Shown here piece by piece: positions 1-64,000 of a stretch of 64,000 nucleotides of DNA. Location of the stretch: assembly GCF_000310145.2 (NCBI RefSeq), contig NZ_AMXA01000017.1, positions 1 through 64,000 of the forward strand, read 5' to 3'. This DNA is from Thauera sp. 28. GTDB taxonomy: Bacteria; Pseudomonadota; Gammaproteobacteria; Burkholderiales; Rhodocyclaceae. How positions within the stretch are numbered: position 1 is the first letter of the stretch; each line of letters begins with the position of its first letter. The translations under genes were made by a program, and so were the position numbers. The notes beneath the pieces are model-generated. The model worked only from the letters and a program-made list of their open reading frames with translations, did no database searches and was not told the DNA's origin.

Positions 1-864
1 CGCGCCGGCAGCACCACCAAGGCCGCCCGGGCCCGCGCCGGGTGCGCCGCCGCCCGGCGCGCCCGGCGTGTTCGTGGCCGGCTTTTCGCCGTCGCTCCAG
101 GCGCCTTGCTCGGTGCGCCCGGTGACGTCGGGGGCAAAGGGTGCGATGGCGGTGTCGTGCAGGTCGGCCTCAAGCGCGAGCAGGTCGCGCCCCCAGGCCC
201 ACTTCGCCACTGGCTGGCCGCGTGCGGCACGGGCGTTGAGGCGTCCGGCAGCGTCGGTCCACACCGGCACCCCGGCGGCCTTGCCCAGGCGGGACATCCA
301 TTCCCACAGGGAGCATTGGGCGTCGATGGCGAGGAAGGCGAATCGAGGCCCGGTGTCGAGCTCGCCGATGTCGAGCTGCGCTTCGCCCGCCCACAGCGTG
401 AGCAGGTCGGCAAAGTGCTGGTTCTCATAGCCGGCGTTGCGCCGCAGCCGCGCCAGCGCGGTGGCCGGTGCGCCGAGTACGAGTTCGAGCACGCCGCTGG
501 CGCCGCCGAGCAGGGCGATCGGGCCGCTGAAGACGGCCGGCGGATCGTCTCCTGCGCCGAGCTGCAGCTTGAGCACGTCGCCGGCGGCAAGCGCGGGGAA
601 ATCGGCGCGCGGCAGGAAGCGCAGGCGGCATGAGGACAGCGCGGGTGCAGGCAGCAGGTTCACTTCGGCGCCAATGAGTGCAGTGGTGAGTGGATCGGGC
701 TGGCCGGGACCGGTGACCAGGGCCACGAGTTCGGCACCGAAGCCCCCCGCCGAGGCCGCGCCGCCGCCGCGCGAAACCTTGGCCTGCGGCGGTGGCAGCG
801 TGCCGTTGCCCGCGCTGTGGTCGAGCGCGGCGCCGAGTGCATCCATGAGCGCGTCGCCGATCAT
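1..864 (-). CDS. Tail hub protein, late-control-D/VgrG-N-like (partial)
   Basis: The reading frame is open from its ATG at 864 to the window edge, so the 3' end is missing (288 codons seen). The start overlaps the upstream stop as ATGA. After a short N-terminus the protein has the mixed beta/alpha pattern of phage late control D (Mu P/P2 D) proteins, with segments such as RLRFLPRADFPALAAGDVLK and LWEWMSRLGKAAGVPVW, which fit the hub barrel and its insertion domain. The visible end is a long Gly/Ala/Pro-rich stretch, perhaps a linker to further domains. In contractile tails this trimer sits under the tube and carries the spike. The family call rests on fold-like pattern and gene order; I could not align it. 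Confidence 0.6.
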   Translation of the reverse strand, partial: MIGDALMDALGAALDHSAGNGTLPPPQAKVSRGGGAASAGGFGAELVALVTGPGQPDPLTTALIGAEVNLLPAPALSSCRLRFLPRADFPALAAGDVLKLQLGAGDDPPAVFSGPIALLGGASGVLELVLGAPATALARLRRNAGYENQHFADLLTLWAGEAQLDIGELDTGPRFAFLAIDAQCSLWEWMSRLGKAAGVPVWTDAAGRLNARAARGQPVAKWAWGRDLLALEADLHDTAIAPFAPDVTGRTEQGAWSDGEKPATNTPGAPGGGAPGAGPGGLGGAAGA

Positions 865-3587
865 GGTGGCAGCTCCGTGCTGCGGGCGTTGGCCGAGCGG
901 TACCAGCGCAGGTTGCGCAGCACACCGTCGCCCGGCGCGTCGGCGAAGACGAAGGGCAGTGTGTAGTCGCCCAGGTCGCCTTCCTGCAGGATGGGCCGCG
1001 GCGGGGTGTGCGTCGCCGCGCTTGGGTCGGGGCCGGGGACGACGTGCAGGTGAAGGTGGTTGTGGAAGCTCACGCCGGTGCTGCCCGCGCGCATCAGCGG
1101 GTTGCCGCGGCGCACCCGGGTGCCGATGATGTCGAGCGCGCCCTTGCCGTAGAGTGCTTGCCACAGCTCGCGCACGCCGCCGGTGGCGCCGTGGCCGTAC
1201 ACGGCATAGGTGGTGACCGGCGTGCCGCCCTGGTCGCGGTCCTGGCTGTCGATGCGGCTGTCGTGGCGGACCACGATGTAGTTCCAGCTCGGATTGCCAT
1301 TGCGCCAGCCTGCGCCCATCACGGTGTCGGATGCGGTGCGTGCCGCGGTGCGCTGTGTACCGTCGGGATTGATGTTGTCCGGGATCCAGTCGAAGAAGTC
1401 GATCACGGTGCCGTCGCGGATGGCGAGGATCTCGTCGCCGAAGTCGTGCGCGAAATCGTAGGCATAGGTCTGCGGGAAGCTGTTCCAGCGCGCATGGCTG
1501 AAGAAACCGAGATTGGCCTGGCCGACGTACATCGCAATGCCGGCCGCGTAGGGCAGTTGATAGGGCGAGCCGGCCTTGTCGGGATAGCCGGCGAAGTCGC
1601 TGCGCGGATTGCCGGCGGCGTCCGTGTACGGCGTGCCCGCGGGGTCGATGCGCGGGTTGTAGCGCCCGTCGTCGGTACTGCCGTCGCGCTGGGCGTAGAA
1701 CTCGACGATGAAGGAAAGGGTGCCGACCAGCGCGCCGACGCCGATCTTCTCGCCAAGCTGGATCGGAGTGTGGGTGCGGGCGATGGCCCAGGCGAGCAGG
1801 GTGCCGATGGCGTTGGAGAAGGCGCTCGCGAGCGGGGCGCCGAGCAGCATCCAGGGGAAATAGAGCGGCCCGAAGGCGGCAGCGCCGTTGTTGTCGAAGG
1901 GCAGGCCGTAGTCGTCGCGCGGAATGAGGGCGCGGAAGCCGAAGCCGATCGCCAGGTTGACGAGGCCGATGACGGCGTCTGCATGTGCCCAGTTGGCCGG
2001 GCGCAGGTCCTCGCCCGACGCGGGTGGGCCACCCGCCCCGGTCTGGTTGATCAGCGTGAACAGCGACAGGAAGAAGTCGTTCACGCCCTGGGTGGCGCCG
2101 CTGATGGTGTAGGCCGAGAGCGCATCGCCGCCGATGAGCGTGAGCCACTGCAGGAAGCCGAGGCCGGCCGTGGTCTCGGTGTGCACCCCCTCGAAGGAGC
2201 CGCCGATGACGGTGAGCATCGGCAGCAATGACGAGAACAGCCAGGTCGAACCCACCCCCCAGCCCAGCGAGCGGCAGAGCAGCGAGGGCAGCGGTGCGCC
2301 GCCTGCCCCGCGCGCGATGCCGTCCGTCCAGTGCCACAGCCAGAGCGGGATGTTGCAGGCGTACTCGCGCTCGCCCTGGCCCATCGCCACCGCATGCCAG
2401 AAGCCCGCGCCAAGTTTCTGCAGGATGGCGGTGGCCTGGGTCCAGCCTTCGAGGAAGGCTGGCGGTATGGCGCCGAAGCTGAAGTGCTCGCGGCTGGGCG
2501 GGCCGGCGAACTGGGGGGCCTGGAACCAGGCGAAGGGCGCGTCGGCGCGGTGCAGCACGGCGTCGTCGACGGTGGCACGGCGCAAGGTCAGGCATCGGCC
2601 GTCGGTGCTGCGCCAGACCTCGTCGCCGGGGTAGCCAGGGGTGACGTTCTGCAGCAGGCCGATGCCGGCGCCGTTCGAGAACCCCTGGCGATGGCGTGCA
2701 TACAGCCAGGAGGCGTACCAGCAATACTGTCCGTCGTCTTCGCGGCGGGGCGCGGCGTCCGCACGCGCGCTGGCCGGAGCTGTGCGACGCGCAGCCATCG
2801 CCGGTGAGGCGGCAGGGGGCGCGCTTGCCCGCGTGCTGCGGGCTCTGATTGCAGCAGCGCGGGTGATTTCGGCGAGCAGGCGCAATACCGCCTCGATGCG
2901 CCCGAGCAGGCATTCGGCCTGGCCGCCGATGCGTGGCAGCGGCGTTGTGCGCAAGGCGCGGATGAGGATGGCGGTGAGGCGGTCGACATCCAGGTCCAGG
3001 GTGGGGAAGTGCGGATAGACGTCCGTCTCCAGCCGGTTGAGCAGGCAGGCGAAGCTCTCGCGCACGGCGCGCGCGGCCGTGCTGGCGCCGGCGGGGTGTG
3101 TGCGCAACTCGGCGCATACCTCGCCGAGCATGACCAGGAAGTCGGCGCGGAAGCCGGCCTGGCTCAGGCCCAGGGTGTCGGTGAGGATGCGGCTCGCACG
3201 CCGCAGGGTGCTGCGGATCTGTGCGTCTGACAGCAGGCCGGCGAGCGGTGCCAGGCGCTCGAGGCCGGCGGCGATGTGCTCGAGCATGTCGGCGGTCGTG
3301 GCCGGCGGCGGCCCGCTCGCAAAGCTGGCAAGCGGTGTGGTGAGGGGCTCGACCAGTGCGCGCAGTTCGTTCAGTGCCTGCGGCAGGCGTGGGCCGATCC
3401 GTGCCAGCAGGGTTGAGGCGAAGCGCTGGCCGGCAGCCTCAAAGGCCGGCAGGACCGCGTCCGCGGCAGCAGGGTTGAGGCTGAGCAGGTGTGCGAGGGC
3501 AACGACTTCGTCGGCGATCTCGTCACCGGCGCCGCGCCCCTGCATGCGGTTGAGCATTTGCGGCTGGATCAGGAGGGAGCCGAGCAT
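861..3587 (-). CDS. Large membrane-segment protein with C-terminal M23 (LytM) peptidase domain
   Basis: A 908-aa protein encoded between the tape-measure-like protein and the hub. Residues 1-280 are helical with an Ala/Arg-rich linker. Residues about 400-640 contain several hydrophobic segments that look membrane-active. From about 700 the sequence resembles an M23 zinc peptidase: YAYDFAHDFGDEILAIRDG, then VYGHG near 796 and HNHLHLHVV near 842, the expected HxH zinc pair. M23 enzymes cut peptidoglycan cross-bridges. In phage tails such domains often sit in the tape measure; here the domain is on a separate protein with hydrophobic segments, which would suit envelope penetration or an injected effector. 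The first zinc ligand motif is not the textbook HxGxD, so activity is not certain. It could instead be a cargo toxin. Confidence 0.6.
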   Translation of the reverse strand: MLGSLLIQPQMLNRMQGRGAGDEIADEVVALAHLLSLNPAAADAVLPAFEAAGQRFASTLLARIGPRLPQALNELRALVEPLTTPLASFASGPPPATTADMLEHIAAGLERLAPLAGLLSDAQIRSTLRRASRILTDTLGLSQAGFRADFLVMLGEVCAELRTHPAGASTAARAVRESFACLLNRLETDVYPHFPTLDLDVDRLTAILIRALRTTPLPRIGGQAECLLGRIEAVLRLLAEITRAAAIRARSTRASAPPAASPAMAARRTAPASARADAAPRREDDGQYCWYASWLYARHRQGFSNGAGIGLLQNVTPGYPGDEVWRSTDGRCLTLRRATVDDAVLHRADAPFAWFQAPQFAGPPSREHFSFGAIPPAFLEGWTQATAILQKLGAGFWHAVAMGQGEREYACNIPLWLWHWTDGIARGAGGAPLPSLLCRSLGWGVGSTWLFSSLLPMLTVIGGSFEGVHTETTAGLGFLQWLTLIGGDALSAYTISGATQGVNDFFLSLFTLINQTGAGGPPASGEDLRPANWAHADAVIGLVNLAIGFGFRALIPRDDYGLPFDNNGAAAFGPLYFPWMLLGAPLASAFSNAIGTLLAWAIARTHTPIQLGEKIGVGALVGTLSFIVEFYAQRDGSTDDGRYNPRIDPAGTPYTDAAGNPRSDFAGYPDKAGSPYQLPYAAGIAMYVGQANLGFFSHARWNSFPQTYAYDFAHDFGDEILAIRDGTVIDFFDWIPDNINPDGTQRTAARTASDTVMGAGWRNGNPSWNYIVVRHDSRIDSQDRDQGGTPVTTYAVYGHGATGGVRELWQALYGKGALDIIGTRVRRGNPLMRAGSTGVSFHNHLHLHVVPGPDPSAATHTPPRPILQEGDLGDYTLPFVFADAPGDGVLRNLRWYRSANARSTELPP

Positions 3588-3599
3588 CGTCCTGTTCTC

Positions 3600-6500
3600 C
3601 TAGGTGCCCACGCTGACGCTGGCGCTCACGCTCACTGATGCGCCGCTGCCGCCGGGAGCGCTGGCAAGCAGTGCGGCGTAGGCGGCGTCAACGCGGCTGA
3701 TGTGCAGGCGCAGTTCGGGTGGCAGCGCGTTGATCCAGTCGACGATGAGCTGGATCGAGGCGCTGGCGTCGAGCGCTGCGACCAGCGGCTCCACCGTCGC
3801 CCGCCAGGTCTCGTCCAGTGGCTGGAGCAGCAAGGGGTCGGGGTCGAGCGCGCCGACCTTGGCCTGCAGCTCACGGTGCATGGCGTCGAGCTGGGCGCGC
3901 TGGGCAGGCGGGATCACGGTGTCGAGCGAGATGCGCGCGAGCAGGCGGTCGCGGGTGGCCTCAAGCGGCTGGCGCAGTCCGGCGGGGTCGAGGGCGCGCA
4001 GTTCGCCGAGCAGGTCGCGGTATAGGGTATCGACCTGTTGCGCGTACAGGCCCGGGTCGAGCCCGGCGACGCGGTCGGTGAGCGACTCGATGCCTTCGAG
4101 CAGTGCGGCAAGCGCCTGCGGGGCGGCCAGGAGTTCGTCGAGCCTGGCCTGCAGGGCGTCGACCAGGCGACGCAGTGCGGCCGTGGCGCTGCGCAGCAGG
4201 GCCACCAGCACTTGCAGACTGTCGAGGAAGAGCACCAGCGGGCGGCCGAACTGGCGCACCAGGGCTTCGCGCACCCAGGCGCGCAACTCGACGGGGTTGC
4301 CCGGCAGCAAGGCGGCGAAGGGGCCTTGTGCGGCCGGAAAGCGGTTGCCGAGCTGGTCGAGCAGGGTTGTCATGCGGGCGTCGGTTTCGGTCAGACGACG
4401 CGACAGCGCGGCGATGGCGATCAGGCCGTCCTCGGCGGCGCGGGTGTCGGCTTCGTCCAGCCAGCTGGCGATCGGGTTGGCGAGCGCGGGCGGGAGTGCG
4501 CCGAGCTGGCCGCGGATGCGGGCGCGGGCGAGCGCGAGTTCGCGCAGCAGCGCTGCGGACTGGGTGCCGGGGCTGGTGTCGGCGAGTGTTGTGGCGAGCG
4601 CGTCACGGTGTGCGGCCCACTGCGCGCGCAGGGCGTCGGCACTGCTGGCGAGCGCGGCCTGGCGCAGCGTGTCGAGGGCCTCGAGCTGCGCTGCTGTGGC
4701 CGTTTCCGGGACCTTGGCGAGGATGCCGTCGAGCCAGCTGTCGAACTCGCTGCCGGCGTCCCCCAGGGTGCCGAGACGGTCGACGAGGTGGTCGGCGACA
4801 TCGAGCGCGCTTGCCAGGGTGCTGGCGAAGCTGCGTATGCGGTCGAGCGTCGCCGCCAGCGCCGTGCCGAGCTCGCCCGCCGGTACGGCAGCGTCCAGCG
4901 CCTGGAGGGCCTGGCCGAGTGTGGTGGTGAGCGGCTGCAGCAGGGCGGATGGGCGCAGGCCTTCGAGCTCGCGCACCAGCGCGCCATGGGCTTGCGCCGG
5001 TGCGGCGAGCGCGCCGCCGATGTCGAGCTGGCGGCCGAGGCGCTGGCGGGTGTCGGCCAGCGTGCGATCGGCTTCGTCCAGCCATTGCGCGGGCTGGAAG
5101 GCGGCCAGGCCGTCGCGCACTGCAGCAAAGGGTTCGGCCAGCAGTGGGGCGAGGGCCGCGCGCGGCGACAGTGCGAGCAGGCGGGCTCGTGCCTCTTCGG
5201 GAATGGCCTTGAGCTGGGTCAGCAGTTCGGTCGGGCTGGCCTCGAGCTGGGTGTCGAGACGGACGATGAGCGGGTCGGTGAGCGGCACCAGCGAGGGCGG
5301 CAGTACGCTCATGGCCGAGCGGATCAGCTCGGGGCCCGGAGCGGGCAGGGTGGCGGGGTCGATTGCGCGCAACACGGCTTCGAGCTTGCCGATGGCGGCG
5401 ATGACCTCGTCCGCCACCGGTGCGAAGGAGATGCGTGACAGCGATTCGCTCAGCGCCTTCACCTGACCGAGCACCTGGATGAGCCGGGCCACGTCTTCTT
5501 GCTGACTGAGGCTGGCAAGGGGTTGCAGGATCTGCTGCAGCGGTGCGGAGAGCACTTCCGGATCGATCGCGTCCATTGCCGTGTCCGCGGCCTGGAGGGT
5601 CTGCGCAAGGGCCGTGGTGGCGGGCGCAAGCGTGGCGGCAAGGGCTGCCTCGATGGCCCCCACGGCTTGCTCCAGGCTCTGTTCGAACTGACGCTGAAGG
5701 CGCGCGAGGTCGAGCGTCTGGAGCTGGCTGCGGGCATCGTCGAAGGCGCGTGCGCTGCTCGCCCCGAGCGCGGCGAGCTGGGCTTCGATGTTTGCGAGGG
5801 TACTGTTTGCGCGCGCCAGTGCGGTGGTGACAGGGGCGCTGACGGCGCTGATGTCGAGCAGGTCGAGCACCGTCTCGAGGCGCGTCTGGATATCGTCGAT
5901 CAGGGCCTCCAGTGCGGCGAAGGCATTGACAGGCAGGCCCGGGATGGCGAGTCCGGGGACGGACTGGGTGAGGTCGGCCAGGCTCGCCCGTGGCAGCAGC
6001 AGGACCAGCGTGCGGCACAGCCCGGCGTCGAGGGCGCCTGGCAGAGCGAGGAGGGCGTTGTGCAGGCGCGCGCGGGCTGCGGTGCTGGCGGGGGCGAGCG
6101 TGACGTTGCGCGCCGCGAGCAGCGGTGCGCGCAGGGCCTGCGCATTCGCGAGCGCGGCTGCGATGGCAGCGGAGTCGGTGGGCTGCGCAGCGGTGAGGGC
6201 CGCGAGCGAGCCCACTGCAGTGACGAAATCGGCACCCGCGCTGCCCAGTTCGATGCCGGGCTGGGTGGCAAGGTCCGTAGCAGGGAGCGCGTGGGGAATG
6301 TGGGCGCTGGTATTGGCTGCGATCAGCGCCGCGAGTTGCTCCAGTGTCTGCTGGAGTTCGGCCTCTACCGCTGCGGCGCTGGCATCGTCCCAGCGGATCA
6401 GTGTGTCGAGCGGGTCACGCAGATCGTCGAGCACGGGTAACGAGCGCAGCTGGAAGTAACCCGGACGGAAGGTGCCCACGCGTGCATGCAGCCAGCGCAG

Positions 6501-7118
6501 CAGGCTGGGGACCGAAAGGTCGGCGGGCAGGGTGTCGATCAGTGCGTTTGCGGCCGTAACCTGTGCGGTGTCGAGCGCGCCGGCAGCGTTCGTGCCTGTT
6601 GCGCCGCCGCCTTCTTCCCCACCTTCTCCCCCACCTTCTCCCCCACCTTCGGCTCCGCCCCCGCTCGTGCTTGCGCCTGCACTGCTGCTAGCGGGGCCGG
6701 CCCCTGCCGTCAGGTCTGCCGGGATGGCGAGACCGCAGTGCCAGTCGGTGTTGAACACGGCCTGCAGCCGCGCAATGCGTGCGAGCAATGGTGCAAAGGC
6801 CGCTTGCAGGTCGGCGCCGAGGCGTTCGGGCAAGGCGGCAATATCGGCCTGCAGCGCCTGCGCGAGTCCGCCCAGCTCGCCCTGCAGGTTCGGCAGCAGC
6901 GTGCCGAAGCCAAGGCTGAACTCGAAGCCGCCGGACAGTTGTGGCACTGGCAGGCCTGCCAGGTCGGCGAGCGCGCTGCCGAAGTCGCCCGGCGGGCCGC
7001 TCTGCCAGCCGGCGATGAGGCGGCCGAGCTCGCCGTAGGCGCCGCCGACGCTGCCCGCGATCGCGGACAGGTCGGCGCCGGATACTGTCAGGTCGAGTTG
7101 AACCAGCAGTCCGGCCAT
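3600..7118 (-). CDS. Tape-measure-like helical protein
   Basis: A 1172-aa protein that is almost wholly alpha-helical, with heptad-like Leu/Ala spacing over most of its length (for example from residue 470 to 1120) and few aromatic residues. A Gly/Glu-rich linker near 165-190 is encoded by a short DNA repeat. No enzyme motif was recognised. Length, helicity and position, after sheath, tube and chaperone-like genes and before the hub gene, match a tail tape-measure protein. At about 1.5 angstrom per residue this would set a tube near 175 nm, assuming the whole chain spans it. It starts 6 bp after the stop of the preceding 7125-7715 gene. Alternative: a structural coiled-coil protein of the baseplate. 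Confidence 0.5.
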   Translation of the reverse strand: MAGLLVQLDLTVSGADLSAIAGSVGGAYGELGRLIAGWQSGPPGDFGSALADLAGLPVPQLSGGFEFSLGFGTLLPNLQGELGGLAQALQADIAALPERLGADLQAAFAPLLARIARLQAVFNTDWHCGLAIPADLTAGAGPASSSAGASTSGGGAEGGGEGGGEGGEEGGGATGTNAAGALDTAQVTAANALIDTLPADLSVPSLLRWLHARVGTFRPGYFQLRSLPVLDDLRDPLDTLIRWDDASAAAVEAELQQTLEQLAALIAANTSAHIPHALPATDLATQPGIELGSAGADFVTAVGSLAALTAAQPTDSAAIAAALANAQALRAPLLAARNVTLAPASTAARARLHNALLALPGALDAGLCRTLVLLLPRASLADLTQSVPGLAIPGLPVNAFAALEALIDDIQTRLETVLDLLDISAVSAPVTTALARANSTLANIEAQLAALGASSARAFDDARSQLQTLDLARLQRQFEQSLEQAVGAIEAALAATLAPATTALAQTLQAADTAMDAIDPEVLSAPLQQILQPLASLSQQEDVARLIQVLGQVKALSESLSRISFAPVADEVIAAIGKLEAVLRAIDPATLPAPGPELIRSAMSVLPPSLVPLTDPLIVRLDTQLEASPTELLTQLKAIPEEARARLLALSPRAALAPLLAEPFAAVRDGLAAFQPAQWLDEADRTLADTRQRLGRQLDIGGALAAPAQAHGALVRELEGLRPSALLQPLTTTLGQALQALDAAVPAGELGTALAATLDRIRSFASTLASALDVADHLVDRLGTLGDAGSEFDSWLDGILAKVPETATAAQLEALDTLRQAALASSADALRAQWAAHRDALATTLADTSPGTQSAALLRELALARARIRGQLGALPPALANPIASWLDEADTRAAEDGLIAIAALSRRLTETDARMTTLLDQLGNRFPAAQGPFAALLPGNPVELRAWVREALVRQFGRPLVLFLDSLQVLVALLRSATAALRRLVDALQARLDELLAAPQALAALLEGIESLTDRVAGLDPGLYAQQVDTLYRDLLGELRALDPAGLRQPLEATRDRLLARISLDTVIPPAQRAQLDAMHRELQAKVGALDPDPLLLQPLDETWRATVEPLVAALDASASIQLIVDWINALPPELRLHISRVDAAYAALLASAPGGSGASVSVSASVSVGT
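6611..6658. repeat. 12-bp minisatellite inside the tape-measure-like gene
   Basis: Three near-perfect copies of a 12-bp unit (CTTCTCCCCCAC on the plus strand) and a degenerate fourth encode the Gly-Gly-Glu-Gly linker near residues 165-185. The unit keeps frame, so copy number can change without breaking the gene. Confidence 0.75.
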
Positions 7119-7124
7119 GGTCGC

Positions 7125-7715
7125 CTACTCCAGCAGGTCGCGCAGCCCGGCACCGATGCTGCCGAGTTGGCCGATGGCGGGCGCGGTGTCGCCCAGGATG
7201 CCGGTGAGCGGGCCTGTCGGGTCGGACAGTTCCGGCATGCTGCCGAGCGCCTGCAGCGCGTCGAGCGCCCCCATGGCGTCGTCGAGCAGGCCGGCTGCCT
7301 GGTCGAGCAGGCTGGTGTCGATGCCGCCGAGGATGTTGCCCGGTGGCGGTGGCGGCGGCGACTCGATGAGCCACAGCGCGTAGTCGATCTGGTCGGGCGC
7401 GCTGGCCTCGGCCTGGACATGAACCTGCTGCAGCAGCACGTACTGGATGTCGGTGCCGGTCACGATGTCGGAGACGAAGGTCAGGGGTTGTCCGGCGCCG
7501 TAGTGCTCGCGTACGGCGTTGAGCAGGTCGAGGCCGGCCTCGCTGCCGAACACCGAGCCTTCGATGATGATGCGTGCGGGACGGCGCTCGAGGTCCTGGA
7601 ACAGGCTGCCCGCGCGCCCGGGTAGCGGGAGCTCGAGGAAGTCGCGCGTTTCGAGGGTCTCGAGCCTCGTCACCCGCGGCAGCTCCCAGTCGGCAAGCAT
7701 CGGTGTCAGGCTCAT
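7125..7715 (-). CDS. Baseplate/tail-fibre-end protein resembling phage N (DNA circularisation)-type domain
   Basis: 196 aa. The N-terminal half (residues 15-120) has the pattern ETRDFLELPLPGRAGSLFQD followed by an EGSVFG strand-turn and a predicted strand-rich core. This recalls the N-terminal domain of Mu N-type tail proteins and LysM-associated baseplate proteins. A run of prolines (about 117-124) leads into a Leu/Gly-rich amphipathic C-terminal tail. The start overlaps the previous gene as ATGA (7712-7715), so the two are translationally coupled. Family assignment is tentative; the tail context is stronger than the sequence match. Confidence 0.45.
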   Translation of the reverse strand: MSLTPMLADWELPRVTRLETLETRDFLELPLPGRAGSLFQDLERRPARIIIEGSVFGSEAGLDLLNAVREHYGAGQPLTFVSDIVTGTDIQYVLLQQVHVQAEASAPDQIDYALWLIESPPPPPPGNILGGIDTSLLDQAAGLLDDAMGALDALQALGSMPELSDPTGPLTGILGDTAPAIGQLGSIGAGLRDLLE

Positions 7716-8866
7716 GACAGATCGACTCCGCGTAACCAGGCCTGCTCGCGCAGCAGGCGCTCGAGTCCGGCCGCGAGCTCACCGGGGTGGGAGGGGGCGG
7801 CATCGGCGTGGTGCTCCGCCTGCGTGGGCGTACCGCCGGTCGTTTGAGGCGTGCGCGCGAGGACGGCGTCCTGGGCGCCCAGCAGGCGCGAGGGCGCGCG
7901 CCCTTGCGGGAGCAGCGCCGGTGCTCCGGACGCGCGGCCTGCAGGCTGCCCGGCAGCGGTTTGCGCCGGAGCAGGGCGGAGGCCTGCCCGGGGCGCGGTT
8001 GCGAACAGGGTGCCGACCAGTTGCCGCAGTGCGTCGCTGCCGAGCTGCGGTGAGCCGGTGAGGCTATTGTCCGCTGGGTGGCCAGGGGGAGGCACATCGG
8101 CGCGGCCCGGGCGGTCGCGATGGAGAGCGGTGCTGCCAGGCCACCCTCCCTCGCCTTGCCGCAACGGTGTGCGCGGGTAAAAGGGCGTTGTGTCGGGAGC
8201 GGCCTGGACGGCTGCAGGCGGGCGCACATGTGCGGGGTCGGCGGCAGCGGGCAGGCGGCCAACGCGTGCGGGGCGAGTGTCCGGGCCCGTTGCGAGCCCG
8301 GACGCAGCGGAGCGGGTATCCCGGCCGTCCGCCTCCCGGGTGCCGCCGGTAGGATGCAGGCGGGGGAGGTGCTGCGGGTCGGGGCGGGGCGCAGTGTGGC
8401 GTCGGAGCAGGGCGGTGATGAGCGCGCCGGCATCCTCGCCTGCAGCGGTGGCCGCGATCGGGGGCGGTGTGCTCATCCCGCGTGCTGCCTGGCCGGCGCC
8501 TTCTCTTGGTGGCGGGGAGGCAGTGGCTTCGTTGCCCATCCGGTCCGCGTTGCTGGTGCGGGCCATCGCCTGGCGCGTCCCCCGCAGTGGGCGTGGGTCG
8601 GCAGGCATCGCGCTTGCGCGTGGCTGGCTGCGAGCGTTGGCCCCGGCAATCTCGGCACCCGCCGCGGCGGCGGTTGGCGCTGCAAAGGGGTCGAAGGACG
8701 CCAGGGCAGGAAGCCGGTCGAGGTGTGCGGCATGTGCGAGTCCGTGTTCGCTACAGCGGGCGATCAGCCCGGACAGCCTGGCTTCGACCGTCTGCAAGGC
8801 GTGCACACAGCACTTGAACCCGTCAAGGGTGCGATTTGGGGGCGTACGACCGTGTGTTTCAGCCAT
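7712..8866 (-). CDS. Pro/Ala/Arg-rich protein of unknown function in tail operon
   Basis: 384 aa, not recognised. A folded-looking N-terminus of about 60 residues (helical, with CCVHALQTVEARL) and a short C-terminal helix (about 350-384) flank roughly 280 residues of low-complexity Pro/Ala/Arg/Gly sequence that is probably disordered. It overlaps the upstream chaperone-like gene by 8 bp and the downstream gene by 4 bp, so it belongs to the tail operon. In myophages this slot usually holds the second assembly-chaperone product or the tape measure; this protein resembles neither. A scaffold or assembly role is only a guess. Confidence 0.5.
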   Translation of the reverse strand: MAETHGRTPPNRTLDGFKCCVHALQTVEARLSGLIARCSEHGLAHAAHLDRLPALASFDPFAAPTAAAAGAEIAGANARSQPRASAMPADPRPLRGTRQAMARTSNADRMGNEATASPPPREGAGQAARGMSTPPPIAATAAGEDAGALITALLRRHTAPRPDPQHLPRLHPTGGTREADGRDTRSAASGLATGPDTRPARVGRLPAAADPAHVRPPAAVQAAPDTTPFYPRTPLRQGEGGWPGSTALHRDRPGRADVPPPGHPADNSLTGSPQLGSDALRQLVGTLFATAPRAGLRPAPAQTAAGQPAGRASGAPALLPQGRAPSRLLGAQDAVLARTPQTTGGTPTQAEHHADAAPSHPGELAAGLERLLREQAWLRGVDLS

Positions 8867-9383
8867 CGCCGTCTCGCTCTTCGCGCAGCATCTGCAGGTG
8901 CAGCAGGATCTGACCGAGGGTCAGATCACCGATCTGTTGCGGCGTCCAGCCGAAGGCGCGCGCCAGCACATGGGCTGCGCGTGCAATGGGTTGCTCGGCG
9001 GCGTCCTCGAGTGCGGCCGGCGCTACGGCGAGGCCGCTGATGCGGTTGACCTCGGCGAGAAGGAACTCCATCAGGCCGAGCGGCAACGCGCTGATCTGCG
9101 GCAGGGTCAGCGCGGGGGTCTGCAGCGCAGCGTGCACCATCAGTGCGCCGGCGAGGCTGTCGCTGTCGCGTGCGGCGCGGCTGATGAGCTGCAGGTCGCG
9201 CACGGTGAGCGGACGGATCTGTACGCGGCCGGCGAGGCCGCTGCGCCCGGCTTCGACCAGCACGGCTGGGACCTCGATATCGAAGCTGGCGGCGCTGCCG
9301 GCGAGCAGCTCGTCGGCGGCAAGGTAGCGATCATGGGCGGGCGCTGCGGCTGTCGCTGCGCCTGCCTGGGCAGAGAGCGCCAT
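8859..9383 (-). CDS. Tail assembly chaperone-like protein
   Basis: 174 aa. The C-terminal part contains RAFGWTPQQIGDLTLGQIL and LLHLQMLREE, a pattern often seen in proteins encoded straight after the tube gene in contractile tails (tail assembly chaperones, Mu gp41/P2 E position). The middle part (residues 50-115) is strand-then-helix. It lies 4 bp downstream of the tube gene. The assignment is by position and weak pattern. No programmed frameshift signal of the classic chaperone type was identified. Confidence 0.45.
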   Translation of the reverse strand: MALSAQAGAATAAAPAHDRYLAADELLAGSAASFDIEVPAVLVEAGRSGLAGRVQIRPLTVRDLQLISRAARDSDSLAGALMVHAALQTPALTLPQISALPLGLMEFLLAEVNRISGLAVAPAALEDAAEQPIARAAHVLARAFGWTPQQIGDLTLGQILLHLQMLREERDGDG

Positions 9384-9387
9384 GGCG

Positions 9388-9897
9388 TCAGCCCTGTTCG
9401 TCGCGGACGCTCAGGTAGAGGGCCTGGAAACGCGCGCCCTCCATGACGAAATCGTCTTCGGGCATGCTCAGGTTCCACTGTTCGAGCTTGACGTCGTGCA
9501 GCGTCACGATCGAGCGCGTGCCCGGGTTGGCGGCGTTCTCCGCCATCAGCGTGATGTTGAAGGCGGGTTGGGCCCACGCACTGCGCGGCCGCTGTTCGCT
9601 CGCCTCGCCCAGCAGCAGGCGCAGCAGCGCGCCGTTGAGCCAGGCACGGTCGATCTGGCCGCGCACGCTGACGTTGCCTGCGCGCAACTCGCTCGCGTAG
9701 CGCTGGCCGATCTCGTGAAAGGGACGGATCGCCGAGCTTACCTGGACGGTGACGCCGGTGACGCGGCCGACCTGGATGAGGTCGTTGCCTTCGATCACCG
9801 TGCTGGCGGCCGCACCTTCGGGGCCTTCGCCTGCAGGGGCGAGCAGGATGGAACCGTCGGCTCCGGTGTAAACATGGGTGTTGGCGGCGGATGGCAT
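9388..9897 (-). CDS. Tail tube protein
   Basis: 169 aa, strand-rich. Segments VGRVTGVTVQVSSAIRPFHE, RGQIDRAWLNGALLRLLLG and EQWNLSMPEDDFVMEGARF give the beta-barrel pattern of contractile-tail tube monomers, including the acidic PEDDFVME stretch near the C-terminus. It sits 22 bp after the sheath gene, the usual sheath-tube order, with a GGAG-type ribosome site in the gap. The tube is the rigid channel driven through the target envelope when the sheath contracts. Confidence 0.65.
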   Translation of the reverse strand: MPSAANTHVYTGADGSILLAPAGEGPEGAAASTVIEGNDLIQVGRVTGVTVQVSSAIRPFHEIGQRYASELRAGNVSVRGQIDRAWLNGALLRLLLGEASEQRPRSAWAQPAFNITLMAENAANPGTRSIVTLHDVKLEQWNLSMPEDDFVMEGARFQALYLSVRDEQG

Positions 9898-9919
9898 GTC
9901 GGTCTCCTTTCCTGCGCGT

Positions 9920-11002
9920 TCAGGACAGCGCGAGGGTCACGCGGATGTAATCGATGCTGAAGGTCGGCTGCATGGCGACGTTGACGATGCAGCGGCCCGC
10001 GACCTCGTCGGCGCGTGTCGCCTTGACCTCCAGCTGGTAGCCGGTGAGCGCCTCGTCGACCACCATGGTGGTCAGGAAGCTGTCTAGCGCGCCGTGCAGG
10101 GCGGTGCGCACGCGTTCGTTGTTGAGCCGGCCGACGAAGGGGTTGGCGACCTGGCGAATGCCTGCCTTGGCGTAGTCGACGATGCGCCGTGTGGTGATCT
10201 GCGCGAAGGCTTCCCCTTCGGTGGTGATGCCCCGCACGACACGGATGCCCTGGCGGTCCTCAAGCGCGCATACGTTGCCCTGCAGCAGTGCCTTCAGCTG
10301 GCCATAGCTGTAGCGGGTGGCGAGCTGGGTGACGCCGGCAAGCACCTTGTTGGTGGGGCTGGCCTGGGGCGCGAGGCTGGCGACCAGGCCAGCCACCGCG
10401 GCTGCGGTGTAATTGCCTGGCAGGGTGACCATGGCGCCGGCCGCCGGGTCGTAGGCGCGCACCCCGGGCGATACCAGCACGACGCGCTTGTTGGCCGCAA
10501 CCTGGTCGACGACGGCGGTCACAGTGCTCGCATCCGAGCCGATCACCGTGATCATGTCCTTGCCGTCGCCCTCGGCGGCATTGACCGCCGCCGGCAGCAC
10601 CTGCAGCGCGGTGGCGGTGGCCAGTTCGGGCGCGACCAGGATGTTGATGGTGTCCTTGAGGAGTTCGGCCGTGCCGTTGGCGAAGGCGGTCTGGTCGGCG
10701 CCGGCTGCCAGCGCATGGGCATAGACGGTGCGTGCACCGTTGGCAAAGAGCAGGGCGAGGCCGCGCATCAGGTTGAGCGTGCCGGCGCTGAGCGCGTCCG
10801 AGGCAGCGTAGAGCTTGGCCGCATCCTCCATGCTGCCAAGGATGTGAGTCTGGCCGATCGCATCGGTGACGTCCTCGGCCGCAGCCGCGGTGCCGACGAT
10901 GCCGACGTTGCCGAAGCTGACGCCCTTGGGCGCGATCAGTCCCTCTGCCTGTACCCGGATGAATGTGCCCGGAACGATCTGTTCCGCAAAGTTCTCTTCC
11001 AT
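9920..11002 (-). CDS. Contractile tail sheath protein
   Basis: 360 aa. The start at 11002 is chosen because AAGGAG lies 7 bp upstream; an open frame continues 34 codons further without such a site. The C-terminal third is typical of sheath proteins: DRQGIRVVRGITT, then RRIVDYAKAGIRQVANPFVG and a final strand that would exchange with neighbouring subunits. The N-terminal half has an alpha/beta core with YVLV-like strands. It is shorter than Mu L (about 495 aa), which suggests a compact sheath as in some tailocins and extracellular injection systems. The sheath supplies the contraction stroke. Confidence 0.75.
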   Translation of the reverse strand: MEENFAEQIVPGTFIRVQAEGLIAPKGVSFGNVGIVGTAAAAEDVTDAIGQTHILGSMEDAAKLYAASDALSAGTLNLMRGLALLFANGARTVYAHALAAGADQTAFANGTAELLKDTINILVAPELATATALQVLPAAVNAAEGDGKDMITVIGSDASTVTAVVDQVAANKRVVLVSPGVRAYDPAAGAMVTLPGNYTAAAVAGLVASLAPQASPTNKVLAGVTQLATRYSYGQLKALLQGNVCALEDRQGIRVVRGITTEGEAFAQITTRRIVDYAKAGIRQVANPFVGRLNNERVRTALHGALDSFLTTMVVDEALTGYQLEVKATRADEVAGRCIVNVAMQPTFSIDYIRVTLALS

Positions 11003-11104
11003 CGCCCGCTCCTTGGTTCCCCCTGGGGGTGTGTGCGCCCCGCGCGGGGCATTTTCGGCCGCACGGCGCGTGGTACGCGCGGTGCGCTGTGCGCGTCCGG
11101 GCAC

Positions 11105-11551
11105 TCAGCCGTCGGGCGCGATGTCGAGGATGAGGTCCGTGATCACGCCCTCCGAAGTCGCGGGTGGGCGGATGAACTCGAAGTCGATGTCGAAGAGGAT
11201 GGCGCGCGCATCGCTGCTGTCCGCACGTGCCATGCGATGGATGCCCGCAGCATGCAACTCGCTGCGCGACAGGCTGAGCAGGTGGGAAGCCAGGTTGTGC
11301 ACATGGGCCCGTGCATCGGCCTCGCTGCCGCCATTGATGCTGAGGTTCAGGCGGGCATTCAGGCGCCGCCCGAACAGTGCGCCCTCGGGCGCAACATGGT
11401 GGCCGACATAGCCACCTAGCCCGAGCGGCCTGACGTGTCGCACGTCGAGCGCCCTGGTGCGGCTCAGGCCCGCGGGAGGCGCGTCCGGGAGCAGGCTGTC
11501 CACAGCCACACCCAGTGCGTCGATGGCGTTCTGGGACAGGGCATCAGGCAT
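11105..11551 (-). CDS. Putative tail terminator/first gene of tail operon
   Basis: 148 aa, alpha/beta with long strands: RRLNARLNLSINGGSEADAR and ILFDIDFEFIRPP. It opens the minus-strand tail operon directly upstream of the sheath gene, the position of tail terminator proteins in Mu-like phages and of DUF4255 proteins in extracellular contractile systems. I see no decisive motif, so the name is positional. The 102 bp to the sheath start contain a GC-rich stretch but no clear separate promoter. Confidence 0.4.
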   Translation of the reverse strand: MPDALSQNAIDALGVAVDSLLPDAPPAGLSRTRALDVRHVRPLGLGGYVGHHVAPEGALFGRRLNARLNLSINGGSEADARAHVHNLASHLLSLSRSELHAAGIHRMARADSSDARAILFDIDFEFIRPPATSEGVITDLILDIAPDG

Positions 11552-11806
11552 CTGTCTCTCCTGCGTCCGTTCGCACGCGGCCCCCCCGGGCTCAGCTCGT
11601 GGAGTGGCGCGGGTGGGGAGGCTTTCCTTCCTTTGTCATAACCGGTTTAGTTGCCGGTGGGCGCTTTGTCAAACCGCGTGAATGGGGAGGTTCGCGGGCT
11701 GGCGAGGCGAGCCGCGAGGCCCTCTTGTCCGTTCGTGTGAAATCCTTGGCGCCAGGGCGGCTGCGGACTCTTCAAGGGGGGGCAACAGGGGAGTAGGCTT
11801 GTAACG

Positions 11807-12709
11807 ATGATGAGTGAAGAGACCGTGCTCCTGCATTTCGAAGACGAGGCCGAGCAGGCCGGGCGTCTGGCGCAGGCTGCGGGGCTGGACCTGCAGTTGA
11901 TCGAACGCCACCGCTTTCCCGACGACGAGTTGCGCTTGCGCCTGCCGGCCAGGCTGCCGCCGAGTGTCCTGCTCTACCGCAGTCTTTATCGCCCGAACGA
12001 GAAGCTGCTCGAGTTGCTGCTGGTCGCGCGTACGGCCGGCCGTCTGGGGGCGCGGCACCTGAGCTTGGTGGCCCCCTACATGGCCTACATGCGTCAGGAC
12101 ATGGCCTTTTGCAGCGGCGAGGTCGTCAGCCAGCGTGTGGTTGGCGACTTTCTGGCGGGCCTGTTCGACGCCGTGGTCACGGTCGATCCTCACCTGCATC
12201 GCGTCGCGACCCTGGCCGAGGCGATCCCTGTCCCACATGCGGTTGCCCTGTCAGGGGCCGGGCTGCTGGGTGCGCTCGCTGCCGAGCGGCGCGAGCGGCC
12301 GCTGCTGGCAGGACCGGATGCGGAGTCGAGGCAGTGGGTCGAGCTTGCTGCGCGCGAGCAGGGCCTGGACTTCATGGTGTGCACCAAGGTCCGCCATGAT
12401 GACCGCCGCGTCGACATTGCGTTGCCGGACGGGGCCGCAGTGGCCGGGCGCGCGGTCGTGCTCCTGGACGACGTGGCCAGCTCCGGGCACACGCTCGCCG
12501 AAGCGGCGCGGCAGTTGCGCGCAGCCGGCGCCGCATCGGTCGATGTCGCCGTCACCCACGCCCTGTTTGCCGATGGGGCGCTCGAACTGATCCATGGCGC
12601 AGGCGTCGAGCAGGTGTGGAGTACCGACTGCATCGCCCACCCGAGCAATGTCGTCAGCGTGGCGCCCATGCTTGCAGCTGCGCTGACTACAATGGGACTC
12701 TGCCGGTAG
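11807..12709 (+). CDS. Ribose-phosphate pyrophosphokinase (PRPP synthetase) family protein
   Basis: 300 aa, close to the usual 310-320. Family marks are RHRFPDDELRL (PRPP synthetase N-terminal phosphate loop), APYMAYMRQD, TVDPHLHR and the PRPP loop VVLLDDVASSGHTL with two acidic residues. The K/R-containing flexible loop appears as CTKVRHDDRRV. The enzyme transfers pyrophosphate from ATP to ribose 5-phosphate. It differs from the canonical bacterial Prs at many places (for example RQD instead of RQDR, and no conserved KRR), so it is likely a second, divergent copy rather than the main prs. A GGGGAG ribosome site precedes the ATG at 11807. It is divergent from the tail operon, with 255 bp between. 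Confidence 0.75.
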   Translation: MMSEETVLLHFEDEAEQAGRLAQAAGLDLQLIERHRFPDDELRLRLPARLPPSVLLYRSLYRPNEKLLELLLVARTAGRLGARHLSLVAPYMAYMRQDMAFCSGEVVSQRVVGDFLAGLFDAVVTVDPHLHRVATLAEAIPVPHAVALSGAGLLGALAAERRERPLLAGPDAESRQWVELAAREQGLDFMVCTKVRHDDRRVDIALPDGAAVAGRAVVLLDDVASSGHTLAEAARQLRAAGAASVDVAVTHALFADGALELIHGAGVEQVWSTDCIAHPSNVVSVAPMLAAALTTMGLCR

Positions 12710-12935
12710 CCGTGTGTGCCGCATGCGCGTGCGGGATGCGCGCTTGCAGTGGGAAGGTCCCCCACGGTGCGGCCCTGCACCGAGATGCGCTTTGTGCAGG
12801 GCGCGATGCGCATGTCGGCGGCGGCACCTTCAGCGATGACGTCTTCAAGCCTTAGTGCTAGCATCACGCATTCCGCGATGCTGCGAATGCGCGCCCTCTC
12901 TGCACGGGGCGCCCGTCTGCGCGTCCGGCGACAGA

Positions 12936-13862
12936 ATGAGGAGGCGTGTGGAGCAATCGGTCAGGACCGTGGTATTCGCCGATCTTACGGGCAGCACCGG
13001 GCTGTTCGAGACGGCGGGCAATGTGGCGGCGACGCAGATCGTCACTCGCCGCATGCACGCGCTCGGTCGCCATCTGGCATGCGCCGGGGGGCGCGTCGTC
13101 AAGTACCTGGGCGACGGCGTGCTGGTGCTGTTCGACGACACGGTCGCCGCGGTTCAGGCTGCTGCGAACATGCCCGAGGTCGTGCGCGAGCTCACGCATG
13201 GCGAGACCGAACGCGCACCGCTGGGGATCAAGACGGGGGTCGCGCGCGGTTCGATCGTCGAGCATGGCGGCGATTGCTACGGCGATGCGGTCAACGTGGC
13301 CGCCCGCCTGAGCGACCGTGCCCAGGCGGGAGAGATTCTCATCGGCGAGAGCGTCTTCGACAGCTTGCCCGATGCGATGCGCCTCGGTTGCCACAGCCTC
13401 GATCGCATCAGCATCAAGGGCAAGGCCGAGCCGTTGCGGGTGTGGCGGGTGGATTTCAGTCGCACCGCCGAGACCACGATCACCACCATGCTTGGTTTCC
13501 AGGAACTCATCGATGGGCCGGTCTCGGTGCAGCGCATCGATATCGAGCGCCTCGACCAGCGTATCGAGCTCCATCCTGACGATGGCCCGCTGGTCATAGG
13601 TCGTGGCGACGGCGTTGGCTTCTCCATCGACGATCCGCGTGTGTCGCGCCGCCATGCGCGTATCGAGTGGACTGGCGGTCAGTGCGTGTTCACCGACTTC
13701 AGCAGCAACGGCAGCTGGGTTCGCTTTGCGTCGGCATCCGCGCCCGTGGCCCTGCGGCGCGACACCTGTACCCTGTATGGCGATGGCGAGATCGGGCTCG
13801 GTGCGACGCCCGACGATTTCACCGCGCCCACCCTGGGTTTTCACGTCATCGACCAACGCTGA
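12936..13862 (+). CDS. Class III adenylate/guanylate cyclase with C-terminal FHA domain
   Basis: About 308 aa from ATG 12936; GTG 12948 is another possible start and the frame is open to 12855. The cyclase domain (residues 5-170) has both metal-binding aspartates (FADLTGSTG and YLGDGVLVLFDD) and the NVAARL motif that carries the transition-state Asn and Arg, so it should be catalytic. The FHA domain (about 215-300) shows VIGRGDG, SRRHARIEW and SSNGSW, the phosphothreonine-binding loops. It probably makes cAMP (or cGMP) in response to a phosphorylated partner. No kinase gene lies next to it. Confidence 0.85.
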   Translation: MRRRVEQSVRTVVFADLTGSTGLFETAGNVAATQIVTRRMHALGRHLACAGGRVVKYLGDGVLVLFDDTVAAVQAAANMPEVVRELTHGETERAPLGIKTGVARGSIVEHGGDCYGDAVNVAARLSDRAQAGEILIGESVFDSLPDAMRLGCHSLDRISIKGKAEPLRVWRVDFSRTAETTITTMLGFQELIDGPVSVQRIDIERLDQRIELHPDDGPLVIGRGDGVGFSIDDPRVSRRHARIEWTGGQCVFTDFSSNGSWVRFASASAPVALRRDTCTLYGDGEIGLGATPDDFTAPTLGFHVIDQR

Positions 13863-13925
13863 GGCTGGCTTAAGTTGCCGTCGCGGTCGTGGCCAGGCCT
13901 TCACTAATGACCACCTAGAGCTGCG

Positions 13926-14915
13926 ATGAGAGTCCTCGCTGTTGTGTTGCTGTTGCTTCCCACGCTGTCGTTGGCGACTGAGTGGAGCGCGAAACCCCTG
14001 TCCGAGATCGCCCTTTACCCCGAGTTCCGCATACCCGCTGCAGTCCACGCGCGTGACGAAGCCGGCATCGCCGCCGAGCTTTCCGCACGTATCCTTGCCA
14101 TGCCGGTGCGAGAGGGTGAGGCCGTTGCGCGCGGTGCAGTGCTGGTGCGTCTGGATGATGCGGCCTACCGCATCGAACTCGAACGCGCCCGCGCCCAGCG
14201 CGCCCTGGTCGATAGCCGCATCGAGCTGGCGCGTGCCCAGCTTGCACAGGCGCGTGCGCTGGCAGCGCGCGGTTTCATCAGCGCCGACGGCTTGCGCATC
14301 CGCGAGACCGAGGTCGGCGTGCTCGAGAGCGAGCGTGCTGCGGCCGCGGCTTCGGTCGCGTCCGCCGAGCTTGCCCTTGCGCGCTGCGTGGTACGTGCGC
14401 CCTACGCGGGTGTCGTGCGCAGCCGCAGCGCCAGCGTAGGCGACCTGGCAAGCCCGGGCATGCCTTTGCTCACCCTGGCGGCGAGCGATGAGGTCGAGGT
14501 CCGCGCCCGTGTACCGGCCAGCCAGGTCGAGGCTTTCGAGCGCGCCCAGGCCTGGCGACTGCATGTCGGCGACGCCGCCCATGAGTTGTCGGTGCGGCGT
14601 ATCTCGCCTGTTGTAGAAACCGCGGGCCAGGTGCGCGAGGCGGTGCTGGTGGCGGCAAGTGCGCTCGCCCCCGGGCTGGCGGGCGAGTTGCGCTGGCGCA
14701 GCACGGACCCGCACCTGCCCGCGGCTTACCTGCAGCAGCGCAAGGGCCTGCTGGGTGCCTGGGTCGTTCGCGATGGCCAGCCGCAGTTCATACCCTTGCC
14801 GCAGGCTCAGGCGGGCCGGCCGTTGGCGGTGGATTGGCCGTTGGCGACCGAACTCGTCGACGACGGGCGCTTCGCGCTCGACCTTCACGCCGAGCGCGCG
14901 GCGGAAGCGCGGTGA
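13926..14915 (+). CDS. RND efflux periplasmic adaptor (membrane fusion protein)
   Basis: 329 aa with a cleavable signal peptide (residues 1-18, LPTLSLA). The order is lipoyl half-motif around VREGEAVARGAVLVRLDDA, helical hairpin (about 80-145), second lipoyl half (CVVRAPYAGVVRSRSASVGD), then beta-barrel. This is the HlyD/AcrA adaptor plan that links an inner-membrane RND pump to an outer-membrane channel. The gene ends inside the start of the pump gene (GTGA overlap), so the pair is coupled. No outer-membrane channel gene is next to it. Confidence 0.85.
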   Translation: MRVLAVVLLLLPTLSLATEWSAKPLSEIALYPEFRIPAAVHARDEAGIAAELSARILAMPVREGEAVARGAVLVRLDDAAYRIELERARAQRALVDSRIELARAQLAQARALAARGFISADGLRIRETEVGVLESERAAAAASVASAELALARCVVRAPYAGVVRSRSASVGDLASPGMPLLTLAASDEVEVRARVPASQVEAFERAQAWRLHVGDAAHELSVRRISPVVETAGQVREAVLVAASALAPGLAGELRWRSTDPHLPAAYLQQRKGLLGAWVVRDGQPQFIPLPQAQAGRPLAVDWPLATELVDDGRFALDLHAERAAEAR

Positions 14916-17900
14916 GTGCGCCGATGCGCGGTGATCACGGCGGCGGCGTTTATGGCCGGCTGATCGACAACCATCCGCTGGCCAACATCACTTTCATCCT
15001 GGTGCTGGTAGCGGGCCTGTTCGCCTATCTCACCATGCCGCGCGCGCAGGATCCGGAGATCAACTTCAACTGGGTCAGCATCATGACCAGCCTGCCCGGG
15101 GCCTCGGCCGAGGATGTCGAGCGCGAGCTCACCGGGCCGCTGGAGGATGCGATCAAGCAGGTCAAGGATATCCGTTTCGTGTCCTCGTCCAGCCGCGAGG
15201 GCATGTCGTCGATCCTGGTGCGCTTCGAGGAGGTCTCCGAGCGCCAGTTCGACAAGCGCGTGAACGACCTGCGGCGCGAGATCCAGAACAAGGCGGCGGC
15301 GGAGTTGCCGCCCGATGCGACCGACCCGATGGTGCTCGAGATCACCAGTTCGAACGGGTTTCCGACCGCGGTGATGGTGCTGCACGGCAGCGGCGGTGAG
15401 CGCCTGCGGCGTGCAGGCTTCGTGCTCAAGAAGGAGATAGAGGGCCTGTCCGGCGTTGATCAGGTGATCGCGGCCGGGCTGGACGACCCGCAACTACAGG
15501 TCGATTTCGATCCGGCACGGCTGGCGGCGGCAGGGCTGTCGCCGATCGCGCTTTCCGATAGCGTCGCGGCCTGGTTCCAGAACACGCTCGGCGGCCGGGT
15601 CAGGGTTGAGGACCGCGAATGGCTGGTCCGCCTCGAAGGCAAGACGCCCGACCCCGATGCGCTGGCCCAGGTCGCGGTGGTGACGCCGCAGGGGCGCGTT
15701 GCCGTCGACGAGGTCGCCGCGGTGGTGCGCGGCAGCGAGCGCGCGAACCAGCTTGTCAGCTACGGCGGGCAGCCCGCGGTGATGTTCTCGATCACCAAGC
15801 AGCCCGACGCCAATACCCTGCAGCTGGTCGAGCGCCTTCAGCAGTTTGCCGCCGATCGCAACATGTTGCTCGCTGCGCAGGGCGTTCAGCTGGCGCTGAT
15901 CGACGATCAGACGCACGCCACGCGCCACGCGATCGGGGTCATGGAGTCGAACGCGCTGTTCGGTCTCGCTGCGGTGCTGCTGATGTGCTGGATCTTCCTC
16001 GGTTCGCGGCTGGCCCTGCTGGTGGCGCTGGGCGTACCGTTCTCGCTGGCGGGCACCTTCATCGCCGCCGAGCTGATCGGCTCGACGCTCAACCTCACCG
16101 TGCTGCTGGGCGTGGTGATCGCGCTTGGCATGCTCGTCGATGATGCAGTCGTGGTGGTCGAGGCGATCTATTACCGTCTGCAACGTGGGGATGAGCCCCA
16201 TGCAGCGGTAATCGGTGGCGTGCGCGAAGTCGGGCTGCCGGTGCTGGCAGCGGTGCTGACTACCATCGCTGCCTTCCTGCCGCTGATGCTGCTGCCGGGC
16301 ATCCTGGGCAGCTTCATGTTCATCGTGCCTTTCGTTGTGACCGTTGGCCTGCTGATCAGCCTCTTCGAGGCGTTCTGGATCCTGCCCACGCATATCCTCG
16401 CCCTGAAGGTGCGGCCCGCGCAGCGGCGCACGCGAGCGCAGGTGCTGCGCGAGCGCTTCACCCATTGGCTGCGGGTGAAGTACGCGCGTGCCCTGGTCGG
16501 CGTGTTGCGCCGCCCGCGCCTGGGCGTTGCCGTCCTGGTTATGGTGATGGCAGGCGCTGGCGGGGCGGTCGGCGGAGGCTGGGTGAAGATGGAGTTCTTC
16601 GCCTTCGACTCGATGCGTCTGTTCTACGTCAGCGTCGATATGCCGCCCGGCGTCACTCCCGAGCGTTCGCTGGCCGCCGCCGAGCGTGCCGCCGAGGTGC
16701 TGGCACGCACGATCGATCCTGCCGAGTTGCGCTCGATCACGCCCTATGCCGGGCTCAAGTTCACCGACACCGAGCCGGTTTATGGTGACCAGTACGCACA
16801 GGTGCTGGTGTCGCTGACGCCACGCAACGGCGACATGCGCGACACCGGCGAGCTCATCGCCGAGTTGCGTCCGCTGATCGAGGCGCTTGACGGCGAGGCG
16901 CGGTACTCCTTCATGGAGATCAAGGGCGGACCACCGACGGCCAAGCCTGTGTCGGTGAAGGTCAAGTCGGACGACTATGCCGTGTTGCGTGCGGCGGCCG
17001 ATGCGGTGATGGCCGAAGTGGCCGGGCTTCCGGGCGTGCGCGACCTGACCGACGATGATGTGGCCGGGCGCAACGAGATGCGTCTGGTGCTCAACCGCGA
17101 GAAGCTCGCGCGTGCCGGGGTGGGGGCGCACGAGGTGTCGCGCCTGCTGCGTCTGTACGGCGAGGGCGAGATCGTCGCGACCACGCGCGACGCCGGCGAG
17201 AAGGTCGAGGTCGTGGTGCGCGCACGTGCCGAACCCTTCGCCGACGTGACCGAACTCTTGCAGCGGCCCGTGCCTCTGCCTGCGGGCGGCAGCGTGCAGT
17301 TGGGCGACCTGGTGGACCACGAGCTGCGCCTGTCCAAAGGCTACATCCGCCACTACCAGCTGACCCGCGCGATCACCGTCGAAGCCGAGCTCGAGCGCAG
17401 CGAGATCGACACGCTGGAGGCCAACAACCGCCTCAAGGCCGCCTGGGAGCGGCTGCAGCCGCAGTATCCGGGCGTGGAACTGGATTTCTCGGGCGAGCTC
17501 GAGGACATCCAGGAGAGTCTCGATTCGATGGGGCGCCTGTTCCTGCTGGGCCTTGGCCTGATCTACCTGATTCTGGCCGCTCAGTTCCGCAGCTACTGGC
17601 AGCCCTTCATCATCCTCGTCACCGTGCCGCTGGCTTTCACCGGCGTCGTCCTCGGCCTGCTGGTGTCGGGTAATCCGCTGTCGCTGTACACCCTGTACGG
17701 CGTGATTGCGCTCACCGGCATTGCGGTGAACTCGGCGATCGTCCTCATCGACGCCGCCAACGAGCGCCGTGCCGCAGGCATGAGCGTGCAGCACGCCGCG
17801 ATCTATGCCGCGCGTCGGCGCGTGGTGCCGATCCTGATCACCTCGACCACCACCATCGGCGGTCTGTTCTCGCTCGCCATCGGCCTCGGCGGCAAGTCGC

Positions 17901-18019
17901 TGATGTGGGGGCCGGTCGCGGCGAGTATCGTGTGGGGCTTGGGCTTCTCGACCGTGCTGACCTTGTTCGCCGTGCCCTTGGTGTATCGCATGGCGATGCA
18001 GCGCGGCCAGGCGGGGTGA
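14912..18019 (+). CDS. RND-family efflux pump, inner-membrane subunit
   Basis: About 1035 aa from GTG 14912, which overlaps the adaptor stop; ATG 14924 is a possible alternative. Two homologous halves each have one leading membrane helix, a large periplasmic loop and a helix bundle. The proton-relay helix carries GMLVDDAVVVVEAIYY with the Asp pair typical of the family. The porter-domain sequence VDQVIAAGLDDPQLQVDFDP is typical of the broad-range (HAE/HME-like) group. It expels small molecules from the periplasm using proton entry. The substrate cannot be told from sequence. Confidence 0.9.
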   Translation: MSAPMRGDHGGGVYGRLIDNHPLANITFILVLVAGLFAYLTMPRAQDPEINFNWVSIMTSLPGASAEDVERELTGPLEDAIKQVKDIRFVSSSSREGMSSILVRFEEVSERQFDKRVNDLRREIQNKAAAELPPDATDPMVLEITSSNGFPTAVMVLHGSGGERLRRAGFVLKKEIEGLSGVDQVIAAGLDDPQLQVDFDPARLAAAGLSPIALSDSVAAWFQNTLGGRVRVEDREWLVRLEGKTPDPDALAQVAVVTPQGRVAVDEVAAVVRGSERANQLVSYGGQPAVMFSITKQPDANTLQLVERLQQFAADRNMLLAAQGVQLALIDDQTHATRHAIGVMESNALFGLAAVLLMCWIFLGSRLALLVALGVPFSLAGTFIAAELIGSTLNLTVLLGVVIALGMLVDDAVVVVEAIYYRLQRGDEPHAAVIGGVREVGLPVLAAVLTTIAAFLPLMLLPGILGSFMFIVPFVVTVGLLISLFEAFWILPTHILALKVRPAQRRTRAQVLRERFTHWLRVKYARALVGVLRRPRLGVAVLVMVMAGAGGAVGGGWVKMEFFAFDSMRLFYVSVDMPPGVTPERSLAAAERAAEVLARTIDPAELRSITPYAGLKFTDTEPVYGDQYAQVLVSLTPRNGDMRDTGELIAELRPLIEALDGEARYSFMEIKGGPPTAKPVSVKVKSDDYAVLRAAADAVMAEVAGLPGVRDLTDDDVAGRNEMRLVLNREKLARAGVGAHEVSRLLRLYGEGEIVATTRDAGEKVEVVVRARAEPFADVTELLQRPVPLPAGGSVQLGDLVDHELRLSKGYIRHYQLTRAITVEAELERSEIDTLEANNRLKAAWERLQPQYPGVELDFSGELEDIQESLDSMGRLFLLGLGLIYLILAAQFRSYWQPFIILVTVPLAFTGVVLGLLVSGNPLSLYTLYGVIALTGIAVNSAIVLIDAANERRAAGMSVQHAAIYAARRRVVPILITSTTTIGGLFSLAIGLGGKSLMWGPVAASIVWGLGFSTVLTLFAVPLVYRMAMQRGQAG

Positions 18020-18047
18020 TCTTCTGGCCACGGCGCCCTTAAAGCGG

Positions 18048-18074
18048 GTGTAGGGGACAGACCCCGATTTCCCC
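18048..18074. repeat. Short GGGGACAGACCCC palindromic element
   Basis: GTAGGGGACAGACCCCGATTT lies 30 bp after the pump gene. GGGG and CCCC flank ACAGA and are followed by GATTTCCCCC. I recall closely similar elements as short dispersed repeats in several beta- and gammaproteobacterial genomes. It may also act as a weak terminator after the efflux operon. Confidence 0.4.
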
Positions 18075-18105
18075 CTTGGTTTGTTGGCTTGTTGGCGACT
18101 TCGCT

Positions 18106-18134
18106 TTGACCCTGTGTGCGGGCTCGGCTAGAAT
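18106..18134 (+). promoter_or_regulatory. Sigma-70 promoter for the Mn riboswitch/GDT1 gene
   Basis: TTGACC at 18106-18111 and TAGAAT at 18129-18134 are 17 bp apart, near consensus. Transcription would begin around 18141, exactly where the riboswitch fold starts. Confidence 0.75.
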
Positions 18135-18140
18135 CCGCGC

Positions 18141-18247
18141 CGTCATTGGGGAGTAGCCGCCCTCCGGAGCTCGGGAGGGGTGCGCGCCAACATGCTCGGC
18201 CGTCCGGCCGTGGTGCGCACGGGTCCATGGACCTGGCAAGACCTTTG
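18141..18247 (+). ncRNA. yybP-ykoY manganese riboswitch
   Basis: The leader has both conserved loops of the yybP-ykoY class: TTGGGGAGTAGCC at 18146-18158 and CCAACATGCTCGG at 18187-18199, separated by a hairpin (CCCTCC...GGGAGGGG). A second helix (GTGCGCGCC...GGTGCGCAC) and a closing CTGGCAAGACC region follow. The class binds Mn(II) where loops L1 and L3 dock and switches on Mn export genes. The gene downstream is a UPF0016/GDT1 exporter, a known client of this riboswitch. No strong terminator was seen, so control may be at translation. Confidence 0.85.
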
Positions 18248-18319
18248 ACCCTGCTGCTGCCGTCAATGGCCGGGGTGGCGCGGGGTCATGGGTTTTCTGC
18301 CGGCCAGGACTGGAATCGA

Positions 18320-18895
18320 ATGGACGCCTTCCTCATCTCCACTGCCATCGTCGCCCTTGCCGAGATCGGCGACAAGACGCAGCTGCTCGCCTTCATCCTT
18401 GCCGCCAAGTTCCGCCGCCCATGGCCGATCATTGCCGGCATCCTGGTCGCCACCCTGGCGAATCATGCCTTCGCCGCTGCGGTCGGCACCTGGCTCACCA
18501 CCCTGATGGGGCCGCAGACCCTGCGCTGGGTGCTGGGCCTGTCCTTCATCGCGATGGCGGTATGGACGCTGATCCCCGACAAGCTCGATGAAGACGATGC
18601 CAAGCTGCCGCGTCTTGGTGTCTTTGGTGCCACCCTGATCGCCTTATTCCTTGCCGAGATGGGCGACAAGACGCAGGTCGCCACCGTGGCGCTGGCCGCG
18701 CAGTACCAGGCCCTGGTTGCGGTGGTCGCAGGCACTACGCTGGGCATGATGATCGCCAACGTGCCGGCGGTGGTGCTCGGCGACCGCATCGCCGCGCGCA
18801 TGCCGGTACGGCTGGTGCATGGCATTGCTGCAGCGATCTTCCTCGGCCTTGGTATTGCGACACTGTTCGGTGCGGGCGAGGCGCTCGGGTTCTGA
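18320..18895 (+). CDS. GDT1/TMEM165 (UPF0016) family manganese exporter
   Basis: 191 aa, six membrane segments in two repeats. Each repeat has the family signature E-x-G-D-K-T/S: ALAEIGDKTQLLAF near residue 12 and LAEMGDKTQVATVAL near 112. The acidic residues form the cation path. An acidic loop (DKLDEDDAKLP) joins the halves. The start at 18320 gives the normal length; the frame runs upstream to 18116 only because it reads through the riboswitch. Bacterial members export Mn(II), which fits the Mn riboswitch in its leader. Confidence 0.9.
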   Translation: MDAFLISTAIVALAEIGDKTQLLAFILAAKFRRPWPIIAGILVATLANHAFAAAVGTWLTTLMGPQTLRWVLGLSFIAMAVWTLIPDKLDEDDAKLPRLGVFGATLIALFLAEMGDKTQVATVALAAQYQALVAVVAGTTLGMMIANVPAVVLGDRIAARMPVRLVHGIAAAIFLGLGIATLFGAGEALGF

Positions 18896-18946
18896 GTGCC
18901 TGCGAGGCGCCGCGCCGACAGACACCTGCCGCGCTCGAGCCACAGC

Positions 18947-19222
18947 GTGGGAACGGCGCCAGCCGCGAGGACTTGAAGGCGATGTCGCCCGGGTCTGGCT
19001 CGGAAAAGCTCGCGGCTGGCGCCGCTCCTACAGCAGGCCGCGGTGCGCCTCATCCCGTGTGGGAGCGGCGTGAGCCGCGAGGGCTTGAAGGCGATGCCGC
19101 CAGGGTCTGGCTCGGAAAAGCTCGCGGCTGGCGCCGCTCCTACAGCAGGCCGCGGTGCGCCTCATCCCGCGTGGGAGCGGCGTGAGCCGCGAGGGCTTGA
19201 AGGCGATGTCGCCCGGGCCTGG
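18947..19222. repeat. 112-bp tandem REP-like repeat array
   Basis: Two full 112-bp units begin at 18947 and 19059, and a third starts at 19171 and stops after about 52 bp. Each unit holds an inverted pair: GTGGGAGCGGCGTGAGCC with its mirror GGCTGGCGCCGCTCCTAC about 70 bp later, separated by GGCTTGAAGGCGATG and GGTCTGGCTCGG. This is the layout of REP/BIME elements. Units 1 and 2 differ at only a few bases, so duplication was recent. The rest of the 422-bp gap (18896-19317) holds no gene. Confidence 0.85.
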
Positions 19223-19317
19223 CAGTCCGCTTGCGATTTATCCAGTGCGGGCAGGGCGCTGACATCGACTTGTTGCGATGGCCTGTTATGCTTGGACGCT
19301 TTTTGCACCCACGCCTC

Positions 19318-20022
19318 ATGGAATCGTCCTTCCGCCGCGGTGCCCGCGAGGGCATGCGCGACTTCCTGCCGCTTTCGGTCGGTCTCGTGCCTTGGGCCGT
19401 GGTCACCGGCATCGCCATGCGCTCGATCGGGCTGTCGCCGCTCGAGGCCATGGGCATGAACCTGCTGGTCTATGCCGGCACGGCCCAGCTCGGCACGCTG
19501 CCGCTGATCGGCAGCGGCGCGCCGCTGTGGCTGATCTTCCTTACCGCGCTGGTGCTCAACCTGCGCTTCGTCATCTTCAGCGCGGCACTGGCGCCGGTGT
19601 TCCACGGCCACCCCTTCATGCGCCGCCTGGCGTCGAGCTACCTGCTGGTCGATGGCATGTTCGCGATCGGCGCCGAGAAGCTGCACAAGGCGGACGATCC
19701 GCACTGGCGCTGGGGCTATTACATCGTGCCCTCGCTGTACTGCTGGGCGCTGTGGCAGTGCTGCGTGCTGGGAGGCGTGCTGGGGGCCGGCGTGATTCCG
19801 CGCGACTGGTCGCTCGAGTTCATGACCACGATCGCGCTGATGGTGATGATGATCCCGATGTTGCGCGCGCGCCCGATGTGGGTAGCAGCCCTGGTCGGCG
19901 GCCTGGGCGCGGTGTTGTTGCGTGAGCTGCCGTTGCGTCTAGGCCTGATCGCCGGCATTGCGCTCGGCATCGGTGCCGGGTTTGTCGCCGAACGCGCGCT
20001 GGCGGGGAGGGCGGTGCGATGA
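19318..20022 (+). CDS. azlC: AzlC family branched-chain amino acid exporter, large subunit
   Basis: 234 aa from ATG 19318; an in-frame ATG at 19288 would add 10 residues and neither has a strong ribosome site. N-terminal FRRGAREGMRDFLPLSVGLV and NLLVYAGTAQLGTLPL, NLRFVIFSAALAPVF are AzlC marks, with about eight hydrophobic segments. AzlC and AzlD together export branched-chain amino acids or analogues. An extended -10-like TGTTATGCT at 19284-19292 fits the ATG at 19318. Confidence 0.85.
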   Translation: MESSFRRGAREGMRDFLPLSVGLVPWAVVTGIAMRSIGLSPLEAMGMNLLVYAGTAQLGTLPLIGSGAPLWLIFLTALVLNLRFVIFSAALAPVFHGHPFMRRLASSYLLVDGMFAIGAEKLHKADDPHWRWGYYIVPSLYCWALWQCCVLGGVLGAGVIPRDWSLEFMTTIALMVMMIPMLRARPMWVAALVGGLGAVLLRELPLRLGLIAGIALGIGAGFVAERALAGRAVR

Positions 20023-20360
20023 CCGAAGGCGTGATGAGCGAGGGCCTGTGGCTGTGGCTGACCTTGCTGGCGATCGGCTCGACCACCATCCTCACCCGTG
20101 GCAGCTTCATCCTCGCCGGCGAGAAAGGCCGTCTGCCGCCTGCGTTGCAGCGCGCCTTGCGCTATGCGCCAGCGGCGGCGCTGTCGGCGCTGGTGATGCC
20201 TGACCTGTTGCTCGATGGCGGCAGCTTCGATCCCTTCAACCCCAAGTTCGCCGCCGGCATCGTGGTGGTTGCCGTGGCCGTGCGCTGGCGCAACCCCTGG
20301 CTGCCCTTCATCCTCGGCATGGCGGTGCTGCTGCTGATGAGAAAAGGGCTGGGCTGGTAG
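20019..20360 (+). CDS. azlD: AzlD family branched-chain amino acid exporter, small subunit
   Basis: 113 aa with four membrane segments. It starts within the azlC stop (ATGA, 20019-20022), so the two subunits are translationally coupled. The motifs TTILTRGSFILAGEKGRLP and RALRYAPAAALSALVMPDLL are typical of AzlD. Confidence 0.85.
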   Translation: MTEGVMSEGLWLWLTLLAIGSTTILTRGSFILAGEKGRLPPALQRALRYAPAAALSALVMPDLLLDGGSFDPFNPKFAAGIVVVAVAVRWRNPWLPFILGMAVLLLMRKGLGW

Positions 20361-20443
20361 CGTTTCTGCTAACAGCGCCAGCCCCCTCGGCGGCCGCCTG
20401 CGCCGGGGCGGGCCCCAGCGCAGCGTGCGATCCGGTTCGACGA

Positions 20444-21859
20444 TTACTTCCTGGCCACGCCGTGCTCGTCGCCGGCTTCGATGTCGGCCGTGTTGTCGCC
20501 GATGATCGACAGGTCCTGCTTGGCGCGCTGGGCGGCGTTGGGACGCTCGATCAGCCAGTACAGCAGCAGGCCGATCACCACCGCGTACACGGTCGCCTTC
20601 GGATCAGGCATGGCCAGCGTCACCGCCACGATGCCGGCCACGCCGCGTTCGGTCGAGTTCTTCAGCTCTTCCATGCCCACCATGATGCAGATGTAGGCCG
20701 TCAGCACCAGGGTCAGCGACAGCGCGATCGGCAGCACCGGCTTGAAGAAGGACACCAGCGGCAGGATGAAGAGCGCGACGAAGCCGGTGATCCAGAACGT
20801 ACCGCCGCCGGAGAAGATCGAGTCCATCGACTTGCGACCCAGCGCGTAGCGTTCGGCCACGGTGGCGTGGGCAGCGGTCCACAGCGGGCCGGCGAGGCCG
20901 GGCCAGGGGGCGAAGAAGGCGTGGATACCGTTACGCAGCGCGGTGACCAGGTGCACGCGGGTGACGTCGAGCTCGATCTTCTCGTCCGGGCGCAGGTGGT
21001 CGACGCGCTTGCACAGCGTGAAGCCGACCAGGATGTCGCCGAAGGCGATCACGTAGGCGATGATCGCGGTCGGGATGGCGAGCAGGAACATGTCCAGGCT
21101 GGGCATGCCGACGGCAAAGATCAGGTACTCGGTCATGCCCTTGAAGTCGGGCTGGGTGATGCCCCACTCGATGCTCGGCAGCGGATATTCACCGACCGCC
21201 CAGCCCACCAGGATGGCGACGAAGAGGCCAGGGATCATGCCGAAGTTGGAGATCGTCTTGGCGAATCGGCTGGTCTCGACGATGTGCTTGAAGGAGAGCG
21301 AGAACAGGATGTAGGCCGACACGATCGAGCCCAGCAGCAGCGAGATCGGGGTGCTGTCGATACGGCCGCCGGCCTTGAGTTCGCCCATCATTGCCGCGAT
21401 GCCGGCGCCGATGATGATGCCGCTCTTGAGCGAGTTGGGGATGATCGTCACCAGCCTGTTGCCCAGTCCGGTGATGCCCAGGATCAGGAAGATGGCGAAT
21501 ACCGTGATTTGCAGTGCGAACATCGCACGCACCGCCTCGGGTCCGGGCTCGAAGCCCTGCAGGAAGAGGATGACGACCGGAATCGCGGGGGTGATCCAGC
21601 CCGGGACGAGCGGTACGCCGAGCAGCGCCGGCAGCATGTAGCCGATGCCGGCGATGACGCAGAAGGCGAGCGCCGCCTCGTAGGGCATGCCAAGGTACTT
21701 CTGCAGCAGGGGGATCATGGCCAGGCCGACCACGAACATGAACAGGCCCTGCACCATCTCGGGGTATTCCCAGCGATAGTGGATGAAGGGCAGGCGGATC
21801 TTGAACGGGCCGAGCGGCCAATACGGATGCTCGGCGCCGTGCTGGCGCTGAATCAACAT
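20444..21859 (-). CDS. NCS2-type (xanthine/uracil/SLC23-like) permease
   Basis: 471 aa with about twelve hydrophobic segments and an NCS2-like core. GVPLVPGWITPAIPVVILF and GMIPGLFVAILVGWAVGEYP fit transmembrane helices of the nucleobase-ascorbate fold. It lacks the canonical QNxGxxxxT and other purine signature residues, so a purine or uracil substrate should not be assumed. AAGGAAG lies 7 bp before the ATG. It follows an acyl-CoA synthetase gene on the same strand (93 bp apart), which suggests import of a carboxylic acid that the synthetase then activates (inference). Confidence 0.65.
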   Translation of the reverse strand: MLIQRQHGAEHPYWPLGPFKIRLPFIHYRWEYPEMVQGLFMFVVGLAMIPLLQKYLGMPYEAALAFCVIAGIGYMLPALLGVPLVPGWITPAIPVVILFLQGFEPGPEAVRAMFALQITVFAIFLILGITGLGNRLVTIIPNSLKSGIIIGAGIAAMMGELKAGGRIDSTPISLLLGSIVSAYILFSLSFKHIVETSRFAKTISNFGMIPGLFVAILVGWAVGEYPLPSIEWGITQPDFKGMTEYLIFAVGMPSLDMFLLAIPTAIIAYVIAFGDILVGFTLCKRVDHLRPDEKIELDVTRVHLVTALRNGIHAFFAPWPGLAGPLWTAAHATVAERYALGRKSMDSIFSGGGTFWITGFVALFILPLVSFFKPVLPIALSLTLVLTAYICIMVGMEELKNSTERGVAGIVAVTLAMPDPKATVYAVVIGLLLYWLIERPNAAQRAKQDLSIIGDNTADIEAGDEHGVARK

Positions 21860-21952
21860 GGTTTGTCTTCCTTGGGTTGTCGTTATGCTGGGGGAGGCCC
21901 GGGCCGCGGCACGATGGCCGCCGCCCGGGTCTCGGGGGGCCTTGCGGGGTGC

Positions 21953-23593
21953 TTACTCGATGGCCGAGGCGGACTTGGCCATTTCGCGCAGCGCGAACTT
22001 CTGGATCTTGCCGGTCGAGGTCTTGGGCAGGACGCAGAACTCGATGTGCTTGGGCACCTTGTAGCGAGCGAGGTGTTCGCGGCAGTGGGCGATGATGTCG
22101 TCCGCGGTCACGCCGGCGCCGTCCTTGACCTCGATGTAGGCGGCGGGCACCTCGCCCCACTTCTCGTCGGGCCTGGCGACCACGGCGGCAGTCAGCACTG
22201 CGGGGTGGCGGTACAGCACCTCTTCGACCTCAAGCGAGGAGATGTTCTCGCCGCCGGAGATGATCACGTCCTTGGAGCGGTCCTTGATCTTGACGTAGCC
22301 GTCGGGGTGCATGACCGCGAGGTCGCCGGTGTGGAACCAGCCGCCCGCGAAGGCTTCATTCGTGGCCTTCTCGTTCTTGAGATAGCCCTTCATCACCAGA
22401 TTGCCGCGGAACATGATCTCGCCCATGGTCTCGCCGTCGGCGGGCACCGGCTCCATCGTGGTCGGGTCGAGCACGGTGATTGCTTCCTGCATGTGGTAGC
22501 GCACGCCCTGGCGGCCGTTGCGCTCGGCGCGGCGGTCGATCGGCAGTTCGTTCCACTCGGGGTGCTTGGCGCACACCGATGCCGGACCGTAGGTTTCGGT
22601 CAGGCCATAGACGTGGGTGATGTCGAAGCCGATGCGCTCGGCGCCTTCGATGATCGCGGCCGGGGGCGCGGCACCTGCGATGAGGCCGGCAACGCTGTGC
22701 TCGATGCCGGCGCGCAGTGCGTCCGGGGCGTTGATCAGCATGCCGTACACGATCGGCGCGCCGCACATGTGGGTGACCTTCTGGCTGCGGATCAGCTCGA
22801 AGATGAGCGCCGGATCGACCTTGCGCAGGCAGACGTTGACGCCGGCGTTGGCTGCCAGGGTCCACGGGAAGCACCAGCCGTTGCAGTGGAACATCGGCAG
22901 CGTCCACAGGTAGACCGAGTGCTGCGGCATGCCCCAGCTGATGATGTTGGAGGCGGCGTTCAGATATGCGCCACGGTGGTGGTAGACCACCCCCTTGGGG
23001 TTGCCGGTGGTGCCCGAGGTGTAGTTGAGCGCGATCGCGTCCCACTCGTCGGCCGGCAGGCGCCAGGCGTAGTTGGGGTTGCCGCCGGCGAGGACCTCTT
23101 CGTACTCGAGCGTTCCGACGCGCTCGGTGCCCGGGTACTCGGAGTCGAGCGCGTCGATGACGAGCGGCTTGTCGCCGTCGAGCAACTCGAGTGCGCCACG
23201 GATCACGCCCGCGAACTCGGGGTCGGTGATCAGCACCTTGGCCTCGCCATGCTTGAGCATGAAGGCGATGGCCTCGGCGTCGAGCCGGGTGTTGAGCGTG
23301 TTGAGCACGGCGCCCGTCATCGGCACGCCGAAGTGGGCCTCGAACATTGGCGGCACGTTGGGCAGCATCACCGCCACCGTGTCGCCCTTGCCCACGCCGT
23401 GGGCGACCAGCGCGCTCGCCAGGCGGCGGCAGCGCTCGTAGGTCTGCGCCCAGGTATAGCTGCGAGCGCCGTGCACGACGCTGGTGCGCGCGGGGTACAC
23501 CATGGCGGTGCGCTCGATGAAGCTGAGCGGCGACAGGGGCACGTAGTTCGCCGGATTCTTGTCCAGTCCTTGTTCGTATGCAGTCTTCGACAT
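21953..23593 (-). CDS. Acyl-CoA synthetase (AMP-forming)
   Basis: 546 aa ANL-family ligase. A P-loop motif YTSGTTGNPKGV near residue 185, GLTETYGPASV near 325, and the C-terminal hinge GWFHTGDLAVMHPDGYVKIK with RSKDVIISGGENIS are intact. The catalytic lysine is in KTSTGKIQKFALRE near 530. It resembles medium-chain or methylmercaptopropionate-type ligases more than 4-coumarate ligases, but the substrate is unknown. GGAG precedes the ATG. A promoter with a built-in palindrome lies 70 bp upstream. Confidence 0.85.
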   Translation of the reverse strand: MSKTAYEQGLDKNPANYVPLSPLSFIERTAMVYPARTSVVHGARSYTWAQTYERCRRLASALVAHGVGKGDTVAVMLPNVPPMFEAHFGVPMTGAVLNTLNTRLDAEAIAFMLKHGEAKVLITDPEFAGVIRGALELLDGDKPLVIDALDSEYPGTERVGTLEYEEVLAGGNPNYAWRLPADEWDAIALNYTSGTTGNPKGVVYHHRGAYLNAASNIISWGMPQHSVYLWTLPMFHCNGWCFPWTLAANAGVNVCLRKVDPALIFELIRSQKVTHMCGAPIVYGMLINAPDALRAGIEHSVAGLIAGAAPPAAIIEGAERIGFDITHVYGLTETYGPASVCAKHPEWNELPIDRRAERNGRQGVRYHMQEAITVLDPTTMEPVPADGETMGEIMFRGNLVMKGYLKNEKATNEAFAGGWFHTGDLAVMHPDGYVKIKDRSKDVIISGGENISSLEVEEVLYRHPAVLTAAVVARPDEKWGEVPAAYIEVKDGAGVTADDIIAHCREHLARYKVPKHIEFCVLPKTSTGKIQKFALREMAKSASAIE

Positions 23594-23661
23594 CCTTCTC
23601 CACTCCCAGATGTGTGCAACAGGTTGGCGATCGGGATGGCGAGCCCAGGGACGGCCTGGGT

Positions 23662-23691
23662 CTCCATACCGTCGGGTATGGAGAATGACAA
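23662..23691 (-). promoter_or_regulatory. Promoter with palindromic operator for the acyl-CoA synthetase operon
   Basis: On the minus strand TTGTCA (23691-23686) and TATGGA (23668-23663) are 17 bp apart. A perfect 9-bp inverted repeat, CTCCATACC and GGTATGGAG with a 4-bp centre (23662-23683), overlaps the spacer and the -10 box. A repressor bound there would block polymerase, in the manner of TetR-family regulators. A second shorter palindrome (CCCAGG/CCTGGG, 23644-23660) lies just downstream. No regulator gene is adjacent. Confidence 0.6.
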
Positions 23692-23835
23692 AACATCTTG
23701 TCCGTAATTGCGTGGGAATGTACTGAATCGTGTCCTGGGCGTCCGCATGGCCGACACAGGCATAGAATGGGCCGGTTTTGTGCGGGTGATTGCGGACTGA
23801 GTTGGAGCGCCACGGGGATGAGTCGGGAGCAGCAG

Positions 23836-25359
23836 ATGTCGAGCGAGGAGCGGCTCAGTCACAGCGAACTGCGCCTGCGCCAGATCACCGATACGATTCC
23901 GGCCCATGTGGGTTACTTCGATCACGACTGGGTGTTCCGCTACGGCAACAAGCGTTACGCGCAGTGGTTCGGTACCACCAGCGAGGCAATGAAGGACCGC
24001 CCCATCCCTGAGGTGATCGGCCCCCACGTGTTTGCCCAGGTCGAGGACAAGGTGCGCCGCGCGCTTGCCGGCGAGCAGGTGAGCTACGAGTACAGCATGC
24101 CCGGCCCGGACGGCGAGACGCGCTTTACGCGCAGCACCCTGGTGCCCGATTTCGGGCCGGATGGTGAGGTGATCGGCTGCTACGTGCATGCGGTCGACAT
24201 CACCGAACAGCGCCGCACGCAGGACGCGCTCGCCCAGGCGCAGAAGATGGAGGCGATCGGCCAGCTCACCGGCGGTCTCGCCCACGACTTCAACAACATG
24301 CTCACCGTGGTGATGGGCAACCTGCAGGGCCTGATCGAGGTGCTGGGCGAACATCCCGCGGTGGACGAATATGTGCAGCCGGCGATGGCGGCCGCCGAGG
24401 GCGGCGCCGGACTGGTGCGCAGGCTGCTCGCCTTCTCGCGCCGGCAACCGATCGCGCCGGTGGTGGTCGAGGTCAATGGCCTCGTGCTCGACATGGCACG
24501 CATGATCCGGCGCTCGTTGCCGAGCACGATCGCCATCTCAACGGCCTCCCGCGACGTCGATCTGCGCGCGCTGGTCGACCCCAACCAGCTCGAGAGCGCA
24601 CTGCTCAATCTCGCCCTCAATGCCCGCGACGCCATGCCCAATGGAGGTGAGCTGCGCATCGAGTGTTCGCTCGAGTGCATCGAGGGGCGGGCGGCGGCCG
24701 ACCTTGAACTGCCGCCCGGCTGCTATGTCCAGATTGCGGTCAGCGACAACGGCACGGGCATGGATAGCGCGACGCTGGCGCGGGTGTTCGAGCCCTTCTT
24801 CACCACCAAGAGCTTTGGCCGCGGCAGTGGTCTCGGGTTGCCGATGGTGTATGGGTTCATCAAGCAGTCGGGCGGGGGGGTGCGGATCCGTAGCCGGCAG
24901 GCAGTCGGCACCACCTTGTCGCTCCTGCTGCCGCAGGCGCCGCAGCAGGTGCAAGCGGTCGCGCTGCCACCCGTGAGCGTGGCGCCGGCAGCGGCGCTCG
25001 AGGGGCGCCTGGTCCTGCTCGTAGAGGACGACGACAAGGTGCGCGACGTCGTGCGCAAGCAGCTTTCGGCGCTTGGCTGCGCCGTGCTCGAGGCCGAAAG
25101 TGGCCACGAGGCCGCCGACATGGTCGAGAATATCCCCGCGATCGGCCTGGTGTTGTCCGACATCGTGATGCCGGGGGGCATGGACGGGCGTGCGCTTGCA
25201 CGCTTCGTGCGCCGTTTCCGGCCCGAGTTGCCGCTGGTGCTGATGAGCGGCTACGCCGACAAGGCGGAGGACGGCCGCGAGGAAGCGAACGTGCAGGTGC
25301 TCGACAAGCCCTTCAGCGCAGAGCAGCTTGCCGCCGCGCTGCATGCCGCGATCGCCTGA
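23836..25359 (+). CDS. Hybrid histidine kinase (PAS-HisKA-HATPase-REC)
   Basis: 507 aa from ATG 23836, chosen for GGGAG 6 bp upstream; the frame extends to 23698. No membrane segment, so it is a soluble sensor. A PAS domain (about 10-130, with [17 protein letters not shown]) is followed by the phospho-acceptor [19 protein letters not shown] near 145-160, an HATPase with [16 protein letters not shown] and [12 protein letters not shown], and a C-terminal receiver with phospho-Asp in [12 protein letters not shown] near 440 and Lys in LDKPF. The HDFNN type often pairs with an internal receiver that damps output. An OmpR-type regulator gene lies 59 bp downstream, a likely partner. Confidence 0.85.
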
Positions 25360-25418
25360 GCGTCCGCGCCGCCAATCGCGCCGCGGGCAAAGCATGCTTC
25401 AAGCTTGAGGGGGCCGAG

Positions 25419-26141
25419 TTGAGCGACAGGGCACAGCCAGGGCAGGCGTTGATTCACGTCGTCGAGGACGATGCCGCGGTGGCGCGGCTGATCACCGGTA
25501 CGCTCGAGCGCTTCGGCTACCGCCATGCGGTGTTCCCGACCGGGGGTGAATTCCTGCGCCAGTTGCGCATGCAGTCGCCCGATCTCGCCATCCTCGACCT
25601 CGGCCTGCCCGACATGGACGGCATGGAGGTGCTGCAGCAGGTGCGTGGCCGTCATCGCTTCGGTCTGCTCATTGCCACCGGCCGTGACGATACCCATGAC
25701 CGTGTGATGGGCCTCGAGCTCGGCGCCGACGACTATGTGGTCAAGCCCTTCGAGCCGCGCGAACTCATCGCGCGCGTGCGCAGCATCCTGCGCCGTTACC
25801 AGCCCGAGCCGGCGGCCTGCGCCCAGCCCCCGGGCGTTGCCTGCTTTGCAGGCTGGACCTTCGAGCGCGGCACGCATCGCCTGGTGTCGCCAGAGGGGGT
25901 CGAGGAGACCCTGAGTCTGGCCGAGTCGCAGTTGCTCATCGCCTTCCTCGAGCGTCCCAACCAGATCCTGTCGCGCGAGCAGTTGCTCGCCGGGCGCGAC
26001 GTGTCCGCCCTCGATCGCAGCATCGATCTGCGCGTGTCGCGCTTGCGCAAGCGTTTCGAGCAGGGCGGGCATAGCGGCAAGTTCATCAAGACCGTGTATG
26101 GCGCAGGCTATCTGCTTGCCGCTACCGTGACCTGGCGCTGA
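25419..26141 (+). CDS. OmpR/PhoB-type response regulator
   Basis: 240 aa. The start is TTG 25419, with GAGGGGG 5 bp upstream; no ATG fits. The receiver domain has acidic pair VEDDAAV, phospho-Asp in LAILDLGLPDMDG near 53 and Lys in VVKPF near 104. The C-terminal winged helix (about 140-235) ends with the typical SRLRKRF and VYGAGYLL segments. Together with the kinase upstream it probably forms a two-component pair. The TonB receptor operon starts 152 bp further on, so a regulatory link is possible but unproven. Confidence 0.85.
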   Translation: MSDRAQPGQALIHVVEDDAAVARLITGTLERFGYRHAVFPTGGEFLRQLRMQSPDLAILDLGLPDMDGMEVLQQVRGRHRFGLLIATGRDDTHDRVMGLELGADDYVVKPFEPRELIARVRSILRRYQPEPAACAQPPGVACFAGWTFERGTHRLVSPEGVEETLSLAESQLLIAFLERPNQILSREQLLAGRDVSALDRSIDLRVSRLRKRFEQGGHSGKFIKTVYGAGYLLAATVTWR

Positions 26142-26176
26142 CAGGTACGCAAGGGCGACACAGGAGGAGGGTTTTT

Positions 26177-26218
26177 TTGATCGGGATCAAATGCGAATAA
26201 TTCGCATTTTTGTATTAT
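26177..26218 (+). promoter_or_regulatory. FNR/Dnr-type class II promoter of the TonB-ABC-NnrS operon
   Basis: TTGATCGGGATCAA at 26177-26190 is a perfect FNR-family site (TTGAT-N4-ATCAA). A TATTAT -10 box lies at 26213-26218, giving a start near 26225, so the site is centred at about -41.5, the class II activator position for FNR, Anr, Dnr or NnrR. There is no good -35 hexamer, as expected for an activator-dependent promoter. This predicts induction without oxygen or by nitric oxide. Confidence 0.75.
26192..26206. promoter_or_regulatory. Fur-like 7-1-7 palindrome
   Basis: TGCGAATAATTCGCA matches the Fur 7-1-7 layout (TGATAATnATTATCA) at 10 of 14 arm positions and extends to a perfect 9-bp inverted repeat with a 3-bp centre (26189-26209). 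It lies between the FNR box and the -10 box, where bound Fur would repress. This suggests iron-repressed, anaerobically activated control. Confidence 0.55.
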
Positions 26219-26292
26219 CATTTCGTCCGATCCTTATATCCTGAAGAGCAAGCCAGCCGCCGCCAGCCAGCTCGAGAACCCTTGGAGCTGTC

Positions 26293-28380
26293 ATGCATTT
26301 GCGTCTGCGCGCGCTGGCCCCGGCGATGCTGGGCCTTTCCTTCGCTTCCTTGCCTGCGGTCGCGGCCGACACCGTGCTCGGCACCCAGGTCGTCACCGCC
26401 AAAGGCTATGCCGCCGACGTGCTGGAGACGCCACAGGCGGTCGAGATCCTCCACGCTCCTGCGGCGAGCGGCGCAGTAGCCGGCGAGCTGTTGCGCGGCA
26501 AGCCGGGCCTGTCGGCGCAGTCCGACGGTGCCTGGGGGCAGAATCCGGTGCTGCGTGGGCTCAAGAAGGAAAGCGTGGTGGTCATGGTCGATGGCCTGCG
26601 GGTCAATTCCGCCCAGCCGCAGGGGGCGATCGCATCGTTCATGGATCTCGGCCTGCTCGAGCGCGTCGAGGTGGTCAAGGGGCCGGGTTCGGTGTTGTAC
26701 GGCAGTGGCGCGATGGGCGGTGTGGTCAACCTGATCACACCCGAGGCCGAATTCAGCGACCAGGCGCGCACCGGCGGCCGAGCGGGTGTCCGCTTCAGCA
26801 GCGTCGACAAGGGCATTGCCGGCGCGCTGCTGCTGCAGCATGCCAGTGCCGACAATGCGCTCGTGCTCGGCGTCGCCGGCCGTGACGTCGATGACTATCG
26901 CAGTCCCGATGGGCGTGAGGCGCGCACCGGCTACCAGTCCGACACGCTGCTGGCGAAGTACCGCCACCGCGTCGCCGACGGTGTCAGCCTGCGCCTGAAC
27001 CTGCAGCGCCATAACGACGAGGATGTCTGGTACCCCGGCTCGGCACGGGAGCAGAGCTTTCGCAGACGCTTGCCCGATGGCAGTTACGCAGAGACGCCTT
27101 TGGGAGAGGTCACAATCCATTCTCCCGAGCAGCGCCGCGAGCTTTACGAACTCGGCACCGACATGACGTTAGGTGATGGGACCCTCTCGGCCGAGGTGTA
27201 CCGTCAGGAGGTCTTTCGCCAGATTCGCGCGTATACCGAGCGGTTCGGCAAGAATTACGTGCGCAACGACGTTACGTTCTCCACCAATGGAGCGAAGGCG
27301 AAGTATGTCTTCCCGTTAGCGGGGGCACATCTGCTGACGGTGGGTGTCGATACATGGGAGATGAAGGGCAGCCCGGAGCGCTATATGGGCAATCCGGCGA
27401 CCGGCTTTGAGGCTACCGTGCGCAACGACCCTTTCAGCAGGGGGAGGGTGAAGTCCGCAGGGGTGTTCGTGCAGGACGAGTTCGAGCTGGGTGTCACGCG
27501 ATTGGTGGCGGGCGCGCGCTACGACCGCGTCACGGGCAATGCGGCTCAGAAAGGCTGGGGTGCGGATGCTCGTACGACCGGGCTGAAGAAGTCGGACAAC
27601 AACCTGTCGTGGTCCCTGGGGGTGGTGCACCCCTTGGCCGAGGCGCTGAACGCGTACGCCAACATCGGTCGCGCCTACCGCGCTGCCGACATGCGCGAGC
27701 GCTTCGAGGACTCGGCGCGCGGGGATGGCTACTTCCATGTCGGCAACCCGCAGCTCGACCCCGAAGTGTCGACCAGCTTCGAGATCGGCCTGAAGTCCAC
27801 CGCGGCCGGGTTGAGCTACAACGTGGCGGCCTTCTACACCCGTATCGACGACTACATCGCAGGGCGCATCACCGGCGCCAGCCATCCGGGTACCGGCCTG
27901 CCGCTCAAGCGCACGGAGAACCTCGACAAGGTCAGCATCTACGGCATCGAGGGCAGCGCCAGCATGCCGCTCGGCGCCTTCGTTGCCGACGCCGGCTTTA
28001 CCTGGCTGCGCGGCAAGAACCACCAGGACAACGAGCCGCTGTTCCAGATGCCGGCGCCCGAGCTGACGCTCGGCATTGGCCAGCCGGCCGAGCGCGGCTT
28101 CTGGTGGCGCGCCCAGCTGCGCGCGGTGGCCGAGCAGGACCGCATCGCCACGCGCTTCTCCAATGGCACCGAGAACCGTACCGCCGGCTTCGTCACCGCG
28201 GATGCCGGGTTCGGCTGGCACTTCGGCAAGGTCGGCGCCTTCGAGTCCGCCGGCCTGGCCGTACAGCTCACCAATCTCGCCGACAAGCGCTACCACGAGC
28301 ATCAGACCGACGGCGTCTCCGGCAACGAGCTTGCCGCGCCCGGGCGCGGTGTCGCACTCAGCCTGAACGGGAGCTTCTGA
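26293..28380 (+). CDS. TonB-dependent outer-membrane receptor
   Basis: 695 aa with signal peptide (1-25, ending VAA) and a TonB-box-like VLGTQVVTA. The plug (about 40-150) has VLRGLKKESVVVMVDGLRVN and VEVVKGPGSVLYGSGAMGG. A 22-strand barrel follows, ending in Phe. Near 455-490, YRAADMRERFE and GNPQLDPEVS look like variants of the FRAP-NPNL pair of haem receptors, which hints at a haem or tetrapyrrole-like ligand but is weak. GGAG precedes the ATG by 5 bp. It is the first gene of an operon with an ABC importer and NnrS. Confidence 0.85.
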   Translation: MHLRLRALAPAMLGLSFASLPAVAADTVLGTQVVTAKGYAADVLETPQAVEILHAPAASGAVAGELLRGKPGLSAQSDGAWGQNPVLRGLKKESVVVMVDGLRVNSAQPQGAIASFMDLGLLERVEVVKGPGSVLYGSGAMGGVVNLITPEAEFSDQARTGGRAGVRFSSVDKGIAGALLLQHASADNALVLGVAGRDVDDYRSPDGREARTGYQSDTLLAKYRHRVADGVSLRLNLQRHNDEDVWYPGSAREQSFRRRLPDGSYAETPLGEVTIHSPEQRRELYELGTDMTLGDGTLSAEVYRQEVFRQIRAYTERFGKNYVRNDVTFSTNGAKAKYVFPLAGAHLLTVGVDTWEMKGSPERYMGNPATGFEATVRNDPFSRGRVKSAGVFVQDEFELGVTRLVAGARYDRVTGNAAQKGWGADARTTGLKKSDNNLSWSLGVVHPLAEALNAYANIGRAYRAADMRERFEDSARGDGYFHVGNPQLDPEVSTSFEIGLKSTAAGLSYNVAAFYTRIDDYIAGRITGASHPGTGLPLKRTENLDKVSIYGIEGSASMPLGAFVADAGFTWLRGKNHQDNEPLFQMPAPELTLGIGQPAERGFWWRAQLRAVAEQDRIATRFSNGTENRTAGFVTADAGFGWHFGKVGAFESAGLAVQLTNLADKRYHEHQTDGVSGNELAAPGRGVALSLNGSF

Positions 28381-28501
28381 TATGGAAAACGGCCACCGCT
28401 ACTCAGGACGACGCCGGCGCTCGCGCGGCGTCGTGTTTGCGGACCGCTCGACGCAGCGCTTCGGGGGTGCATCGGGCGCGTCGGGCGCGGAGAAGGGGGC
28501 G

Positions 28502-29545
28502 GTGGCCGCCCGGAGCGAGCGGCGCGCACTGATGCTGCCGGCGTGGACACGCGCCGTGCTGCACGTGTGCGTGATATGCGCCTTCCTGCTCGTCACTGGC
28601 GTCGTACATGCGCAGAAGCTGCCGAGGCTGACCCTGTCCGGGCCTTCGGCCTCGGTGTCGAATGCATTGATCCACATGGCCGACTCCGGTGCGCTCGCCG
28701 ACGTCGCCGAGGTGGTCGAGTTCGTGCCCTGGCGCGACCCGGACCAGCTGCGCGTGATGGCGCTCGACGGCCGTGCCGACGTGCTCGCCATGCCGACCAA
28801 CGTCGCCGCCAACCTGTACAACCGCGGCGCCAAGCTGCAACTCATCAACGTGTCGACCTGGGGCGTGCTGTGGCTGGTGTCGCGCGATCCGACGCTCAAA
28901 TCGCTTGCCGACCTGCGCGGCAAGGAGCTGGCGATGCCGTTTCGCGGCGACATGCCCGACATCGTGCTGCAGCTGCTGGCCGAGCAGCAGGGCATTGACG
29001 TCAGGAAGGATCTGAACCTGCGCTACGTTGCCAGCCCGGTCGATGCGATGCAGCTGCTGGTCATGCGTCGCGTCGACCATGCCTTGCTTGCCGAGCCTGC
29101 CGCCTCGATGGCCTTGCGCAAGACGGGCTCATTCCCGCTCAGCGTGCTTGCCCCCGAGCTCCACCGCAGCGTCGACCTGCAGCAGGAGTGGGGGCGGGTG
29201 TTCGCTCGCGAGGCACGCATCCCGCAGGCCGGCATTGCGGTGATGGGCGCCCTGCGCGCGCGCCCCGAGCTGGTCGCGCGCATCGAGGCCGAGTACGTGC
29301 GCTCGCTGGCCTGGTGCAAGGCCAACGCCGAAGCCTGTGGCAAGGCGGTGGCGGCACGCATCGACATGCTCAGCGCCGAGGCGGTGGCCGATTCGATCGC
29401 GGTGAGCCAGCTCGACGCCGTGCCGGCGGCGGCAGCGCGCGCCGAACTCGAGTTCATGTACGGACACCTGCTTGCAAAGAACCCCGCGTTGGTCGGTGGC
29501 AAGCTCCCCGATGATGGCTTCTACGCCGGAGCGGGGATGCAATGA
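28502..29545 (+). CDS. NitT/TauT-type ABC transporter substrate-binding protein
   Basis: From GTG 28502 the product is 347 aa and opens with a signal peptide (to about VVHA-QK). ATG 28382, just after the receptor stop, has GGGAG 9 bp upstream but would add 40 Arg-rich residues before the signal; ATG 28532 lacks a ribosome site. The mature part matches the NMT1/SsuA-like fold: LTLSGPSASVSNALIHMADS, DVLAMPTNVAANLYNRGAKL, ELAMPFRGDMPDIVLQ. Members bind nitrate, sulphonates, thiamine precursors or other small ligands. The ligand here is unknown. Confidence 0.75.
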   Translation: MAARSERRALMLPAWTRAVLHVCVICAFLLVTGVVHAQKLPRLTLSGPSASVSNALIHMADSGALADVAEVVEFVPWRDPDQLRVMALDGRADVLAMPTNVAANLYNRGAKLQLINVSTWGVLWLVSRDPTLKSLADLRGKELAMPFRGDMPDIVLQLLAEQQGIDVRKDLNLRYVASPVDAMQLLVMRRVDHALLAEPAASMALRKTGSFPLSVLAPELHRSVDLQQEWGRVFAREARIPQAGIAVMGALRARPELVARIEAEYVRSLAWCKANAEACGKAVAARIDMLSAEAVADSIAVSQLDAVPAAAARAELEFMYGHLLAKNPALVGGKLPDDGFYAGAGMQ

Positions 29546-30333
29546 CGCTGCTGCGCGCCTGGCTCGCCGGGTTGCCCGCCTACCTGTGGAGCGGCTGGGG
29601 CGCGATCGCCAGCCTGTTCCTGCTGCTCGCCGCCTGGGAGGCGGTGAGCCTCGTTTACGGGCCCTTGGTCATGCCCGACCCGCGTTCGGCCTTCGCCACG
29701 CTGTGGGCGCTCATCGACAGCGGCGCTGCCTGGCCCGAGCTCGCCGCCACTGCTCGCCGCGCGCTGTCAGGCTATGTTCTGGCGGTGCTTGCCGGCAGTG
29801 TGCTGGGGCTGGTCGCCGGGCTGTCGATGACCGCATCCATGATGTCGCGCCCGCTCGTCACCGTGCTCATGGGCACGCCGCCGATCGCCTGGCTGGTGCT
29901 CGCCATGCTGTGGTTCGGCGCGAGCGACGGCACACCGGTGTTCACCGTTTTCGTCGCTGCCTTCCCGGTGATCTTTATCGGGGCGCTGCAGGGCACGCGC
30001 ACGCTCGACAACCACCTGCGCGGCATGGCCGAGGCCTTCCGCCTGCCGCGGCGAATGATGTTCGTCGACGTCTATCTGCCGCATGTCGTCTCTTACCTGT
30101 TCCCGGCCTGGATCGCCGCGCTCGGCACGGCCTGGAAGGTGGTGGTGATGGCCGAGCTGCTCGCCACCCAGGATGGCGTCGGTGCGGCGCTCGCGGTGTC
30201 GCGCTCGCACCTGGACACGGCGTCGACCATGGCCTGGATCGCGGCGGTGGTCGGCTTGCTGCTGGCGGTGGAGTACCTGGTGCTCGAACCGATCAAGCGC
30301 GAGGTTGAGCGTTGGCGGGAGCAGGGCACATGA
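29542..30333 (+). CDS. ABC transporter permease, NitT/TauT type
   Basis: 263 aa with six hydrophobic segments. The cytoplasmic coupling loop GMAEAFRLPRRMMFVDVYLP matches the EAA motif of importer permeases. It overlaps the binding-protein stop (ATGA) and the ATPase start, so the three transport genes are coupled. Confidence 0.85.
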   Translation: MTLLRAWLAGLPAYLWSGWGAIASLFLLLAAWEAVSLVYGPLVMPDPRSAFATLWALIDSGAAWPELAATARRALSGYVLAVLAGSVLGLVAGLSMTASMMSRPLVTVLMGTPPIAWLVLAMLWFGASDGTPVFTVFVAAFPVIFIGALQGTRTLDNHLRGMAEAFRLPRRMMFVDVYLPHVVSYLFPAWIAALGTAWKVVVMAELLATQDGVGAALAVSRSHLDTASTMAWIAAVVGLLLAVEYLVLEPIKREVERWREQGT

Positions 30334-31211
30334 GCATCGGCACACTGCCGGCAGCGGCCGGCACGCAGCATGAACTGCGCATCCGCGCGCTCGATCACGC
30401 CTTCGGGCGCGACGAGGTACTGGCCGGCATCGATTTCCGCCTGCGTGCGGGAGAGGTGGTCGCCCTGGTCGGCCCCTCGGGTTGTGGCAAGACCACGCTG
30501 CTGCACCTTGCTGCCGGTCTGTTGACGGTGCAGGCGGGTGAGGTGTCGAACAGCTTTTCGAGCACCGCCTTCATGTTCCAGCAGCCACGCCTGCTGCCAT
30601 GGAAGACGGCGCTCGACAACATCGCCCTCGGTCTCAAGGCCGCCGGCGTGGGGCGCGACGAGCGCCACTTTCGCGCTCGCGAGCTTGCCCTGCGCCTGGG
30701 TCTCGCGCATCGCGACCTCGACAAGTTTCCCCACCAGTTGTCGGGCGGCATGCAGAGCCGTGTTGCGCTTGCGCGCGCGCTGGTGCTGGCGCCCGAACTG
30801 CTGCTGCTCGATGAGCCCTTCTCGGCGCTCGATGTCGGTCTCAAGGAAGAGCTCTACCGCCTGCTGCTGGCGCAGCAGGCCGAGCAAGGCATGGGCGTGC
30901 TGATGATCACCCACGACCTCATGGAGGCTGTCCGCCTGTCCGACGCCATCCTGGTGATGGCGCCCACGCCCGGGCGCATCGTGTGCCGGTTCGAGCTCGG
31001 TCAGCCCGCGGCGAGCAGGGACGACGCCTGGGTCTATCACCATACCGCGGAACTGCTGCAGGCGGAGGCGGTGCGCGACAGCTTCGGCCTGCCGCCCGGC
31101 GTGCCTGCGTTGGCTGAGGTGCCGGCAGTGCGCCCGGGTGCAGGCTTGCGCCTGGTCGTGCCCGCCGAGCCGGTGCTGGGCGCCCGTGGCGGCGCGCGCT
31201 GCGGCGGCTGA
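30330..31211 (+). CDS. ABC transporter ATP-binding protein, NitT/TauT type
   Basis: 293 aa from ATG 30330, overlapping the permease stop (ATGA). Walker A GPSGCGKTT, Q-loop FQQPRLLPW, signature LSGGMQSR, Walker B LLLLDEPFSALD and switch His in ITHDLMEA are all intact. A C-terminal extension (about 230-293) is Pro/Ala/Gly-rich and less conserved. Confidence 0.9.
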   Translation: MSIGTLPAAAGTQHELRIRALDHAFGRDEVLAGIDFRLRAGEVVALVGPSGCGKTTLLHLAAGLLTVQAGEVSNSFSSTAFMFQQPRLLPWKTALDNIALGLKAAGVGRDERHFRARELALRLGLAHRDLDKFPHQLSGGMQSRVALARALVLAPELLLLDEPFSALDVGLKEELYRLLLAQQAEQGMGVLMITHDLMEAVRLSDAILVMAPTPGRIVCRFELGQPAASRDDAWVYHHTAELLQAEAVRDSFGLPPGVPALAEVPAVRPGAGLRLVVPAEPVLGARGGARCGG

Positions 31212-31223
31212 GGCGTACACGTC

Positions 31224-32516
31224 ATGCGCTTTACGACTCGCGACACCTTGTTCGACCAGCTGGCGGCGCGGCCGCTGTTCATGTGCGGCTTTCGCCCCTT
31301 CTTCCTCGCCACGGCCGGGTACGCCGTGATTCTGCTGTCGATCTGGCTGGGCTTTCTTGCCTGGGGGCTGGGCGTGCCGGCCGTGTCCGGCGGCCCGATC
31401 GTCTGGCATGCGTATGAGCTGATGTTCGGTTTCGGACTGGCTGCGGTGGCGGGCTTTCTGCTGACGGCGGTGCCCGAGTTCACCGGTACGCCCGCCCTGG
31501 GGCGCCGTGTCGCGCTCGGTATGGTCCTGCTGTGGGCGGCTGCCCGTCTCGCCTTCTGGCTGTCCGGGACATTGGGCGTTGTTGGGGAGGCCCTGGCGGC
31601 GGTGCTCAACCTGGGCTTTCTCGGCGCGCTGATCGCGCTCGTCGCACCGCGCCTGTGGCGCGACCCCGAGCGTCGCCACCTCGCCTTCCTGTGGGGGCTG
31701 GGCGCGATGTGGCTGGCGCTGGCCGGCTTCCATGCCGACGCCCTGGGCGGGCTGTATCCGATGCGCTGGGTAAAGGTAGGTGTCGGCGTGATGATGGTGC
31801 TGATCGTGGTCGCCTTGAGCCGCATCTCCATGCGCATCGTCAACGATGCGCTCGATGCCGAGCGTCTGCGACGCGATGGTGCTGCGGCCCGCCGCCATGG
31901 CGAGGACGACGACCTGCCTGATTACCGCGCGCGTCCGCCGCGACGCAATCTCGCCATCTTCGGTGTGGCGCTGTACACCGCGGTCGAGTTCGTGCTGCCC
32001 GGATCGGTCATTGCCGGGTGGGTGGCGCTGGCTGCGGCTGCCGCCGTGCTCAACCTGCTCAACGACTGGCATGTCGGCCGCGCGCTGCTGTCGCGCTGGG
32101 CACTCATGCTCTACGTGGTGTATTGGCTGATGGCGGCAGGCTATGCCTTGAGCGGCCTGGCCCTGCTCGGTGTGCCGGTGGCGCCCAGTGCAGGCCTGCA
32201 CTTGCTGACAATCGGCGCGATGGGGGTATCGATCTTCGGCGTGCTGTGCATCGCCGGGCGCACACATGCGGGCCACGAACTGGACATGAGGTCCTGGGTA
32301 CTGCTGGCCGCAGTCGGGCTGGTGGTGGCGGCGCTGGCGCGCGCGGCCTCGGGCCTGCCCGGCCTGCCGATCGCGGGTCTGCAGGCGGTGAGCGTTGCCG
32401 CCTGGGTGGTGGCCTATGGCCTCGCCGCGCGCTATCTGGGTGCAGTATTCCTGGCGCCGCGGCCCGATTCGGGAACGGGCTGCGAGGAAGTGCTCGAAGA
32501 GGCGAGTCCGCCCTGA
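31224..32516 (+). CDS. nnrS: NnrS family haem/copper membrane protein
   Basis: 430 aa, about twelve membrane segments. The family signatures are present: VWHAYELMFGFGLAAVAGFL with LLTAVPEFTGTP near 60-95, and GLHLLTIGAMGVS followed by GRTHAGHELD near 330-355, although His appears as WHAYE where many members have WHxHE. NnrS proteins bind haem and copper, are controlled by NnrR/FNR-type regulators in denitrifiers, and protect against nitrosative stress. It is 12 bp after the ABC ATPase gene and shares the FNR-boxed promoter, so this operon joins nutrient uptake to the nitric oxide response. Confidence 0.85.
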   Translation: MRFTTRDTLFDQLAARPLFMCGFRPFFLATAGYAVILLSIWLGFLAWGLGVPAVSGGPIVWHAYELMFGFGLAAVAGFLLTAVPEFTGTPALGRRVALGMVLLWAAARLAFWLSGTLGVVGEALAAVLNLGFLGALIALVAPRLWRDPERRHLAFLWGLGAMWLALAGFHADALGGLYPMRWVKVGVGVMMVLIVVALSRISMRIVNDALDAERLRRDGAAARRHGEDDDLPDYRARPPRRNLAIFGVALYTAVEFVLPGSVIAGWVALAAAAAVLNLLNDWHVGRALLSRWALMLYVVYWLMAAGYALSGLALLGVPVAPSAGLHLLTIGAMGVSIFGVLCIAGRTHAGHELDMRSWVLLAAVGLVVAALARAASGLPGLPIAGLQAVSVAAWVVAYGLAARYLGAVFLAPRPDSGTGCEEVLEEASPP

Positions 32517-32700
32517 TACGCGTCATATCGACGATGACGATGAGCCTGGTGCACGGCGCCGACCGGCAGGGTATGCTGAACGGGTTTTTGTCATCAGCTG
32601 GAAGCGCCGTCAGGGAGGCGTCGCTTCCGTATCCTCAGTGCCTCCCCTGGGAGTGGAATCATGCAAAACAACAATAGTGGCCGTCTCGTCACGGTTTTAG

Positions 32701-34406
32701 CCCGCATTTCTCACAGATAGGAGGCGCATCGCGGCCGGAAATATGAGAAAGTTGTTTTGCGAGAACGACTTAACCATACTCCGGAGGAATCCGCGATGCC
32801 GACACAGTGTACCGGACGAAGCCAAGGTGCGGAGCGTATTGAGGGCCGCCAGGTGGCGGTTGATTTCGACGGAGGGCAGATCAGCTCGGATGCGGGCGCG
32901 CTGTTGCTGCGCGAGGTCGATCGCACGTTGCGACTGACCGAGCGGGTGGCGGCCTGCTTCGAGGATGGGCGTGATCCGGAGCTGATCGAACACACCGTGC
33001 ACACGCTGGTGATGCAACGGATCGTGGGGATCGCGCTCGGCTACGAGGACCTGAACGACCACGACCAGTTGCGCCGTGACCCGGTGCTGGCCACGCTGGC
33101 GGGCAAGCTCAGCGCTCGGCGCAAGGGCTGCGAGCCGCTGGCGGGCAAGTCGACCTTGAACCGGCTCGAACATGCCCCCGACACCAAGGACGGTTCGCGC
33201 TATCACAAGATCGCTCACGATCCGGCGGCCTTCGAGTCACTGTTTGTCGAGTGCTTCATCGAGGCACATGCGCAGGCGCCTGAAGAGATCATCCTCGATC
33301 TGGACGCCACCGACGACCCGCTGCACGGCCAGCAGGAAGGGCGCTTCTTCCATGGCTACTACGGCGGTTACTGCTACTTGCCGCTGTACATCTTCTGCGG
33401 CCGACATCTGCTCGCCGCCAAGCTGCGCCGGGCCAACACGGATGCCTCGGCGGGCAGCATCGATGAACTCGAACGCATCATCACCCAGATCCGCCGCCAC
33501 TGGCCCGAGGTGCGCATCGTGCTGCGCGCCGACTCGGGCTTTGCGCGCGATGCCTTGATGAGCTGGTGCGAAGCAGAGCACATCGACTTCGTGTTCGGGC
33601 TGGCCAAAAATGATCGGCTCAAGGCGCAGATCGACACCGAGATGAGCGAGGCGCAGGCCGAATGCACCCAGACCGGCAAGCCCGCGCGGCGGTTTCGCGA
33701 CTTCACCTACCGCACCCTCGACAGCTGGTCGCGTGTCCGACGGGTCGTCGGCAAGGCCGAACAGTTACCGGGCAAGGCCAATCCGCGCTTCATCGTCACC
33801 AGCCTGGACGCCCAGCGCTGGCCGGCACGCGAACTGTATGAGGCGCTGTACTGCGCCCGCGGCGAAATGGAGAACCGGATCAAGGAGTGCCAGCTTCATC
33901 TGTTCGCCGATCGCACCTCGACGGCGACGATGCGGGCCAACCAGCTGCGGCTGTGGTTCGCCTCCTTCGCCTACGTCATGCTCGAAGCGCTGCGCCGCAT
34001 CGGGCTGGCTGGCACCGAACTGGCCGACGCCACCTGCGAGAGCCTGCGCCTGAAACTGCTCAAGATCGGCGCACGGGTCAAGATCAGCGTGCGCCGCATC
34101 CACATCAGCATGGCCAGCAGTCATCCATTCCAGACCGCATGGCGCCTGGCCCAGGCCAGACTCGCCCCCGGCTGATCCGCCACGCTACCGTGGCCCTGCT
34201 GATCCGATCGCGCTCCCGTTCGCGCGAGGCGGTCTCATGCCCGAACAGCGCCGCTTGCCCCCTCAACGCACCTGACCGCTCGCAGAACCTCACCCGCCTG
34301 CCCTCGATTGGCCGCTCGCGGGCCTGAACCCTCGCGGTCACGGCGACGCGTGAAGCAAAAAGCCGCACCACCGGGGGCCGAACCGTGAGGGTGTGAGAAA
34401 TGCGGG
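32701..34406 (+). mobile_element. Complete IS1380-family insertion sequence
   Basis: 1706 bp. Terminal inverted repeats are 15/15: CCCGCATTTCTCACA at 32701-32715 and its complement at 34392-34406. A 4-bp target duplication TTAG flanks it at 32697-32700 and 34407-34410, as expected for IS1380. One transposase gene fills it; the 215 bp after that gene hold nothing recognised. Intact ends, frame and duplication indicate a recent, probably still mobile insertion. Confidence 0.95.
32796..34175 (+). CDS. IS1380-family transposase
   Basis: 459 aa from ATG 32796, with GGAGGA 8 bp upstream. The N-terminus VDFDGGQISSDAGALLLREV is typical for IS1380. DDE catalytic residues lie in DLDATDD near 168, RADSGFARD near 244 and GEMENRIKE near 355. 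The length is normal and no frameshift is seen, so it should be active. Confidence 0.95.
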   Translation: MPTQCTGRSQGAERIEGRQVAVDFDGGQISSDAGALLLREVDRTLRLTERVAACFEDGRDPELIEHTVHTLVMQRIVGIALGYEDLNDHDQLRRDPVLATLAGKLSARRKGCEPLAGKSTLNRLEHAPDTKDGSRYHKIAHDPAAFESLFVECFIEAHAQAPEEIILDLDATDDPLHGQQEGRFFHGYYGGYCYLPLYIFCGRHLLAAKLRRANTDASAGSIDELERIITQIRRHWPEVRIVLRADSGFARDALMSWCEAEHIDFVFGLAKNDRLKAQIDTEMSEAQAECTQTGKPARRFRDFTYRTLDSWSRVRRVVGKAEQLPGKANPRFIVTSLDAQRWPARELYEALYCARGEMENRIKECQLHLFADRTSTATMRANQLRLWFASFAYVMLEALRRIGLAGTELADATCESLRLKLLKIGARVKISVRRIHISMASSHPFQTAWRLAQARLAPG

Positions 34407-35068
34407 TTAGCCCTGCTGCTCGCGAGCGCAGCAGCGCCGGCGCTTGCAGAGCGTCCGATGGCGGTGGACGATGCAGGTACGCTCGAGCGCGGCGGCGCCA
34501 AGCTGGAGTTCGGCTGGAGTCGCGATGGCGGGGTGCGCGGCTTCGAGGGCGCCGCTGGCTTCGGGCCGATCGACAACGTCGAGGTGGAGGTCGGGCTCGG
34601 CCGGGCCAAGGATCGCGACGCCGATCCCGACGCCAGGATCCGCGCCGTCGGCGCTGCGCTGAAGTGGATACCCCTGCAGGCCGAGACTGGCCTGTCGGCG
34701 GGCCTGAAGTACGAGTATGGCCGCGAGCGCGTGAGCGGCGAGGGCACGGCACGAGCCCATTCGCTGGCAGGCCTTGCGACCTGGGCGTTCGAGCAGGGGC
34801 CGAGGGTTCACCTCAACCTTGGCCGAGGTTGGACGAAGGGCGACGAAGACCTGAACTTCTGGGGTCTGGGCCTGGACGTTCCGCTGAGCGAGCAGGTCGA
34901 TTTCGTCGTCGAGACCTTCGGCGAGGAGCATTCCGGCCCTGATCGCCAGGTCGGGCTGCGTTACACGATTGCCGAAGGTGTGAAAGTGTCTGCCGCAGTT
35001 GGGCGAGGCAACGGCCGCACGATCGCCAATGCGGGCGTCGCCTGGGAGTTCTGATTCTGCCGGCACCG

Positions 35069-35099
35069 GGGCTGCAATTGCAGCCCTGTTTGACTTTTG
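35069..35099 (+). terminator. Rho-independent terminator after the split gene
   Basis: GGGCTGC, loop AATT, GCAGCCC (35069-35086) is followed by the T-rich TGTTTGACTTTTG. The stem is perfect (7 bp). Confidence 0.65.
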
Positions 35100-35130
35100 T
35101 CATATCCGCAGCGGCGGGATGGCGTAGAGT
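35090..35130 (+). promoter_or_regulatory. Candidate FNR-type promoter of the ferrosome-like cluster
   Basis: TTGACTTTTGTCAT at 35090-35103 is a degenerate FNR-family palindrome (7 of 10 consensus bases, symmetric TTGAC/GTCA). TAGAGT at 35125-35130 could serve as the -10 box, giving a start near 35137 with the site near -41. The leader to the first gene (35332) is about 195 nt and has no other feature I can name. Confidence 0.4.
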
Positions 35131-35331
35131 TTTTTCATCGATGTGAAGGGGTGGTTGAGCGGTGGATTCGCTCCCGCCCGGTTTCTGCATTGAGTCGGGT
35201 TCGCGTAGCCAGCCGAAGTTGCCAGCCAGGAACCCCCTGGAGCGTTTTTCGCTCGGGGTGGCTGGCGTTGCGTGCGGTGCTCGATCCGTACCCTTGCGCA
35301 GCCCCCCGGCGTGGATGGGTGGATCTGCAAG

Positions 35332-35670
35332 ATGCCTGATTTCGAAGAACTGCGCGCTTTCCTGCGGGAGGTGCGCATCGCCCATCATATCCGCGGACGA
35401 ATCCGCCTCAAGGTCGAGGCGGCGGCGGTGTCGATCGACTTTCCGCGCGAACGTGCGCAGGTGTTCCAGTCCCTGCTCGACCACATCCCGGGCGTGCGCT
35501 CGGTCCAGGTCAATCTGCTCGCGCGCTCGTGCACCGTGCAGTACGACCCCGCGCTCATCCCCGAACGGGCGTGGAGCGACCTGCTGGACGGCAGGGTGTC
35601 GGATGCCGCAGCAATCCTCGAACGCATTCTGCGCGATACCTACGTGGAGATCGGCAATGCAAAACCATGA
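35332..35670 (+). CDS. HMA_2-type protein of the ferrosome-like cluster
   Basis: 112 aa from ATG 35332. The N-terminal motif HHIRGRIRLKVEA followed by a ferredoxin-like beta-alpha-beta pattern with GVRSVQVNLLARSCTVQYD matches the HMA_2 domain, which keeps the fold of heavy-metal domains but lacks the CxxC metal site. The same RGRxR motif occurs at the start of the ATPase gene in this cluster and in the protein at 43467-43907. It probably binds a partner or membrane rather than metal (inference). It overlaps the next gene by 14 bp and opens the cluster. Confidence 0.6.
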   Translation: MPDFEELRAFLREVRIAHHIRGRIRLKVEAAAVSIDFPRERAQVFQSLLDHIPGVRSVQVNLLARSCTVQYDPALIPERAWSDLLDGRVSDAAAILERILRDTYVEIGNAKP

Positions 35671-36352
35671 CGAACTGATGCTGCGTACGCAGCGGATCGA
35701 TCCGCGCGCGCCGTACCCGGTGGTGCACCAGGCTGTCAGGATCGCGCTCTATGACGAGTATGCGGCCCGCAGCTTCTACGCCCGTGTGATCGAAGCCTTC
35801 GGTGAGCGGCCGCCGTTTGCAAACATCCTGCGCTCGGAAGGGCAACATGTCGCCGCCCTGCTGGGGCTCTGCGAGCGCTTCGGCATTCCGCGTCCGCTCG
35901 ATCCGTTCGCGCAGGAGACGACGGTCGAGCCGACCTGGTTGGCGAATTGCCAGCGCGCCGTCGTCGGCGAGATCGCCAATGTGCAGCTGTATGCCTACCT
36001 GCTCACCCAGGTGGCAGAGCCCGAGGTGCGCCGGGTGTTCCAGAACCTGCAGGCAGCGGCCCTGCATAACCACCTGCCCGCGTTCCGCCAGGCAGTGGCA
36101 GCTGCCTCGGCCCAGGAGAATTACCACGCCGCTCACGGCATCCCGCCACAACAGGCTTATGTGAGCCACGGACCGCTGTCCGACTTTCTCGAGCGCGCCT
36201 TCTCGCAGTTGGGCCCGTATGCCGGCCCCATCGGTGTCTTCAGTCCGCTTCTGCGTCGTGCACACCCCGCCATGCTGGCCGGCATGGTCGCGGGGGGCGC
36301 CGGAGTCTACCTGTTGAAGGACAGGATCGGCCGTCAACGCAAGGAGAACTGA
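35657..36352 (+). CDS. Ferritin-like di-iron protein (DUF2202-like) with C-terminal membrane segment
   Basis: 231 aa from ATG 35657, with GGAG at good spacing. A four-helix ferritin-like pattern carries candidate di-iron ligands Glu34 (YDEYAARSFY), Glu61 and His64 (SEGQH), Glu105 (VGEIANVQLYAYL) and His137 or His139 (LHNHLP). This resembles DUF2202 proteins. Unlike those, it ends with a Gly/Ala-rich hydrophobic segment (about 203-222) and a basic tail, which would anchor it to a membrane. In this cluster it may oxidise or hold iron at a ferrosome membrane; that role is inference. Confidence 0.65.
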   Translation: MQNHDELMLRTQRIDPRAPYPVVHQAVRIALYDEYAARSFYARVIEAFGERPPFANILRSEGQHVAALLGLCERFGIPRPLDPFAQETTVEPTWLANCQRAVVGEIANVQLYAYLLTQVAEPEVRRVFQNLQAAALHNHLPAFRQAVAAASAQENYHAAHGIPPQQAYVSHGPLSDFLERAFSQLGPYAGPIGVFSPLLRRAHPAMLAGMVAGGAGVYLLKDRIGRQRKEN

Positions 36353-36353
36353 C

Positions 36354-36731
36354 ATGTTCCCGCTGTTTCCCTTTGTAGCTGGGGTGCTGACCGGCGCAGT
36401 CGCGCTCCGCCTGATCAAGACCGACAAGACCAAGGCTGGCCTGGAGAAAGCCCAGGACAAGCTGCGCGGCGCGACGGTGTCCAGCCTTGAGGCGATCGAG
36501 AGCGCTTCCGCACGCGTGCGCCAGCGTTTGACGGCCGAGGATGCAGAGGCGTCCGCAACTGCGGAAGCAGTTGCCGATGTCGTTGCGCCTGCCGCCGCCC
36601 CCGAAGCGCCACCGCGCACGCGTGCAGCGCGTGCCGCCAGGCCCGCGGCAGGGCGTGCTCCGAAGACCAGCTCCAAGGCCAAAGCCGCGCCTGGCGGGGA
36701 GCCGGCCGATGATGGAGAGGCCGGGTCATGA
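36354..36731 (+). CDS. Small membrane protein, DUF5132-like, with Ala/Pro-rich tail
   Basis: 125 aa. One N-terminal hydrophobic segment (FPFVAGVLTGAVALRLI) is followed by a helix and an Ala/Pro/Lys-rich, probably disordered tail. AAGGAG lies 7 bp upstream. Short proteins of this type accompany P-type ATPases in ferrosome loci and may help shape or pack the organelle (from memory of that literature; the specific role is inference). Confidence 0.5.
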   Translation: MFPLFPFVAGVLTGAVALRLIKTDKTKAGLEKAQDKLRGATVSSLEAIESASARVRQRLTAEDAEASATAEAVADVVAPAAAPEAPPRTRAARAARPAAGRAPKTSSKAKAAPGGEPADDGEAGS

Positions 36732-37063
36732 GGCCGCTGCCACGCCTCATGCCGGCGCCGACGCCCAGGTTAGGGGGGGCCACCTTCGTGCAGGGCTTCG
36801 TTGCAGGGGCCTGCGTATCGGCTTTCCAGGATCAGGCCTCGCCCCTTTCCAGAACCGAACTCAAGCGCGTGCTCCGCCATGGGCTGCAGGGCGGTACGGC
36901 GCTGACCGCCGGCAGCGCCGCCGCGCACGCCGTACGCCGGCAGGACTACGCGGCGGCGCTGCTCGCCGCGGCTGCGGGTGCTGCCGGCGTACTGATCATC
37001 GAACGAATGCTGCGCGAACGGGTGCAGACCGAACAGGAGAAGAAGGATGTCCAAGAAGCATAA
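36728..37063 (+). CDS. Small hydrophobic protein of the ferrosome-like cluster
   Basis: 111 aa. Two Gly/Ala-rich hydrophobic helices (about 20-35 and 68-90, the second AAALLAAAAGAAGVLIIERM) and a charged C-terminus. The start overlaps the previous stop (ATGA). The small-residue packing resembles glycine-zipper membrane proteins. Family not recognised. Confidence 0.5.
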   Translation: MRPLPRLMPAPTPRLGGATFVQGFVAGACVSAFQDQASPLSRTELKRVLRHGLQGGTALTAGSAAAHAVRRQDYAAALLAAAAGAAGVLIIERMLRERVQTEQEKKDVQEA

Positions 37064-37544
37064 GAAGGCCCACCGCCGCGCCTATGGCGAGATGGCGGGC
37101 GGCCACCCGGGGGCTGCCGGCCCGATGTACCAGGGGCATTACGGCCAATACCCGCAGTACGGCCACAACGGCATGGCGGCTGATCCGGCGATGACGGGCA
37201 TGTACGGAGCGAGTGGCGGGTTTGGGCAGGGCGTGGGCGATGGCCAGGGCGGCCAGGGCCTGTATGACGGTCTGCAGGCGGGCCTGCACGCGGCTGGCCT
37301 GGACAAGGGCCTGCTGCAGGGCATGCCGGCCTTCCTGCGCACGCGCAACACCGAGCAGTTCCTGCTCGGGGCGCTCATCGGCGCGGCCGCGGCCTGGGTG
37401 CTGAGCGACGAGGAACTGCGCGGCAAGATCGTGAAGTCGGCAATCAAGCTCTACGCCGGTGTCGCCGGCGGCTTCGAGGAGATGAAGGAGCAGATGTCCG
37501 ACATCCGCGCCGAGGTCGAGGCGGAGCGCCACGGGGACGCATGA
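37047..37544 (+). CDS. Gly/Tyr/Met-rich protein with YtxH-like membrane segment
   Basis: 165 aa. A basic start (KKHKKAHRRAYGEM) and a Gly/Tyr/Met-rich region (15-85, YQGHYGQYPQYGHNG) precede a hydrophobic segment (FLLGALIGAAAAWVLSDEEL, near 108-127) and an amphipathic helix with VAGGFEEMKEQMSDIRAEVE. The C-terminal half resembles YtxH-like proteins. The His/Tyr/Met richness could suit metal or membrane contact. It overlaps both neighbours. Confidence 0.5.
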   Translation: MSKKHKKAHRRAYGEMAGGHPGAAGPMYQGHYGQYPQYGHNGMAADPAMTGMYGASGGFGQGVGDGQGGQGLYDGLQAGLHAAGLDKGLLQGMPAFLRTRNTEQFLLGALIGAAAAWVLSDEELRGKIVKSAIKLYAGVAGGFEEMKEQMSDIRAEVEAERHGDA

Positions 37545-39679
37545 TGGCCAGTGCCTGGGTGTCTGCGCTCGAGCCCGTGCATGCGACCCGGGGGCGGGTG
37601 CGCTGGCGCTATGCCTTGCGCCCGGGTGCATCGGCCGACGTGCAGGCCCTTGAGCGCGCGGTCCTGGTCGTCGACGGGGTGCGCAAGGTGCGCGTCAATG
37701 CCGCTGCGCGCGCACTGGTCGTGGAGTACGACCACAGGACCACTACGGCCGAACGCGTCGCGATCGAGATCCTGCGCATGGATGCCGTCCGTGCGCGCAG
37801 GGCGGGCGCCGCCAATGGCGAGCCGAGCGCGGCACCGCTGGCGCTGAGCGCGGCGACCTTGCTTGCGACGCGCTCGCTGCAGCCCGGGCTGCAGGCTCCG
37901 GTGGCCCTCGGCACAGCGATCCCGCTGCTGGGCGAGGCGATGGACGATTTCCTCGAAAAGGGGGTGACGTCGCACGTGCTCGAGGCGATGGCGGTGGCGA
38001 TCTCCATTGGCCGGCGCGATTTCCTCGCCGCGAACACCACGTCCTTCCTGCTCGCGCTCGGCGAGTACCTCGAGGCCTCGATCGAGCGCCGCTCGGACGA
38101 ACTGCTCAAGCACCTGCTCAAGCCCGCGGTCGACGAGGTTTGGGTGGAGCGCAACGGAGAGGAAGTCCAGGTCGACGCGGACGAGGTGCGCGTCGGCGAT
38201 ACCGTGATCGTCGCGACCGGCGCCGTGATTCCGGTCGATGGCACGGTGCTCGGCGGCGAGGCCTTGGTCAACGAGGCCACGATGACCGGCGAGAGCGTGC
38301 CGGTGGCGCGTCGCCGTGGCGATGCGGTGCTGTCGGGCACGCTGGTCGAGGAAGGGCGCTTGCGCATCTATGCCGAGAAGGTTGGCGCCCAGGCTGCCGT
38401 CGCGCGCATCGCCGACTTCGTCGAGCAGTCGCTCGCGGTCAAGAGCAAGACCCAGCTCGAGGCCGCGCGCATGGCCGACCGCCTGGTGCCCATGGTGCTG
38501 GGGCTGGCGGGTGCCACCTGGCTGGTGTCGCGTGACTGGCAGCGTGTGGCGGCCGTGCTGCAGGCTGACTATTCCTGCGCGCTCAAGCTGTCCACACCGG
38601 TGGCCTTCAAGGCGGCGATGTATGCCGCCGGCAAGTCTGGGATGCTGGTCAAGGGCGCCAAGGCGCTCGAGCGACTGGCCGAGGCCGACACCTTCGTGTT
38701 CGACAAGACCGGCACCCTGAGCACCGGCAGGCTCGAGGTGACCGACTCGGTGGCCTTCAAGCCCGGCTATTCGCCCGAGGACCTGATCAACCTGGCCGCG
38801 TCGGTCGAGGAGCACTATTTCCACCCGCTCGCGCTGGCGGTGGTCGAGGCCTCGCGGCGGCTGGAGAAGCCACGCCACTTCGACCACAAGGAAGTCGAGT
38901 TCATCGTTGCCCACGGGGTGGCCAGCGTCATTGACGGACGGCGCATCGTGGTCGGCTCGCGCCACTTCGTCGAGGACGACGAGGGCATTCCGGTCGCGGC
39001 CCACCGCGAGGTCATCGACCGTCTCCACGTCGAAGGCAAGACCCTGCTCTACATCGGCTTCGGCGGCGAACTGCTCGGCGTGATTGCACTGCGTGACGGC
39101 CTGCGCAGCAACAGCGCGGCAACCATCCGCCGCTTGCGTCGGCTTGGCGTCAGGCGTGTGCTGATGCTCACCGGCGATCACCCCGAACGCGCACGTGCAA
39201 TGGCGGAAGCACTCGGCCTGGACGCGTTCCATGCCGGGCTGATGCCACAGGACAAGGCCAGCATCCTGCAGGCGCTGGCGGCCGATGGTGCGCGCATCGC
39301 CTTCGTTGGCGATGGCGTCAACGATGCGCCGGCACTCAGCGGTGCGCACGTCGGCATCTCTATGCACAACGGCGCCGATGTGGCGCGGCTGGCGTCGGAC
39401 GTGGCGCTGCTCGAGGACGACATCGCCCGTGTGGCGGATGCCCGTGCGCTCGCGCTGGCGACGCGGCGCCTCATCGACAGCAACTTCAAGCTCACGGTTG
39501 GCCTCAACACCACGATCCTGTCGGCGGCTGCGTTCGGCTGGCTGACGCCGGTGGCCGCTTCGGCCCTGCACAACGGCACGACGATCGCCATCCTGCTGCG
39601 TGCGCTCGCTGGCGCCGGCCTGCCGCGCGGACCGAGCGTACGGAACGAAAGCGCCGCACAAGGGGGCGTAGCCGCATGA
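37541..39679 (+). CDS. P1B-type ATPase, ferrosome FezB-like
   Basis: 712 aa. An HMA_2-like N-terminus (HATRGRVRWRYALR) is followed by membrane helices, the actuator motif TGES near 247, an unusual transport motif SCALKLSTP near 345 where most P1B pumps have CPC, the phosphorylation motif DKTGT near 387, HP in HYFHPLAL and GDGVND near 590. All catalytic residues are intact. The Ser-Cys-Ala-x-Lys motif and the small-protein neighbours match what I recall for P1B-6 ATPases (FezB), which load iron into ferrosomes. The next genes are feoAAB. Alternative: a CtpC-like Mn/Fe exporter. Confidence 0.7.
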   Translation: MMASAWVSALEPVHATRGRVRWRYALRPGASADVQALERAVLVVDGVRKVRVNAAARALVVEYDHRTTTAERVAIEILRMDAVRARRAGAANGEPSAAPLALSAATLLATRSLQPGLQAPVALGTAIPLLGEAMDDFLEKGVTSHVLEAMAVAISIGRRDFLAANTTSFLLALGEYLEASIERRSDELLKHLLKPAVDEVWVERNGEEVQVDADEVRVGDTVIVATGAVIPVDGTVLGGEALVNEATMTGESVPVARRRGDAVLSGTLVEEGRLRIYAEKVGAQAAVARIADFVEQSLAVKSKTQLEAARMADRLVPMVLGLAGATWLVSRDWQRVAAVLQADYSCALKLSTPVAFKAAMYAAGKSGMLVKGAKALERLAEADTFVFDKTGTLSTGRLEVTDSVAFKPGYSPEDLINLAASVEEHYFHPLALAVVEASRRLEKPRHFDHKEVEFIVAHGVASVIDGRRIVVGSRHFVEDDEGIPVAAHREVIDRLHVEGKTLLYIGFGGELLGVIALRDGLRSNSAATIRRLRRLGVRRVLMLTGDHPERARAMAEALGLDAFHAGLMPQDKASILQALAADGARIAFVGDGVNDAPALSGAHVGISMHNGADVARLASDVALLEDDIARVADARALALATRRLIDSNFKLTVGLNTTILSAAAFGWLTPVAASALHNGTTIAILLRALAGAGLPRGPSVRNESAAQGGVAA

Positions 39680-39927
39680 GCCACCCAGACCGTTCCAGTG
39701 CCTTCCCCCTGGCGATGGCAGCCGAGGGTGAGGCCGTTTGCGTGGTTGCCATCCTGGGCGGTTCGGCCATGGCCTTGCGCGTGGCCGAGATCGGCCTGAA
39801 TGTCGGCAGTGAGCTCGTCGTCCGCCAGCGCCAGGGGGGTGGCCTGGTGGTGGGGCGCGGCGAGACGCGCTTTGCCCTGGGCGCCGGCATGGCCCACAAG
39901 ATCCTGGTGGCGCGTGCCGGAGCCTGA
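39676..39927 (+). CDS. FeoA-like SH3-fold protein
   Basis: 83 aa FeoA fold: RVAEIGLNVGSELVVRQRQG and a final strand with FALGAGMAHKILV. The start overlaps the ATPase stop (ATGA, 39676-39679), which ties the Feo genes to the ferrosome-like cluster. It is more divergent than the second FeoA. Confidence 0.75.
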   Translation: MSHPDRSSAFPLAMAAEGEAVCVVAILGGSAMALRVAEIGLNVGSELVVRQRQGGGLVVGRGETRFALGAGMAHKILVARAGA

Positions 39928-39993
39928 GCCGCGCGTCCCTTCACATGCTGCGGGTGCGTGCTGCACGCGCGGTCAACAGCTGGAGTCGTTGTG

Positions 39994-40221
39994 ATGATGC
40001 TGAAGCAACTCGAGGTCGGAGACCGCGCAAAGGTCAGTGGTTTTGCCGAGGCGGGCGGGGCCTATCGCCGCAAACTGTTGTCGATGGGGCTCACGCCTGG
40101 GGCCGAGTTGCAGGTCGTACGCGTCGCTCCCATGGGCGACCCGGTCGAGATCCGCGTGCGCGGCTTCGCGCTCACGCTGCGCAAGGGCGAGGCCGACGCC
40201 CTGACAGTCGAGAAACTCTGA
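39994..40221 (+). CDS. feoA: Ferrous iron transport protein A
   Basis: 75 aa from ATG 39994, with GGAG 8 bp upstream. KLLSMGLTPGAELQVVRVAP and VEIRVRGFALTLRKGEADAL are classic FeoA. It binds FeoB and modulates Fe(II) uptake. It lies 13 bp before feoB. Confidence 0.85.
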   Translation: MMLKQLEVGDRAKVSGFAEAGGAYRRKLLSMGLTPGAELQVVRVAPMGDPVEIRVRGFALTLRKGEADALTVEKL

Positions 40222-40234
40222 TTCAGGTGCTGCA

Positions 40235-42562
40235 ATGAACCACGAACACACCATTGCCCTTGTAGGCAATCCCAACTGCGGCAAGACGACCCTGTTCAAC
40301 GCCCTTACCGGCTCGCGCCAGCGTGTCGGCAACTGGCCCGGCGTCACTGTCGAGAAGAAGTGCGGCGAGTACCGGCATGATGGGCGGCACTTCGAAGTCG
40401 TGGATCTTCCCGGAACCTATTCGCTCGACGTGGTCGATCGCGAGGTGTCGCTCGATGAGAGCGTGGCGCGCGACTTCGTCCATGGCAACGAGGCCGGGCT
40501 GGTCGTCAATATCGTCGATGCCGCGAACCTCGAGCGCAACCTCTACCTGACGAGCCAGCTCGTCGAGATGCGCGTGCCCCTGCTGGTCGTGCTCAACATG
40601 GTGGACGTGGCCGAAGCCAAGGGCCTGCGCATCGATGCCGATGAGCTGTCGCGTCGGCTCGGTTGCCCGGTGATCCCGGTGGTGGCCTCCGAAGGCCGCG
40701 GCGTGGATGCGCTGAAGTCAGCGATCCGCAGCGCTGTCCAGGTGCGCCAGCCGGCGAGCGCCACGGTTGATTATCAGCCGGCGCTGGAGCGCGCGATCGA
40801 GACGCTCGTTCCCTTGCTCGGCGAGCCGGCCCGGGCTGCCGGAACGTCTGCGCGCTGGCTTGCGGTCCGCGTGCTCGAGGGCGACGACCTGGCACGCCGC
40901 GCAGCGGGGCCGGCGGTCGCTGCCGAAGCGGAGCGGCTGGGGGCTGGGCTTGACGACGATCTCGACATCATGGTGGCCGATGCGCGCTATGGGCTCGCCA
41001 ACCGCATCGCCGCGGCGGCGGTCACCGTCAGCGGCCGTGTTGGGCGCGATCTCACCGACCGCATCGACCGCGTGGTGCTCAACCGCGTCCTCGGGGTGCC
41101 GATCTTCCTGCTGATGATGTACCTGATGTTCCTCTTCACCATCAGCATCGGCGGCGCCTTCATCGACTTCTTCGACCAGTTTACCGGTGCCTTGCTGGTC
41201 GATGGCTTTGCCGAACTGCTGTCCGGCCTCGGTTCGCCCGAGTGGCTCACCGTCCTGCTCGCGCAGGGCATCGGTGGTGGCATTCAGGTGGTCGCCACCT
41301 TCATCCCGATCATCGGCTTCCTGTTCCTGTTCCTGTCGGTGCTCGAGGACTCGGGCTACATGGCGCGCGCAGCCTTCGTGATGGACCGCTTCATGCGTTG
41401 GGTGGGGCTGCCCGGCAAGTCCTTCGTGCCGCTCATCGTCGGCTTTGGCTGCAACGTGCCGGCGATCATGGCCACGCGTACGCTCGAGCACCGCCGCGAC
41501 CGCCTGATGACGATTGCCATGGCGCCCTTCATGTCCTGCGGCGCGCGTCTGCCGGTGTATGTGCTGTTCGCGGCCGCCTTCTTTCCGAGCGGCGCACAGA
41601 ACGTGGTGTTCGGGCTCTACCTGATCGGCATCGCAGTGGCGGTGCTGACCGGGCTGGTGTTGCGCAACACCCTGCTCAAGGGCGAGCCGACGCCCTTCAT
41701 CATGGAACTGCCGCCCTACCACCTGCCCACCGTGCGCGGCGTGCTGCGCCACGCCTGGGAGCGCCTGATGGCCTTCATCGTGCGCGCCGGCCGGGTGATC
41801 GTGCCGATGGTGCTGGTGCTGAATGTGCTCAACTCGGTTGGCACCGATGGCAGCTACGGCAACGAGGACAGCGATGCCTCCGTGCTTGCCGCGGTGGGGC
41901 GGAGCATCACGCCGGCTTTTGCGCCGATGGGGCTGACCGAGGAGAACTGGCCGGCTGCTGTCGGGATCTTCACTGGCGTACTTGCCAAGGAGGCGGTCGT
42001 CGGCACGCTCGACGCCGCCTACTCCGCGCTCGCCGCCAAGGACGCGGGTGAAGAGGGCAGCGAAGAGACCCCCTTCGACCTCGTCGAAAGCGTCGCCGCC
42101 GCCTTCGCCACCATCCCGGCGAACCTGGCCGATGCGTTTGGCGCCTGGGCCGACCCGATCGGCCTGGACGTTGGCGACCTCAGCGACCAGGCTGCGGTGG
42201 CCGAGGAGCAGGCAGTGTCGACCGGCACCTTCGGCGCGATGGCCGCACGCTTCGACGGCGCGGCGGGGGCCTTCGCCTACCTGTTGTTCATCCTGCTCTA
42301 TGCGCCATGCACGGCTGCGATCGCGGCGATCTATCAGGAGTCGGGTGCGCGCTGGGCGGTGTTCGTCACCGCATGGACGACGGCGATGGGCTACGGCGTG
42401 GCCACGGTGTACTACCAGGCCGCCACCTGGGCGCAGCATCCGGGTGCATCGCTGGCCTGGATCGCCGGTGTTACCGTGTCCATGGGGCTGGTGCTGTGGG
42501 CGCTGCGGCGTCACGGCGCACGCGAGGCAGGCGCCAGCATGCCCCTGCCGCAGCAGGTCTGA
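40235..42562 (+). CDS. feoB: Ferrous iron transporter B
   Basis: 775 aa. An N-terminal G domain with G1 GNPNCGKTT, G3 DLPGTYSLD and G4 NMVD, then the membrane core with paired gate motifs including YMARAAFVMDRFM, GFGCNVPAIMATR and MSCGARLPVYVL. It has a normal FeoB length and carries Fe(II) across the inner membrane, mainly under anoxia. The order feoA-feoA-feoB-feoC is unbroken. Confidence 0.95.
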   Translation: MNHEHTIALVGNPNCGKTTLFNALTGSRQRVGNWPGVTVEKKCGEYRHDGRHFEVVDLPGTYSLDVVDREVSLDESVARDFVHGNEAGLVVNIVDAANLERNLYLTSQLVEMRVPLLVVLNMVDVAEAKGLRIDADELSRRLGCPVIPVVASEGRGVDALKSAIRSAVQVRQPASATVDYQPALERAIETLVPLLGEPARAAGTSARWLAVRVLEGDDLARRAAGPAVAAEAERLGAGLDDDLDIMVADARYGLANRIAAAAVTVSGRVGRDLTDRIDRVVLNRVLGVPIFLLMMYLMFLFTISIGGAFIDFFDQFTGALLVDGFAELLSGLGSPEWLTVLLAQGIGGGIQVVATFIPIIGFLFLFLSVLEDSGYMARAAFVMDRFMRWVGLPGKSFVPLIVGFGCNVPAIMATRTLEHRRDRLMTIAMAPFMSCGARLPVYVLFAAAFFPSGAQNVVFGLYLIGIAVAVLTGLVLRNTLLKGEPTPFIMELPPYHLPTVRGVLRHAWERLMAFIVRAGRVIVPMVLVLNVLNSVGTDGSYGNEDSDASVLAAVGRSITPAFAPMGLTEENWPAAVGIFTGVLAKEAVVGTLDAAYSALAAKDAGEEGSEETPFDLVESVAAAFATIPANLADAFGAWADPIGLDVGDLSDQAAVAEEQAVSTGTFGAMAARFDGAAGAFAYLLFILLYAPCTAAIAAIYQESGARWAVFVTAWTTAMGYGVATVYYQAATWAQHPGASLAWIAGVTVSMGLVLWALRRHGAREAGASMPLPQQV

Positions 42563-42571
42563 GGGGGAGCG

Positions 42572-42853
42572 ATGATCTTGTCACGCCTGCGCAACTACCT
42601 GCGGGAGCGCCGCCGCGCCAGCGTTGCCGACATGGCCAACGGCTTGGGCAGCACGCCGGCTGCGCTCGAACCCATGCTCGCCACGCTCGAACGCAAGGGC
42701 AGGGTGCGACGCCTGGCCGCCGCATCGGCTTGCGGTACCACCTGCTGCAAGTGCGATCCGGCAACGGTCGCCGTCTACGAGTGGGCGGGCGATGAACGGG
42801 CGGGCGATGAGCGGGCCGCAGGCAAGGGGGCCGGCGGCGACGCCACGGTGTGA
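42572..42853 (+). CDS. feoC: FeoC-like winged-helix protein with Cys cluster
   Basis: 93 aa. A winged-helix start (LRNYLRERRRASVADMANGL) is followed by a Cys group CGTTCCKC near 53-60, as in FeoC proteins that bind an oxygen-sensitive Fe-S cluster and guard or regulate FeoB. The C-terminus is a low-complexity acidic tail that is not part of the family. Confidence 0.75.
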   Translation: MILSRLRNYLRERRRASVADMANGLGSTPAALEPMLATLERKGRVRRLAAASACGTTCCKCDPATVAVYEWAGDERAGDERAAGKGAGGDATV

Positions 42854-43431
42854 GCGCAGACGGAGGCAGTGTGGTGGCGGGCGTGCTCGTCGTGATCGGT
42901 ATCCACCGCGAGGAGCTTGCCTTCGGTCGCGAGGTGCTCGATGGCTTCGATCCAGGCGAGATCGACGTGCTTGAGGTTCCCGACGGCTTGTCCGGCCGTC
43001 GGCCCCTGCCCGACGAGTGCTTCCGCAACCGCGTCGTGCACCGCGCACTCTACCTTCAGCTCCTGTCGCAACTCGGCCCCGCTCACCGGCTGCTGCTTGA
43101 CCTCCATGCCGGATATGACGATACGGGGCCAAGCGCAGACCTGTTGTGCGCGAGTCCGCGCCTGCGAGCCTGTCTCATGCACGCGCTCGAGTCGCCCGCT
43201 ACGCTTGCGGCGGGCGAAGCACTGCCCTCGCTGCGCGAGCAGGTGCGTATCGTTGCGCTCGACGCGGGCCAGCCCTTGCATGCGCGCACCGTCATCCCGG
43301 AGGCGGTCTGGAACAACCCCCGTTTTGCCTACCTGGGCGTCGAGGTCTACCTGCCGGATGATGCTGCCCGCCGCGCTTCAGCTGTCCTGCTGGCGCGCCG
43401 GATCATCCACTTGGCCGGGTGCTGCGCCTGA
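42850..43431 (+). CDS. Unknown protein at the end of the feo operon
   Basis: 193 aa, GTG start overlapping the feoC stop (GTGA). It has a Rossmann-like alternation: VLVVIGIHREELAFG, NRVVHRALYLQLL, HRLLLDLHAGYDD and a C-terminal YLGVEVYLPDDAARRA. The HREE and DLHAG motifs faintly recall M14/AstE-type amidohydrolases (HxxE and a later His), but a full active site is not evident. I do not recognise the family. Coupling to feoC suggests an iron-related role. Confidence 0.5.
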   Translation: MSADGGSVVAGVLVVIGIHREELAFGREVLDGFDPGEIDVLEVPDGLSGRRPLPDECFRNRVVHRALYLQLLSQLGPAHRLLLDLHAGYDDTGPSADLLCASPRLRACLMHALESPATLAAGEALPSLREQVRIVALDAGQPLHARTVIPEAVWNNPRFAYLGVEVYLPDDAARRASAVLLARRIIHLAGCCA

Positions 43432-43466
43432 GACACGGCTGCTGCCTGATCGCCGCGGGAAGGCGG

Positions 43467-43907
43467 TCAGCGCAGCAAGGCCTTGCGGTGCAGCCCGATG
43501 TGCACGCCGAGACAGGCTACGAACACGCCGCCACTGAGCGCGTGCCAGCGCTTGTTGCCGGTGGCCGCGAGCGCAAGCGATGCCCCCAGGCTGCCCAGCA
43601 TGCCGACCTTGGCGATGCGGTTCGCATGCCTGCGCAGGCTGCGGCGGCCCGGGCTGCGCGGTGCGGCGAGCACGGCGTCGACCAGTGCATCGACGCGGCG
43701 CTCGAGCTCGACGGCCTCGATCCGGTCGCCATCGTATCGGATCACCACGCTACCAGCGCTTGCGTTCGCCTCGATCTCCCGGATGCCGTCGATCTGATGT
43801 AGCTGCGCTTCGAACTGTGCGATCCGGTCGCGGTCGCGAAGGGCCAGGTCCCGGATTCGCAGCCGACCGGGTGAGCTTGATGCAATGCGCGTTTTCCGTG
43901 GGTTCAT
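43467..43907 (-). CDS. HMA_2-type protein with membrane hairpin
   Basis: 146 aa from ATG 43907. SSSPGRLRIRDLALRD and GIREIEANASAGSVVIRYDG give the HMA_2 domain; a C-terminal part (about 95-146) has two hydrophobic stretches (VGMLGSLGASLALAATG and GGVFVACLGVHIGLH). It is convergent with the feo operon and divergent from the haem receptor gene. This is the second free-standing protein here with the PGRxR/RGRxR-type motif, so it likely belongs to the ferrosome-like set. Confidence 0.6.
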   Translation of the reverse strand: MNPRKTRIASSSPGRLRIRDLALRDRDRIAQFEAQLHQIDGIREIEANASAGSVVIRYDGDRIEAVELERRVDALVDAVLAAPRSPGRRSLRRHANRIAKVGMLGSLGASLALAATGNKRWHALSGGVFVACLGVHIGLHRKALLR

Positions 43908-43960
43908 ACCGATGTGTTCCTGATTGCGGGGCCGGCTTTCATTTCGAGGCAAAGCCGGCG

Positions 43961-43989
43961 TATAATAATTACAAATAGAAATCATTCTT
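43961..43989. promoter_or_regulatory. Two overlapping Fur-box-like 19-mers
   Basis: Positions 43961-43979 and 43971-43989 each match the 19-bp Fur consensus (GATAATGATAATCATTATC) at 11 positions, including ATAAT and AATCATT cores. They lie between the divergent HMA_2 gene and the haem receptor gene and overlap TATAAT (plus) and TGTAAT (minus) -10-like hexamers. Confidence 0.5.
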
Positions 43990-43997
43990 ACTTAGAT

Positions 43998-44011
43998 TTG
44001 ATCTAGCTCAA
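43998..44011. promoter_or_regulatory. FNR-box-like site in the divergent haem/iron region
   Basis: TTGATCTAGCTCAA matches TTGAT-N4-ATCAA at 9 of 10 positions. For the minus-strand gene at 43907 it would sit about 42 bp before a start near 43962, with TGTAAT (43973-43968) as -10, a class II spacing. Its place relative to the plus-strand receptor promoter is less clear. Confidence 0.5.
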
Positions 44012-44138
44012 TTTTGCCCGCTTGTGCTGTGCTTGTCTGCAGCCAAGCGGAGTATTCGGTCCCTTTTTCGCATATCAGCCAGCAACCAACGCCTGTACGG
44101 ATAGGTAGCCAGCCAAATCTTCCTTCCTGGAGAGCTTG

Positions 44139-46085
44139 ATGGTTACCTTCACTGGCGTTCAGTCGACGCTTCGGTCCGCATCGTTTGGCGGTGTGTCACG
44201 GATCATGCTGGCGCTCGCCGTCCTGCCCGCCGCGCAGGCCTGGGCTGGGGCGGCTTCCGATTCGAGGCTCGACGAGGTCTTTGTGACCGCCACTCAGCGC
44301 GAGCAGGCTGTTCGCGACGTGCCCGCAGCGGCAGCGGTGGTCAAGCGCGAAGAAATCGAGGCCGCAGGTGCCGACAATGTGCTTGCGGCCGTGCGTGAGA
44401 CGACGGGAATCGGCCTCGTCGGGCAAAGCGTTGCTGGCCGCAAGACGATGTCCCTGCGCGGCATGGACGGCAAGCACACCCTCTATCTCGTCAATGGCCT
44501 GCGCGTCATCAATACCGACGACTGGGTCGGACATTCCGATTTCCAGTATGACTGGACACCTGTCGACAGCATCGAACGCATCGAGGTTGTGCGAGGGCCG
44601 ATGTCCGTGCTCTATGGCTCGGATGCACTCGGTGGCGTCATCAACACGATTACCCGCCGGCCCGACGCCGAATGGCGTGGCGGCGTTCGCCTCGGCGGGC
44701 GCAGCGTAGCGGGTGGGGGTGATTCGCTCAGCGGCGGTGTTCATTTTTCCGGTGGCCTGACCGACACCTTGCGCATGGCGATCTCGGCCACGCGGCTGCA
44801 GCGCTCGCCGCTCGAGCGCAAGGAAGACCGGCGCACCTCGGAGATCGAGGGTACCGACCTGCAGTCGGGGCATCTGTTGCTGTCCTGGCAGCCGCTGGCC
44901 GCGCACACGTTCGACCTCGAGCACCGCGTCAGCAACGAGGAACGTGAGCGCGACCAAGTCCGCAGCGGCACCTACTACCGCGATACCTACGACATCGATC
45001 GCTCGCAGTCGATCGCGACCTGGCGCGCCGACTGGTCGGGTGTGGAGACCCAGTTGCGCGCCTGGGAGTCCGATTTCTCGGTGTCGAACCGGCGCACCAA
45101 TGGCGTGGCGCCCACCCGCCCGCAGAGCATGGACGACCGTGGTGTGGACGGGCGCGTCGGCTTCGCGCTCGGCAGCATGCAGTACCTGACGGTGGGCTTC
45201 GACACCCGGACCGAGACGATGAAGAACGCCGGCCTCGCCGGTGGCAAGGACGACGCCGATTTTCGCGCGCTGTATATCCAGGATGAGATTGCACTGGCTG
45301 CAGATCTCACGCTTACGCTCGGCTTCCGTCGCGACCGACACTCGATCTTCGGTGCCGAGAGCAGTCCGCGCGCCTACCTTGTCTGGCATGCGACCGATGC
45401 CTGGACGCTGCGAGGCGGCTACGGCGAAGGCTTCCGCGCGCCAACGCTCAAGCAGGCCTCGTCGTCGTACGAGGGTGCCGAAGGGCCGCATACCTTCTAC
45501 GGCAACGGCGACATCCGGCCCGAGACGAGCAAGTCGTGGGAGCTCGGTCTCATGTACGCCAAGGGTGCGATCGATTGGGAGCTCACCGCGTTCCGCAACA
45601 GTGTCACCGATCTCATTACCACGCGCGAGATCCGGCGCGTCGGTCCCCGAGCCTTCTACATCTACGACAACATCAACGATGCCCGCATCCAGGGGGTCGA
45701 GACCGCACTGCGCGTGGATCTTGGCGGCGGTTTCGATGCCCGCCTGAGCGGACAATGGCTCGACACCGAGGACAAGACCTCGGGCAAGCCGCTCAATGCG
45801 CGGCCCGACCACTTGCTCAATGCCCGCCTGGGCTGGAAGCAGGGGCCCTTGAGCGCAGCCCTCCGCCTGGAGCACACCGGCCGTCAGTATGTCACCTCGG
45901 CGGCGCGCAAGGCGCCAGCCTACAACCTGCTGCATCTGCAGGGTGGCTACGCGTTCAACAAGCACCTGCGCGTGACTGCTGGCATCGACAACATCACCAA
46001 TTTCCGCCTGGCCGACAAGTCCAGTTTGTTCAGCTACTCGGAAACCCCGCGCGCGCTGCGCGTCACGCTGCACGGCGCGTTCTGA
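44139..46085 (+). CDS. TonB-dependent haem receptor, HmuR-like
   Basis: 648 aa from ATG 44139, with GGAGAG just upstream; TTG at 44136 is ignored. Signal peptide ends near AQAWAG. The TonB box is EVFVTAT. The plug has SLRGMDGKHTLYLVNGLRV and IEVVRGPMSVLYGSDALGG. In the barrel, GFRAPTLKQ near 430 and GDIRPETS fit the FRAP and NPxL motifs of haem receptors. The barrel ends in Phe. It comes first in a locus with a CobN-like chelatase, ExbB-like and DUF2149 genes, the order of hmuRSTUV. Confidence 0.75.
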   Translation: MVTFTGVQSTLRSASFGGVSRIMLALAVLPAAQAWAGAASDSRLDEVFVTATQREQAVRDVPAAAAVVKREEIEAAGADNVLAAVRETTGIGLVGQSVAGRKTMSLRGMDGKHTLYLVNGLRVINTDDWVGHSDFQYDWTPVDSIERIEVVRGPMSVLYGSDALGGVINTITRRPDAEWRGGVRLGGRSVAGGGDSLSGGVHFSGGLTDTLRMAISATRLQRSPLERKEDRRTSEIEGTDLQSGHLLLSWQPLAAHTFDLEHRVSNEERERDQVRSGTYYRDTYDIDRSQSIATWRADWSGVETQLRAWESDFSVSNRRTNGVAPTRPQSMDDRGVDGRVGFALGSMQYLTVGFDTRTETMKNAGLAGGKDDADFRALYIQDEIALAADLTLTLGFRRDRHSIFGAESSPRAYLVWHATDAWTLRGGYGEGFRAPTLKQASSSYEGAEGPHTFYGNGDIRPETSKSWELGLMYAKGAIDWELTAFRNSVTDLITTREIRRVGPRAFYIYDNINDARIQGVETALRVDLGGGFDARLSGQWLDTEDKTSGKPLNARPDHLLNARLGWKQGPLSAALRLEHTGRQYVTSAARKAPAYNLLHLQGGYAFNKHLRVTAGIDNITNFRLADKSSLFSYSETPRALRVTLHGAF

Positions 46086-46104
46086 TCGCCGCCTGCCCGT
46101 TGTT

Positions 46105-46128
46105 GCGCCCCGCGTTCCTGCGGGGCGC
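46105..46128 (+). terminator. Strong hairpin between receptor and chelatase genes
   Basis: GCGCCCCGC, loop GTTCCT, GCGGGGCGC: a perfect 9-bp stem in the 66-bp gap. No T-run follows, so it may be an attenuator or an RNA-processing or stability element that lets the receptor be made in excess over the chelatase. Confidence 0.5.
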
Positions 46129-46151
46129 TTGTCGAATCCAAGATACCGCCC

Positions 46152-49100
46152 ATGAACAGCTCCACTCCGGTCGAATCCGTCTCGCATGCGCCAGCCCGTG
46201 CACCCTGGCGTCATCTAATCCTCGTCTGTGTGCTGCTCGTGCTTGCCGCCGCGTTGGCGATCGCCCTCCAGCCGCAGCCCCGTGCAGGGCGGGTTGCCGT
46301 GATCAGCAGCGACTTCGTGCTCGGTGGCAAGTTCGTCGCGCTGCACGCCCTGGCCGACACGGCCGGGGTGGATCTTGCCGTGGTCAATATCGACCGTGAC
46401 GCCGCGGATGCGGTCGAGGCGGCCCTGCGCGGCGTGAGGCTGGCCGTGCTGGACGCGCCACGCGAGGAAGACGGCCGACGCATGCGCGAACAGGTCGTGC
46501 CCGTGCTCGATCGCCTCGCTGTGCCCTGGATGCTGTCGTCGGCACGTGGCGTACAGGTGGGCGGCGGGTTGGAGCCTGCGACCGGCGAGGCCTTGTACGC
46601 CTATTACCGCAACGGTAGCCAGCGCAATTTTGCCGGCTTCTTCGCCCATGTCCGCCATCACCTCTTCGGCGAAACCGCCGTCGCGGTGCCGGCCCCGGTG
46701 GTGTTCCCGGACACCGGCATCTACCACCCGGATCACCCTGATCTCGTTGTCGGCGATCTTGCCGCCTACCGCCAGTGGCTGGGCGAAGAGCGCGCTCGGC
46801 GCAGCCCGGCGGTCGGCATCGTCGTCCACCAGGCCTATATCGGCAACATGGGCATGGGGCACATCGACGAGCTGGTGCGCATGCTGGAAGCGCGGGGGGC
46901 GCTGCCGGTGGTGTTCTACCACCCGCTGACGGCGCCGAGCGGCGCGCTCGACATCGTGATGGACGAAGGGCGAGCGGCGGTGGATGTGCTGCTCAACTTC
47001 CAGGTCATGTACCAGGGCAGCCGGCGCGAGGACTACGCCAGGCTGGACGTCCCGGTGCTGCAGGCGATGACCTGGCGCGAGGGCGACGCCGCCCACTGGC
47101 GTGCGAGTGCCGAAGGCGTGCCGGGCGGTGCCGTGCCCTTCCTGCTCGCGATTCCGGAGCAGGCTGGCCTGAGCGACCCGCTGATGGTCGCCGCGATCGA
47201 GGACGAGCGTGCCGTGCTGATCCCCGAGCAGGCGAACGCCCTGGTGGATAAGGCGTACCGCATTGCCCGCCTGCGCGCGAAGGCGAATGCGGACAAGCGT
47301 GTGGCGCTGATGTTCTACAACTACCCGCTCGGCGAGCGTAACCTGTCGGCCTCGTTCCTGAACGTGCCGCGCAGTCTCGCCCGCCTGTCCGAGGCCCTGC
47401 AGGGCGCGGGCTACACCGTGCCGCCCGCCGAGGAGCAAGCGCTCATCGACAGCGCAGCCCGTCTGCTCGCACCTTTCTACCGCGAGGGCAGGCTCGACGC
47501 CCTGCTGGCCGACAATCTCGCGGCGGCCTTGCCCCTTGCCGACTATCTTGCCTGGTTCGATAGCCTGCCTGCGCACGTCCGCGAGCGCATCAACAAGCAC
47601 TGGGGGCCGCCCGAGAACGACCCGATGCTGGTCGGTGCGGGTGACACGCGCAGCTTCGCGATCCCGCGCCTGCAGCTTGGCAACCTGGTGATCATGCCGC
47701 AGCCGCCGCGCGGCCGCATCGACGAGCCGCCCGAGAAGGCGATCTACCACGACACCAAGGTGCCGCTGACCCACTTCTACCTTGCCGCCTACCTCTATGC
47801 GCGCACCGCCTTCGATGCCGACGCGCTGATCCACTTCGGCACCCACGGCAGCCAGGAGTGGACGCCGGGCAAGGAGCGCGGCCTGTCCATCCATGACGAC
47901 CCCTACCTGGTGCTGGGCGACCTGCCGGTGATCTATCCCTACATCGTCGACAACATCGGCGAGGCCACCCAGGCGAAGCGGCGTGGCAGGGCGACGATCA
48001 TCAGCCACCAGACGCCATCGTTCGCACCGGCCGGTCTGCATGCGCAGCTGATGCCGCTGCACGACCTGCTGCACGAGTACGAGCTGCTCGACGTCGGCGC
48101 AGTCAAGGATCGCACCATGGGCGCCATCGTCGATGAGGCGGCACGCCTGACCCTGATCGAGGACATCGGCTGGACGGCCGAGCGCGCACGCGCAGACTTT
48201 CGCCCCTTCGAGCGCGAGCTGCACGACTGGCTGCATACGCTGGCGCAGACCGCCCAGCCGCTCGGCCTGCACACCTTCGGCGAGGCGCCGCGCTTCGAGC
48301 ATCGCGTCGGCACGGTGATGCAGATGCTCGGCGACCGCCTGTACGCGAGCCTCGGCCTGGCCGAGCCGGACGAGCTGTTCGTGGAGGACTACAAGGCGCT
48401 GCCCGAGTCTGCCCCCTACCGCCTGCTCGCCGGCGCGTTCGCGACCGAGCCTGCGGCGGATGAAGACGCGCTGCTGAGCGAGGGGCGCGCCTACTTTGAC
48501 GCACTTGCGGCAGCCGGCGAGCACGCCGGTCTGCTCAAGGCGCTCGACGGCCGCTTCATCGACACCCAGTACGGCGGCGACCCGATCAGGAACCCCGAGA
48601 GCCTGCCCACCGGGCGCAATCTCTACGGCTTCGATCCCTCGCGCATCCCGACCGAGCAGGCCTGGCTCGCCGGCGCTGACGCTTTCGCTCAGCTGCTCGA
48701 AGCGCACCGGGCGGAGCACGGCACGCCGTTGCGCAAGGCGGCGTTCTCGCTTTGGTCGGTCGAGGCGATGCGCCACCTCGGCGTGCTCGAGGCCCAGGTC
48801 TTCCACGCCCTCGGCGTGCGCCCGGTGTGGGACCGCTTCGGCCGCATCAGCGACGTGGAGGTCATCCCGCGCGAGGAACTCGGCCGTGCGCGGGTGGATG
48901 TGGTCGTGTCCGCCACCGGCCTCTATCGCGATCACTTCCCGACCGTCATGACGCTCATCGCGCGTGCGGTCGAGCGCGTGGCGGAGCTCGACGAGCCCGA
49001 CAACGCCGTACGCGCGAACGCGCTGGAGATCGAGCGCTCGCTCATCGAGCAGGGCTTCACCGCCGAGGACGCGCGCCTGCACGCGCTGACGCGCATCTTC

Positions 49101-50177
49101 TCGAGCGAGAGCGGCGCCTACGGCACCGGCCTGGATGACGCTACGCTCGCATCCGACACCTGGGACGACGAGGGCAAGCTTGCCGATCTCTATCTGGAGC
49201 GCATGCAGTACGCCTATGGTCCGGACCCCTCGCGCTGGGGCGAGCGCGTGCGTGCGCCCGGCAATCGGGAGGCGGCTGGCGGCGCGGCAGGCAAGGGCGG
49301 CTTCAACCTCTATGCCGAGCACCTGAGGGGAACCGAGGCGGCCGTGCTCGCGCGCTCGTCCAACCTCTACGGCATGCTCACCACCGACGATCCCTTCCAG
49401 TACCTGGGCGGCATCGGCCTCGCCGTCCGCCGCCTCGACGGGCGCACGCCCGGGCTCTATATCAGCAACCTGCGCGACCAGGGCAAGACCCGGGTCGAAG
49501 GCGCAGGGCGCTTCCTGGCGGCGGAGCTGCGTGCGCGCTACTTCCATCCGCAGTGGGTGGAGGCGATGCAGCAGGAGGGTTATGCCGGCACGCTGGCGGT
49601 CGTCGATACGGTCAACAACTTCTGGGGCTGGACCGCCGTGGCGCCTGAGATCGTCCGCGACGATCAGTGGCAGCAGTTCTTCGAGGTCTATGTCGAGGAC
49701 TCGCTCGAGCTGGGCATGGAAGAGTGGTTCGAGCGCCACAACCCCACCGCCCGTGCCCAGGTCGCAGAGCGCATGCTCGAGGCCGCGCGCAAGGAGTACT
49801 GGAGCACCGACGAGGCCACGCTGAAGCGGCTCGTCGAGATCTATGCCGACGCGGTCGAGCGACTCGACTACCAGCCGGTCAGCAGCAAGGTGGACGCCTA
49901 TGCCCGCTCGCTCGCGGCCGGCTTCGGGCTGGAATCGAGCACGGCACCTGCGCAGGATGCGGCGACGACCCCGACCCCGACCCCGAACGCGGCCGAGGCA
50001 GAGCCGCAGCAAGTGACCGGACAGGTGCTCGAGCAGGTCGCACCTGATGCGGCCGCCGACATGCCGGCGCCCTGGCTGGAGCTTCTGCTTGCGCTGCTCA
50101 CCCTGGGCGCCTTCTTCGCGGGTACGCTGAGCCAGTCGCGCCGGCAGCCGGGTGTCATGCCTGGTACGCGAGCATGA
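46152..50177 (+). CDS. Membrane-anchored CobN/ChlH-like chelatase (HmuS-like)
   Basis: 1341 aa. An N-terminal membrane anchor (about 17-38) precedes a CobN/magnesium-chelatase-H core. The family hallmark runs near 556-600: HFGTHGSQEWTPGKERGLSI, GDLPVIYPYIVDNIGEATQ and AKRRGRATIISHQ. A Pro/Thr/Ala linker and second membrane helix (about 1305-1325) end the protein. Soluble CobN and ChlH insert Co or Mg and need ATPase partners CobST or ChlDI, which are absent here. A two-anchor CobN relative between TonB receptors and ExbB/DUF2149 genes matches HmuS, reported to remove iron from haem in anaerobes. A cobalt- or other tetrapyrrole function cannot be excluded. Confidence 0.75.
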   Translation: MNSSTPVESVSHAPARAPWRHLILVCVLLVLAAALAIALQPQPRAGRVAVISSDFVLGGKFVALHALADTAGVDLAVVNIDRDAADAVEAALRGVRLAVLDAPREEDGRRMREQVVPVLDRLAVPWMLSSARGVQVGGGLEPATGEALYAYYRNGSQRNFAGFFAHVRHHLFGETAVAVPAPVVFPDTGIYHPDHPDLVVGDLAAYRQWLGEERARRSPAVGIVVHQAYIGNMGMGHIDELVRMLEARGALPVVFYHPLTAPSGALDIVMDEGRAAVDVLLNFQVMYQGSRREDYARLDVPVLQAMTWREGDAAHWRASAEGVPGGAVPFLLAIPEQAGLSDPLMVAAIEDERAVLIPEQANALVDKAYRIARLRAKANADKRVALMFYNYPLGERNLSASFLNVPRSLARLSEALQGAGYTVPPAEEQALIDSAARLLAPFYREGRLDALLADNLAAALPLADYLAWFDSLPAHVRERINKHWGPPENDPMLVGAGDTRSFAIPRLQLGNLVIMPQPPRGRIDEPPEKAIYHDTKVPLTHFYLAAYLYARTAFDADALIHFGTHGSQEWTPGKERGLSIHDDPYLVLGDLPVIYPYIVDNIGEATQAKRRGRATIISHQTPSFAPAGLHAQLMPLHDLLHEYELLDVGAVKDRTMGAIVDEAARLTLIEDIGWTAERARADFRPFERELHDWLHTLAQTAQPLGLHTFGEAPRFEHRVGTVMQMLGDRLYASLGLAEPDELFVEDYKALPESAPYRLLAGAFATEPAADEDALLSEGRAYFDALAAAGEHAGLLKALDGRFIDTQYGGDPIRNPESLPTGRNLYGFDPSRIPTEQAWLAGADAFAQLLEAHRAEHGTPLRKAAFSLWSVEAMRHLGVLEAQVFHALGVRPVWDRFGRISDVEVIPREELGRARVDVVVSATGLYRDHFPTVMTLIARAVERVAELDEPDNAVRANALEIERSLIEQGFTAEDARLHALTRIFSSESGAYGTGLDDATLASDTWDDEGKLADLYLERMQYAYGPDPSRWGERVRAPGNREAAGGAAGKGGFNLYAEHLRGTEAAVLARSSNLYGMLTTDDPFQYLGGIGLAVRRLDGRTPGLYISNLRDQGKTRVEGAGRFLAAELRARYFHPQWVEAMQQEGYAGTLAVVDTVNNFWGWTAVAPEIVRDDQWQQFFEVYVEDSLELGMEEWFERHNPTARAQVAERMLEAARKEYWSTDEATLKRLVEIYADAVERLDYQPVSSKVDAYARSLAAGFGLESSTAPAQDAATTPTPTPNAAEAEPQQVTGQVLEQVAPDAAADMPAPWLELLLALLTLGAFFAGTLSQSRRQPGVMPGTRA

Positions 50178-52273
50178 TGCGAGCGCGTGCGCACCTTGGG
50201 TCGCTGCTTGCGGCGCTTGCCGCCGGCTTGCCGGTGGGCGCCCTGGCGGACACCGAGCTGAAGGCGATCGAGGTCGAGGCCGCGCTCGATGCGGTCGCCG
50301 AGCAGCGCTATGCGGCGGGCCAGAAAGTGGTCTTCGACCGCGAGGACATCGCCAGCCTGGGCGGGCTGTCGGTGTCCGAGGTGTTGCGCAAGCTGCCCGG
50401 ACTGGAGCGCGGTGCGGATGGCATGGAAGGCGCCTCGGCCTCGGCGCGCGGGATGGCGCGCGATTCGGTGCTCATCCTCGTCAATGGCGAGCGCCCCACG
50501 GCGAGCGGGCGGCATGCGCTTACCGTGGTCGGCCGGCTGCCTGCTGGCGAACTCGAGCGGGTCGAACTGATGCGCGGCGGCTCGGCCGAGTTCGGCGTCA
50601 CCGCCGAGGTGGTGGTGAACCTTGTCGTGCGTGCGCCGCAGGCCAAGCCGAGCCGCTCGCTGAAGGCCACCGTGGGCCTGCGCGGCGACGAACCCAACCT
50701 GCAGTTGACCGGCAGCGTCGAAGGCGGGGTGGCCGAGCGTGCGTGGACCCTGCCGCTGACGTTCAACCGCCACCGCATGCCGGTCGAGCAGCAGCGCATG
50801 CGCGGCGATCCGGCCGGCGTCGTGGCCGATGAGCGGACGCTGGGCCGCTACCGTGTCGATGAACTGATCCTGTCGCCACGATTGTCCTTGAAGGACGGCG
50901 AACGACGTCTGACTGTGTGGCCAAGCCTCTATCTCAACAACGGCTGGCGGCGCCAGCAGCTCAGCGCCGGCGGCGTCGATACCCGCGTCGACCGCGAGCG
51001 CAGCGACATGCGCATCGCGCGCCTGCGCGCCGACGCCAGCATGCCGCTGGCGTCCGTCGATGGCCGGCTCGGGCTGCGGCTTGCGGTGATGGACGGCGAC
51101 CGTCGGACGGACACCCGTCGCCTGCCTGCCGTGGGCACGGCCGCAGTCGAGGCGCTCGAGCGCAGCGAGCGCGAACTCACCGGGTCGGCCCGGCTCGACA
51201 GGGCAGTGGGGGCCCACCTGCTGACCTGGGCGCTTGAGGGCGCGGTGCTCAGCCGGAAGGATGCACAGGAGGCGGGATCGGATACGGCGTTAGCGCTGCG
51301 CCGTCATGACTTGCGTGAAACAAGCGCGGCGGCCTGGTTCCAGGACGAATGGACCTTCGGCGGCGCCGACGGCGACACTTTTACGCTCACCAGCGGCCTG
51401 CGCGTGGACGGCCTGCGCCAGCGTTCGGGCGGCGGGCAGCGGCATACCGAGGCGGTGTCGCCCTCGCTCGCATTACGTTGGGCGTTCGCGCCGGCCTGGG
51501 TGCTGCGCACCAGCGTCGGAAGTGGCTTGCGCGCGCCCAAGCTGGATGAGCTCAGTCCGGTCGTCACCCGCAGTGCGGGCGTCAATACGCCACTCGAACC
51601 CGACCTGGGCGGGCGGCCGGGCCTGGCTGCGGAGCGCATCCAGCGCTTCGAGATCGGTGTCGAGCGCTATCTCGGCGGCGAGCGCAGCGTGCTTGGGGCC
51701 AACGCCTACTTCCGTCGCACTGCGGACTTCATCGAGCGCACGCTGGCCGACGAGGCTGGACGCTGGGTCGAGCGCCCCGCCAACGTTGGCGATGCGCGCC
51801 ATTGGGGCGTCGAGCTCAGCGTGCGCCTGGACAGCGCCGCCCTCGCTGGCATCTTGCCGGCCGGCGGCAGCCTGCGCGCAACCCTTACCCTGCCGCGGGC
51901 CGAGGTGGACGACGCCCGCCTGGGCGTCCGGCGTATCGCCAGTGACACGCTCCGCCATGTCTCCAGCCTTGGCTATGAACACGCGCCTTCGGGTGCGGCC
52001 CTGCGCTTTGGCGTCCAACTCCGCCACACGGGGCCGGCACGCACGGCGCGGGCCAGCGAACTGCAGGGGACTAACCGCAGTGGCACGCGTATCGACGTCC
52101 ATGTCACCCGGCAGCTCGCTCCTGGGGTTGATCTGCGCCTGGCCGGGGAGAACCTGCTCGGTGCGCGCGATCGCCATGCACGTGTGGCGCGCGATGACGA
52201 CCGTCGCTGGCAGCTGGCCGGCCGTGATGGCGGCGACAGGACCTGGCTGCTGACCCTGGAGGGGAAGTGGTAG
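50174..52273 (+). CDS. Second TonB-dependent receptor of the HmuS-like locus
   Basis: 699 aa, start overlapping the chelatase stop (ATGA). Signal peptide ends near GALA-DT. The plug is slightly unusual: SARGMARDSVLILVNGERPT, VELMRGGSAEFGVTAEVVV. The barrel has LRAPKLDELSP near 455 and ends with LLTLEGKW, a Trp terminal residue instead of Phe. Coupled translation with the chelatase suggests the two act on the same ligand. It differs from the first receptor in nearly all loops, so the ligands or partner haemophores may differ. Confidence 0.75.
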   Translation: MMRARAHLGSLLAALAAGLPVGALADTELKAIEVEAALDAVAEQRYAAGQKVVFDREDIASLGGLSVSEVLRKLPGLERGADGMEGASASARGMARDSVLILVNGERPTASGRHALTVVGRLPAGELERVELMRGGSAEFGVTAEVVVNLVVRAPQAKPSRSLKATVGLRGDEPNLQLTGSVEGGVAERAWTLPLTFNRHRMPVEQQRMRGDPAGVVADERTLGRYRVDELILSPRLSLKDGERRLTVWPSLYLNNGWRRQQLSAGGVDTRVDRERSDMRIARLRADASMPLASVDGRLGLRLAVMDGDRRTDTRRLPAVGTAAVEALERSERELTGSARLDRAVGAHLLTWALEGAVLSRKDAQEAGSDTALALRRHDLRETSAAAWFQDEWTFGGADGDTFTLTSGLRVDGLRQRSGGGQRHTEAVSPSLALRWAFAPAWVLRTSVGSGLRAPKLDELSPVVTRSAGVNTPLEPDLGGRPGLAAERIQRFEIGVERYLGGERSVLGANAYFRRTADFIERTLADEAGRWVERPANVGDARHWGVELSVRLDSAALAGILPAGGSLRATLTLPRAEVDDARLGVRRIASDTLRHVSSLGYEHAPSGAALRFGVQLRHTGPARTARASELQGTNRSGTRIDVHVTRQLAPGVDLRLAGENLLGARDRHARVARDDDRRWQLAGRDGGDRTWLLTLEGKW

Positions 52274-52337
52274 CAGCCACTGCCCCGGCACATTCACGAC
52301 CACTACCACCAACCCATTCATCTTCCAAGGAGGACAC

Positions 52338-52898
52338 ATGTCCCTTTCCCAACTGATCGAAACCGCCATGTACGGACTCAGTCAGCTCTTCATGCTGCCT
52401 GTGCTGCTGCTCGTGACCGTGCTGTTCTTCTACGCCTTCCACGCCCTCGGCCGCTTCCTCATGCAGGCGCGCCAGCGCCGTCGCGGCGACCCGCGTGCGC
52501 AGGAACTCCATGCCGCGCTGCGCCTGGATCCCAGCCTGGGGGTGACCGATCTGGAAGCGATCGCTGTGCACCGGCTCGAGACCCTGCGCATCGCTACCCG
52601 TGTCGGGCCGATGCTCGGCCTGGTCGCAACCATGATCCCCATGGGGCCAGCCTTGATGGCACTCTCCGATGGGCAACTCCAGGAGGTCAGCCGCAACCTG
52701 ATGATCGCCTTCTCAGCGGTGATCCTCGCGCTGATCGCCTCTGCGATTACCTACTGGGTCGTCAGCGTGCGCCGCCGCTGGCTGGCGACCGAGCTGGCCG
52801 ATATCGAGAAGCGAGGCTGCCGCGCTGCTGCGCACGAACAGGGCGGTGCGCCATACGATGATCCGCTCGCCCCGCTGGCCGCGGAGGGTGTGCAATGA
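52338..52898 (+). CDS. ExbB/TolQ/MotA-like proton channel protein (HmuTU-type)
   Basis: 186 aa. AAGGAGG lies 5 bp upstream. Three membrane segments are seen: an N-terminal one (PVLLLVTVLFFYAFHALGR) and two after residue 90 (RVGPMLGLVATMIPMGPAL and ILALIASAITYWVV). The ExbB-type signature between the latter two is kept in form. It sits with a DUF2149 gene rather than exbD, as in hmu loci, so it probably energises the dedicated receptors or the chelatase. Confidence 0.75.
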   Translation: MSLSQLIETAMYGLSQLFMLPVLLLVTVLFFYAFHALGRFLMQARQRRRGDPRAQELHAALRLDPSLGVTDLEAIAVHRLETLRIATRVGPMLGLVATMIPMGPALMALSDGQLQEVSRNLMIAFSAVILALIASAITYWVVSVRRRWLATELADIEKRGCRAAAHEQGGAPYDDPLAPLAAEGVQ

Positions 52899-53206
52899 GC
52901 CTGCGCCTGATGGACGACCTCGAGGCCGACGACCCCATCCTGTCGGTGGTCAATCTGATCGACGTGTTCCTGGTGATCATCGCCGCGCTGCTGCTGGCGA
53001 TCGCAAGCAACCCGATGAACCCTTTCACAACCGATGACGTCACCATCATCAGGAACCCCGGGCAGCCGAACATGGAGATGATCGTCAAGAAGGGCGAGGT
53101 CATCGAGCACTACCAGGCCAGTGGCGAGATCGGCTCGGGAGAGGGCGCCAAGGCTGGGGTCGCCTACCGCATGAAGGATGGCTCCTTCGTCTATGTTCCG
53201 GAGTAG
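52895..53206 (+). CDS. DUF2149 protein (ExbD-like partner)
   Basis: 103 aa, start overlapping the ExbB-like stop (ATGA). DDPILSVVNLIDVFLVIIAA with LLLAIASNP is the DUF2149 mark: an Asp inside a single membrane helix, as in ExbD/TolR. The periplasmic tail is short and strand-rich. It is the likely partner of the ExbB-like channel. Confidence 0.8.
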   Translation: MSLRLMDDLEADDPILSVVNLIDVFLVIIAALLLAIASNPMNPFTTDDVTIIRNPGQPNMEMIVKKGEVIEHYQASGEIGSGEGAKAGVAYRMKDGSFVYVPE

Positions 53207-53227
53207 TCCATCAAGGGCAAGAAAGGC

Positions 53228-53259
53228 TTGACTTTCTGTGGATAGTAATAATAATGAGA
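53228..53259 (+). promoter_or_regulatory. Promoter with Fur-box-like overlap
   Basis: TTGACT (53228-53233) and AATAAT (53250-53255) are 16 bp apart. GATAGTAATAATAATGAGA at 53241-53259 resembles a Fur 19-mer and covers the -10 box. It would place the following small gene and the S4 paralogue under iron control. Confidence 0.5.
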
Positions 53260-53283
53260 ACTGTTCGCAGAAAGGAGTTCGTC

Positions 53284-53568
53284 ATGTCTCTTCAGGTCTC
53301 GACCGAACAGCTCAGGCTGATCTCCGGCCTCATCTCACACGTGGCCCGCTACCTGGACAGTGGCTGTCCTCGTGCGGCGCACGAGGCGGGCATGTTGCTG
53401 CGCGAGCTCGACGCGCGTCCGATCGACCAGGAGCTGAACCGCTCATGCGAACAACTCGAACAGGCCATCGCGAACAGCCAGCCGCCCCGAGCGCTGCGTT
53501 CCAGCGCAGTCGCACGCGACGCGGTCTCGATTTCGAAGCTGCCTCAATCGCACTTTTCGCACGCCTGA
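53284..53568 (+). CDS. Hypothetical small helical protein
   Basis: 94 aa from ATG 53284, with AAGGAG 6 bp upstream. The first 70 residues form amphipathic helices (STEQLRLISGLISHVARYL, ELNRSCEQLEQAIA) and the tail is polar. No signal peptide or family was recognised. It is 42 bp before the S4 paralogue and shares its promoter. Confidence 0.55.
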   Translation: MSLQVSTEQLRLISGLISHVARYLDSGCPRAAHEAGMLLRELDARPIDQELNRSCEQLEQAIANSQPPRALRSSAVARDAVSISKLPQSHFSHA

Positions 53569-53610
53569 GGCGTGCTGCACAGACTCACGGAACAACAGAA
53601 GGAGAACGAC

Positions 53611-54222
53611 TTGTCACGTTATACCGGCCCCCGCCTGAAGGTGATGCGCGCACTGGGCTGCGAGCTTCCCGGCCTGTCGCGCAAGCCGCTGGGGGAACGC
53701 AACTACCCGCCAGGCCAGCACGGCCAGCGCCCAAAGCGCAAGTCGGAGTTCGGCTCGCAACTGATCGAGAAGCAGAAGCTGCGTTTCAACTATGGCCTGG
53801 GCGAGCGCCAGATCCAGCGCCTGTTCCGTGAAGCCAAGCGCGACAAGGCGCCCACGGGCGAGAAGCTGCTCGAGCTGCTCGAGCGCCGCCTGGATAATTT
53901 CGTGTTCCGCGCCGGCTTTGCGCCGACCGCCGTCGCCGCTCGGCAGCTGGTGCGGCACAAGCATGTCCTGCTCAATGGCCGGTCGGTGAACATCCCGTCG
54001 ATCCGCATTCGTCCGGGTGACCGCATCACGCTCACCGAGCGTGCACGCAAGATTCCGGTGGTCGTCGAGGCGCTCGCCGAGCCGGCGCTCAGCCGTCCCG
54101 AATGGCTGGCGTTCGACGAGGCCTCGCTGAGCGCGCAGGTCATGCGGACGCCTTCGGCCGACGAGGTGCCGTTCCCGGTCGAGGTGCAGCAAGTCGTCGA
54201 ATACTACGCGGTGCGCCTGTGA
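53611..54222 (+). CDS. Divergent paralogue of ribosomal protein S4
   Basis: 203 aa from TTG 53611, with AAGGAG 6 bp upstream; the frame also opens at 53572. N-terminal SRYTGPRLKVMRALG and PPGQHGQRPKRKSEFGSQL are S4, as are EKQKLRFNYGLGERQ, LLERRLDNFVFRAGFAPT and the S4 RNA-binding domain VLLNGRSVNIPSIRIRPGDR. It has one Cys and so no zinc site. It is not in the alpha operon (no rpsK, rpsM or rpoA nearby), and GELPGL-type features resemble S4 of other phyla more than the usual beta- and gammaproteobacterial S4. It is likely a transferred second copy, perhaps used in low iron. Confidence 0.85.
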   Translation: MSRYTGPRLKVMRALGCELPGLSRKPLGERNYPPGQHGQRPKRKSEFGSQLIEKQKLRFNYGLGERQIQRLFREAKRDKAPTGEKLLELLERRLDNFVFRAGFAPTAVAARQLVRHKHVLLNGRSVNIPSIRIRPGDRITLTERARKIPVVVEALAEPALSRPEWLAFDEASLSAQVMRTPSADEVPFPVEVQQVVEYYAVRL

Positions 54223-54521
54223 CTCCCGAGCGCCGTGCCGCGGAACCCTTGGCGCACACAGGGTGTGCAGAGGGGCCGGATTACGGTCACTCGCCCGACC
54301 TCGCACTCGCCGCGGTCCTGCAGTTGCTGTCGCGTTTCCCGGCGCGGCGCTCGCCCGCAGTGGCGCGTGCCATCGCCGCACACCTGGCGCTCATTGGTGG
54401 CGACACGCGCATGCCCGAAAGCGTGCGCGAGTGCGCCGCAAGGCTGGTGTCCGACTGGCGCGCCTATGAGGTGCTGGGCGAGTCGTGGAGCGCAGCCGAG
54501 TGTCCGGGACACCTGCAATAA
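54219..54521 (+). CDS. Hypothetical protein coupled to the S4 paralogue
   Basis: 100 aa, GTG start overlapping the S4 stop (GTGA). Helical: SPDLALAAVLQLLSRFPARR, AVARAIAAHLALIGGD, VRECAARLVSDWRAYEVLG. No family was recognised. The tight overlap suggests a real gene that is made with the S4 paralogue. Confidence 0.5.
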   Translation: MTPERRAAEPLAHTGCAEGPDYGHSPDLALAAVLQLLSRFPARRSPAVARAIAAHLALIGGDTRMPESVRECAARLVSDWRAYEVLGESWSAAECPGHLQ

Positions 54522-54560
54522 TGGCCCGCACGGCGACAAGCTAGCACCACGGAGTATTTC

Positions 54561-54623
54561 ATGAGCAAGAAGTGCTGCAGGAAAGACAAGCCCTGCAAAG
54601 GCTGCCCTCGCAAGGGCAAGTGA
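54561..54623 (+). CDS. 20-residue Cys/Lys-rich microprotein
   Basis: ATG 54561 to TGA 54623, with GGAG 7 bp upstream. The product is MSKKCCRKDKPCKGCPRKGK: four Cys (CC...CxxC), nine Lys/Arg. The Cys spacing could bind a metal. I recall similarly short MSKKCC-type proteins in other proteobacteria, which supports a real gene. It stands alone between the S4-linked genes and a periplasmic protein gene. Confidence 0.6.
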   Translation: MSKKCCRKDKPCKGCPRKGK

Positions 54624-54691
54624 AATCCGTTCGAACGTCTTCGCGTAGCCATGGCCACGCGAAGAGTGCATTTACTCAGAAGGGCAACACC

Positions 54692-55069
54692 ATGAAAAAA
54701 ATGATCCTCGCTGCTGTTCTCACCCTCGGTACGCTGGCGACCCCGGCGTGGGCATCCGGCCCGGGGGAGAAGTACGCACACTTCGAAGCCAAGCCGTCAG
54801 AGACCCTTGACCAGGCAGTCGCGAACTTCTCGGAATACAACACCAAGCTGCAGGCCATCCTCGACGGCGCTGTCAGCGACGGCGACATGGCCGACGTGCA
54901 CCAGCTGACCTATACGCTGGAGACTGCGCTTGCCAAGATGAACGAGGAGATGGGCAAGCTTGCCGAGACGCTCGAGGAAGTGCATCAGGCGTCCGAGAAG
55001 CTCGACCGCGAGGGCGTCATCAAGCATGGCAAGGCCTACCTGGAGACTTCGCGCAAGGTCGTGAAGTAG
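54692..55069 (+). CDS. Periplasmic helical protein (DUF6746-like)
   Basis: 125 aa from ATG 54692. Signal peptide to AWA-SG. The mature part is helical: KPSETLDQAVANFSEYNTKL, MADVHQLTYTLETALAKMNE, LAETLEEVHQASEKLD. It is a paralogue of the convergent gene at 55152-55544. The family name is from memory and function is unknown. It ends opposite its paralogue, 82 bp apart. Confidence 0.65.
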   Translation: MKKMILAAVLTLGTLATPAWASGPGEKYAHFEAKPSETLDQAVANFSEYNTKLQAILDGAVSDGDMADVHQLTYTLETALAKMNEEMGKLAETLEEVHQASEKLDREGVIKHGKAYLETSRKVVK

Positions 55070-55077
55070 CTTTGCGC

Positions 55078-55112
55078 CAAGCACCGTCCTCAACTGAAGA
55101 GGGGGGTGCTTG
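55078..55112. terminator. Hairpin between convergent paralogues
   Basis: CAAGCACC and GGTGCTTG (8 bp, perfect) enclose an inner CCTC/GAGG stem. There is no long T-run on either side, but its place between two gene ends suits a shared terminator. Confidence 0.5.
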
Positions 55113-55151
55113 CAGGTTTGCGCGAGACTCGTTGTTCGTCAAACGTGCTGA

Positions 55152-55544
55152 TCAGGGTGAGACGATCTTGTCGATCCCTTCCAGATATGCCGTGCCGAAG
55201 TCGATGACCGCATCGCGCTTGAGCCCCTCGCTCGCGAAGTGCATGTCAGCGACGGTGTTGTGTAATTGCTTGACCTCTTCGGCGATACGCGCCAGCGAAT
55301 CCTCAAGTGTGTAGCTAAGGCTGTGGATATCGTGAATGTCGTATTCGCCGACCTCGCCGGCCAGCAGTGCTCTGAGCTTTGCATTGGCTTCGCGCAGGTT
55401 GGCCATGGTCTGTACGATGGATTCGGCCTGTTGCGCCTGATAGTGCGAGACCCTGTTCGCCGGCGCAGCGTCATTGGCGAGGGCAGCGGATGAGACAACG
55501 GTCAGGGCGCCGAGGGTGATTGAGGCCAGTGTTTGCTTGATCAT
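55152..55544 (-). CDS. Periplasmic helical protein (DUF6746-like), second copy
   Basis: 130 aa from ATG 55544; the frame opens at 55607 but only this start gives a signal peptide (ends AALA-ND). The core pattern QQAESIVQTMANLREANAKL, IHDIHSLSYTLEDSLARI and MHFASEGLKRDAVIDFGTAY matches the plus-strand gene at 54692 position by position. Two diverged copies placed tail to tail suggest an old inverted duplication. Confidence 0.65.
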   Translation of the reverse strand: MIKQTLASITLGALTVVSSAALANDAAPANRVSHYQAQQAESIVQTMANLREANAKLRALLAGEVGEYDIHDIHSLSYTLEDSLARIAEEVKQLHNTVADMHFASEGLKRDAVIDFGTAYLEGIDKIVSP

Positions 55545-55606
55545 GCTTGGTGTTTCCAGAACGGGGTTGATGAAGAAGGAAGGCGGGGCGATGCCTTGAT
55601 GCGGCA

Positions 55607-56986
55607 TCAGTAAATGTCGCGGCGGTAGCGGCCCTCGAGGGCCAGTTGCGCGATGGTTTCGGCGCCGAGGATTGTCCGCAGGGCCTCATCCACGGCCGGG
55701 CCCATGCCCACCGCGTTGCCGCAGACGTAGATCGCGGCGCCGCCACTCACCCATTCGCGTACCGTGTCCGCAGCACGCAATAGCCGGTCCTGCACGTATT
55801 CGCGTGCCGGCAGGTCGCGCGAAAACACGCGATCGCAACGCGCGAGCAGGTCGCGGCCCTGTAGATCGTCGAGTTCGGAACCGTGAAAGTCGTCGCAGGC
55901 GGCGTTGCGTTCGCCGAAGACCAGCCAATTGCGGCCGTCGCCGTTGCGTGCGCGCTGGCGCAGGTGGGCTAGCAGTCCCGCAAGTCCAGTGCCGTTGCCA
56001 ATCAGTAGCAGTGGGCGTGAGCTGTTGTCACCGATGCGGAAGTTCTGATGGCTGCGGATGCGTCCGCGTACCATCGTGCCGACCGCGTCCGGTGCTGTGA
56101 GGCGCGAGGACATGACGCCCGGCTTCGAGTCGGCGCCAATCACGCGGCGCACGAGCAGATGTACAGCCCCATCCTCCGGCAGGGAGGCGATCGAATAGTC
56201 TCGCGGGTAAGCATCGCCATCAGCTGGGTAGAGCTGCAGCAAGTCGCCGGCCTCCCAGTTCGGTGCCTCGGCGCTTGCATCGTCGGCGAGTGCCTCGAGT
56301 TCGACGTGATGGACGGCGGCCCCCACACTTCCCGGATTGAGCAGCGTGCTGCGACGGATCCGCCAGGGGCGGGTTGCCGGCAACTGGAGCGCATCCAGTT
56401 CGGCAATGCCGACAAAGGCCGCCAGCTGATGGCGCCAGGCCCGCAGCGCCTCTGTGTTGGCGCGATCCACCTCGATACGCGGAAAGATACGCCGAGCGCC
56501 ACGGCTTTCCAGCCAAGCGTCGAGCCTGCGGCCGAAGCCGCAATAGTGGTTGTAGCTGCGATCGCCCAGTGCCAGCAGGCCATAACGCAGGTCAAGCGGG
56601 AGTTCTGCCGTTTCGTCCCTGGCGGTCTCGCGCATCAGGGTGTCGGCGAAGCGGGCAGCGTTGTCGGGCGCATCACCCTCGCCGCAGGTGCTGACGATGA
56701 ACAGGGCCGATGAAAAGGACTCGAGCAGACGTTTGTCGATCTGGTCCAGCGCGAGCAAGGTCGCCTGCGCCCCCGCGCTACCCAGTGCCTGAACGGCCTC
56801 GTCGGCAAGTTCGGCAGCAAAGCCGCTTTGGCTGGCGTAGGCGATAAGCACGCCATCGGCAGCTGAGGCCGTTACTGTTCTGCCCGCAAGCCGGCGATAC
56901 TGACGCCAGCTTTGCAGGCAGAGCACCGCATATGCGGCAAGGACCCCAGCTGCGGCGCCTAGGCGGGGCAGCTCGAGCGCGATCAT
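55607..56986 (-). CDS. Membrane-tethered flavodoxin/FAD reductase (sulphite-reductase-alpha-like)
   Basis: About 459 aa from ATG 56986; the frame opens at 57064 and the ribosome site is weak. An N-terminal membrane helix (LGAAAGVLAAYAVLC) is followed by a flavodoxin domain (LIAYASQSGFA, TCGEGDAPDN, LGDRSYNHYCGFG) and a ferredoxin-reductase-type half with YPRDYSIASLPEDG for FAD and GNGTGLAGLLAHL for NADPH. There is no cytochrome-P450-reductase connecting domain. Together with the PepSY protein it would pass electrons across the membrane to reduce Fe(III)-siderophore (family knowledge plus context). Confidence 0.75.
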   Translation of the reverse strand: MIALELPRLGAAAGVLAAYAVLCLQSWRQYRRLAGRTVTASAADGVLIAYASQSGFAAELADEAVQALGSAGAQATLLALDQIDKRLLESFSSALFIVSTCGEGDAPDNAARFADTLMRETARDETAELPLDLRYGLLALGDRSYNHYCGFGRRLDAWLESRGARRIFPRIEVDRANTEALRAWRHQLAAFVGIAELDALQLPATRPWRIRRSTLLNPGSVGAAVHHVELEALADDASAEAPNWEAGDLLQLYPADGDAYPRDYSIASLPEDGAVHLLVRRVIGADSKPGVMSSRLTAPDAVGTMVRGRIRSHQNFRIGDNSSRPLLLIGNGTGLAGLLAHLRQRARNGDGRNWLVFGERNAACDDFHGSELDDLQGRDLLARCDRVFSRDLPAREYVQDRLLRAADTVREWVSGGAAIYVCGNAVGMGPAVDEALRTILGAETIAQLALEGRYRRDIY

Positions 56987-57035
56987 CCCTTGTGCAGTCC
57001 GCTCGTGAGTTGCCGAACCGGGCTCTTGCCAAGCT

Positions 57036-57866
57036 TCATTGCGCGAGCACTTCCAGTGTCGCAACGTAGGAAAGGCGTCGCTCGGTGTTCTGCATGGTAT
57101 CGCTTTGGCCGTCGACCGTCGTCTTCAGGTAATACATTCCCGGTGCAGGCCAAGTGTGAGTGATCCTGCCTTGTGCATCGGTCACCAGCTTCTGTTTTTC
57201 CAGCTGGTCGCGATAGCGCGTGCCGCCGGCCATGATCTCGACCTCGATGTTCGCTGCAGGCTTACCATCGATGACGAAAGCGAGCGTTGCCGGGTCGCCG
57301 GCATAGAGATCATTCGGGTGGGTCACGGGCAGCAACTCGAGACCGCGTCCGCTTGGCTTGAGCTCGCTTGGACGTCCCACCGTGATGAAGGTCTCGATGC
57401 GGCTGTTGCCCTCGCGGATGACAAGCTCTTCGGCATTGGCCGGAACGCTGGCCGCCAGATCCTCGTGACTGCCGCGCCAGCGCTTGGTCTCACCATTTTC
57501 TTTCCAGCTCGCCATGAGGCTCGCATTGACCAGTGCGATACGATAGGTGCCAGCGGCCTGCAGGTTGGCGTCGAAAACGGTACGCAACTGGCCCTGAAGG
57601 AGGTTCTCCGGCTGCACGGTGCTGCCGTCCGGTGCGCTGATGACGAGGTTGTCGCGGACCATCATCGGACGGTAGTTGAAAAAGAACAGGTCGTTGGAGA
57701 CCGCGCCGTCGATAGTGACGTAGCCCGTGCTCGACAGTACCGTTGAAGAGGGCAGCAGCCAGGCCTCGTGCGCATGCGCAAGCGGTGCGCTCAGGGTGGC
57801 CGGCAGGACTGCGAGCGACAGACTCAGGCGTACGAGTCGGTGGCGGAGGGCGTTCTTGAGTGACAT
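57036..57866 (-). CDS. DUF4198 periplasmic protein
   Basis: 276 aa from ATG 57866, with GAGG 6 bp upstream; the frame opens at 57911. Signal peptide ends HAHA-like (APLAHA-HE). HEAWLLPSSTVLSSTGYVTI is the DUF4198 start. An Ig-like C-terminal domain (about 190-270, with GRITHTWPAPGMYYLKTTVD) follows. Such proteins accompany TonB receptors in metal and siderophore loci. The role is unknown, probably ligand or metal binding. Confidence 0.75.
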   Translation of the reverse strand: MSLKNALRHRLVRLSLSLAVLPATLSAPLAHAHEAWLLPSSTVLSSTGYVTIDGAVSNDLFFFNYRPMMVRDNLVISAPDGSTVQPENLLQGQLRTVFDANLQAAGTYRIALVNASLMASWKENGETKRWRGSHEDLAASVPANAEELVIREGNSRIETFITVGRPSELKPSGRGLELLPVTHPNDLYAGDPATLAFVIDGKPAANIEVEIMAGGTRYRDQLEKQKLVTDAQGRITHTWPAPGMYYLKTTVDGQSDTMQNTERRLSYVATLEVLAQ

Positions 57867-57916
57867 CAGGGGCCTCGTGACGTTATGCATGGGTTGGTGG
57901 CGCGGGGGCAAGGTGC

Positions 57917-58441
57917 TCAGGGCTTGAGCTGTACTACGACCGACGTGATCTCATGCTCGCCGTGCGCTTCGGTGCGAGTGGCTACAGTGGGTGGCCATGT
58001 CAGTGGCAGCGTGATTACTTCTCGGCCGCCGTGTTCGCGCGATGCCTCCACCACCAGGCGGTAATCGCCTGCAGCAAGCGTGCCCAGAGGTTCTTGGCCA
58101 GTGGTGAAGCTCAGGGTGTGCTTGCCCGGGTGGCGCGTGGCGCTGGTGATGCCGTCGATCGGCACTTCGAGCTCGCGGCCGCTGCGCCGCCACCACAGCC
58201 GCATGTCCTTGAGCCATTTCGCGCCTTCGCCGTTGCGCATCTTGACGTCGTACCAGACGGCTAGATTGGCGGCGACGCTATTGTCCGGGCGCTCGATCCA
58301 GGCGGCGACGTAGGGACGGCGGTAGTCCGACACATCGATGCGCGGCAGTTCGATCTCGACGTCGATTCCCCCAGCAGTTGCGGAAGTGGCCAGGCCGGTG
58401 CCGAAGGCGAGGGCAGCGGCCATGATCAGGGGCTTGTGCAT
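57917..58441 (-). CDS. DUF2271 periplasmic protein
   Basis: 174 aa. Signal peptide ends ATA-GG. RRPYVAAWIERPDNSVAANL, WLKDMRLWWRRSGRE and GDYRLVVEASREHGGRE are DUF2271 features. It is a beta-sandwich-type secreted protein that recurs with PepSY and DUF4198 genes in iron-uptake loci. Function unknown. Confidence 0.75.
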   Translation of the reverse strand: MHKPLIMAAALAFGTGLATSATAGGIDVEIELPRIDVSDYRRPYVAAWIERPDNSVAANLAVWYDVKMRNGEGAKWLKDMRLWWRRSGRELEVPIDGITSATRHPGKHTLSFTTGQEPLGTLAAGDYRLVVEASREHGGREVITLPLTWPPTVATRTEAHGEHEITSVVVQLKP

Positions 58442-58465
58442 TTCAGCTCCAGTAGGTTGGGCAGG

Positions 58466-59155
58466 TCAATGAATGAACAACAGGGCCAGCAGTACGGGCA
58501 GCACCACGCCGAAACCGACCGTTGGCCACACCGCCGGCCGGTTGGCTGCATGCGCTTGCAGGATCAGCAGTCCGGTGAGCGAGAACAGCACGCAGGCCAC
58601 AGCGAAGATGTCGATGAACCAGCGCCAGGCTTCGCCCGTGTTGCGACCCTTGTGAAGGTCGTTGAGCCAAGCGATCCAGCCGCGATCGGTAAGTTCGTAC
58701 TCGGCCTCGCCGGCCTCGAGGTCCAGGCGCAACCAGGCATCGCCACCGGGGCGGGGCAGGGCGAGATAAATCTCCCCCTCGGACCACTCGGCTGCGCCGC
58801 TGGGTAGACGCACGTCGAGTGCGTGTCCGACCCAGGCCACTGCATCCGCCGGCAGCGACTGTCCTGCGGACGGCGGACTGGCGGCAACCAGTCGCAAGGT
58901 TTCGACCAGTGCCGTGGGCATGGCCTCCACCCGCGTCTCGATGCGTGGCTTCGACTCTATCGCGCCGGCATGGTTGAGCGTGATGCCGGTGATGGCAAAC
59001 ATCAGCATCCCGAACAGGGAAACGGCGGAGCTGATCCAGTGCCACTGGTGGAGGGCGCGCAGCCAACCCGCCCTGCGCGCCCGGTTGCCTTCGGGCGTGC
59101 CAGACAGCGGCGTTGAGTTAGCTGGGCGCTCAGGCGTTGGCTGCGATGCCTCCAT
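58466..59155 (-). CDS. PepSY-associated membrane protein (ferric-siderophore reductase type)
   Basis: 229 aa. An N-terminal LHQWHWISSAVSLFGMLMFA and FAITGITLNHA form the first helix with paired His. A periplasmic loop of about 110 residues follows, then WLNDLHKGRNTGEAWRWFID with VACVLFSLTGLLIL. These HxxH-type and NDLHKGR motifs are the PepSY_TM/FsrB pattern, with likely haem ligands. It is shorter than the four-helix FoxB class. It likely takes electrons from the flavoreductase encoded downstream. Confidence 0.75.
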   Translation of the reverse strand: MEASQPTPERPANSTPLSGTPEGNRARRAGWLRALHQWHWISSAVSLFGMLMFAITGITLNHAGAIESKPRIETRVEAMPTALVETLRLVAASPPSAGQSLPADAVAWVGHALDVRLPSGAAEWSEGEIYLALPRPGGDAWLRLDLEAGEAEYELTDRGWIAWLNDLHKGRNTGEAWRWFIDIFAVACVLFSLTGLLILQAHAANRPAVWPTVGFGVVLPVLLALLFIH

Positions 59156-59158
59156 TCT

Positions 59159-61378
59159 TTAGAACTGGACGTTGGCCGAGACCCAGAGCCGTCGAGGTTC
59201 GAGGTTGTTACGGAAGCGAGGATAGGCCGTCTTGCTAGTTGCGCTTGCGTCGACGAGCTTGGCCTCGTTGAACTTTTTGTCGAACAAGTTGAAGACCGTG
59301 CCACTCAGGGTCACATTCTTGCTGACCTTGTAGGAGGTGCCGACGTTGACGAGCGAGTAAGCTGCCCAGTCACCCACCAGTTCGCGTGACTTGATGCCAT
59401 TGAGGGATGCGGCGGTTCCTGACGCAGAGTGGGTGCCGCTGCGATAGCCCTCACCCCGGTATTCGCCACTCACCCACGCGGATAGGTTATCCGTAGCCTT
59501 CCAGCGCAGGGTCAGGTTCGCCATGTGCTTCGGGGTATCGTTGATCGGGTCGCCACGATTCACCCCGCTGGTCTGGGAGCTGTCGGTGTAGGTGTAGTTG
59601 GCTTGCAGATTCCAGGCAGGCGATAGCTGCCAGCGAGTGAAAAGCTCAAGGCCCTGGATGCGAGCGCGATCGACGTTTACCGGACGGCGGAGGTTGAAGC
59701 TGTCAGCCGGTCCGGTGCTGGCCGGATAGTTCCGGTAGCCCATGTCCCACTGGCTGCCGAAGCCTGCAAGGAAAGCCTCGCATTCGGCTTCGTTGCGGTC
59801 CGTCGCGCAACTCAGGAGCAGAGGGCCTGCCGAGGTGCTGATGAAATCCTTGTACTTGCTGTGGAAGACCGTAGCGCCAGCAGTGAAGCCAGCTAGGCTG
59901 TCGAAAATGGCACTGATCTCCATGTTGGTGCTGGTCTCGGGCGACAGGTCCGGGTTGCCGATCAACGGGGTGCGGCCTTGGCCTCCGACAAGATAGATGC
60001 CGTTGGTAAGGTATTCGAGTCGCGGTGCCTTGTATCCTCCGCTGACGCCGCCTTTCAGCGTCCAGTTGTCCGTCGTATTCCACACAACATAGGCGCGCGG
60101 CGTGGTGTAGCCACCGAATTCGTCGTGATGGTCATGGCGAGCCCCAAGGGTCAGCGCGAGGTTATCCCGCAGGCGCCATTCGTCCTCGACGAAAACGCTG
60201 ATCTGTGTGAACTCCGTGTTCCGCGGCAGGATTCTGTCCTGCATCTCGGCGTCCCAGTATTGTGCTCCGACTGACAGTACGTGGTCGCCCACTGCGGTCA
60301 CGTACTTGGTGTCGAAGATAAGGTCGGTACCCTTCAGCCCTCGGTCGCCGCTGCGACCGACCAGTCGTGCGGGAATCAAACGGCCGACAGTCGCACTCTC
60401 GTTGTAGCTCAGGCTAGACTCGAGAACGCCGGATTCAGTGCGCCAGTTGTGGGCGAGGAGGAGTTTGTCGCGTGTGTACTTCTGTGACGGCGCGTAGCCA
60501 CCTGCAGTACCCAGAGTACCCAATTGCCCCCTGCTATTGTCGTAGTGCTGCCGACTGGTTTCGACGTCGATCCAGAGGTCGTGCTGCTTGTTGGGGGTCA
60601 ACGTAAGGCGGGCCCCGTAGCTTTCGCTGTTCGTCTTGGTCGGGTTGCGTCCCATGTCCAGTTCAGCGCCCGTGGAGCCGTCGTCAAAGTCATAGCGGAT
60701 GTGTGACTGCTCGCGGTGAAGGTTGCGCGCGCGGACCTGCAGACCGAGCATGTCCTCCTTGAGCGGGCCGGCGGCGTAGACCTCGCCGGAGTACGAGTTG
60801 CCGTAAGCGCTGTCCTCGAGGACTGTTCCTTCGATGGTGACCGAGCCGTTCCACTCCGTGTCGACCTTGCGGGTGATGATGTTGACGACCCCGCCCATGG
60901 CATCCGAGCCATATAGCGTCGACATCGGGCCGCGGATGATCTCGATACGTTCAATAGCCGATACTGGAGGAATGAAGCCGTTGCGTGCTTCGCCGAACCC
61001 GTTGGGGTAGATGTTCCCGGTGCCGTTCTGCCTCCGGCCATCGATCAGGACGAGCGTGTAGTCGTCACCCAGTCCTCGCATGCGGATGTTCAGGCCGCCC
61101 GTTTTGCCCGCACTGCCGCCGGTATCGACGCCTTCCACGCCAGCCAGAGCGTCCGCGACGCTAGTGATGCGCTTGGTCTCAAGGTCCTCGCGAGTGATGA
61201 TGGTGATGCTGGCGGGAGCCTCCTTGATGTCCTGCTCGAAGCCGGAGGCAGAAACGACAACGGTATTGAGTTGCTTTTCCTGCGCAATCGACGAGGCCGA
61301 CGAGAGTGCGAGGAGGACGAGAGCGGTTGTGCGCTTCAAGCGCAGAGAGCTTGTTTGAGCCATCGAGTCTGGGTCCAT
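59159..61378 (-). CDS. TonB-dependent siderophore receptor
   Basis: 739 aa from ATG 61378; an in-frame ATG at 61363 is equally likely, and neither has a good ribosome site. Signal peptide ends SIAQ-EK. The TonB box is LNTVVVSAS. The plug shows IRMRGLGDDYTLVLIDGRRQ and IEIIRGPMSTLYGSDAMGG. A barrel with YKAPRLEYL and GNPDLSPETS ends in NVQF. Resembles FepA/CirA-like receptors for catecholate siderophores. It heads the operon that encodes the PepSY, DUF2271, DUF4198 and flavoreductase proteins. Confidence 0.8.
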   Translation of the reverse strand: MDPDSMAQTSSLRLKRTTALVLLALSSASSIAQEKQLNTVVVSASGFEQDIKEAPASITIITREDLETKRITSVADALAGVEGVDTGGSAGKTGGLNIRMRGLGDDYTLVLIDGRRQNGTGNIYPNGFGEARNGFIPPVSAIERIEIIRGPMSTLYGSDAMGGVVNIITRKVDTEWNGSVTIEGTVLEDSAYGNSYSGEVYAAGPLKEDMLGLQVRARNLHREQSHIRYDFDDGSTGAELDMGRNPTKTNSESYGARLTLTPNKQHDLWIDVETSRQHYDNSRGQLGTLGTAGGYAPSQKYTRDKLLLAHNWRTESGVLESSLSYNESATVGRLIPARLVGRSGDRGLKGTDLIFDTKYVTAVGDHVLSVGAQYWDAEMQDRILPRNTEFTQISVFVEDEWRLRDNLALTLGARHDHHDEFGGYTTPRAYVVWNTTDNWTLKGGVSGGYKAPRLEYLTNGIYLVGGQGRTPLIGNPDLSPETSTNMEISAIFDSLAGFTAGATVFHSKYKDFISTSAGPLLLSCATDRNEAECEAFLAGFGSQWDMGYRNYPASTGPADSFNLRRPVNVDRARIQGLELFTRWQLSPAWNLQANYTYTDSSQTSGVNRGDPINDTPKHMANLTLRWKATDNLSAWVSGEYRGEGYRSGTHSASGTAASLNGIKSRELVGDWAAYSLVNVGTSYKVSKNVTLSGTVFNLFDKKFNEAKLVDASATSKTAYPRFRNNLEPRRLWVSANVQF

Positions 61379-61464
61379 GGAGTCGGAAGGTGTGGCTGGC
61401 TTCCTGGGGGGACGCGACTCTTGGTCACGATGCAGGTGGCTGGCTAGTTTTCACAAAGTCCAGA

Positions 61465-61493
61465 ATAATAACGATTCGTAACTGTATTATCAA
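61465..61493 (-). promoter_or_regulatory. Promoter of the siderophore receptor operon
   Basis: On the minus strand TTGATA (61493-61488) and TATTAT (61470-61465) are 17 bp apart. The spacer contains an AT-rich near-palindrome TTACGAATCGTTA, which could be a degenerate Fur site. The start would be near 61458, giving an 80-nt leader. Confidence 0.55.
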
Positions 61494-61577
61494 TAAATGC
61501 TCTTGATGGGTGGTTTCGCCTTTCGTATGCCCTGTTTGAGGCGTGTCGATTTCACGAGTGGTCCGGTGCCCAACCCA

Positions 61578-62948
61578 TCAAGGGTCAGCGCGCCACCCGC
61601 CGCCCAGCACCTTGTAGAGAGTCACCGCATTGCTCAAGCGCGCCAGTTGCAGTTGGGCGAGCTGGTCCTGGGCTGAGAACAGGGAGCGCTGGGCGTCGAG
61701 CACGGTGAGCAGGCCGTCGGCGCCTTCGCGGTAACGCAGCTCGGCCAGGCGCAGGCTGCGCTCGGCCTCGGCGAGGATCTCGCGCTGGACAGCTTCCTGG
61801 TTGGCATCGCGTGCGCTGTCCGCGAGGGCATCCTCCACTTCCTTGAGGGCGACGAGAAGGGTGCGGCGGTGGGTTTCGAGCAGCTCGCGCTGGCGTGAGC
61901 GCTGCAGTTCGACCTCGGTGCGCAGGCGGCCGCCATCGAAGATCTTCTGCACCACGCTAGCCGAAAGCGACAGCGTGCGCGTGGTGTCGGCGAGCGAGAG
62001 CAGGGCGGCGCTGCCGATGCCTGCGCCTGCCGACAGACTGATGCTGGGCAGCAGGGCTGCGCGTGCCGCGGCGATGTTGGCGGCCGCGGCCTCCAGCCGA
62101 GCTTCGCTGGCGGCGATGTCCGGGCGGCGCAGTAGCAGGTCCGAGGGCAGGCCGGCGCTGACATGTGGCACGTGCAGGGAATGCAGCCGTACGTCGGCCG
62201 CGACGCTGGCTTGCGGACTGCGTCCGAGCAGGATGGCAAGCGCGCTGCGCGTCTGGCGCAGCTGCACTTCCAGCGGTTCGATCGCCTTGCGCTGGTTGAG
62301 TACGGTGCTGCGCTGCTGGCTCAGCTCCAGCGCGGAGGCCGCGCCGTTGTCGTAGCGGGCCTGCACGACACGCAAGACGCGCTCGGCGATGTCGAGGTTC
62401 CGGCGCGCGATGTCGATGCGCTCCTGCAGCGTGAGCACCTGGAACCAGGTGGTGGCCACGCTCGCACTCATCGACAGGCGGGCGGCATCGTAGTCATGGC
62501 GGGTGGCGACCAGGCTGGCGCGGCTGGCATCGGCCCCGGCGGCGATGCGGCCCCAGAGATCGAGTTCGTAGCTGGCGCCGAGGCTCAGGTCGGTGGAGCC
62601 GGACTCCCTGCCGTCGACGTTGCGTGTGCCGCTGCCGCCGCTCAGGCTCAGCGCCGGAAAGAGCGAGGCGCCGGCCTGGCGCAGCGCAAGCTCGGCCTGC
62701 ACGACGCGCTCGGCCTGGATGCGCAGGTCGGGGGCGGCGGACATCGCCTCGGTAATGAGCGCATCCAGCTCGGGAGCACCGAAGTCATGCCACCAGTCGG
62801 TGGCGACAGCGTCGCCGCTTTCTGTAGCGCGCTCAGACCATGCGCCCGGTACGGAGAGCGTCGGGCGGGCGATCGGTTCGGTGATCGCGCAACCGGTCGC
62901 GAACAGGGCGGCAATGAGGAGAAGAAGGCTGCGTCGGGTGGGCTGCAT
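61578..62948 (-). CDS. NodT-family outer-membrane efflux lipoprotein
   Basis: 456 aa from ATG 62948, which puts a lipoprotein signal at the front (RRSLLLLIAALFATGC, lipobox Cys). ATG 63023 overlaps the macB stop (ATGA) and would add 25 residues. Two TolC-like repeats are seen: WWHDFGAPELDALITEAMSA, LRQAGASLFPALSLSGG, and ASEARLEAAAANIAAARAAL with RQRELLETHRR. TolC/NodT trimers form the exit duct. Next to macB it should complete a MacAB-type export pump. Confidence 0.85.
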   Translation of the reverse strand: MQPTRRSLLLLIAALFATGCAITEPIARPTLSVPGAWSERATESGDAVATDWWHDFGAPELDALITEAMSAAPDLRIQAERVVQAELALRQAGASLFPALSLSGGSGTRNVDGRESGSTDLSLGASYELDLWGRIAAGADASRASLVATRHDYDAARLSMSASVATTWFQVLTLQERIDIARRNLDIAERVLRVVQARYDNGAASALELSQQRSTVLNQRKAIEPLEVQLRQTRSALAILLGRSPQASVAADVRLHSLHVPHVSAGLPSDLLLRRPDIAASEARLEAAAANIAAARAALLPSISLSAGAGIGSAALLSLADTTRTLSLSASVVQKIFDGGRLRTEVELQRSRQRELLETHRRTLLVALKEVEDALADSARDANQEAVQREILAEAERSLRLAELRYREGADGLLTVLDAQRSLFSAQDQLAQLQLARLSNAVTLYKVLGGGWRADP

Positions 62949-63019
62949 GGGGGCGTTAACGGGGTTGGCCGCAGGCTGGCCTGCGGTGTCGAGGCGGGAG
63001 TGCGTAAGGCGGCGAGGGT

Positions 63020-64000
63020 TCATTCGGAAGCGAGGGCGACGACCGGATCCAGGCGCGCTGCCTTGCGTGCAGGCAGGTAGCCGAAGATCAGGCCGGTCAG
63101 GAAGGCGCAGCTGAAGGCGAGTACGACCGGCGTCAACGAATATTGCACAGCGGTGCCGAAGCGCTCGATGATCGCCGCGCTGCCCAGGCCCACCGCTACG
63201 CCGATCAGCCCGCCGACGGCGGACACCACCAGCGCCTCGATCAGGAACTGCTGCAGGATGTTCTTCATGCGTGCGCCGGTGGCCATGCGGATGCCGATCT
63301 CGCGTGTGCGCTCGGTGACCGACACCAGCATGATGTTCATGACGCCGATGCCGCCCACCAGCAACGAAATCGCCGCCACCGTACCGAGCAGGATGGTGAG
63401 CGTGTTCTGCGTCTCGGACACGGTGTCGATCACCGAGGCCATGTTGCGGATCTGGAAGTCCTCGACGCCGTGCCGCGCGAGCAGCAGGGCGTGCACATCG
63501 GCCTGCGATTCGTCGATGCGCGAGACGTCCTCCACGGCGACGGTCACGTTGCGCAAGAAGCGCTGGCCTGTGATGCGCAGGCTGCCCGTGGTGTAGGGCA
63601 CGAAGACGATGTCGTCCTGGTCCTGCCCCCATGGCGTGGCGCCCTTGGGCGACATCACGCCGACGACCTGGAAGGGGATGTTGTTGACCAGCACGAACTC
63701 GCCTACCGCGTCGCCCGCCGGGAACAAGGCATTGGCGACGGTCTGCCCGAGTACGGCCACGGTAGCGTAGCGGGCCTCGTCCTCGGCACTGAAGAAGGTG
63801 CCGCTGGCCGGTACCCAGGTGCGCGCGACCACGTAGTCGGCCGAGGTGCCGTTGACGCTGGTGCGGTGGTCGACGTTGCCGGCGCGGATGGTTATGGTAC
63901 CGCCCTGCTCTGGGACCGAGGCAAGGATGTTGGGCAGTTCGGCGATCGCCTGCACGTCTTCGATCACCAGCGTCGCCGGGGCGTCGCGGCCGCGCGTGTT
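63020..64000 (-). CDS. macB: MacB-type ABC permease (3' part only)
   Basis: 327 codons are seen; the 5' part lies beyond the window. It covers part of the periplasmic domain ([40 protein letters not shown]) and the last three membrane helices ([53 protein letters not shown]), ending [19 protein letters not shown]. This is the standard MacB C-terminus. The ATPase domain is outside. MacB moves substrates from the periplasm through a TolC-type duct, here the NodT gene that overlaps it. Confidence 0.85.

Follow-up and report, generated by a model that had tools for sequence, protein, structure and literature searches.

What would a CobN-like protein, with a hydrophobic stretch at each end and encoded between two TonB-dependent receptors, be doing beside iron genes in Thauera sp. 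28? The initial annotation of this DNA (64,000 nucleotides, the whole of which is here called the window) had seen in it the hmu haem-iron layout of Bacteroidota. The answer to which our analysis leads, and to which we give a probability of roughly 0.6, is that the locus would be a Fur-controlled iron-uptake operon in which an anchored chelatase strips iron from an imported ligand, driven by a dedicated proton channel.

The Operon and Its Iron Neighbourhood

The features on which the argument draws are as follows, all on the forward strand.

37047..39679, +, ferrosome-like genes: P1B-type ATPase (37541-39679; TIGR01525) and small partner
39676..42562, +, FeoA-like protein and FeoB (FeoB by NF007105/TIGR00437)
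43961..43989, +, pair of overlapping Fur-like sites ahead of receptor A (trained matrix)
44139..46085, +, TonB-dependent receptor A, CirA-like, under the CirA model cut-off (PF00593, PF07715)
46152..50177, +, CobN/BtuS-like chelatase, predicted to lie in the periplasm with an anchor at each end (PF02514, NF004644, hydropathy)
50174..52273, +, TonB-dependent receptor B (PF00593, PF07715)
52338..52898, +, ExbB/TolQ/MotA-like channel protein (PF01618)
52895..53206, +, DUF2149 protein with a single TM helix bearing Asp23, proposed as an ExbD-like partner (PF09919)
53241..53268, +, further Fur-like site, preceding a small ORF and the rpsD paralogue (16.8 bits, a score matched by 10 of 2000 samples)
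53572..54222, +, paralogue of ribosomal protein S4, rpsD (PF00163), the genome's second S4

According to ORF calls and profile matches, the five frames from 44139 to 53206 are all open and run in the same direction, in the order receptor A, membrane-anchored CobN-like protein, receptor B, ExbB-like protein and DUF2149 protein, and since the successive gaps measure 66, -4, 64 and -4 bases, they likely form a single operon. The coupling of an anchored CobN-like protein to receptors, ExbB-like and DUF2149 genes, as originally described, is thus borne out. The likeness to the Bacteroidota layout stands for the receptor, the chelatase, the ExbB-like and the DUF2149 genes, and fails for HmuY and HmuT, neither of which was found among the five genes by ORFs and profile matches compared with Bacteroides finegoldii (L008); receptor B occupies the slot where HmuT would be. 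Nor is this an isolated transfer into a betaproteobacterium: such a layout is no rarity among Proteobacteria (at least 578 relatives in our search), and the chelatase belongs to a large and widespread, mostly proteobacterial family that has been little studied. Among viral contigs the search gave no relative.

The iron context holds as well. FeoB (40235-42562) is identified by profile, FeoA (39676-39927) by its location together with a match of 63% to the small gene before FeoB in locus L115, and the P1B-type ATPase and its small HMA partner, which we take to be ferrosome-like, recur downstream of the same operon in Dechloromonas (L120; 64% and 58%). Neither haem oxygenase nor the HemS family was found in the genome, and its ChaN gene lies at C11, away from the operon. 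An ordinary CobN stands at C10 beside a ChlI-like ATPase; PF01078, the ChlI-type ATPase family, has five places in the genome, one of them next to that CobN and none on the contig of the window, in agreement, as far as this family goes, with the claim that the chelatase has no CobST/ChlDI partner there.

The Fur-like sites before receptor A reach 17.2 bits with a matrix built from 15 sites at other loci, the window and L077 excluded; this is the second-best place in the 64-kb window, its score being matched by 38 of 2000 Markov samples, and a plain Fur consensus test on the same promoter is not significant (8 mismatches, p 0.36). Upstream of the same receptor in the closest relatives, the sites score 23.5 bits (L077) and 26.7 bits (L079), with 0 of 2000 samples as high in either case; the L079 box (p 0.08 in the automated consensus scan) was missed by that scan because a called ORF covered it. 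From the matrix result and the sites of the relatives, we infer Fur control of the window copy. The best match to a Zur box upstream of the operon has 4 mismatches in 11, and with no such box, zinc is ruled out for the window operon itself. The Rfam scan of the window gave a Mn riboswitch at 18128 as its sole match, with nothing at E≤1 in 43900-44200; cobalamin riboswitch control, against which the initial annotation had set its reading, is therefore not found.

The Chelatase and Its Known Relatives

The CobN-like protein has 1341 aa, of which PF02514 spans residues 149-1223, and it scores 1549.5 bits with NF004644 (cut-off 1248), whose NCBIfam name is CobN. Its ends reach Kyte-Doolittle maxima of 2.97 and 1.84; in eight CobN and BchH proteins compared, the C-terminal maximum is at most 1.06, a clear contrast, whereas their N-terminal values extend up to 1.81, so that the contrast at that end is less sharp. 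On this hydropathy basis, the protein is predicted to be membrane-anchored at both ends. CobN and ChlH/BchH, which work with ATPase partners, share with it the PF02514 family and a related HxGxHG motif, but they have no C-terminal hydrophobic end and belong to another clade. In a 32-row tree, the anchored family separates from CobN and BchH (SH-aLRT 98), and a clade of the window chelatase with CobN is rejected (p-AU 0.0154), which upholds the view that this is not a cobaltochelatase; a clade with HmuS, represented by a single long-branched sequence, gives p-AU 0.139. Outside the CobN/ChlH clades, and with export, PF02514 and anchors judged from hydropathy alone, the protein is of the BtuS type.

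The closest PDB match is HmuS (PDB 9D26), and the hmuYRSTUV system of Bacteroidota (PMC12583661) resembles the window in its anchored PF02514 protein, receptor, ExbB-like and DUF2149 genes and iron context. Common to both is HFGTHG, one form of the HFG(T/A)HG motif of HmuS, with the essential His538 of HmuS (H565 here) and Glu577 (E604), columns in which all 99 family members have H and E. The active-site residues of the window protein would be these two together with D1080, Q1083 and H1132, the last conserved here where HmuS has Asn. In a MAFFT alignment, Met79, His254, His1209 and Glu1212 of HmuS fall on P103, V285, D1080 and Q1083, the Met79 column being less certain since the head region is loosely aligned. 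The LSLDHxxEFMGG segment that carries His1209 and Glu1212 is absent, the window reading LTTDDPFQYLGG, and so is the methionine-rich insertion, the window chelatase having at most 5 Met per 60 residues; the HmuS of B. finegoldii (L008, 1360 aa) itself has at most 7, so that this insertion may not be universal in HmuS. On the four residues, plain membership of HmuS is ruled out. HmuY and HmuT are missing as well, two receptors are present, and the tree neither shows nor rejects a clade with HmuS; the identification with HmuS first made is not supported.

The BtuS name has been applied to proteins of Bacteroides and Methanosarcina, and the portions of that literature seen describe no Fur/Zur split. 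In Methanosarcina barkeri, the BtuS genes are said not to be surrounded by the complete operon (PMC10846266). A btuS1 btuS2 double mutant of B. fragilis is reported to grow poorly on haem iron, yet still to make protoporphyrin IX, and in increased amount (PMC6460266), a result that tells against this homologue being simply a de-chelatase.

Two Residue States and Two Kinds of Regulator Box

Chelatase ORFs below 950 aa or absent (including L082, L157 and L103) were dropped before a 119-row set was made, and 20 rows, L161 (His1080/Glu1083, no Zur box) being one, lay outside the clade, leaving 99 members. Of these, 34 are His-type, with the HmuS-like His/Glu at positions 1080/1083, and 65, the window included, are Asp-type, with Asp at 1080 and, in 64 cases, His1132. 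Upstream DNA was missing for 5 members. Among the rest, Asp-type loci carry Fur-like boxes in 21/61 and Zur-like ones in 3/61, there being no Fur-like box by the test used in 40/61, and His-type loci carry Zur-like boxes in 18/33 and Fur-like ones in 0/33; the His-type members form one clade (34 of its 35 tips), so the loci counted are not independent of one another, and p-values from Fisher tests would overstate the difference. In the genomes of L077 and L079 (G022 and G014) there is, besides, a paralogue of the Zur type that has its own Zur box (L081 and L080). A sister branch of the family is thus tied to Zur and zinc. To it would belong the Zur-regulated PA1921-PA1925 of Pseudomonas aeruginosa, where PA1923 is probably His-type, judging from Stutzerimonas and other Zur-boxed relatives; according to the sources (PMC4542158, PMC8531726, PMC11761036), this is likewise an operon of receptor, CobN-like and ExbD-like genes induced by metal lack, differing in zinc and Zur as against iron and Fur. 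In the open-licence literature searched, no description was found of such a split of the family, or of a DUF2149 motor.

The neighbours differ too. A ChaN haem-binding gene lies near 11/65 Asp-type and 0/34 His-type chelatases (PF04187 confirmed for the one tested), and the S4 paralogue is a recurrent neighbour of 10/65 Asp-type (9 loci) and 0/34 His-type; some relatives adjoin nickel-hydrogenase and B12-type genes, or lie among cobO/cobB-like genes, the latter so labelled by our own reading of the sequences. In receptor A, the loop that follows FRAP contains a His (GPHTF), lying between FRAP and an NPxL-like motif, and GPH[TS]F occurs in 11/27 Asp-type and 0/27 His-type receptors aligned. Its orthologues adjoin the chelatase in relatives, and the six orthologues of receptor B (41-47%) all follow it directly. 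Across loci, several different receptor types accompany the same chelatase, which makes one fixed ligand doubtful.

ExbB-like and DUF2149 Proteins

In the 75 loci with more than 4 kb on both sides (24/99 had too little DNA), ExbB is present in 74, DUF2149 in 73 and a same-strand receptor in 63; L072 is scored DUF2149-negative although it has one, which overlaps with the ORF called as its chelatase. Twelve loci have ExbB, DUF2149 and chelatase with no same-strand receptor within 6 kb; 8 of the 12 have a divergent receptor directly upstream, and L006 and L112 have none among the neighbours listed. DUF2149 was found at 18 places in 17/398 genomes, with a chelatase within 2.8 kb in 18/18 and within 620 bases in 16/18. 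This near-constant link is what suggests that the pair would be the chelatase's proton-driven motor, replacing the ATP-driven CobST.

The ExbB-like protein keeps G94, L95 and T98 in 89/89, and the TM-helix Asp23 of DUF2149, aligned with the ExbD Asp, is kept in 75/76. By hhalign, DUF2149 matches ExbD along the TM helix alone (E 1.9e-4, probability 47.6%); Pfam reports PF09919 and no ExbD match, the AlphaFold model is weak (pTM 0.28), and against the PDB the profile reaches TolR at no better than E 0.93, a match given no weight here, the best row (E 1e-5) being apparently a designed protein. Three ordinary ExbD genes lie elsewhere in the genome, so that DUF2149 is not its sole ExbD-like protein. 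DUF2149 also occurs in our control genome, Methanosarcina acetivorans, an archaeon without an outer membrane.

Discussion

The mechanism that we propose would begin with receptors A and B admitting to the periplasm ligands that contain iron, be it haem, another iron porphyrin or a ferric siderophore; there the anchored CobN/BtuS-like protein would remove the iron, a chelatase working in reverse. In its cleft, H565/E604 would face D1080 on the opposite side, joined perhaps by H1132, whose placement is presumed; ExbB-like and DUF2149 proteins would form a dedicated proton channel that drives it, as CobST/ChlID drive the cytoplasmic relatives with ATP. The Fe(II) produced would then probably enter by FeoAB, and may go on to ferrosome-like storage. 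That the operon releases iron from some ferric chelate brought in from outside is likely, and the chances that this chelate is haem are about even.

Within this explanation, the two sub-cases differ in the ligand. That the operon is a true haem de-chelatase system, the functional hmu of Proteobacteria, with haem passing by receptor A to yield protoporphyrin IX and Fe(II), falls a little short of an even chance: the HmuS match, the ChaN neighbours, the His after FRAP, a genome without haem oxygenase or HemS and the adjoining Feo all speak for it, if indirectly, but the haem ligands Met79 and His254 and the His1209/Glu1212 pair are absent, as are HmuY and HmuT, the HmuS clade is simply not rejected, and other receptor types serve the same chelatase. 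Rather less probable is that iron is freed from a siderophore or other non-haem metallophore, with the fold turned to the stripping of metals in the periplasm at large; the CirA-like character of receptor A (below cut-off), the variety of receptors, relatives beside nickel-hydrogenase and B12-type genes, and a sister branch linked to zinc, for which haem would be an odd substrate, would fit this, while the ChaN neighbours point to haem. To our knowledge, moreover, the characterised PF02514 proteins (CobN, ChlH, HmuS) all act on tetrapyrroles. For HmuS this is stated in PMC12583661.

A reading in which ExbB and DUF2149 power the TonB receptors, leaving the chelatase without a motor, has an appreciable but minor share of our belief: a figure legend of PMC12583661 assigns HmuU/HmuV to powering the receptor, the ExbB family membership agrees, and divergent receptors would serve in 8 of the 12 loci lacking a same-strand one. 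Those 12 loci nevertheless argue against it, L006 and L112 among them, as do the three ordinary ExbD genes and DUF2149 in an archaeon with no outer membrane. A cobaltochelatase for cobalt or B12, finally, is very improbable, in spite of its NCBIfam name and the relatives among cobO/cobB-like genes; tree, riboswitch scan and gene context rule it out, with the CobN clade rejected, an ordinary CobN and its ATPase at C10, and Fur-type sites in close relatives.

Returning to the proton-driven iron-stripping operon, it could, as a tentative generalization to which we would give rather less than even odds, be one member of a widespread set of periplasmic metal-stripping chelatases run by protons through an ExbB-DUF2149 stator and divided into metal-specific classes (Asp1080-His1132 with Fur and iron, His1080-Glu1083 with Zur and zinc, others near nickel and B12 genes), HmuS being one case. 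The removal of metal from imported chelates without oxygen or entry into the cytoplasm is poorly known in Gram-negatives, and if this were true, one fold and one proton-channel pair in separate iron and zinc regulons would be a general answer to it. It would also give DUF2149 a function and recast the Zur-regulated PA1922-1925, whose precise role PMC4542158 leaves open, and the swap at 1080, 1083 and 1132 would make the choice of metal accessible to mutation.

Organization of the operon and its regulation

The operon comprises five co-directional genes with intergenic gaps of 66, -4, 64 and -4 bases, and a ribosomal paralogue lies downstream of it:

44139-46085, TonB receptor A
46152-50177, CobN-like protein, 1341 aa
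50174-52273, TonB receptor B
52338-52898, ExbB-like protein
52895-53206, DUF2149 protein
53572-54222, S4 ribosomal paralogue

Upstream of the operon are found a P1B-type ATPase of the ferrosome-like kind, an HMA-domain gene, and FeoB, preceded by a small FeoA-like gene named from its position and its match in a Rhodoferax locus (L115; L-numbers denote the loci of relatives). Downstream, besides the S4 paralogue, there are a small ORF of no known kind, an iron-type receptor and, with it, a gene for a CysJ-like flavoprotein. A further iron-uptake set seems to occupy 55607-61378, where a receptor, what we take to be PepSY-like and small exported proteins, and the CysJ-like flavoprotein stand in one run; its Fur-like site, at 61461, is weak. 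A manganese riboswitch (yybP-ykoY, 69.3 bits) lies at 18128-18317.

The plain Fur consensus has no significant match at the operon promoter (8 mismatches, p 0.36), and the best Zur match there still has 4/11 mismatches. With a Fur matrix trained on 15 sites of other loci, the window and L077 being excluded, site 43961 ranks second in the whole window (17.2 bits, a score reached in 38 of 2000 random samples), after 26193 (6/2000) and before 53250 (10/2000), with 61461 weaker (93/2000). The Fur boxes of the relatives L077 and L079 reach 23.5 and 26.7 bits, with 0/2000 random samples as high for each. The iron setting claimed in the initial annotation is borne out by the Fur boxes of close relatives and by the Feo and ferrosome-like neighbours.

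The leader upstream of receptor A (44070-44125), in outline CAGCAA.CAACC...GG.TAGCCAGCCA, looks by eye to be conserved among the window, L077 and L079; the window copy has no Rfam match. At 26193-32516 the top Fur-like site is followed by a TonB receptor, a substrate-binding protein, and an ABC permease, an ATPase and an NnrS-like gene, these last three labelled from reading the sequences; in L091 and L126 orthologues of this receptor are neighbours of the chelatase operon.

Identity of the chelatase

The chelatase carries the NCBIfam name CobN (NF004644, 1549.5 bits), has a hydrophobic stretch at both ends, and falls outside CobN and BchH. A 32-row tree separates the anchored proteins, including HmuS, from CobN and BchH with SH-aLRT 98; an earlier 40-row tree had put the anchored group L073-L076 and L090 on the CobN/BchH side, with a support of just 17. 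Forcing the window clade with CobN is rejected (p-AU 0.0154), which agrees with the earlier view that this is not a cobaltochelatase, and forcing it with HmuS is not rejected (p-AU 0.139), in a test with a single long-branched HmuS. The second PF02514 protein of the genome (4.3 Mb, 117 contigs), on contig C10, adjoins a ChlI-like ATPase and clusters with CobN.

According to PMC12583661 and PMC13227078, the key residues of HmuS are Met79, His254, His538 within HFG(T/A)HG, Glu577, and the pair His1209 and Glu1212 within LSLDHxxEFMGG. The window chelatase retains His538 (H565) and Glu577 (E604), whereas Met79, His254, His1209 and Glu1212 are replaced by P103, V285, D1080 and Q1083; the methionine-rich insertion of HmuS is absent from it, and is not clear either in the HmuS of a Bacteroides finegoldii hmu operon (L008). 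With these four replacements, and a clade of 99 members, the initial annotation's reading of a stray HmuS in a betaproteobacterium is not upheld. A B. fragilis double mutant without both BtuS proteins grows poorly on haem iron and still makes protoporphyrin IX, in about twice the amount (PMC6460266), which would count against a simple de-chelatase reading; in later work, HmuS of B. thetaiotaomicron de-chelates (PMC12583661).

A family with two residue states

A scan of named genomes found at least 578 relatives, of which 80 were kept, giving with the earlier loci 119 chelatase sequences, 99 in the window's clade and 20 outside. At the HmuS His1209 column (window D1080) the clade divides into Asp-type (65/99) and His-type (34/99). 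The Glu1212 column is Gln in 62/65 Asp-type and Glu in 34/34 His-type; the His254 column, Val in the window, is His in 28/34 His-type. Position 1132 is His in 64/65 Asp-type against 5/34 His-type (27 Asn, 2 Ser), and outside the clade Asn in 19/20 and His in 1/20. Both His1080 and His1132 occur in L098, L117, L123, L125 and L145, which look like intermediates; the sole Asp-type without His1132 (L132) is placed inside the His-type clade. Outside the window clade, His1080 is found in HmuS, L161 and one BchH. In Nitrosomonas europaea ATCC 25978 (L157, 8926-13024) the chelatase gene is split over three reading frames.

The two states differ in the boxes matched upstream. A Zur-box match (up to 2 mismatches, shuffle p of 0.02 or less) precedes 18/33 His-type and 3/61 Asp-type loci, a Fur-box match (up to 6 mismatches, p of 0.03 or less) 0/33 and 21/61. 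Genes labelled from reading the sequences as COG0523-like (7/34 His-type, 1/65 Asp-type) and as L31 paralogues (3/34, 0/65) belong to the zinc response, whereas ChaN (11/65), the S4 paralogue (10/65, in 9 loci) and a bacterioferritin-like gene (5) are near Asp-type chelatases and none of the 34 His-type ones. These counts are not independent events, since His-type members account for 34 of the 35 tips of a single clade. A useful internal control comes from two genomes of the window's genus, G022 and G014, each with a window-type copy bearing a Fur box (L077 and L079, respectively) and a His-type paralogue bearing a Zur box (L081 and L080, respectively). By its published description, the Zur-regulated operon PA1921-PA1925 of Pseudomonas aeruginosa has the same kinds of genes as the window operon (PMC4542158, PMC8531726, PMC11761036).

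A possible motor

Across 398 genomes of the phylum, 18 places in 17 genomes carry DUF2149, with a chelatase within 2.8 kb at 18/18 and within 620 bases at 16/18. Among 75 clade loci with more than 4 kb on both sides, ExbB is present in 74, DUF2149 in 73 and a same-strand receptor within 6 kb in 63. Twelve have ExbB and DUF2149 without such a receptor: eight carry a divergent one directly upstream, L096 an opposite-strand one further downstream and L071 a same-strand one further away, while no receptor figures among the listed neighbours of L006 and L112. The single TM helix of DUF2149 carries Asp23 in 75/76, which aligns with the Asp of ExbD (profile comparison, E 1.9e-4, probability 47.6%). 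It is present in the control genome of Methanosarcina acetivorans, an archaeon without outer membrane, and ordinary ExbD is encoded three times in the genome of the window. From the chelatase linkage, the loci without a same-strand receptor nearby, the ExbD-like Asp, the archaeal DUF2149 and the three other ExbD genes, we propose that ExbB-DUF2149 would drive the chelatase. The counterparts HmuU and HmuV are drawn as the power source of the receptor in a figure legend of PMC12583661; PMC13227078 gives HmuV no known homology, and PMC10846266 has M. barkeri lacking the full operon. On inference, a proton-driven chelatase motor is plausible, and new relative to the literature searched.

The loci L073, L074, L076 and L090 form a separate anchored group with ExbB and DUF2149, with cobO-like and cobB-like genes (labels from reading the sequences) within 7 kb in 4/4; this is possibly a cobalt chelatase using the same motor. 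In Runella (L007, 4515-12549) ExbB, DUF2149 and chelatase lie within a nickel-hydrogenase (hyp) cluster, together with a TonB receptor, and a nickel class is possible.

Receptors and the probable path of iron

Receptor B has six orthologues (41-47%; L003, L093, L100, L120, L135, L156), each directly 3′ of the chelatase, and the two-receptor layout is therefore common to seven loci. The loop that follows FRAP contains, in known haem receptors, a His that binds haem; receptors of the receptor A type keep a His there, in the motif GPH[TS]F, which is present in 11/27 aligned Asp-type receptors against 0/27 His-type. Other Asp-type loci have receptors of quite different kinds. Ferrosome-like ATPase and HMA genes also lie 3′ of the operon in Dechloromonas (L120), and FeoAB in the Rhodoferax locus, an arrangement that speaks for Fe(II) being the product. 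In summary, the operon likely serves to release iron from an imported ferric compound, and the chances that this compound is haem are about even.
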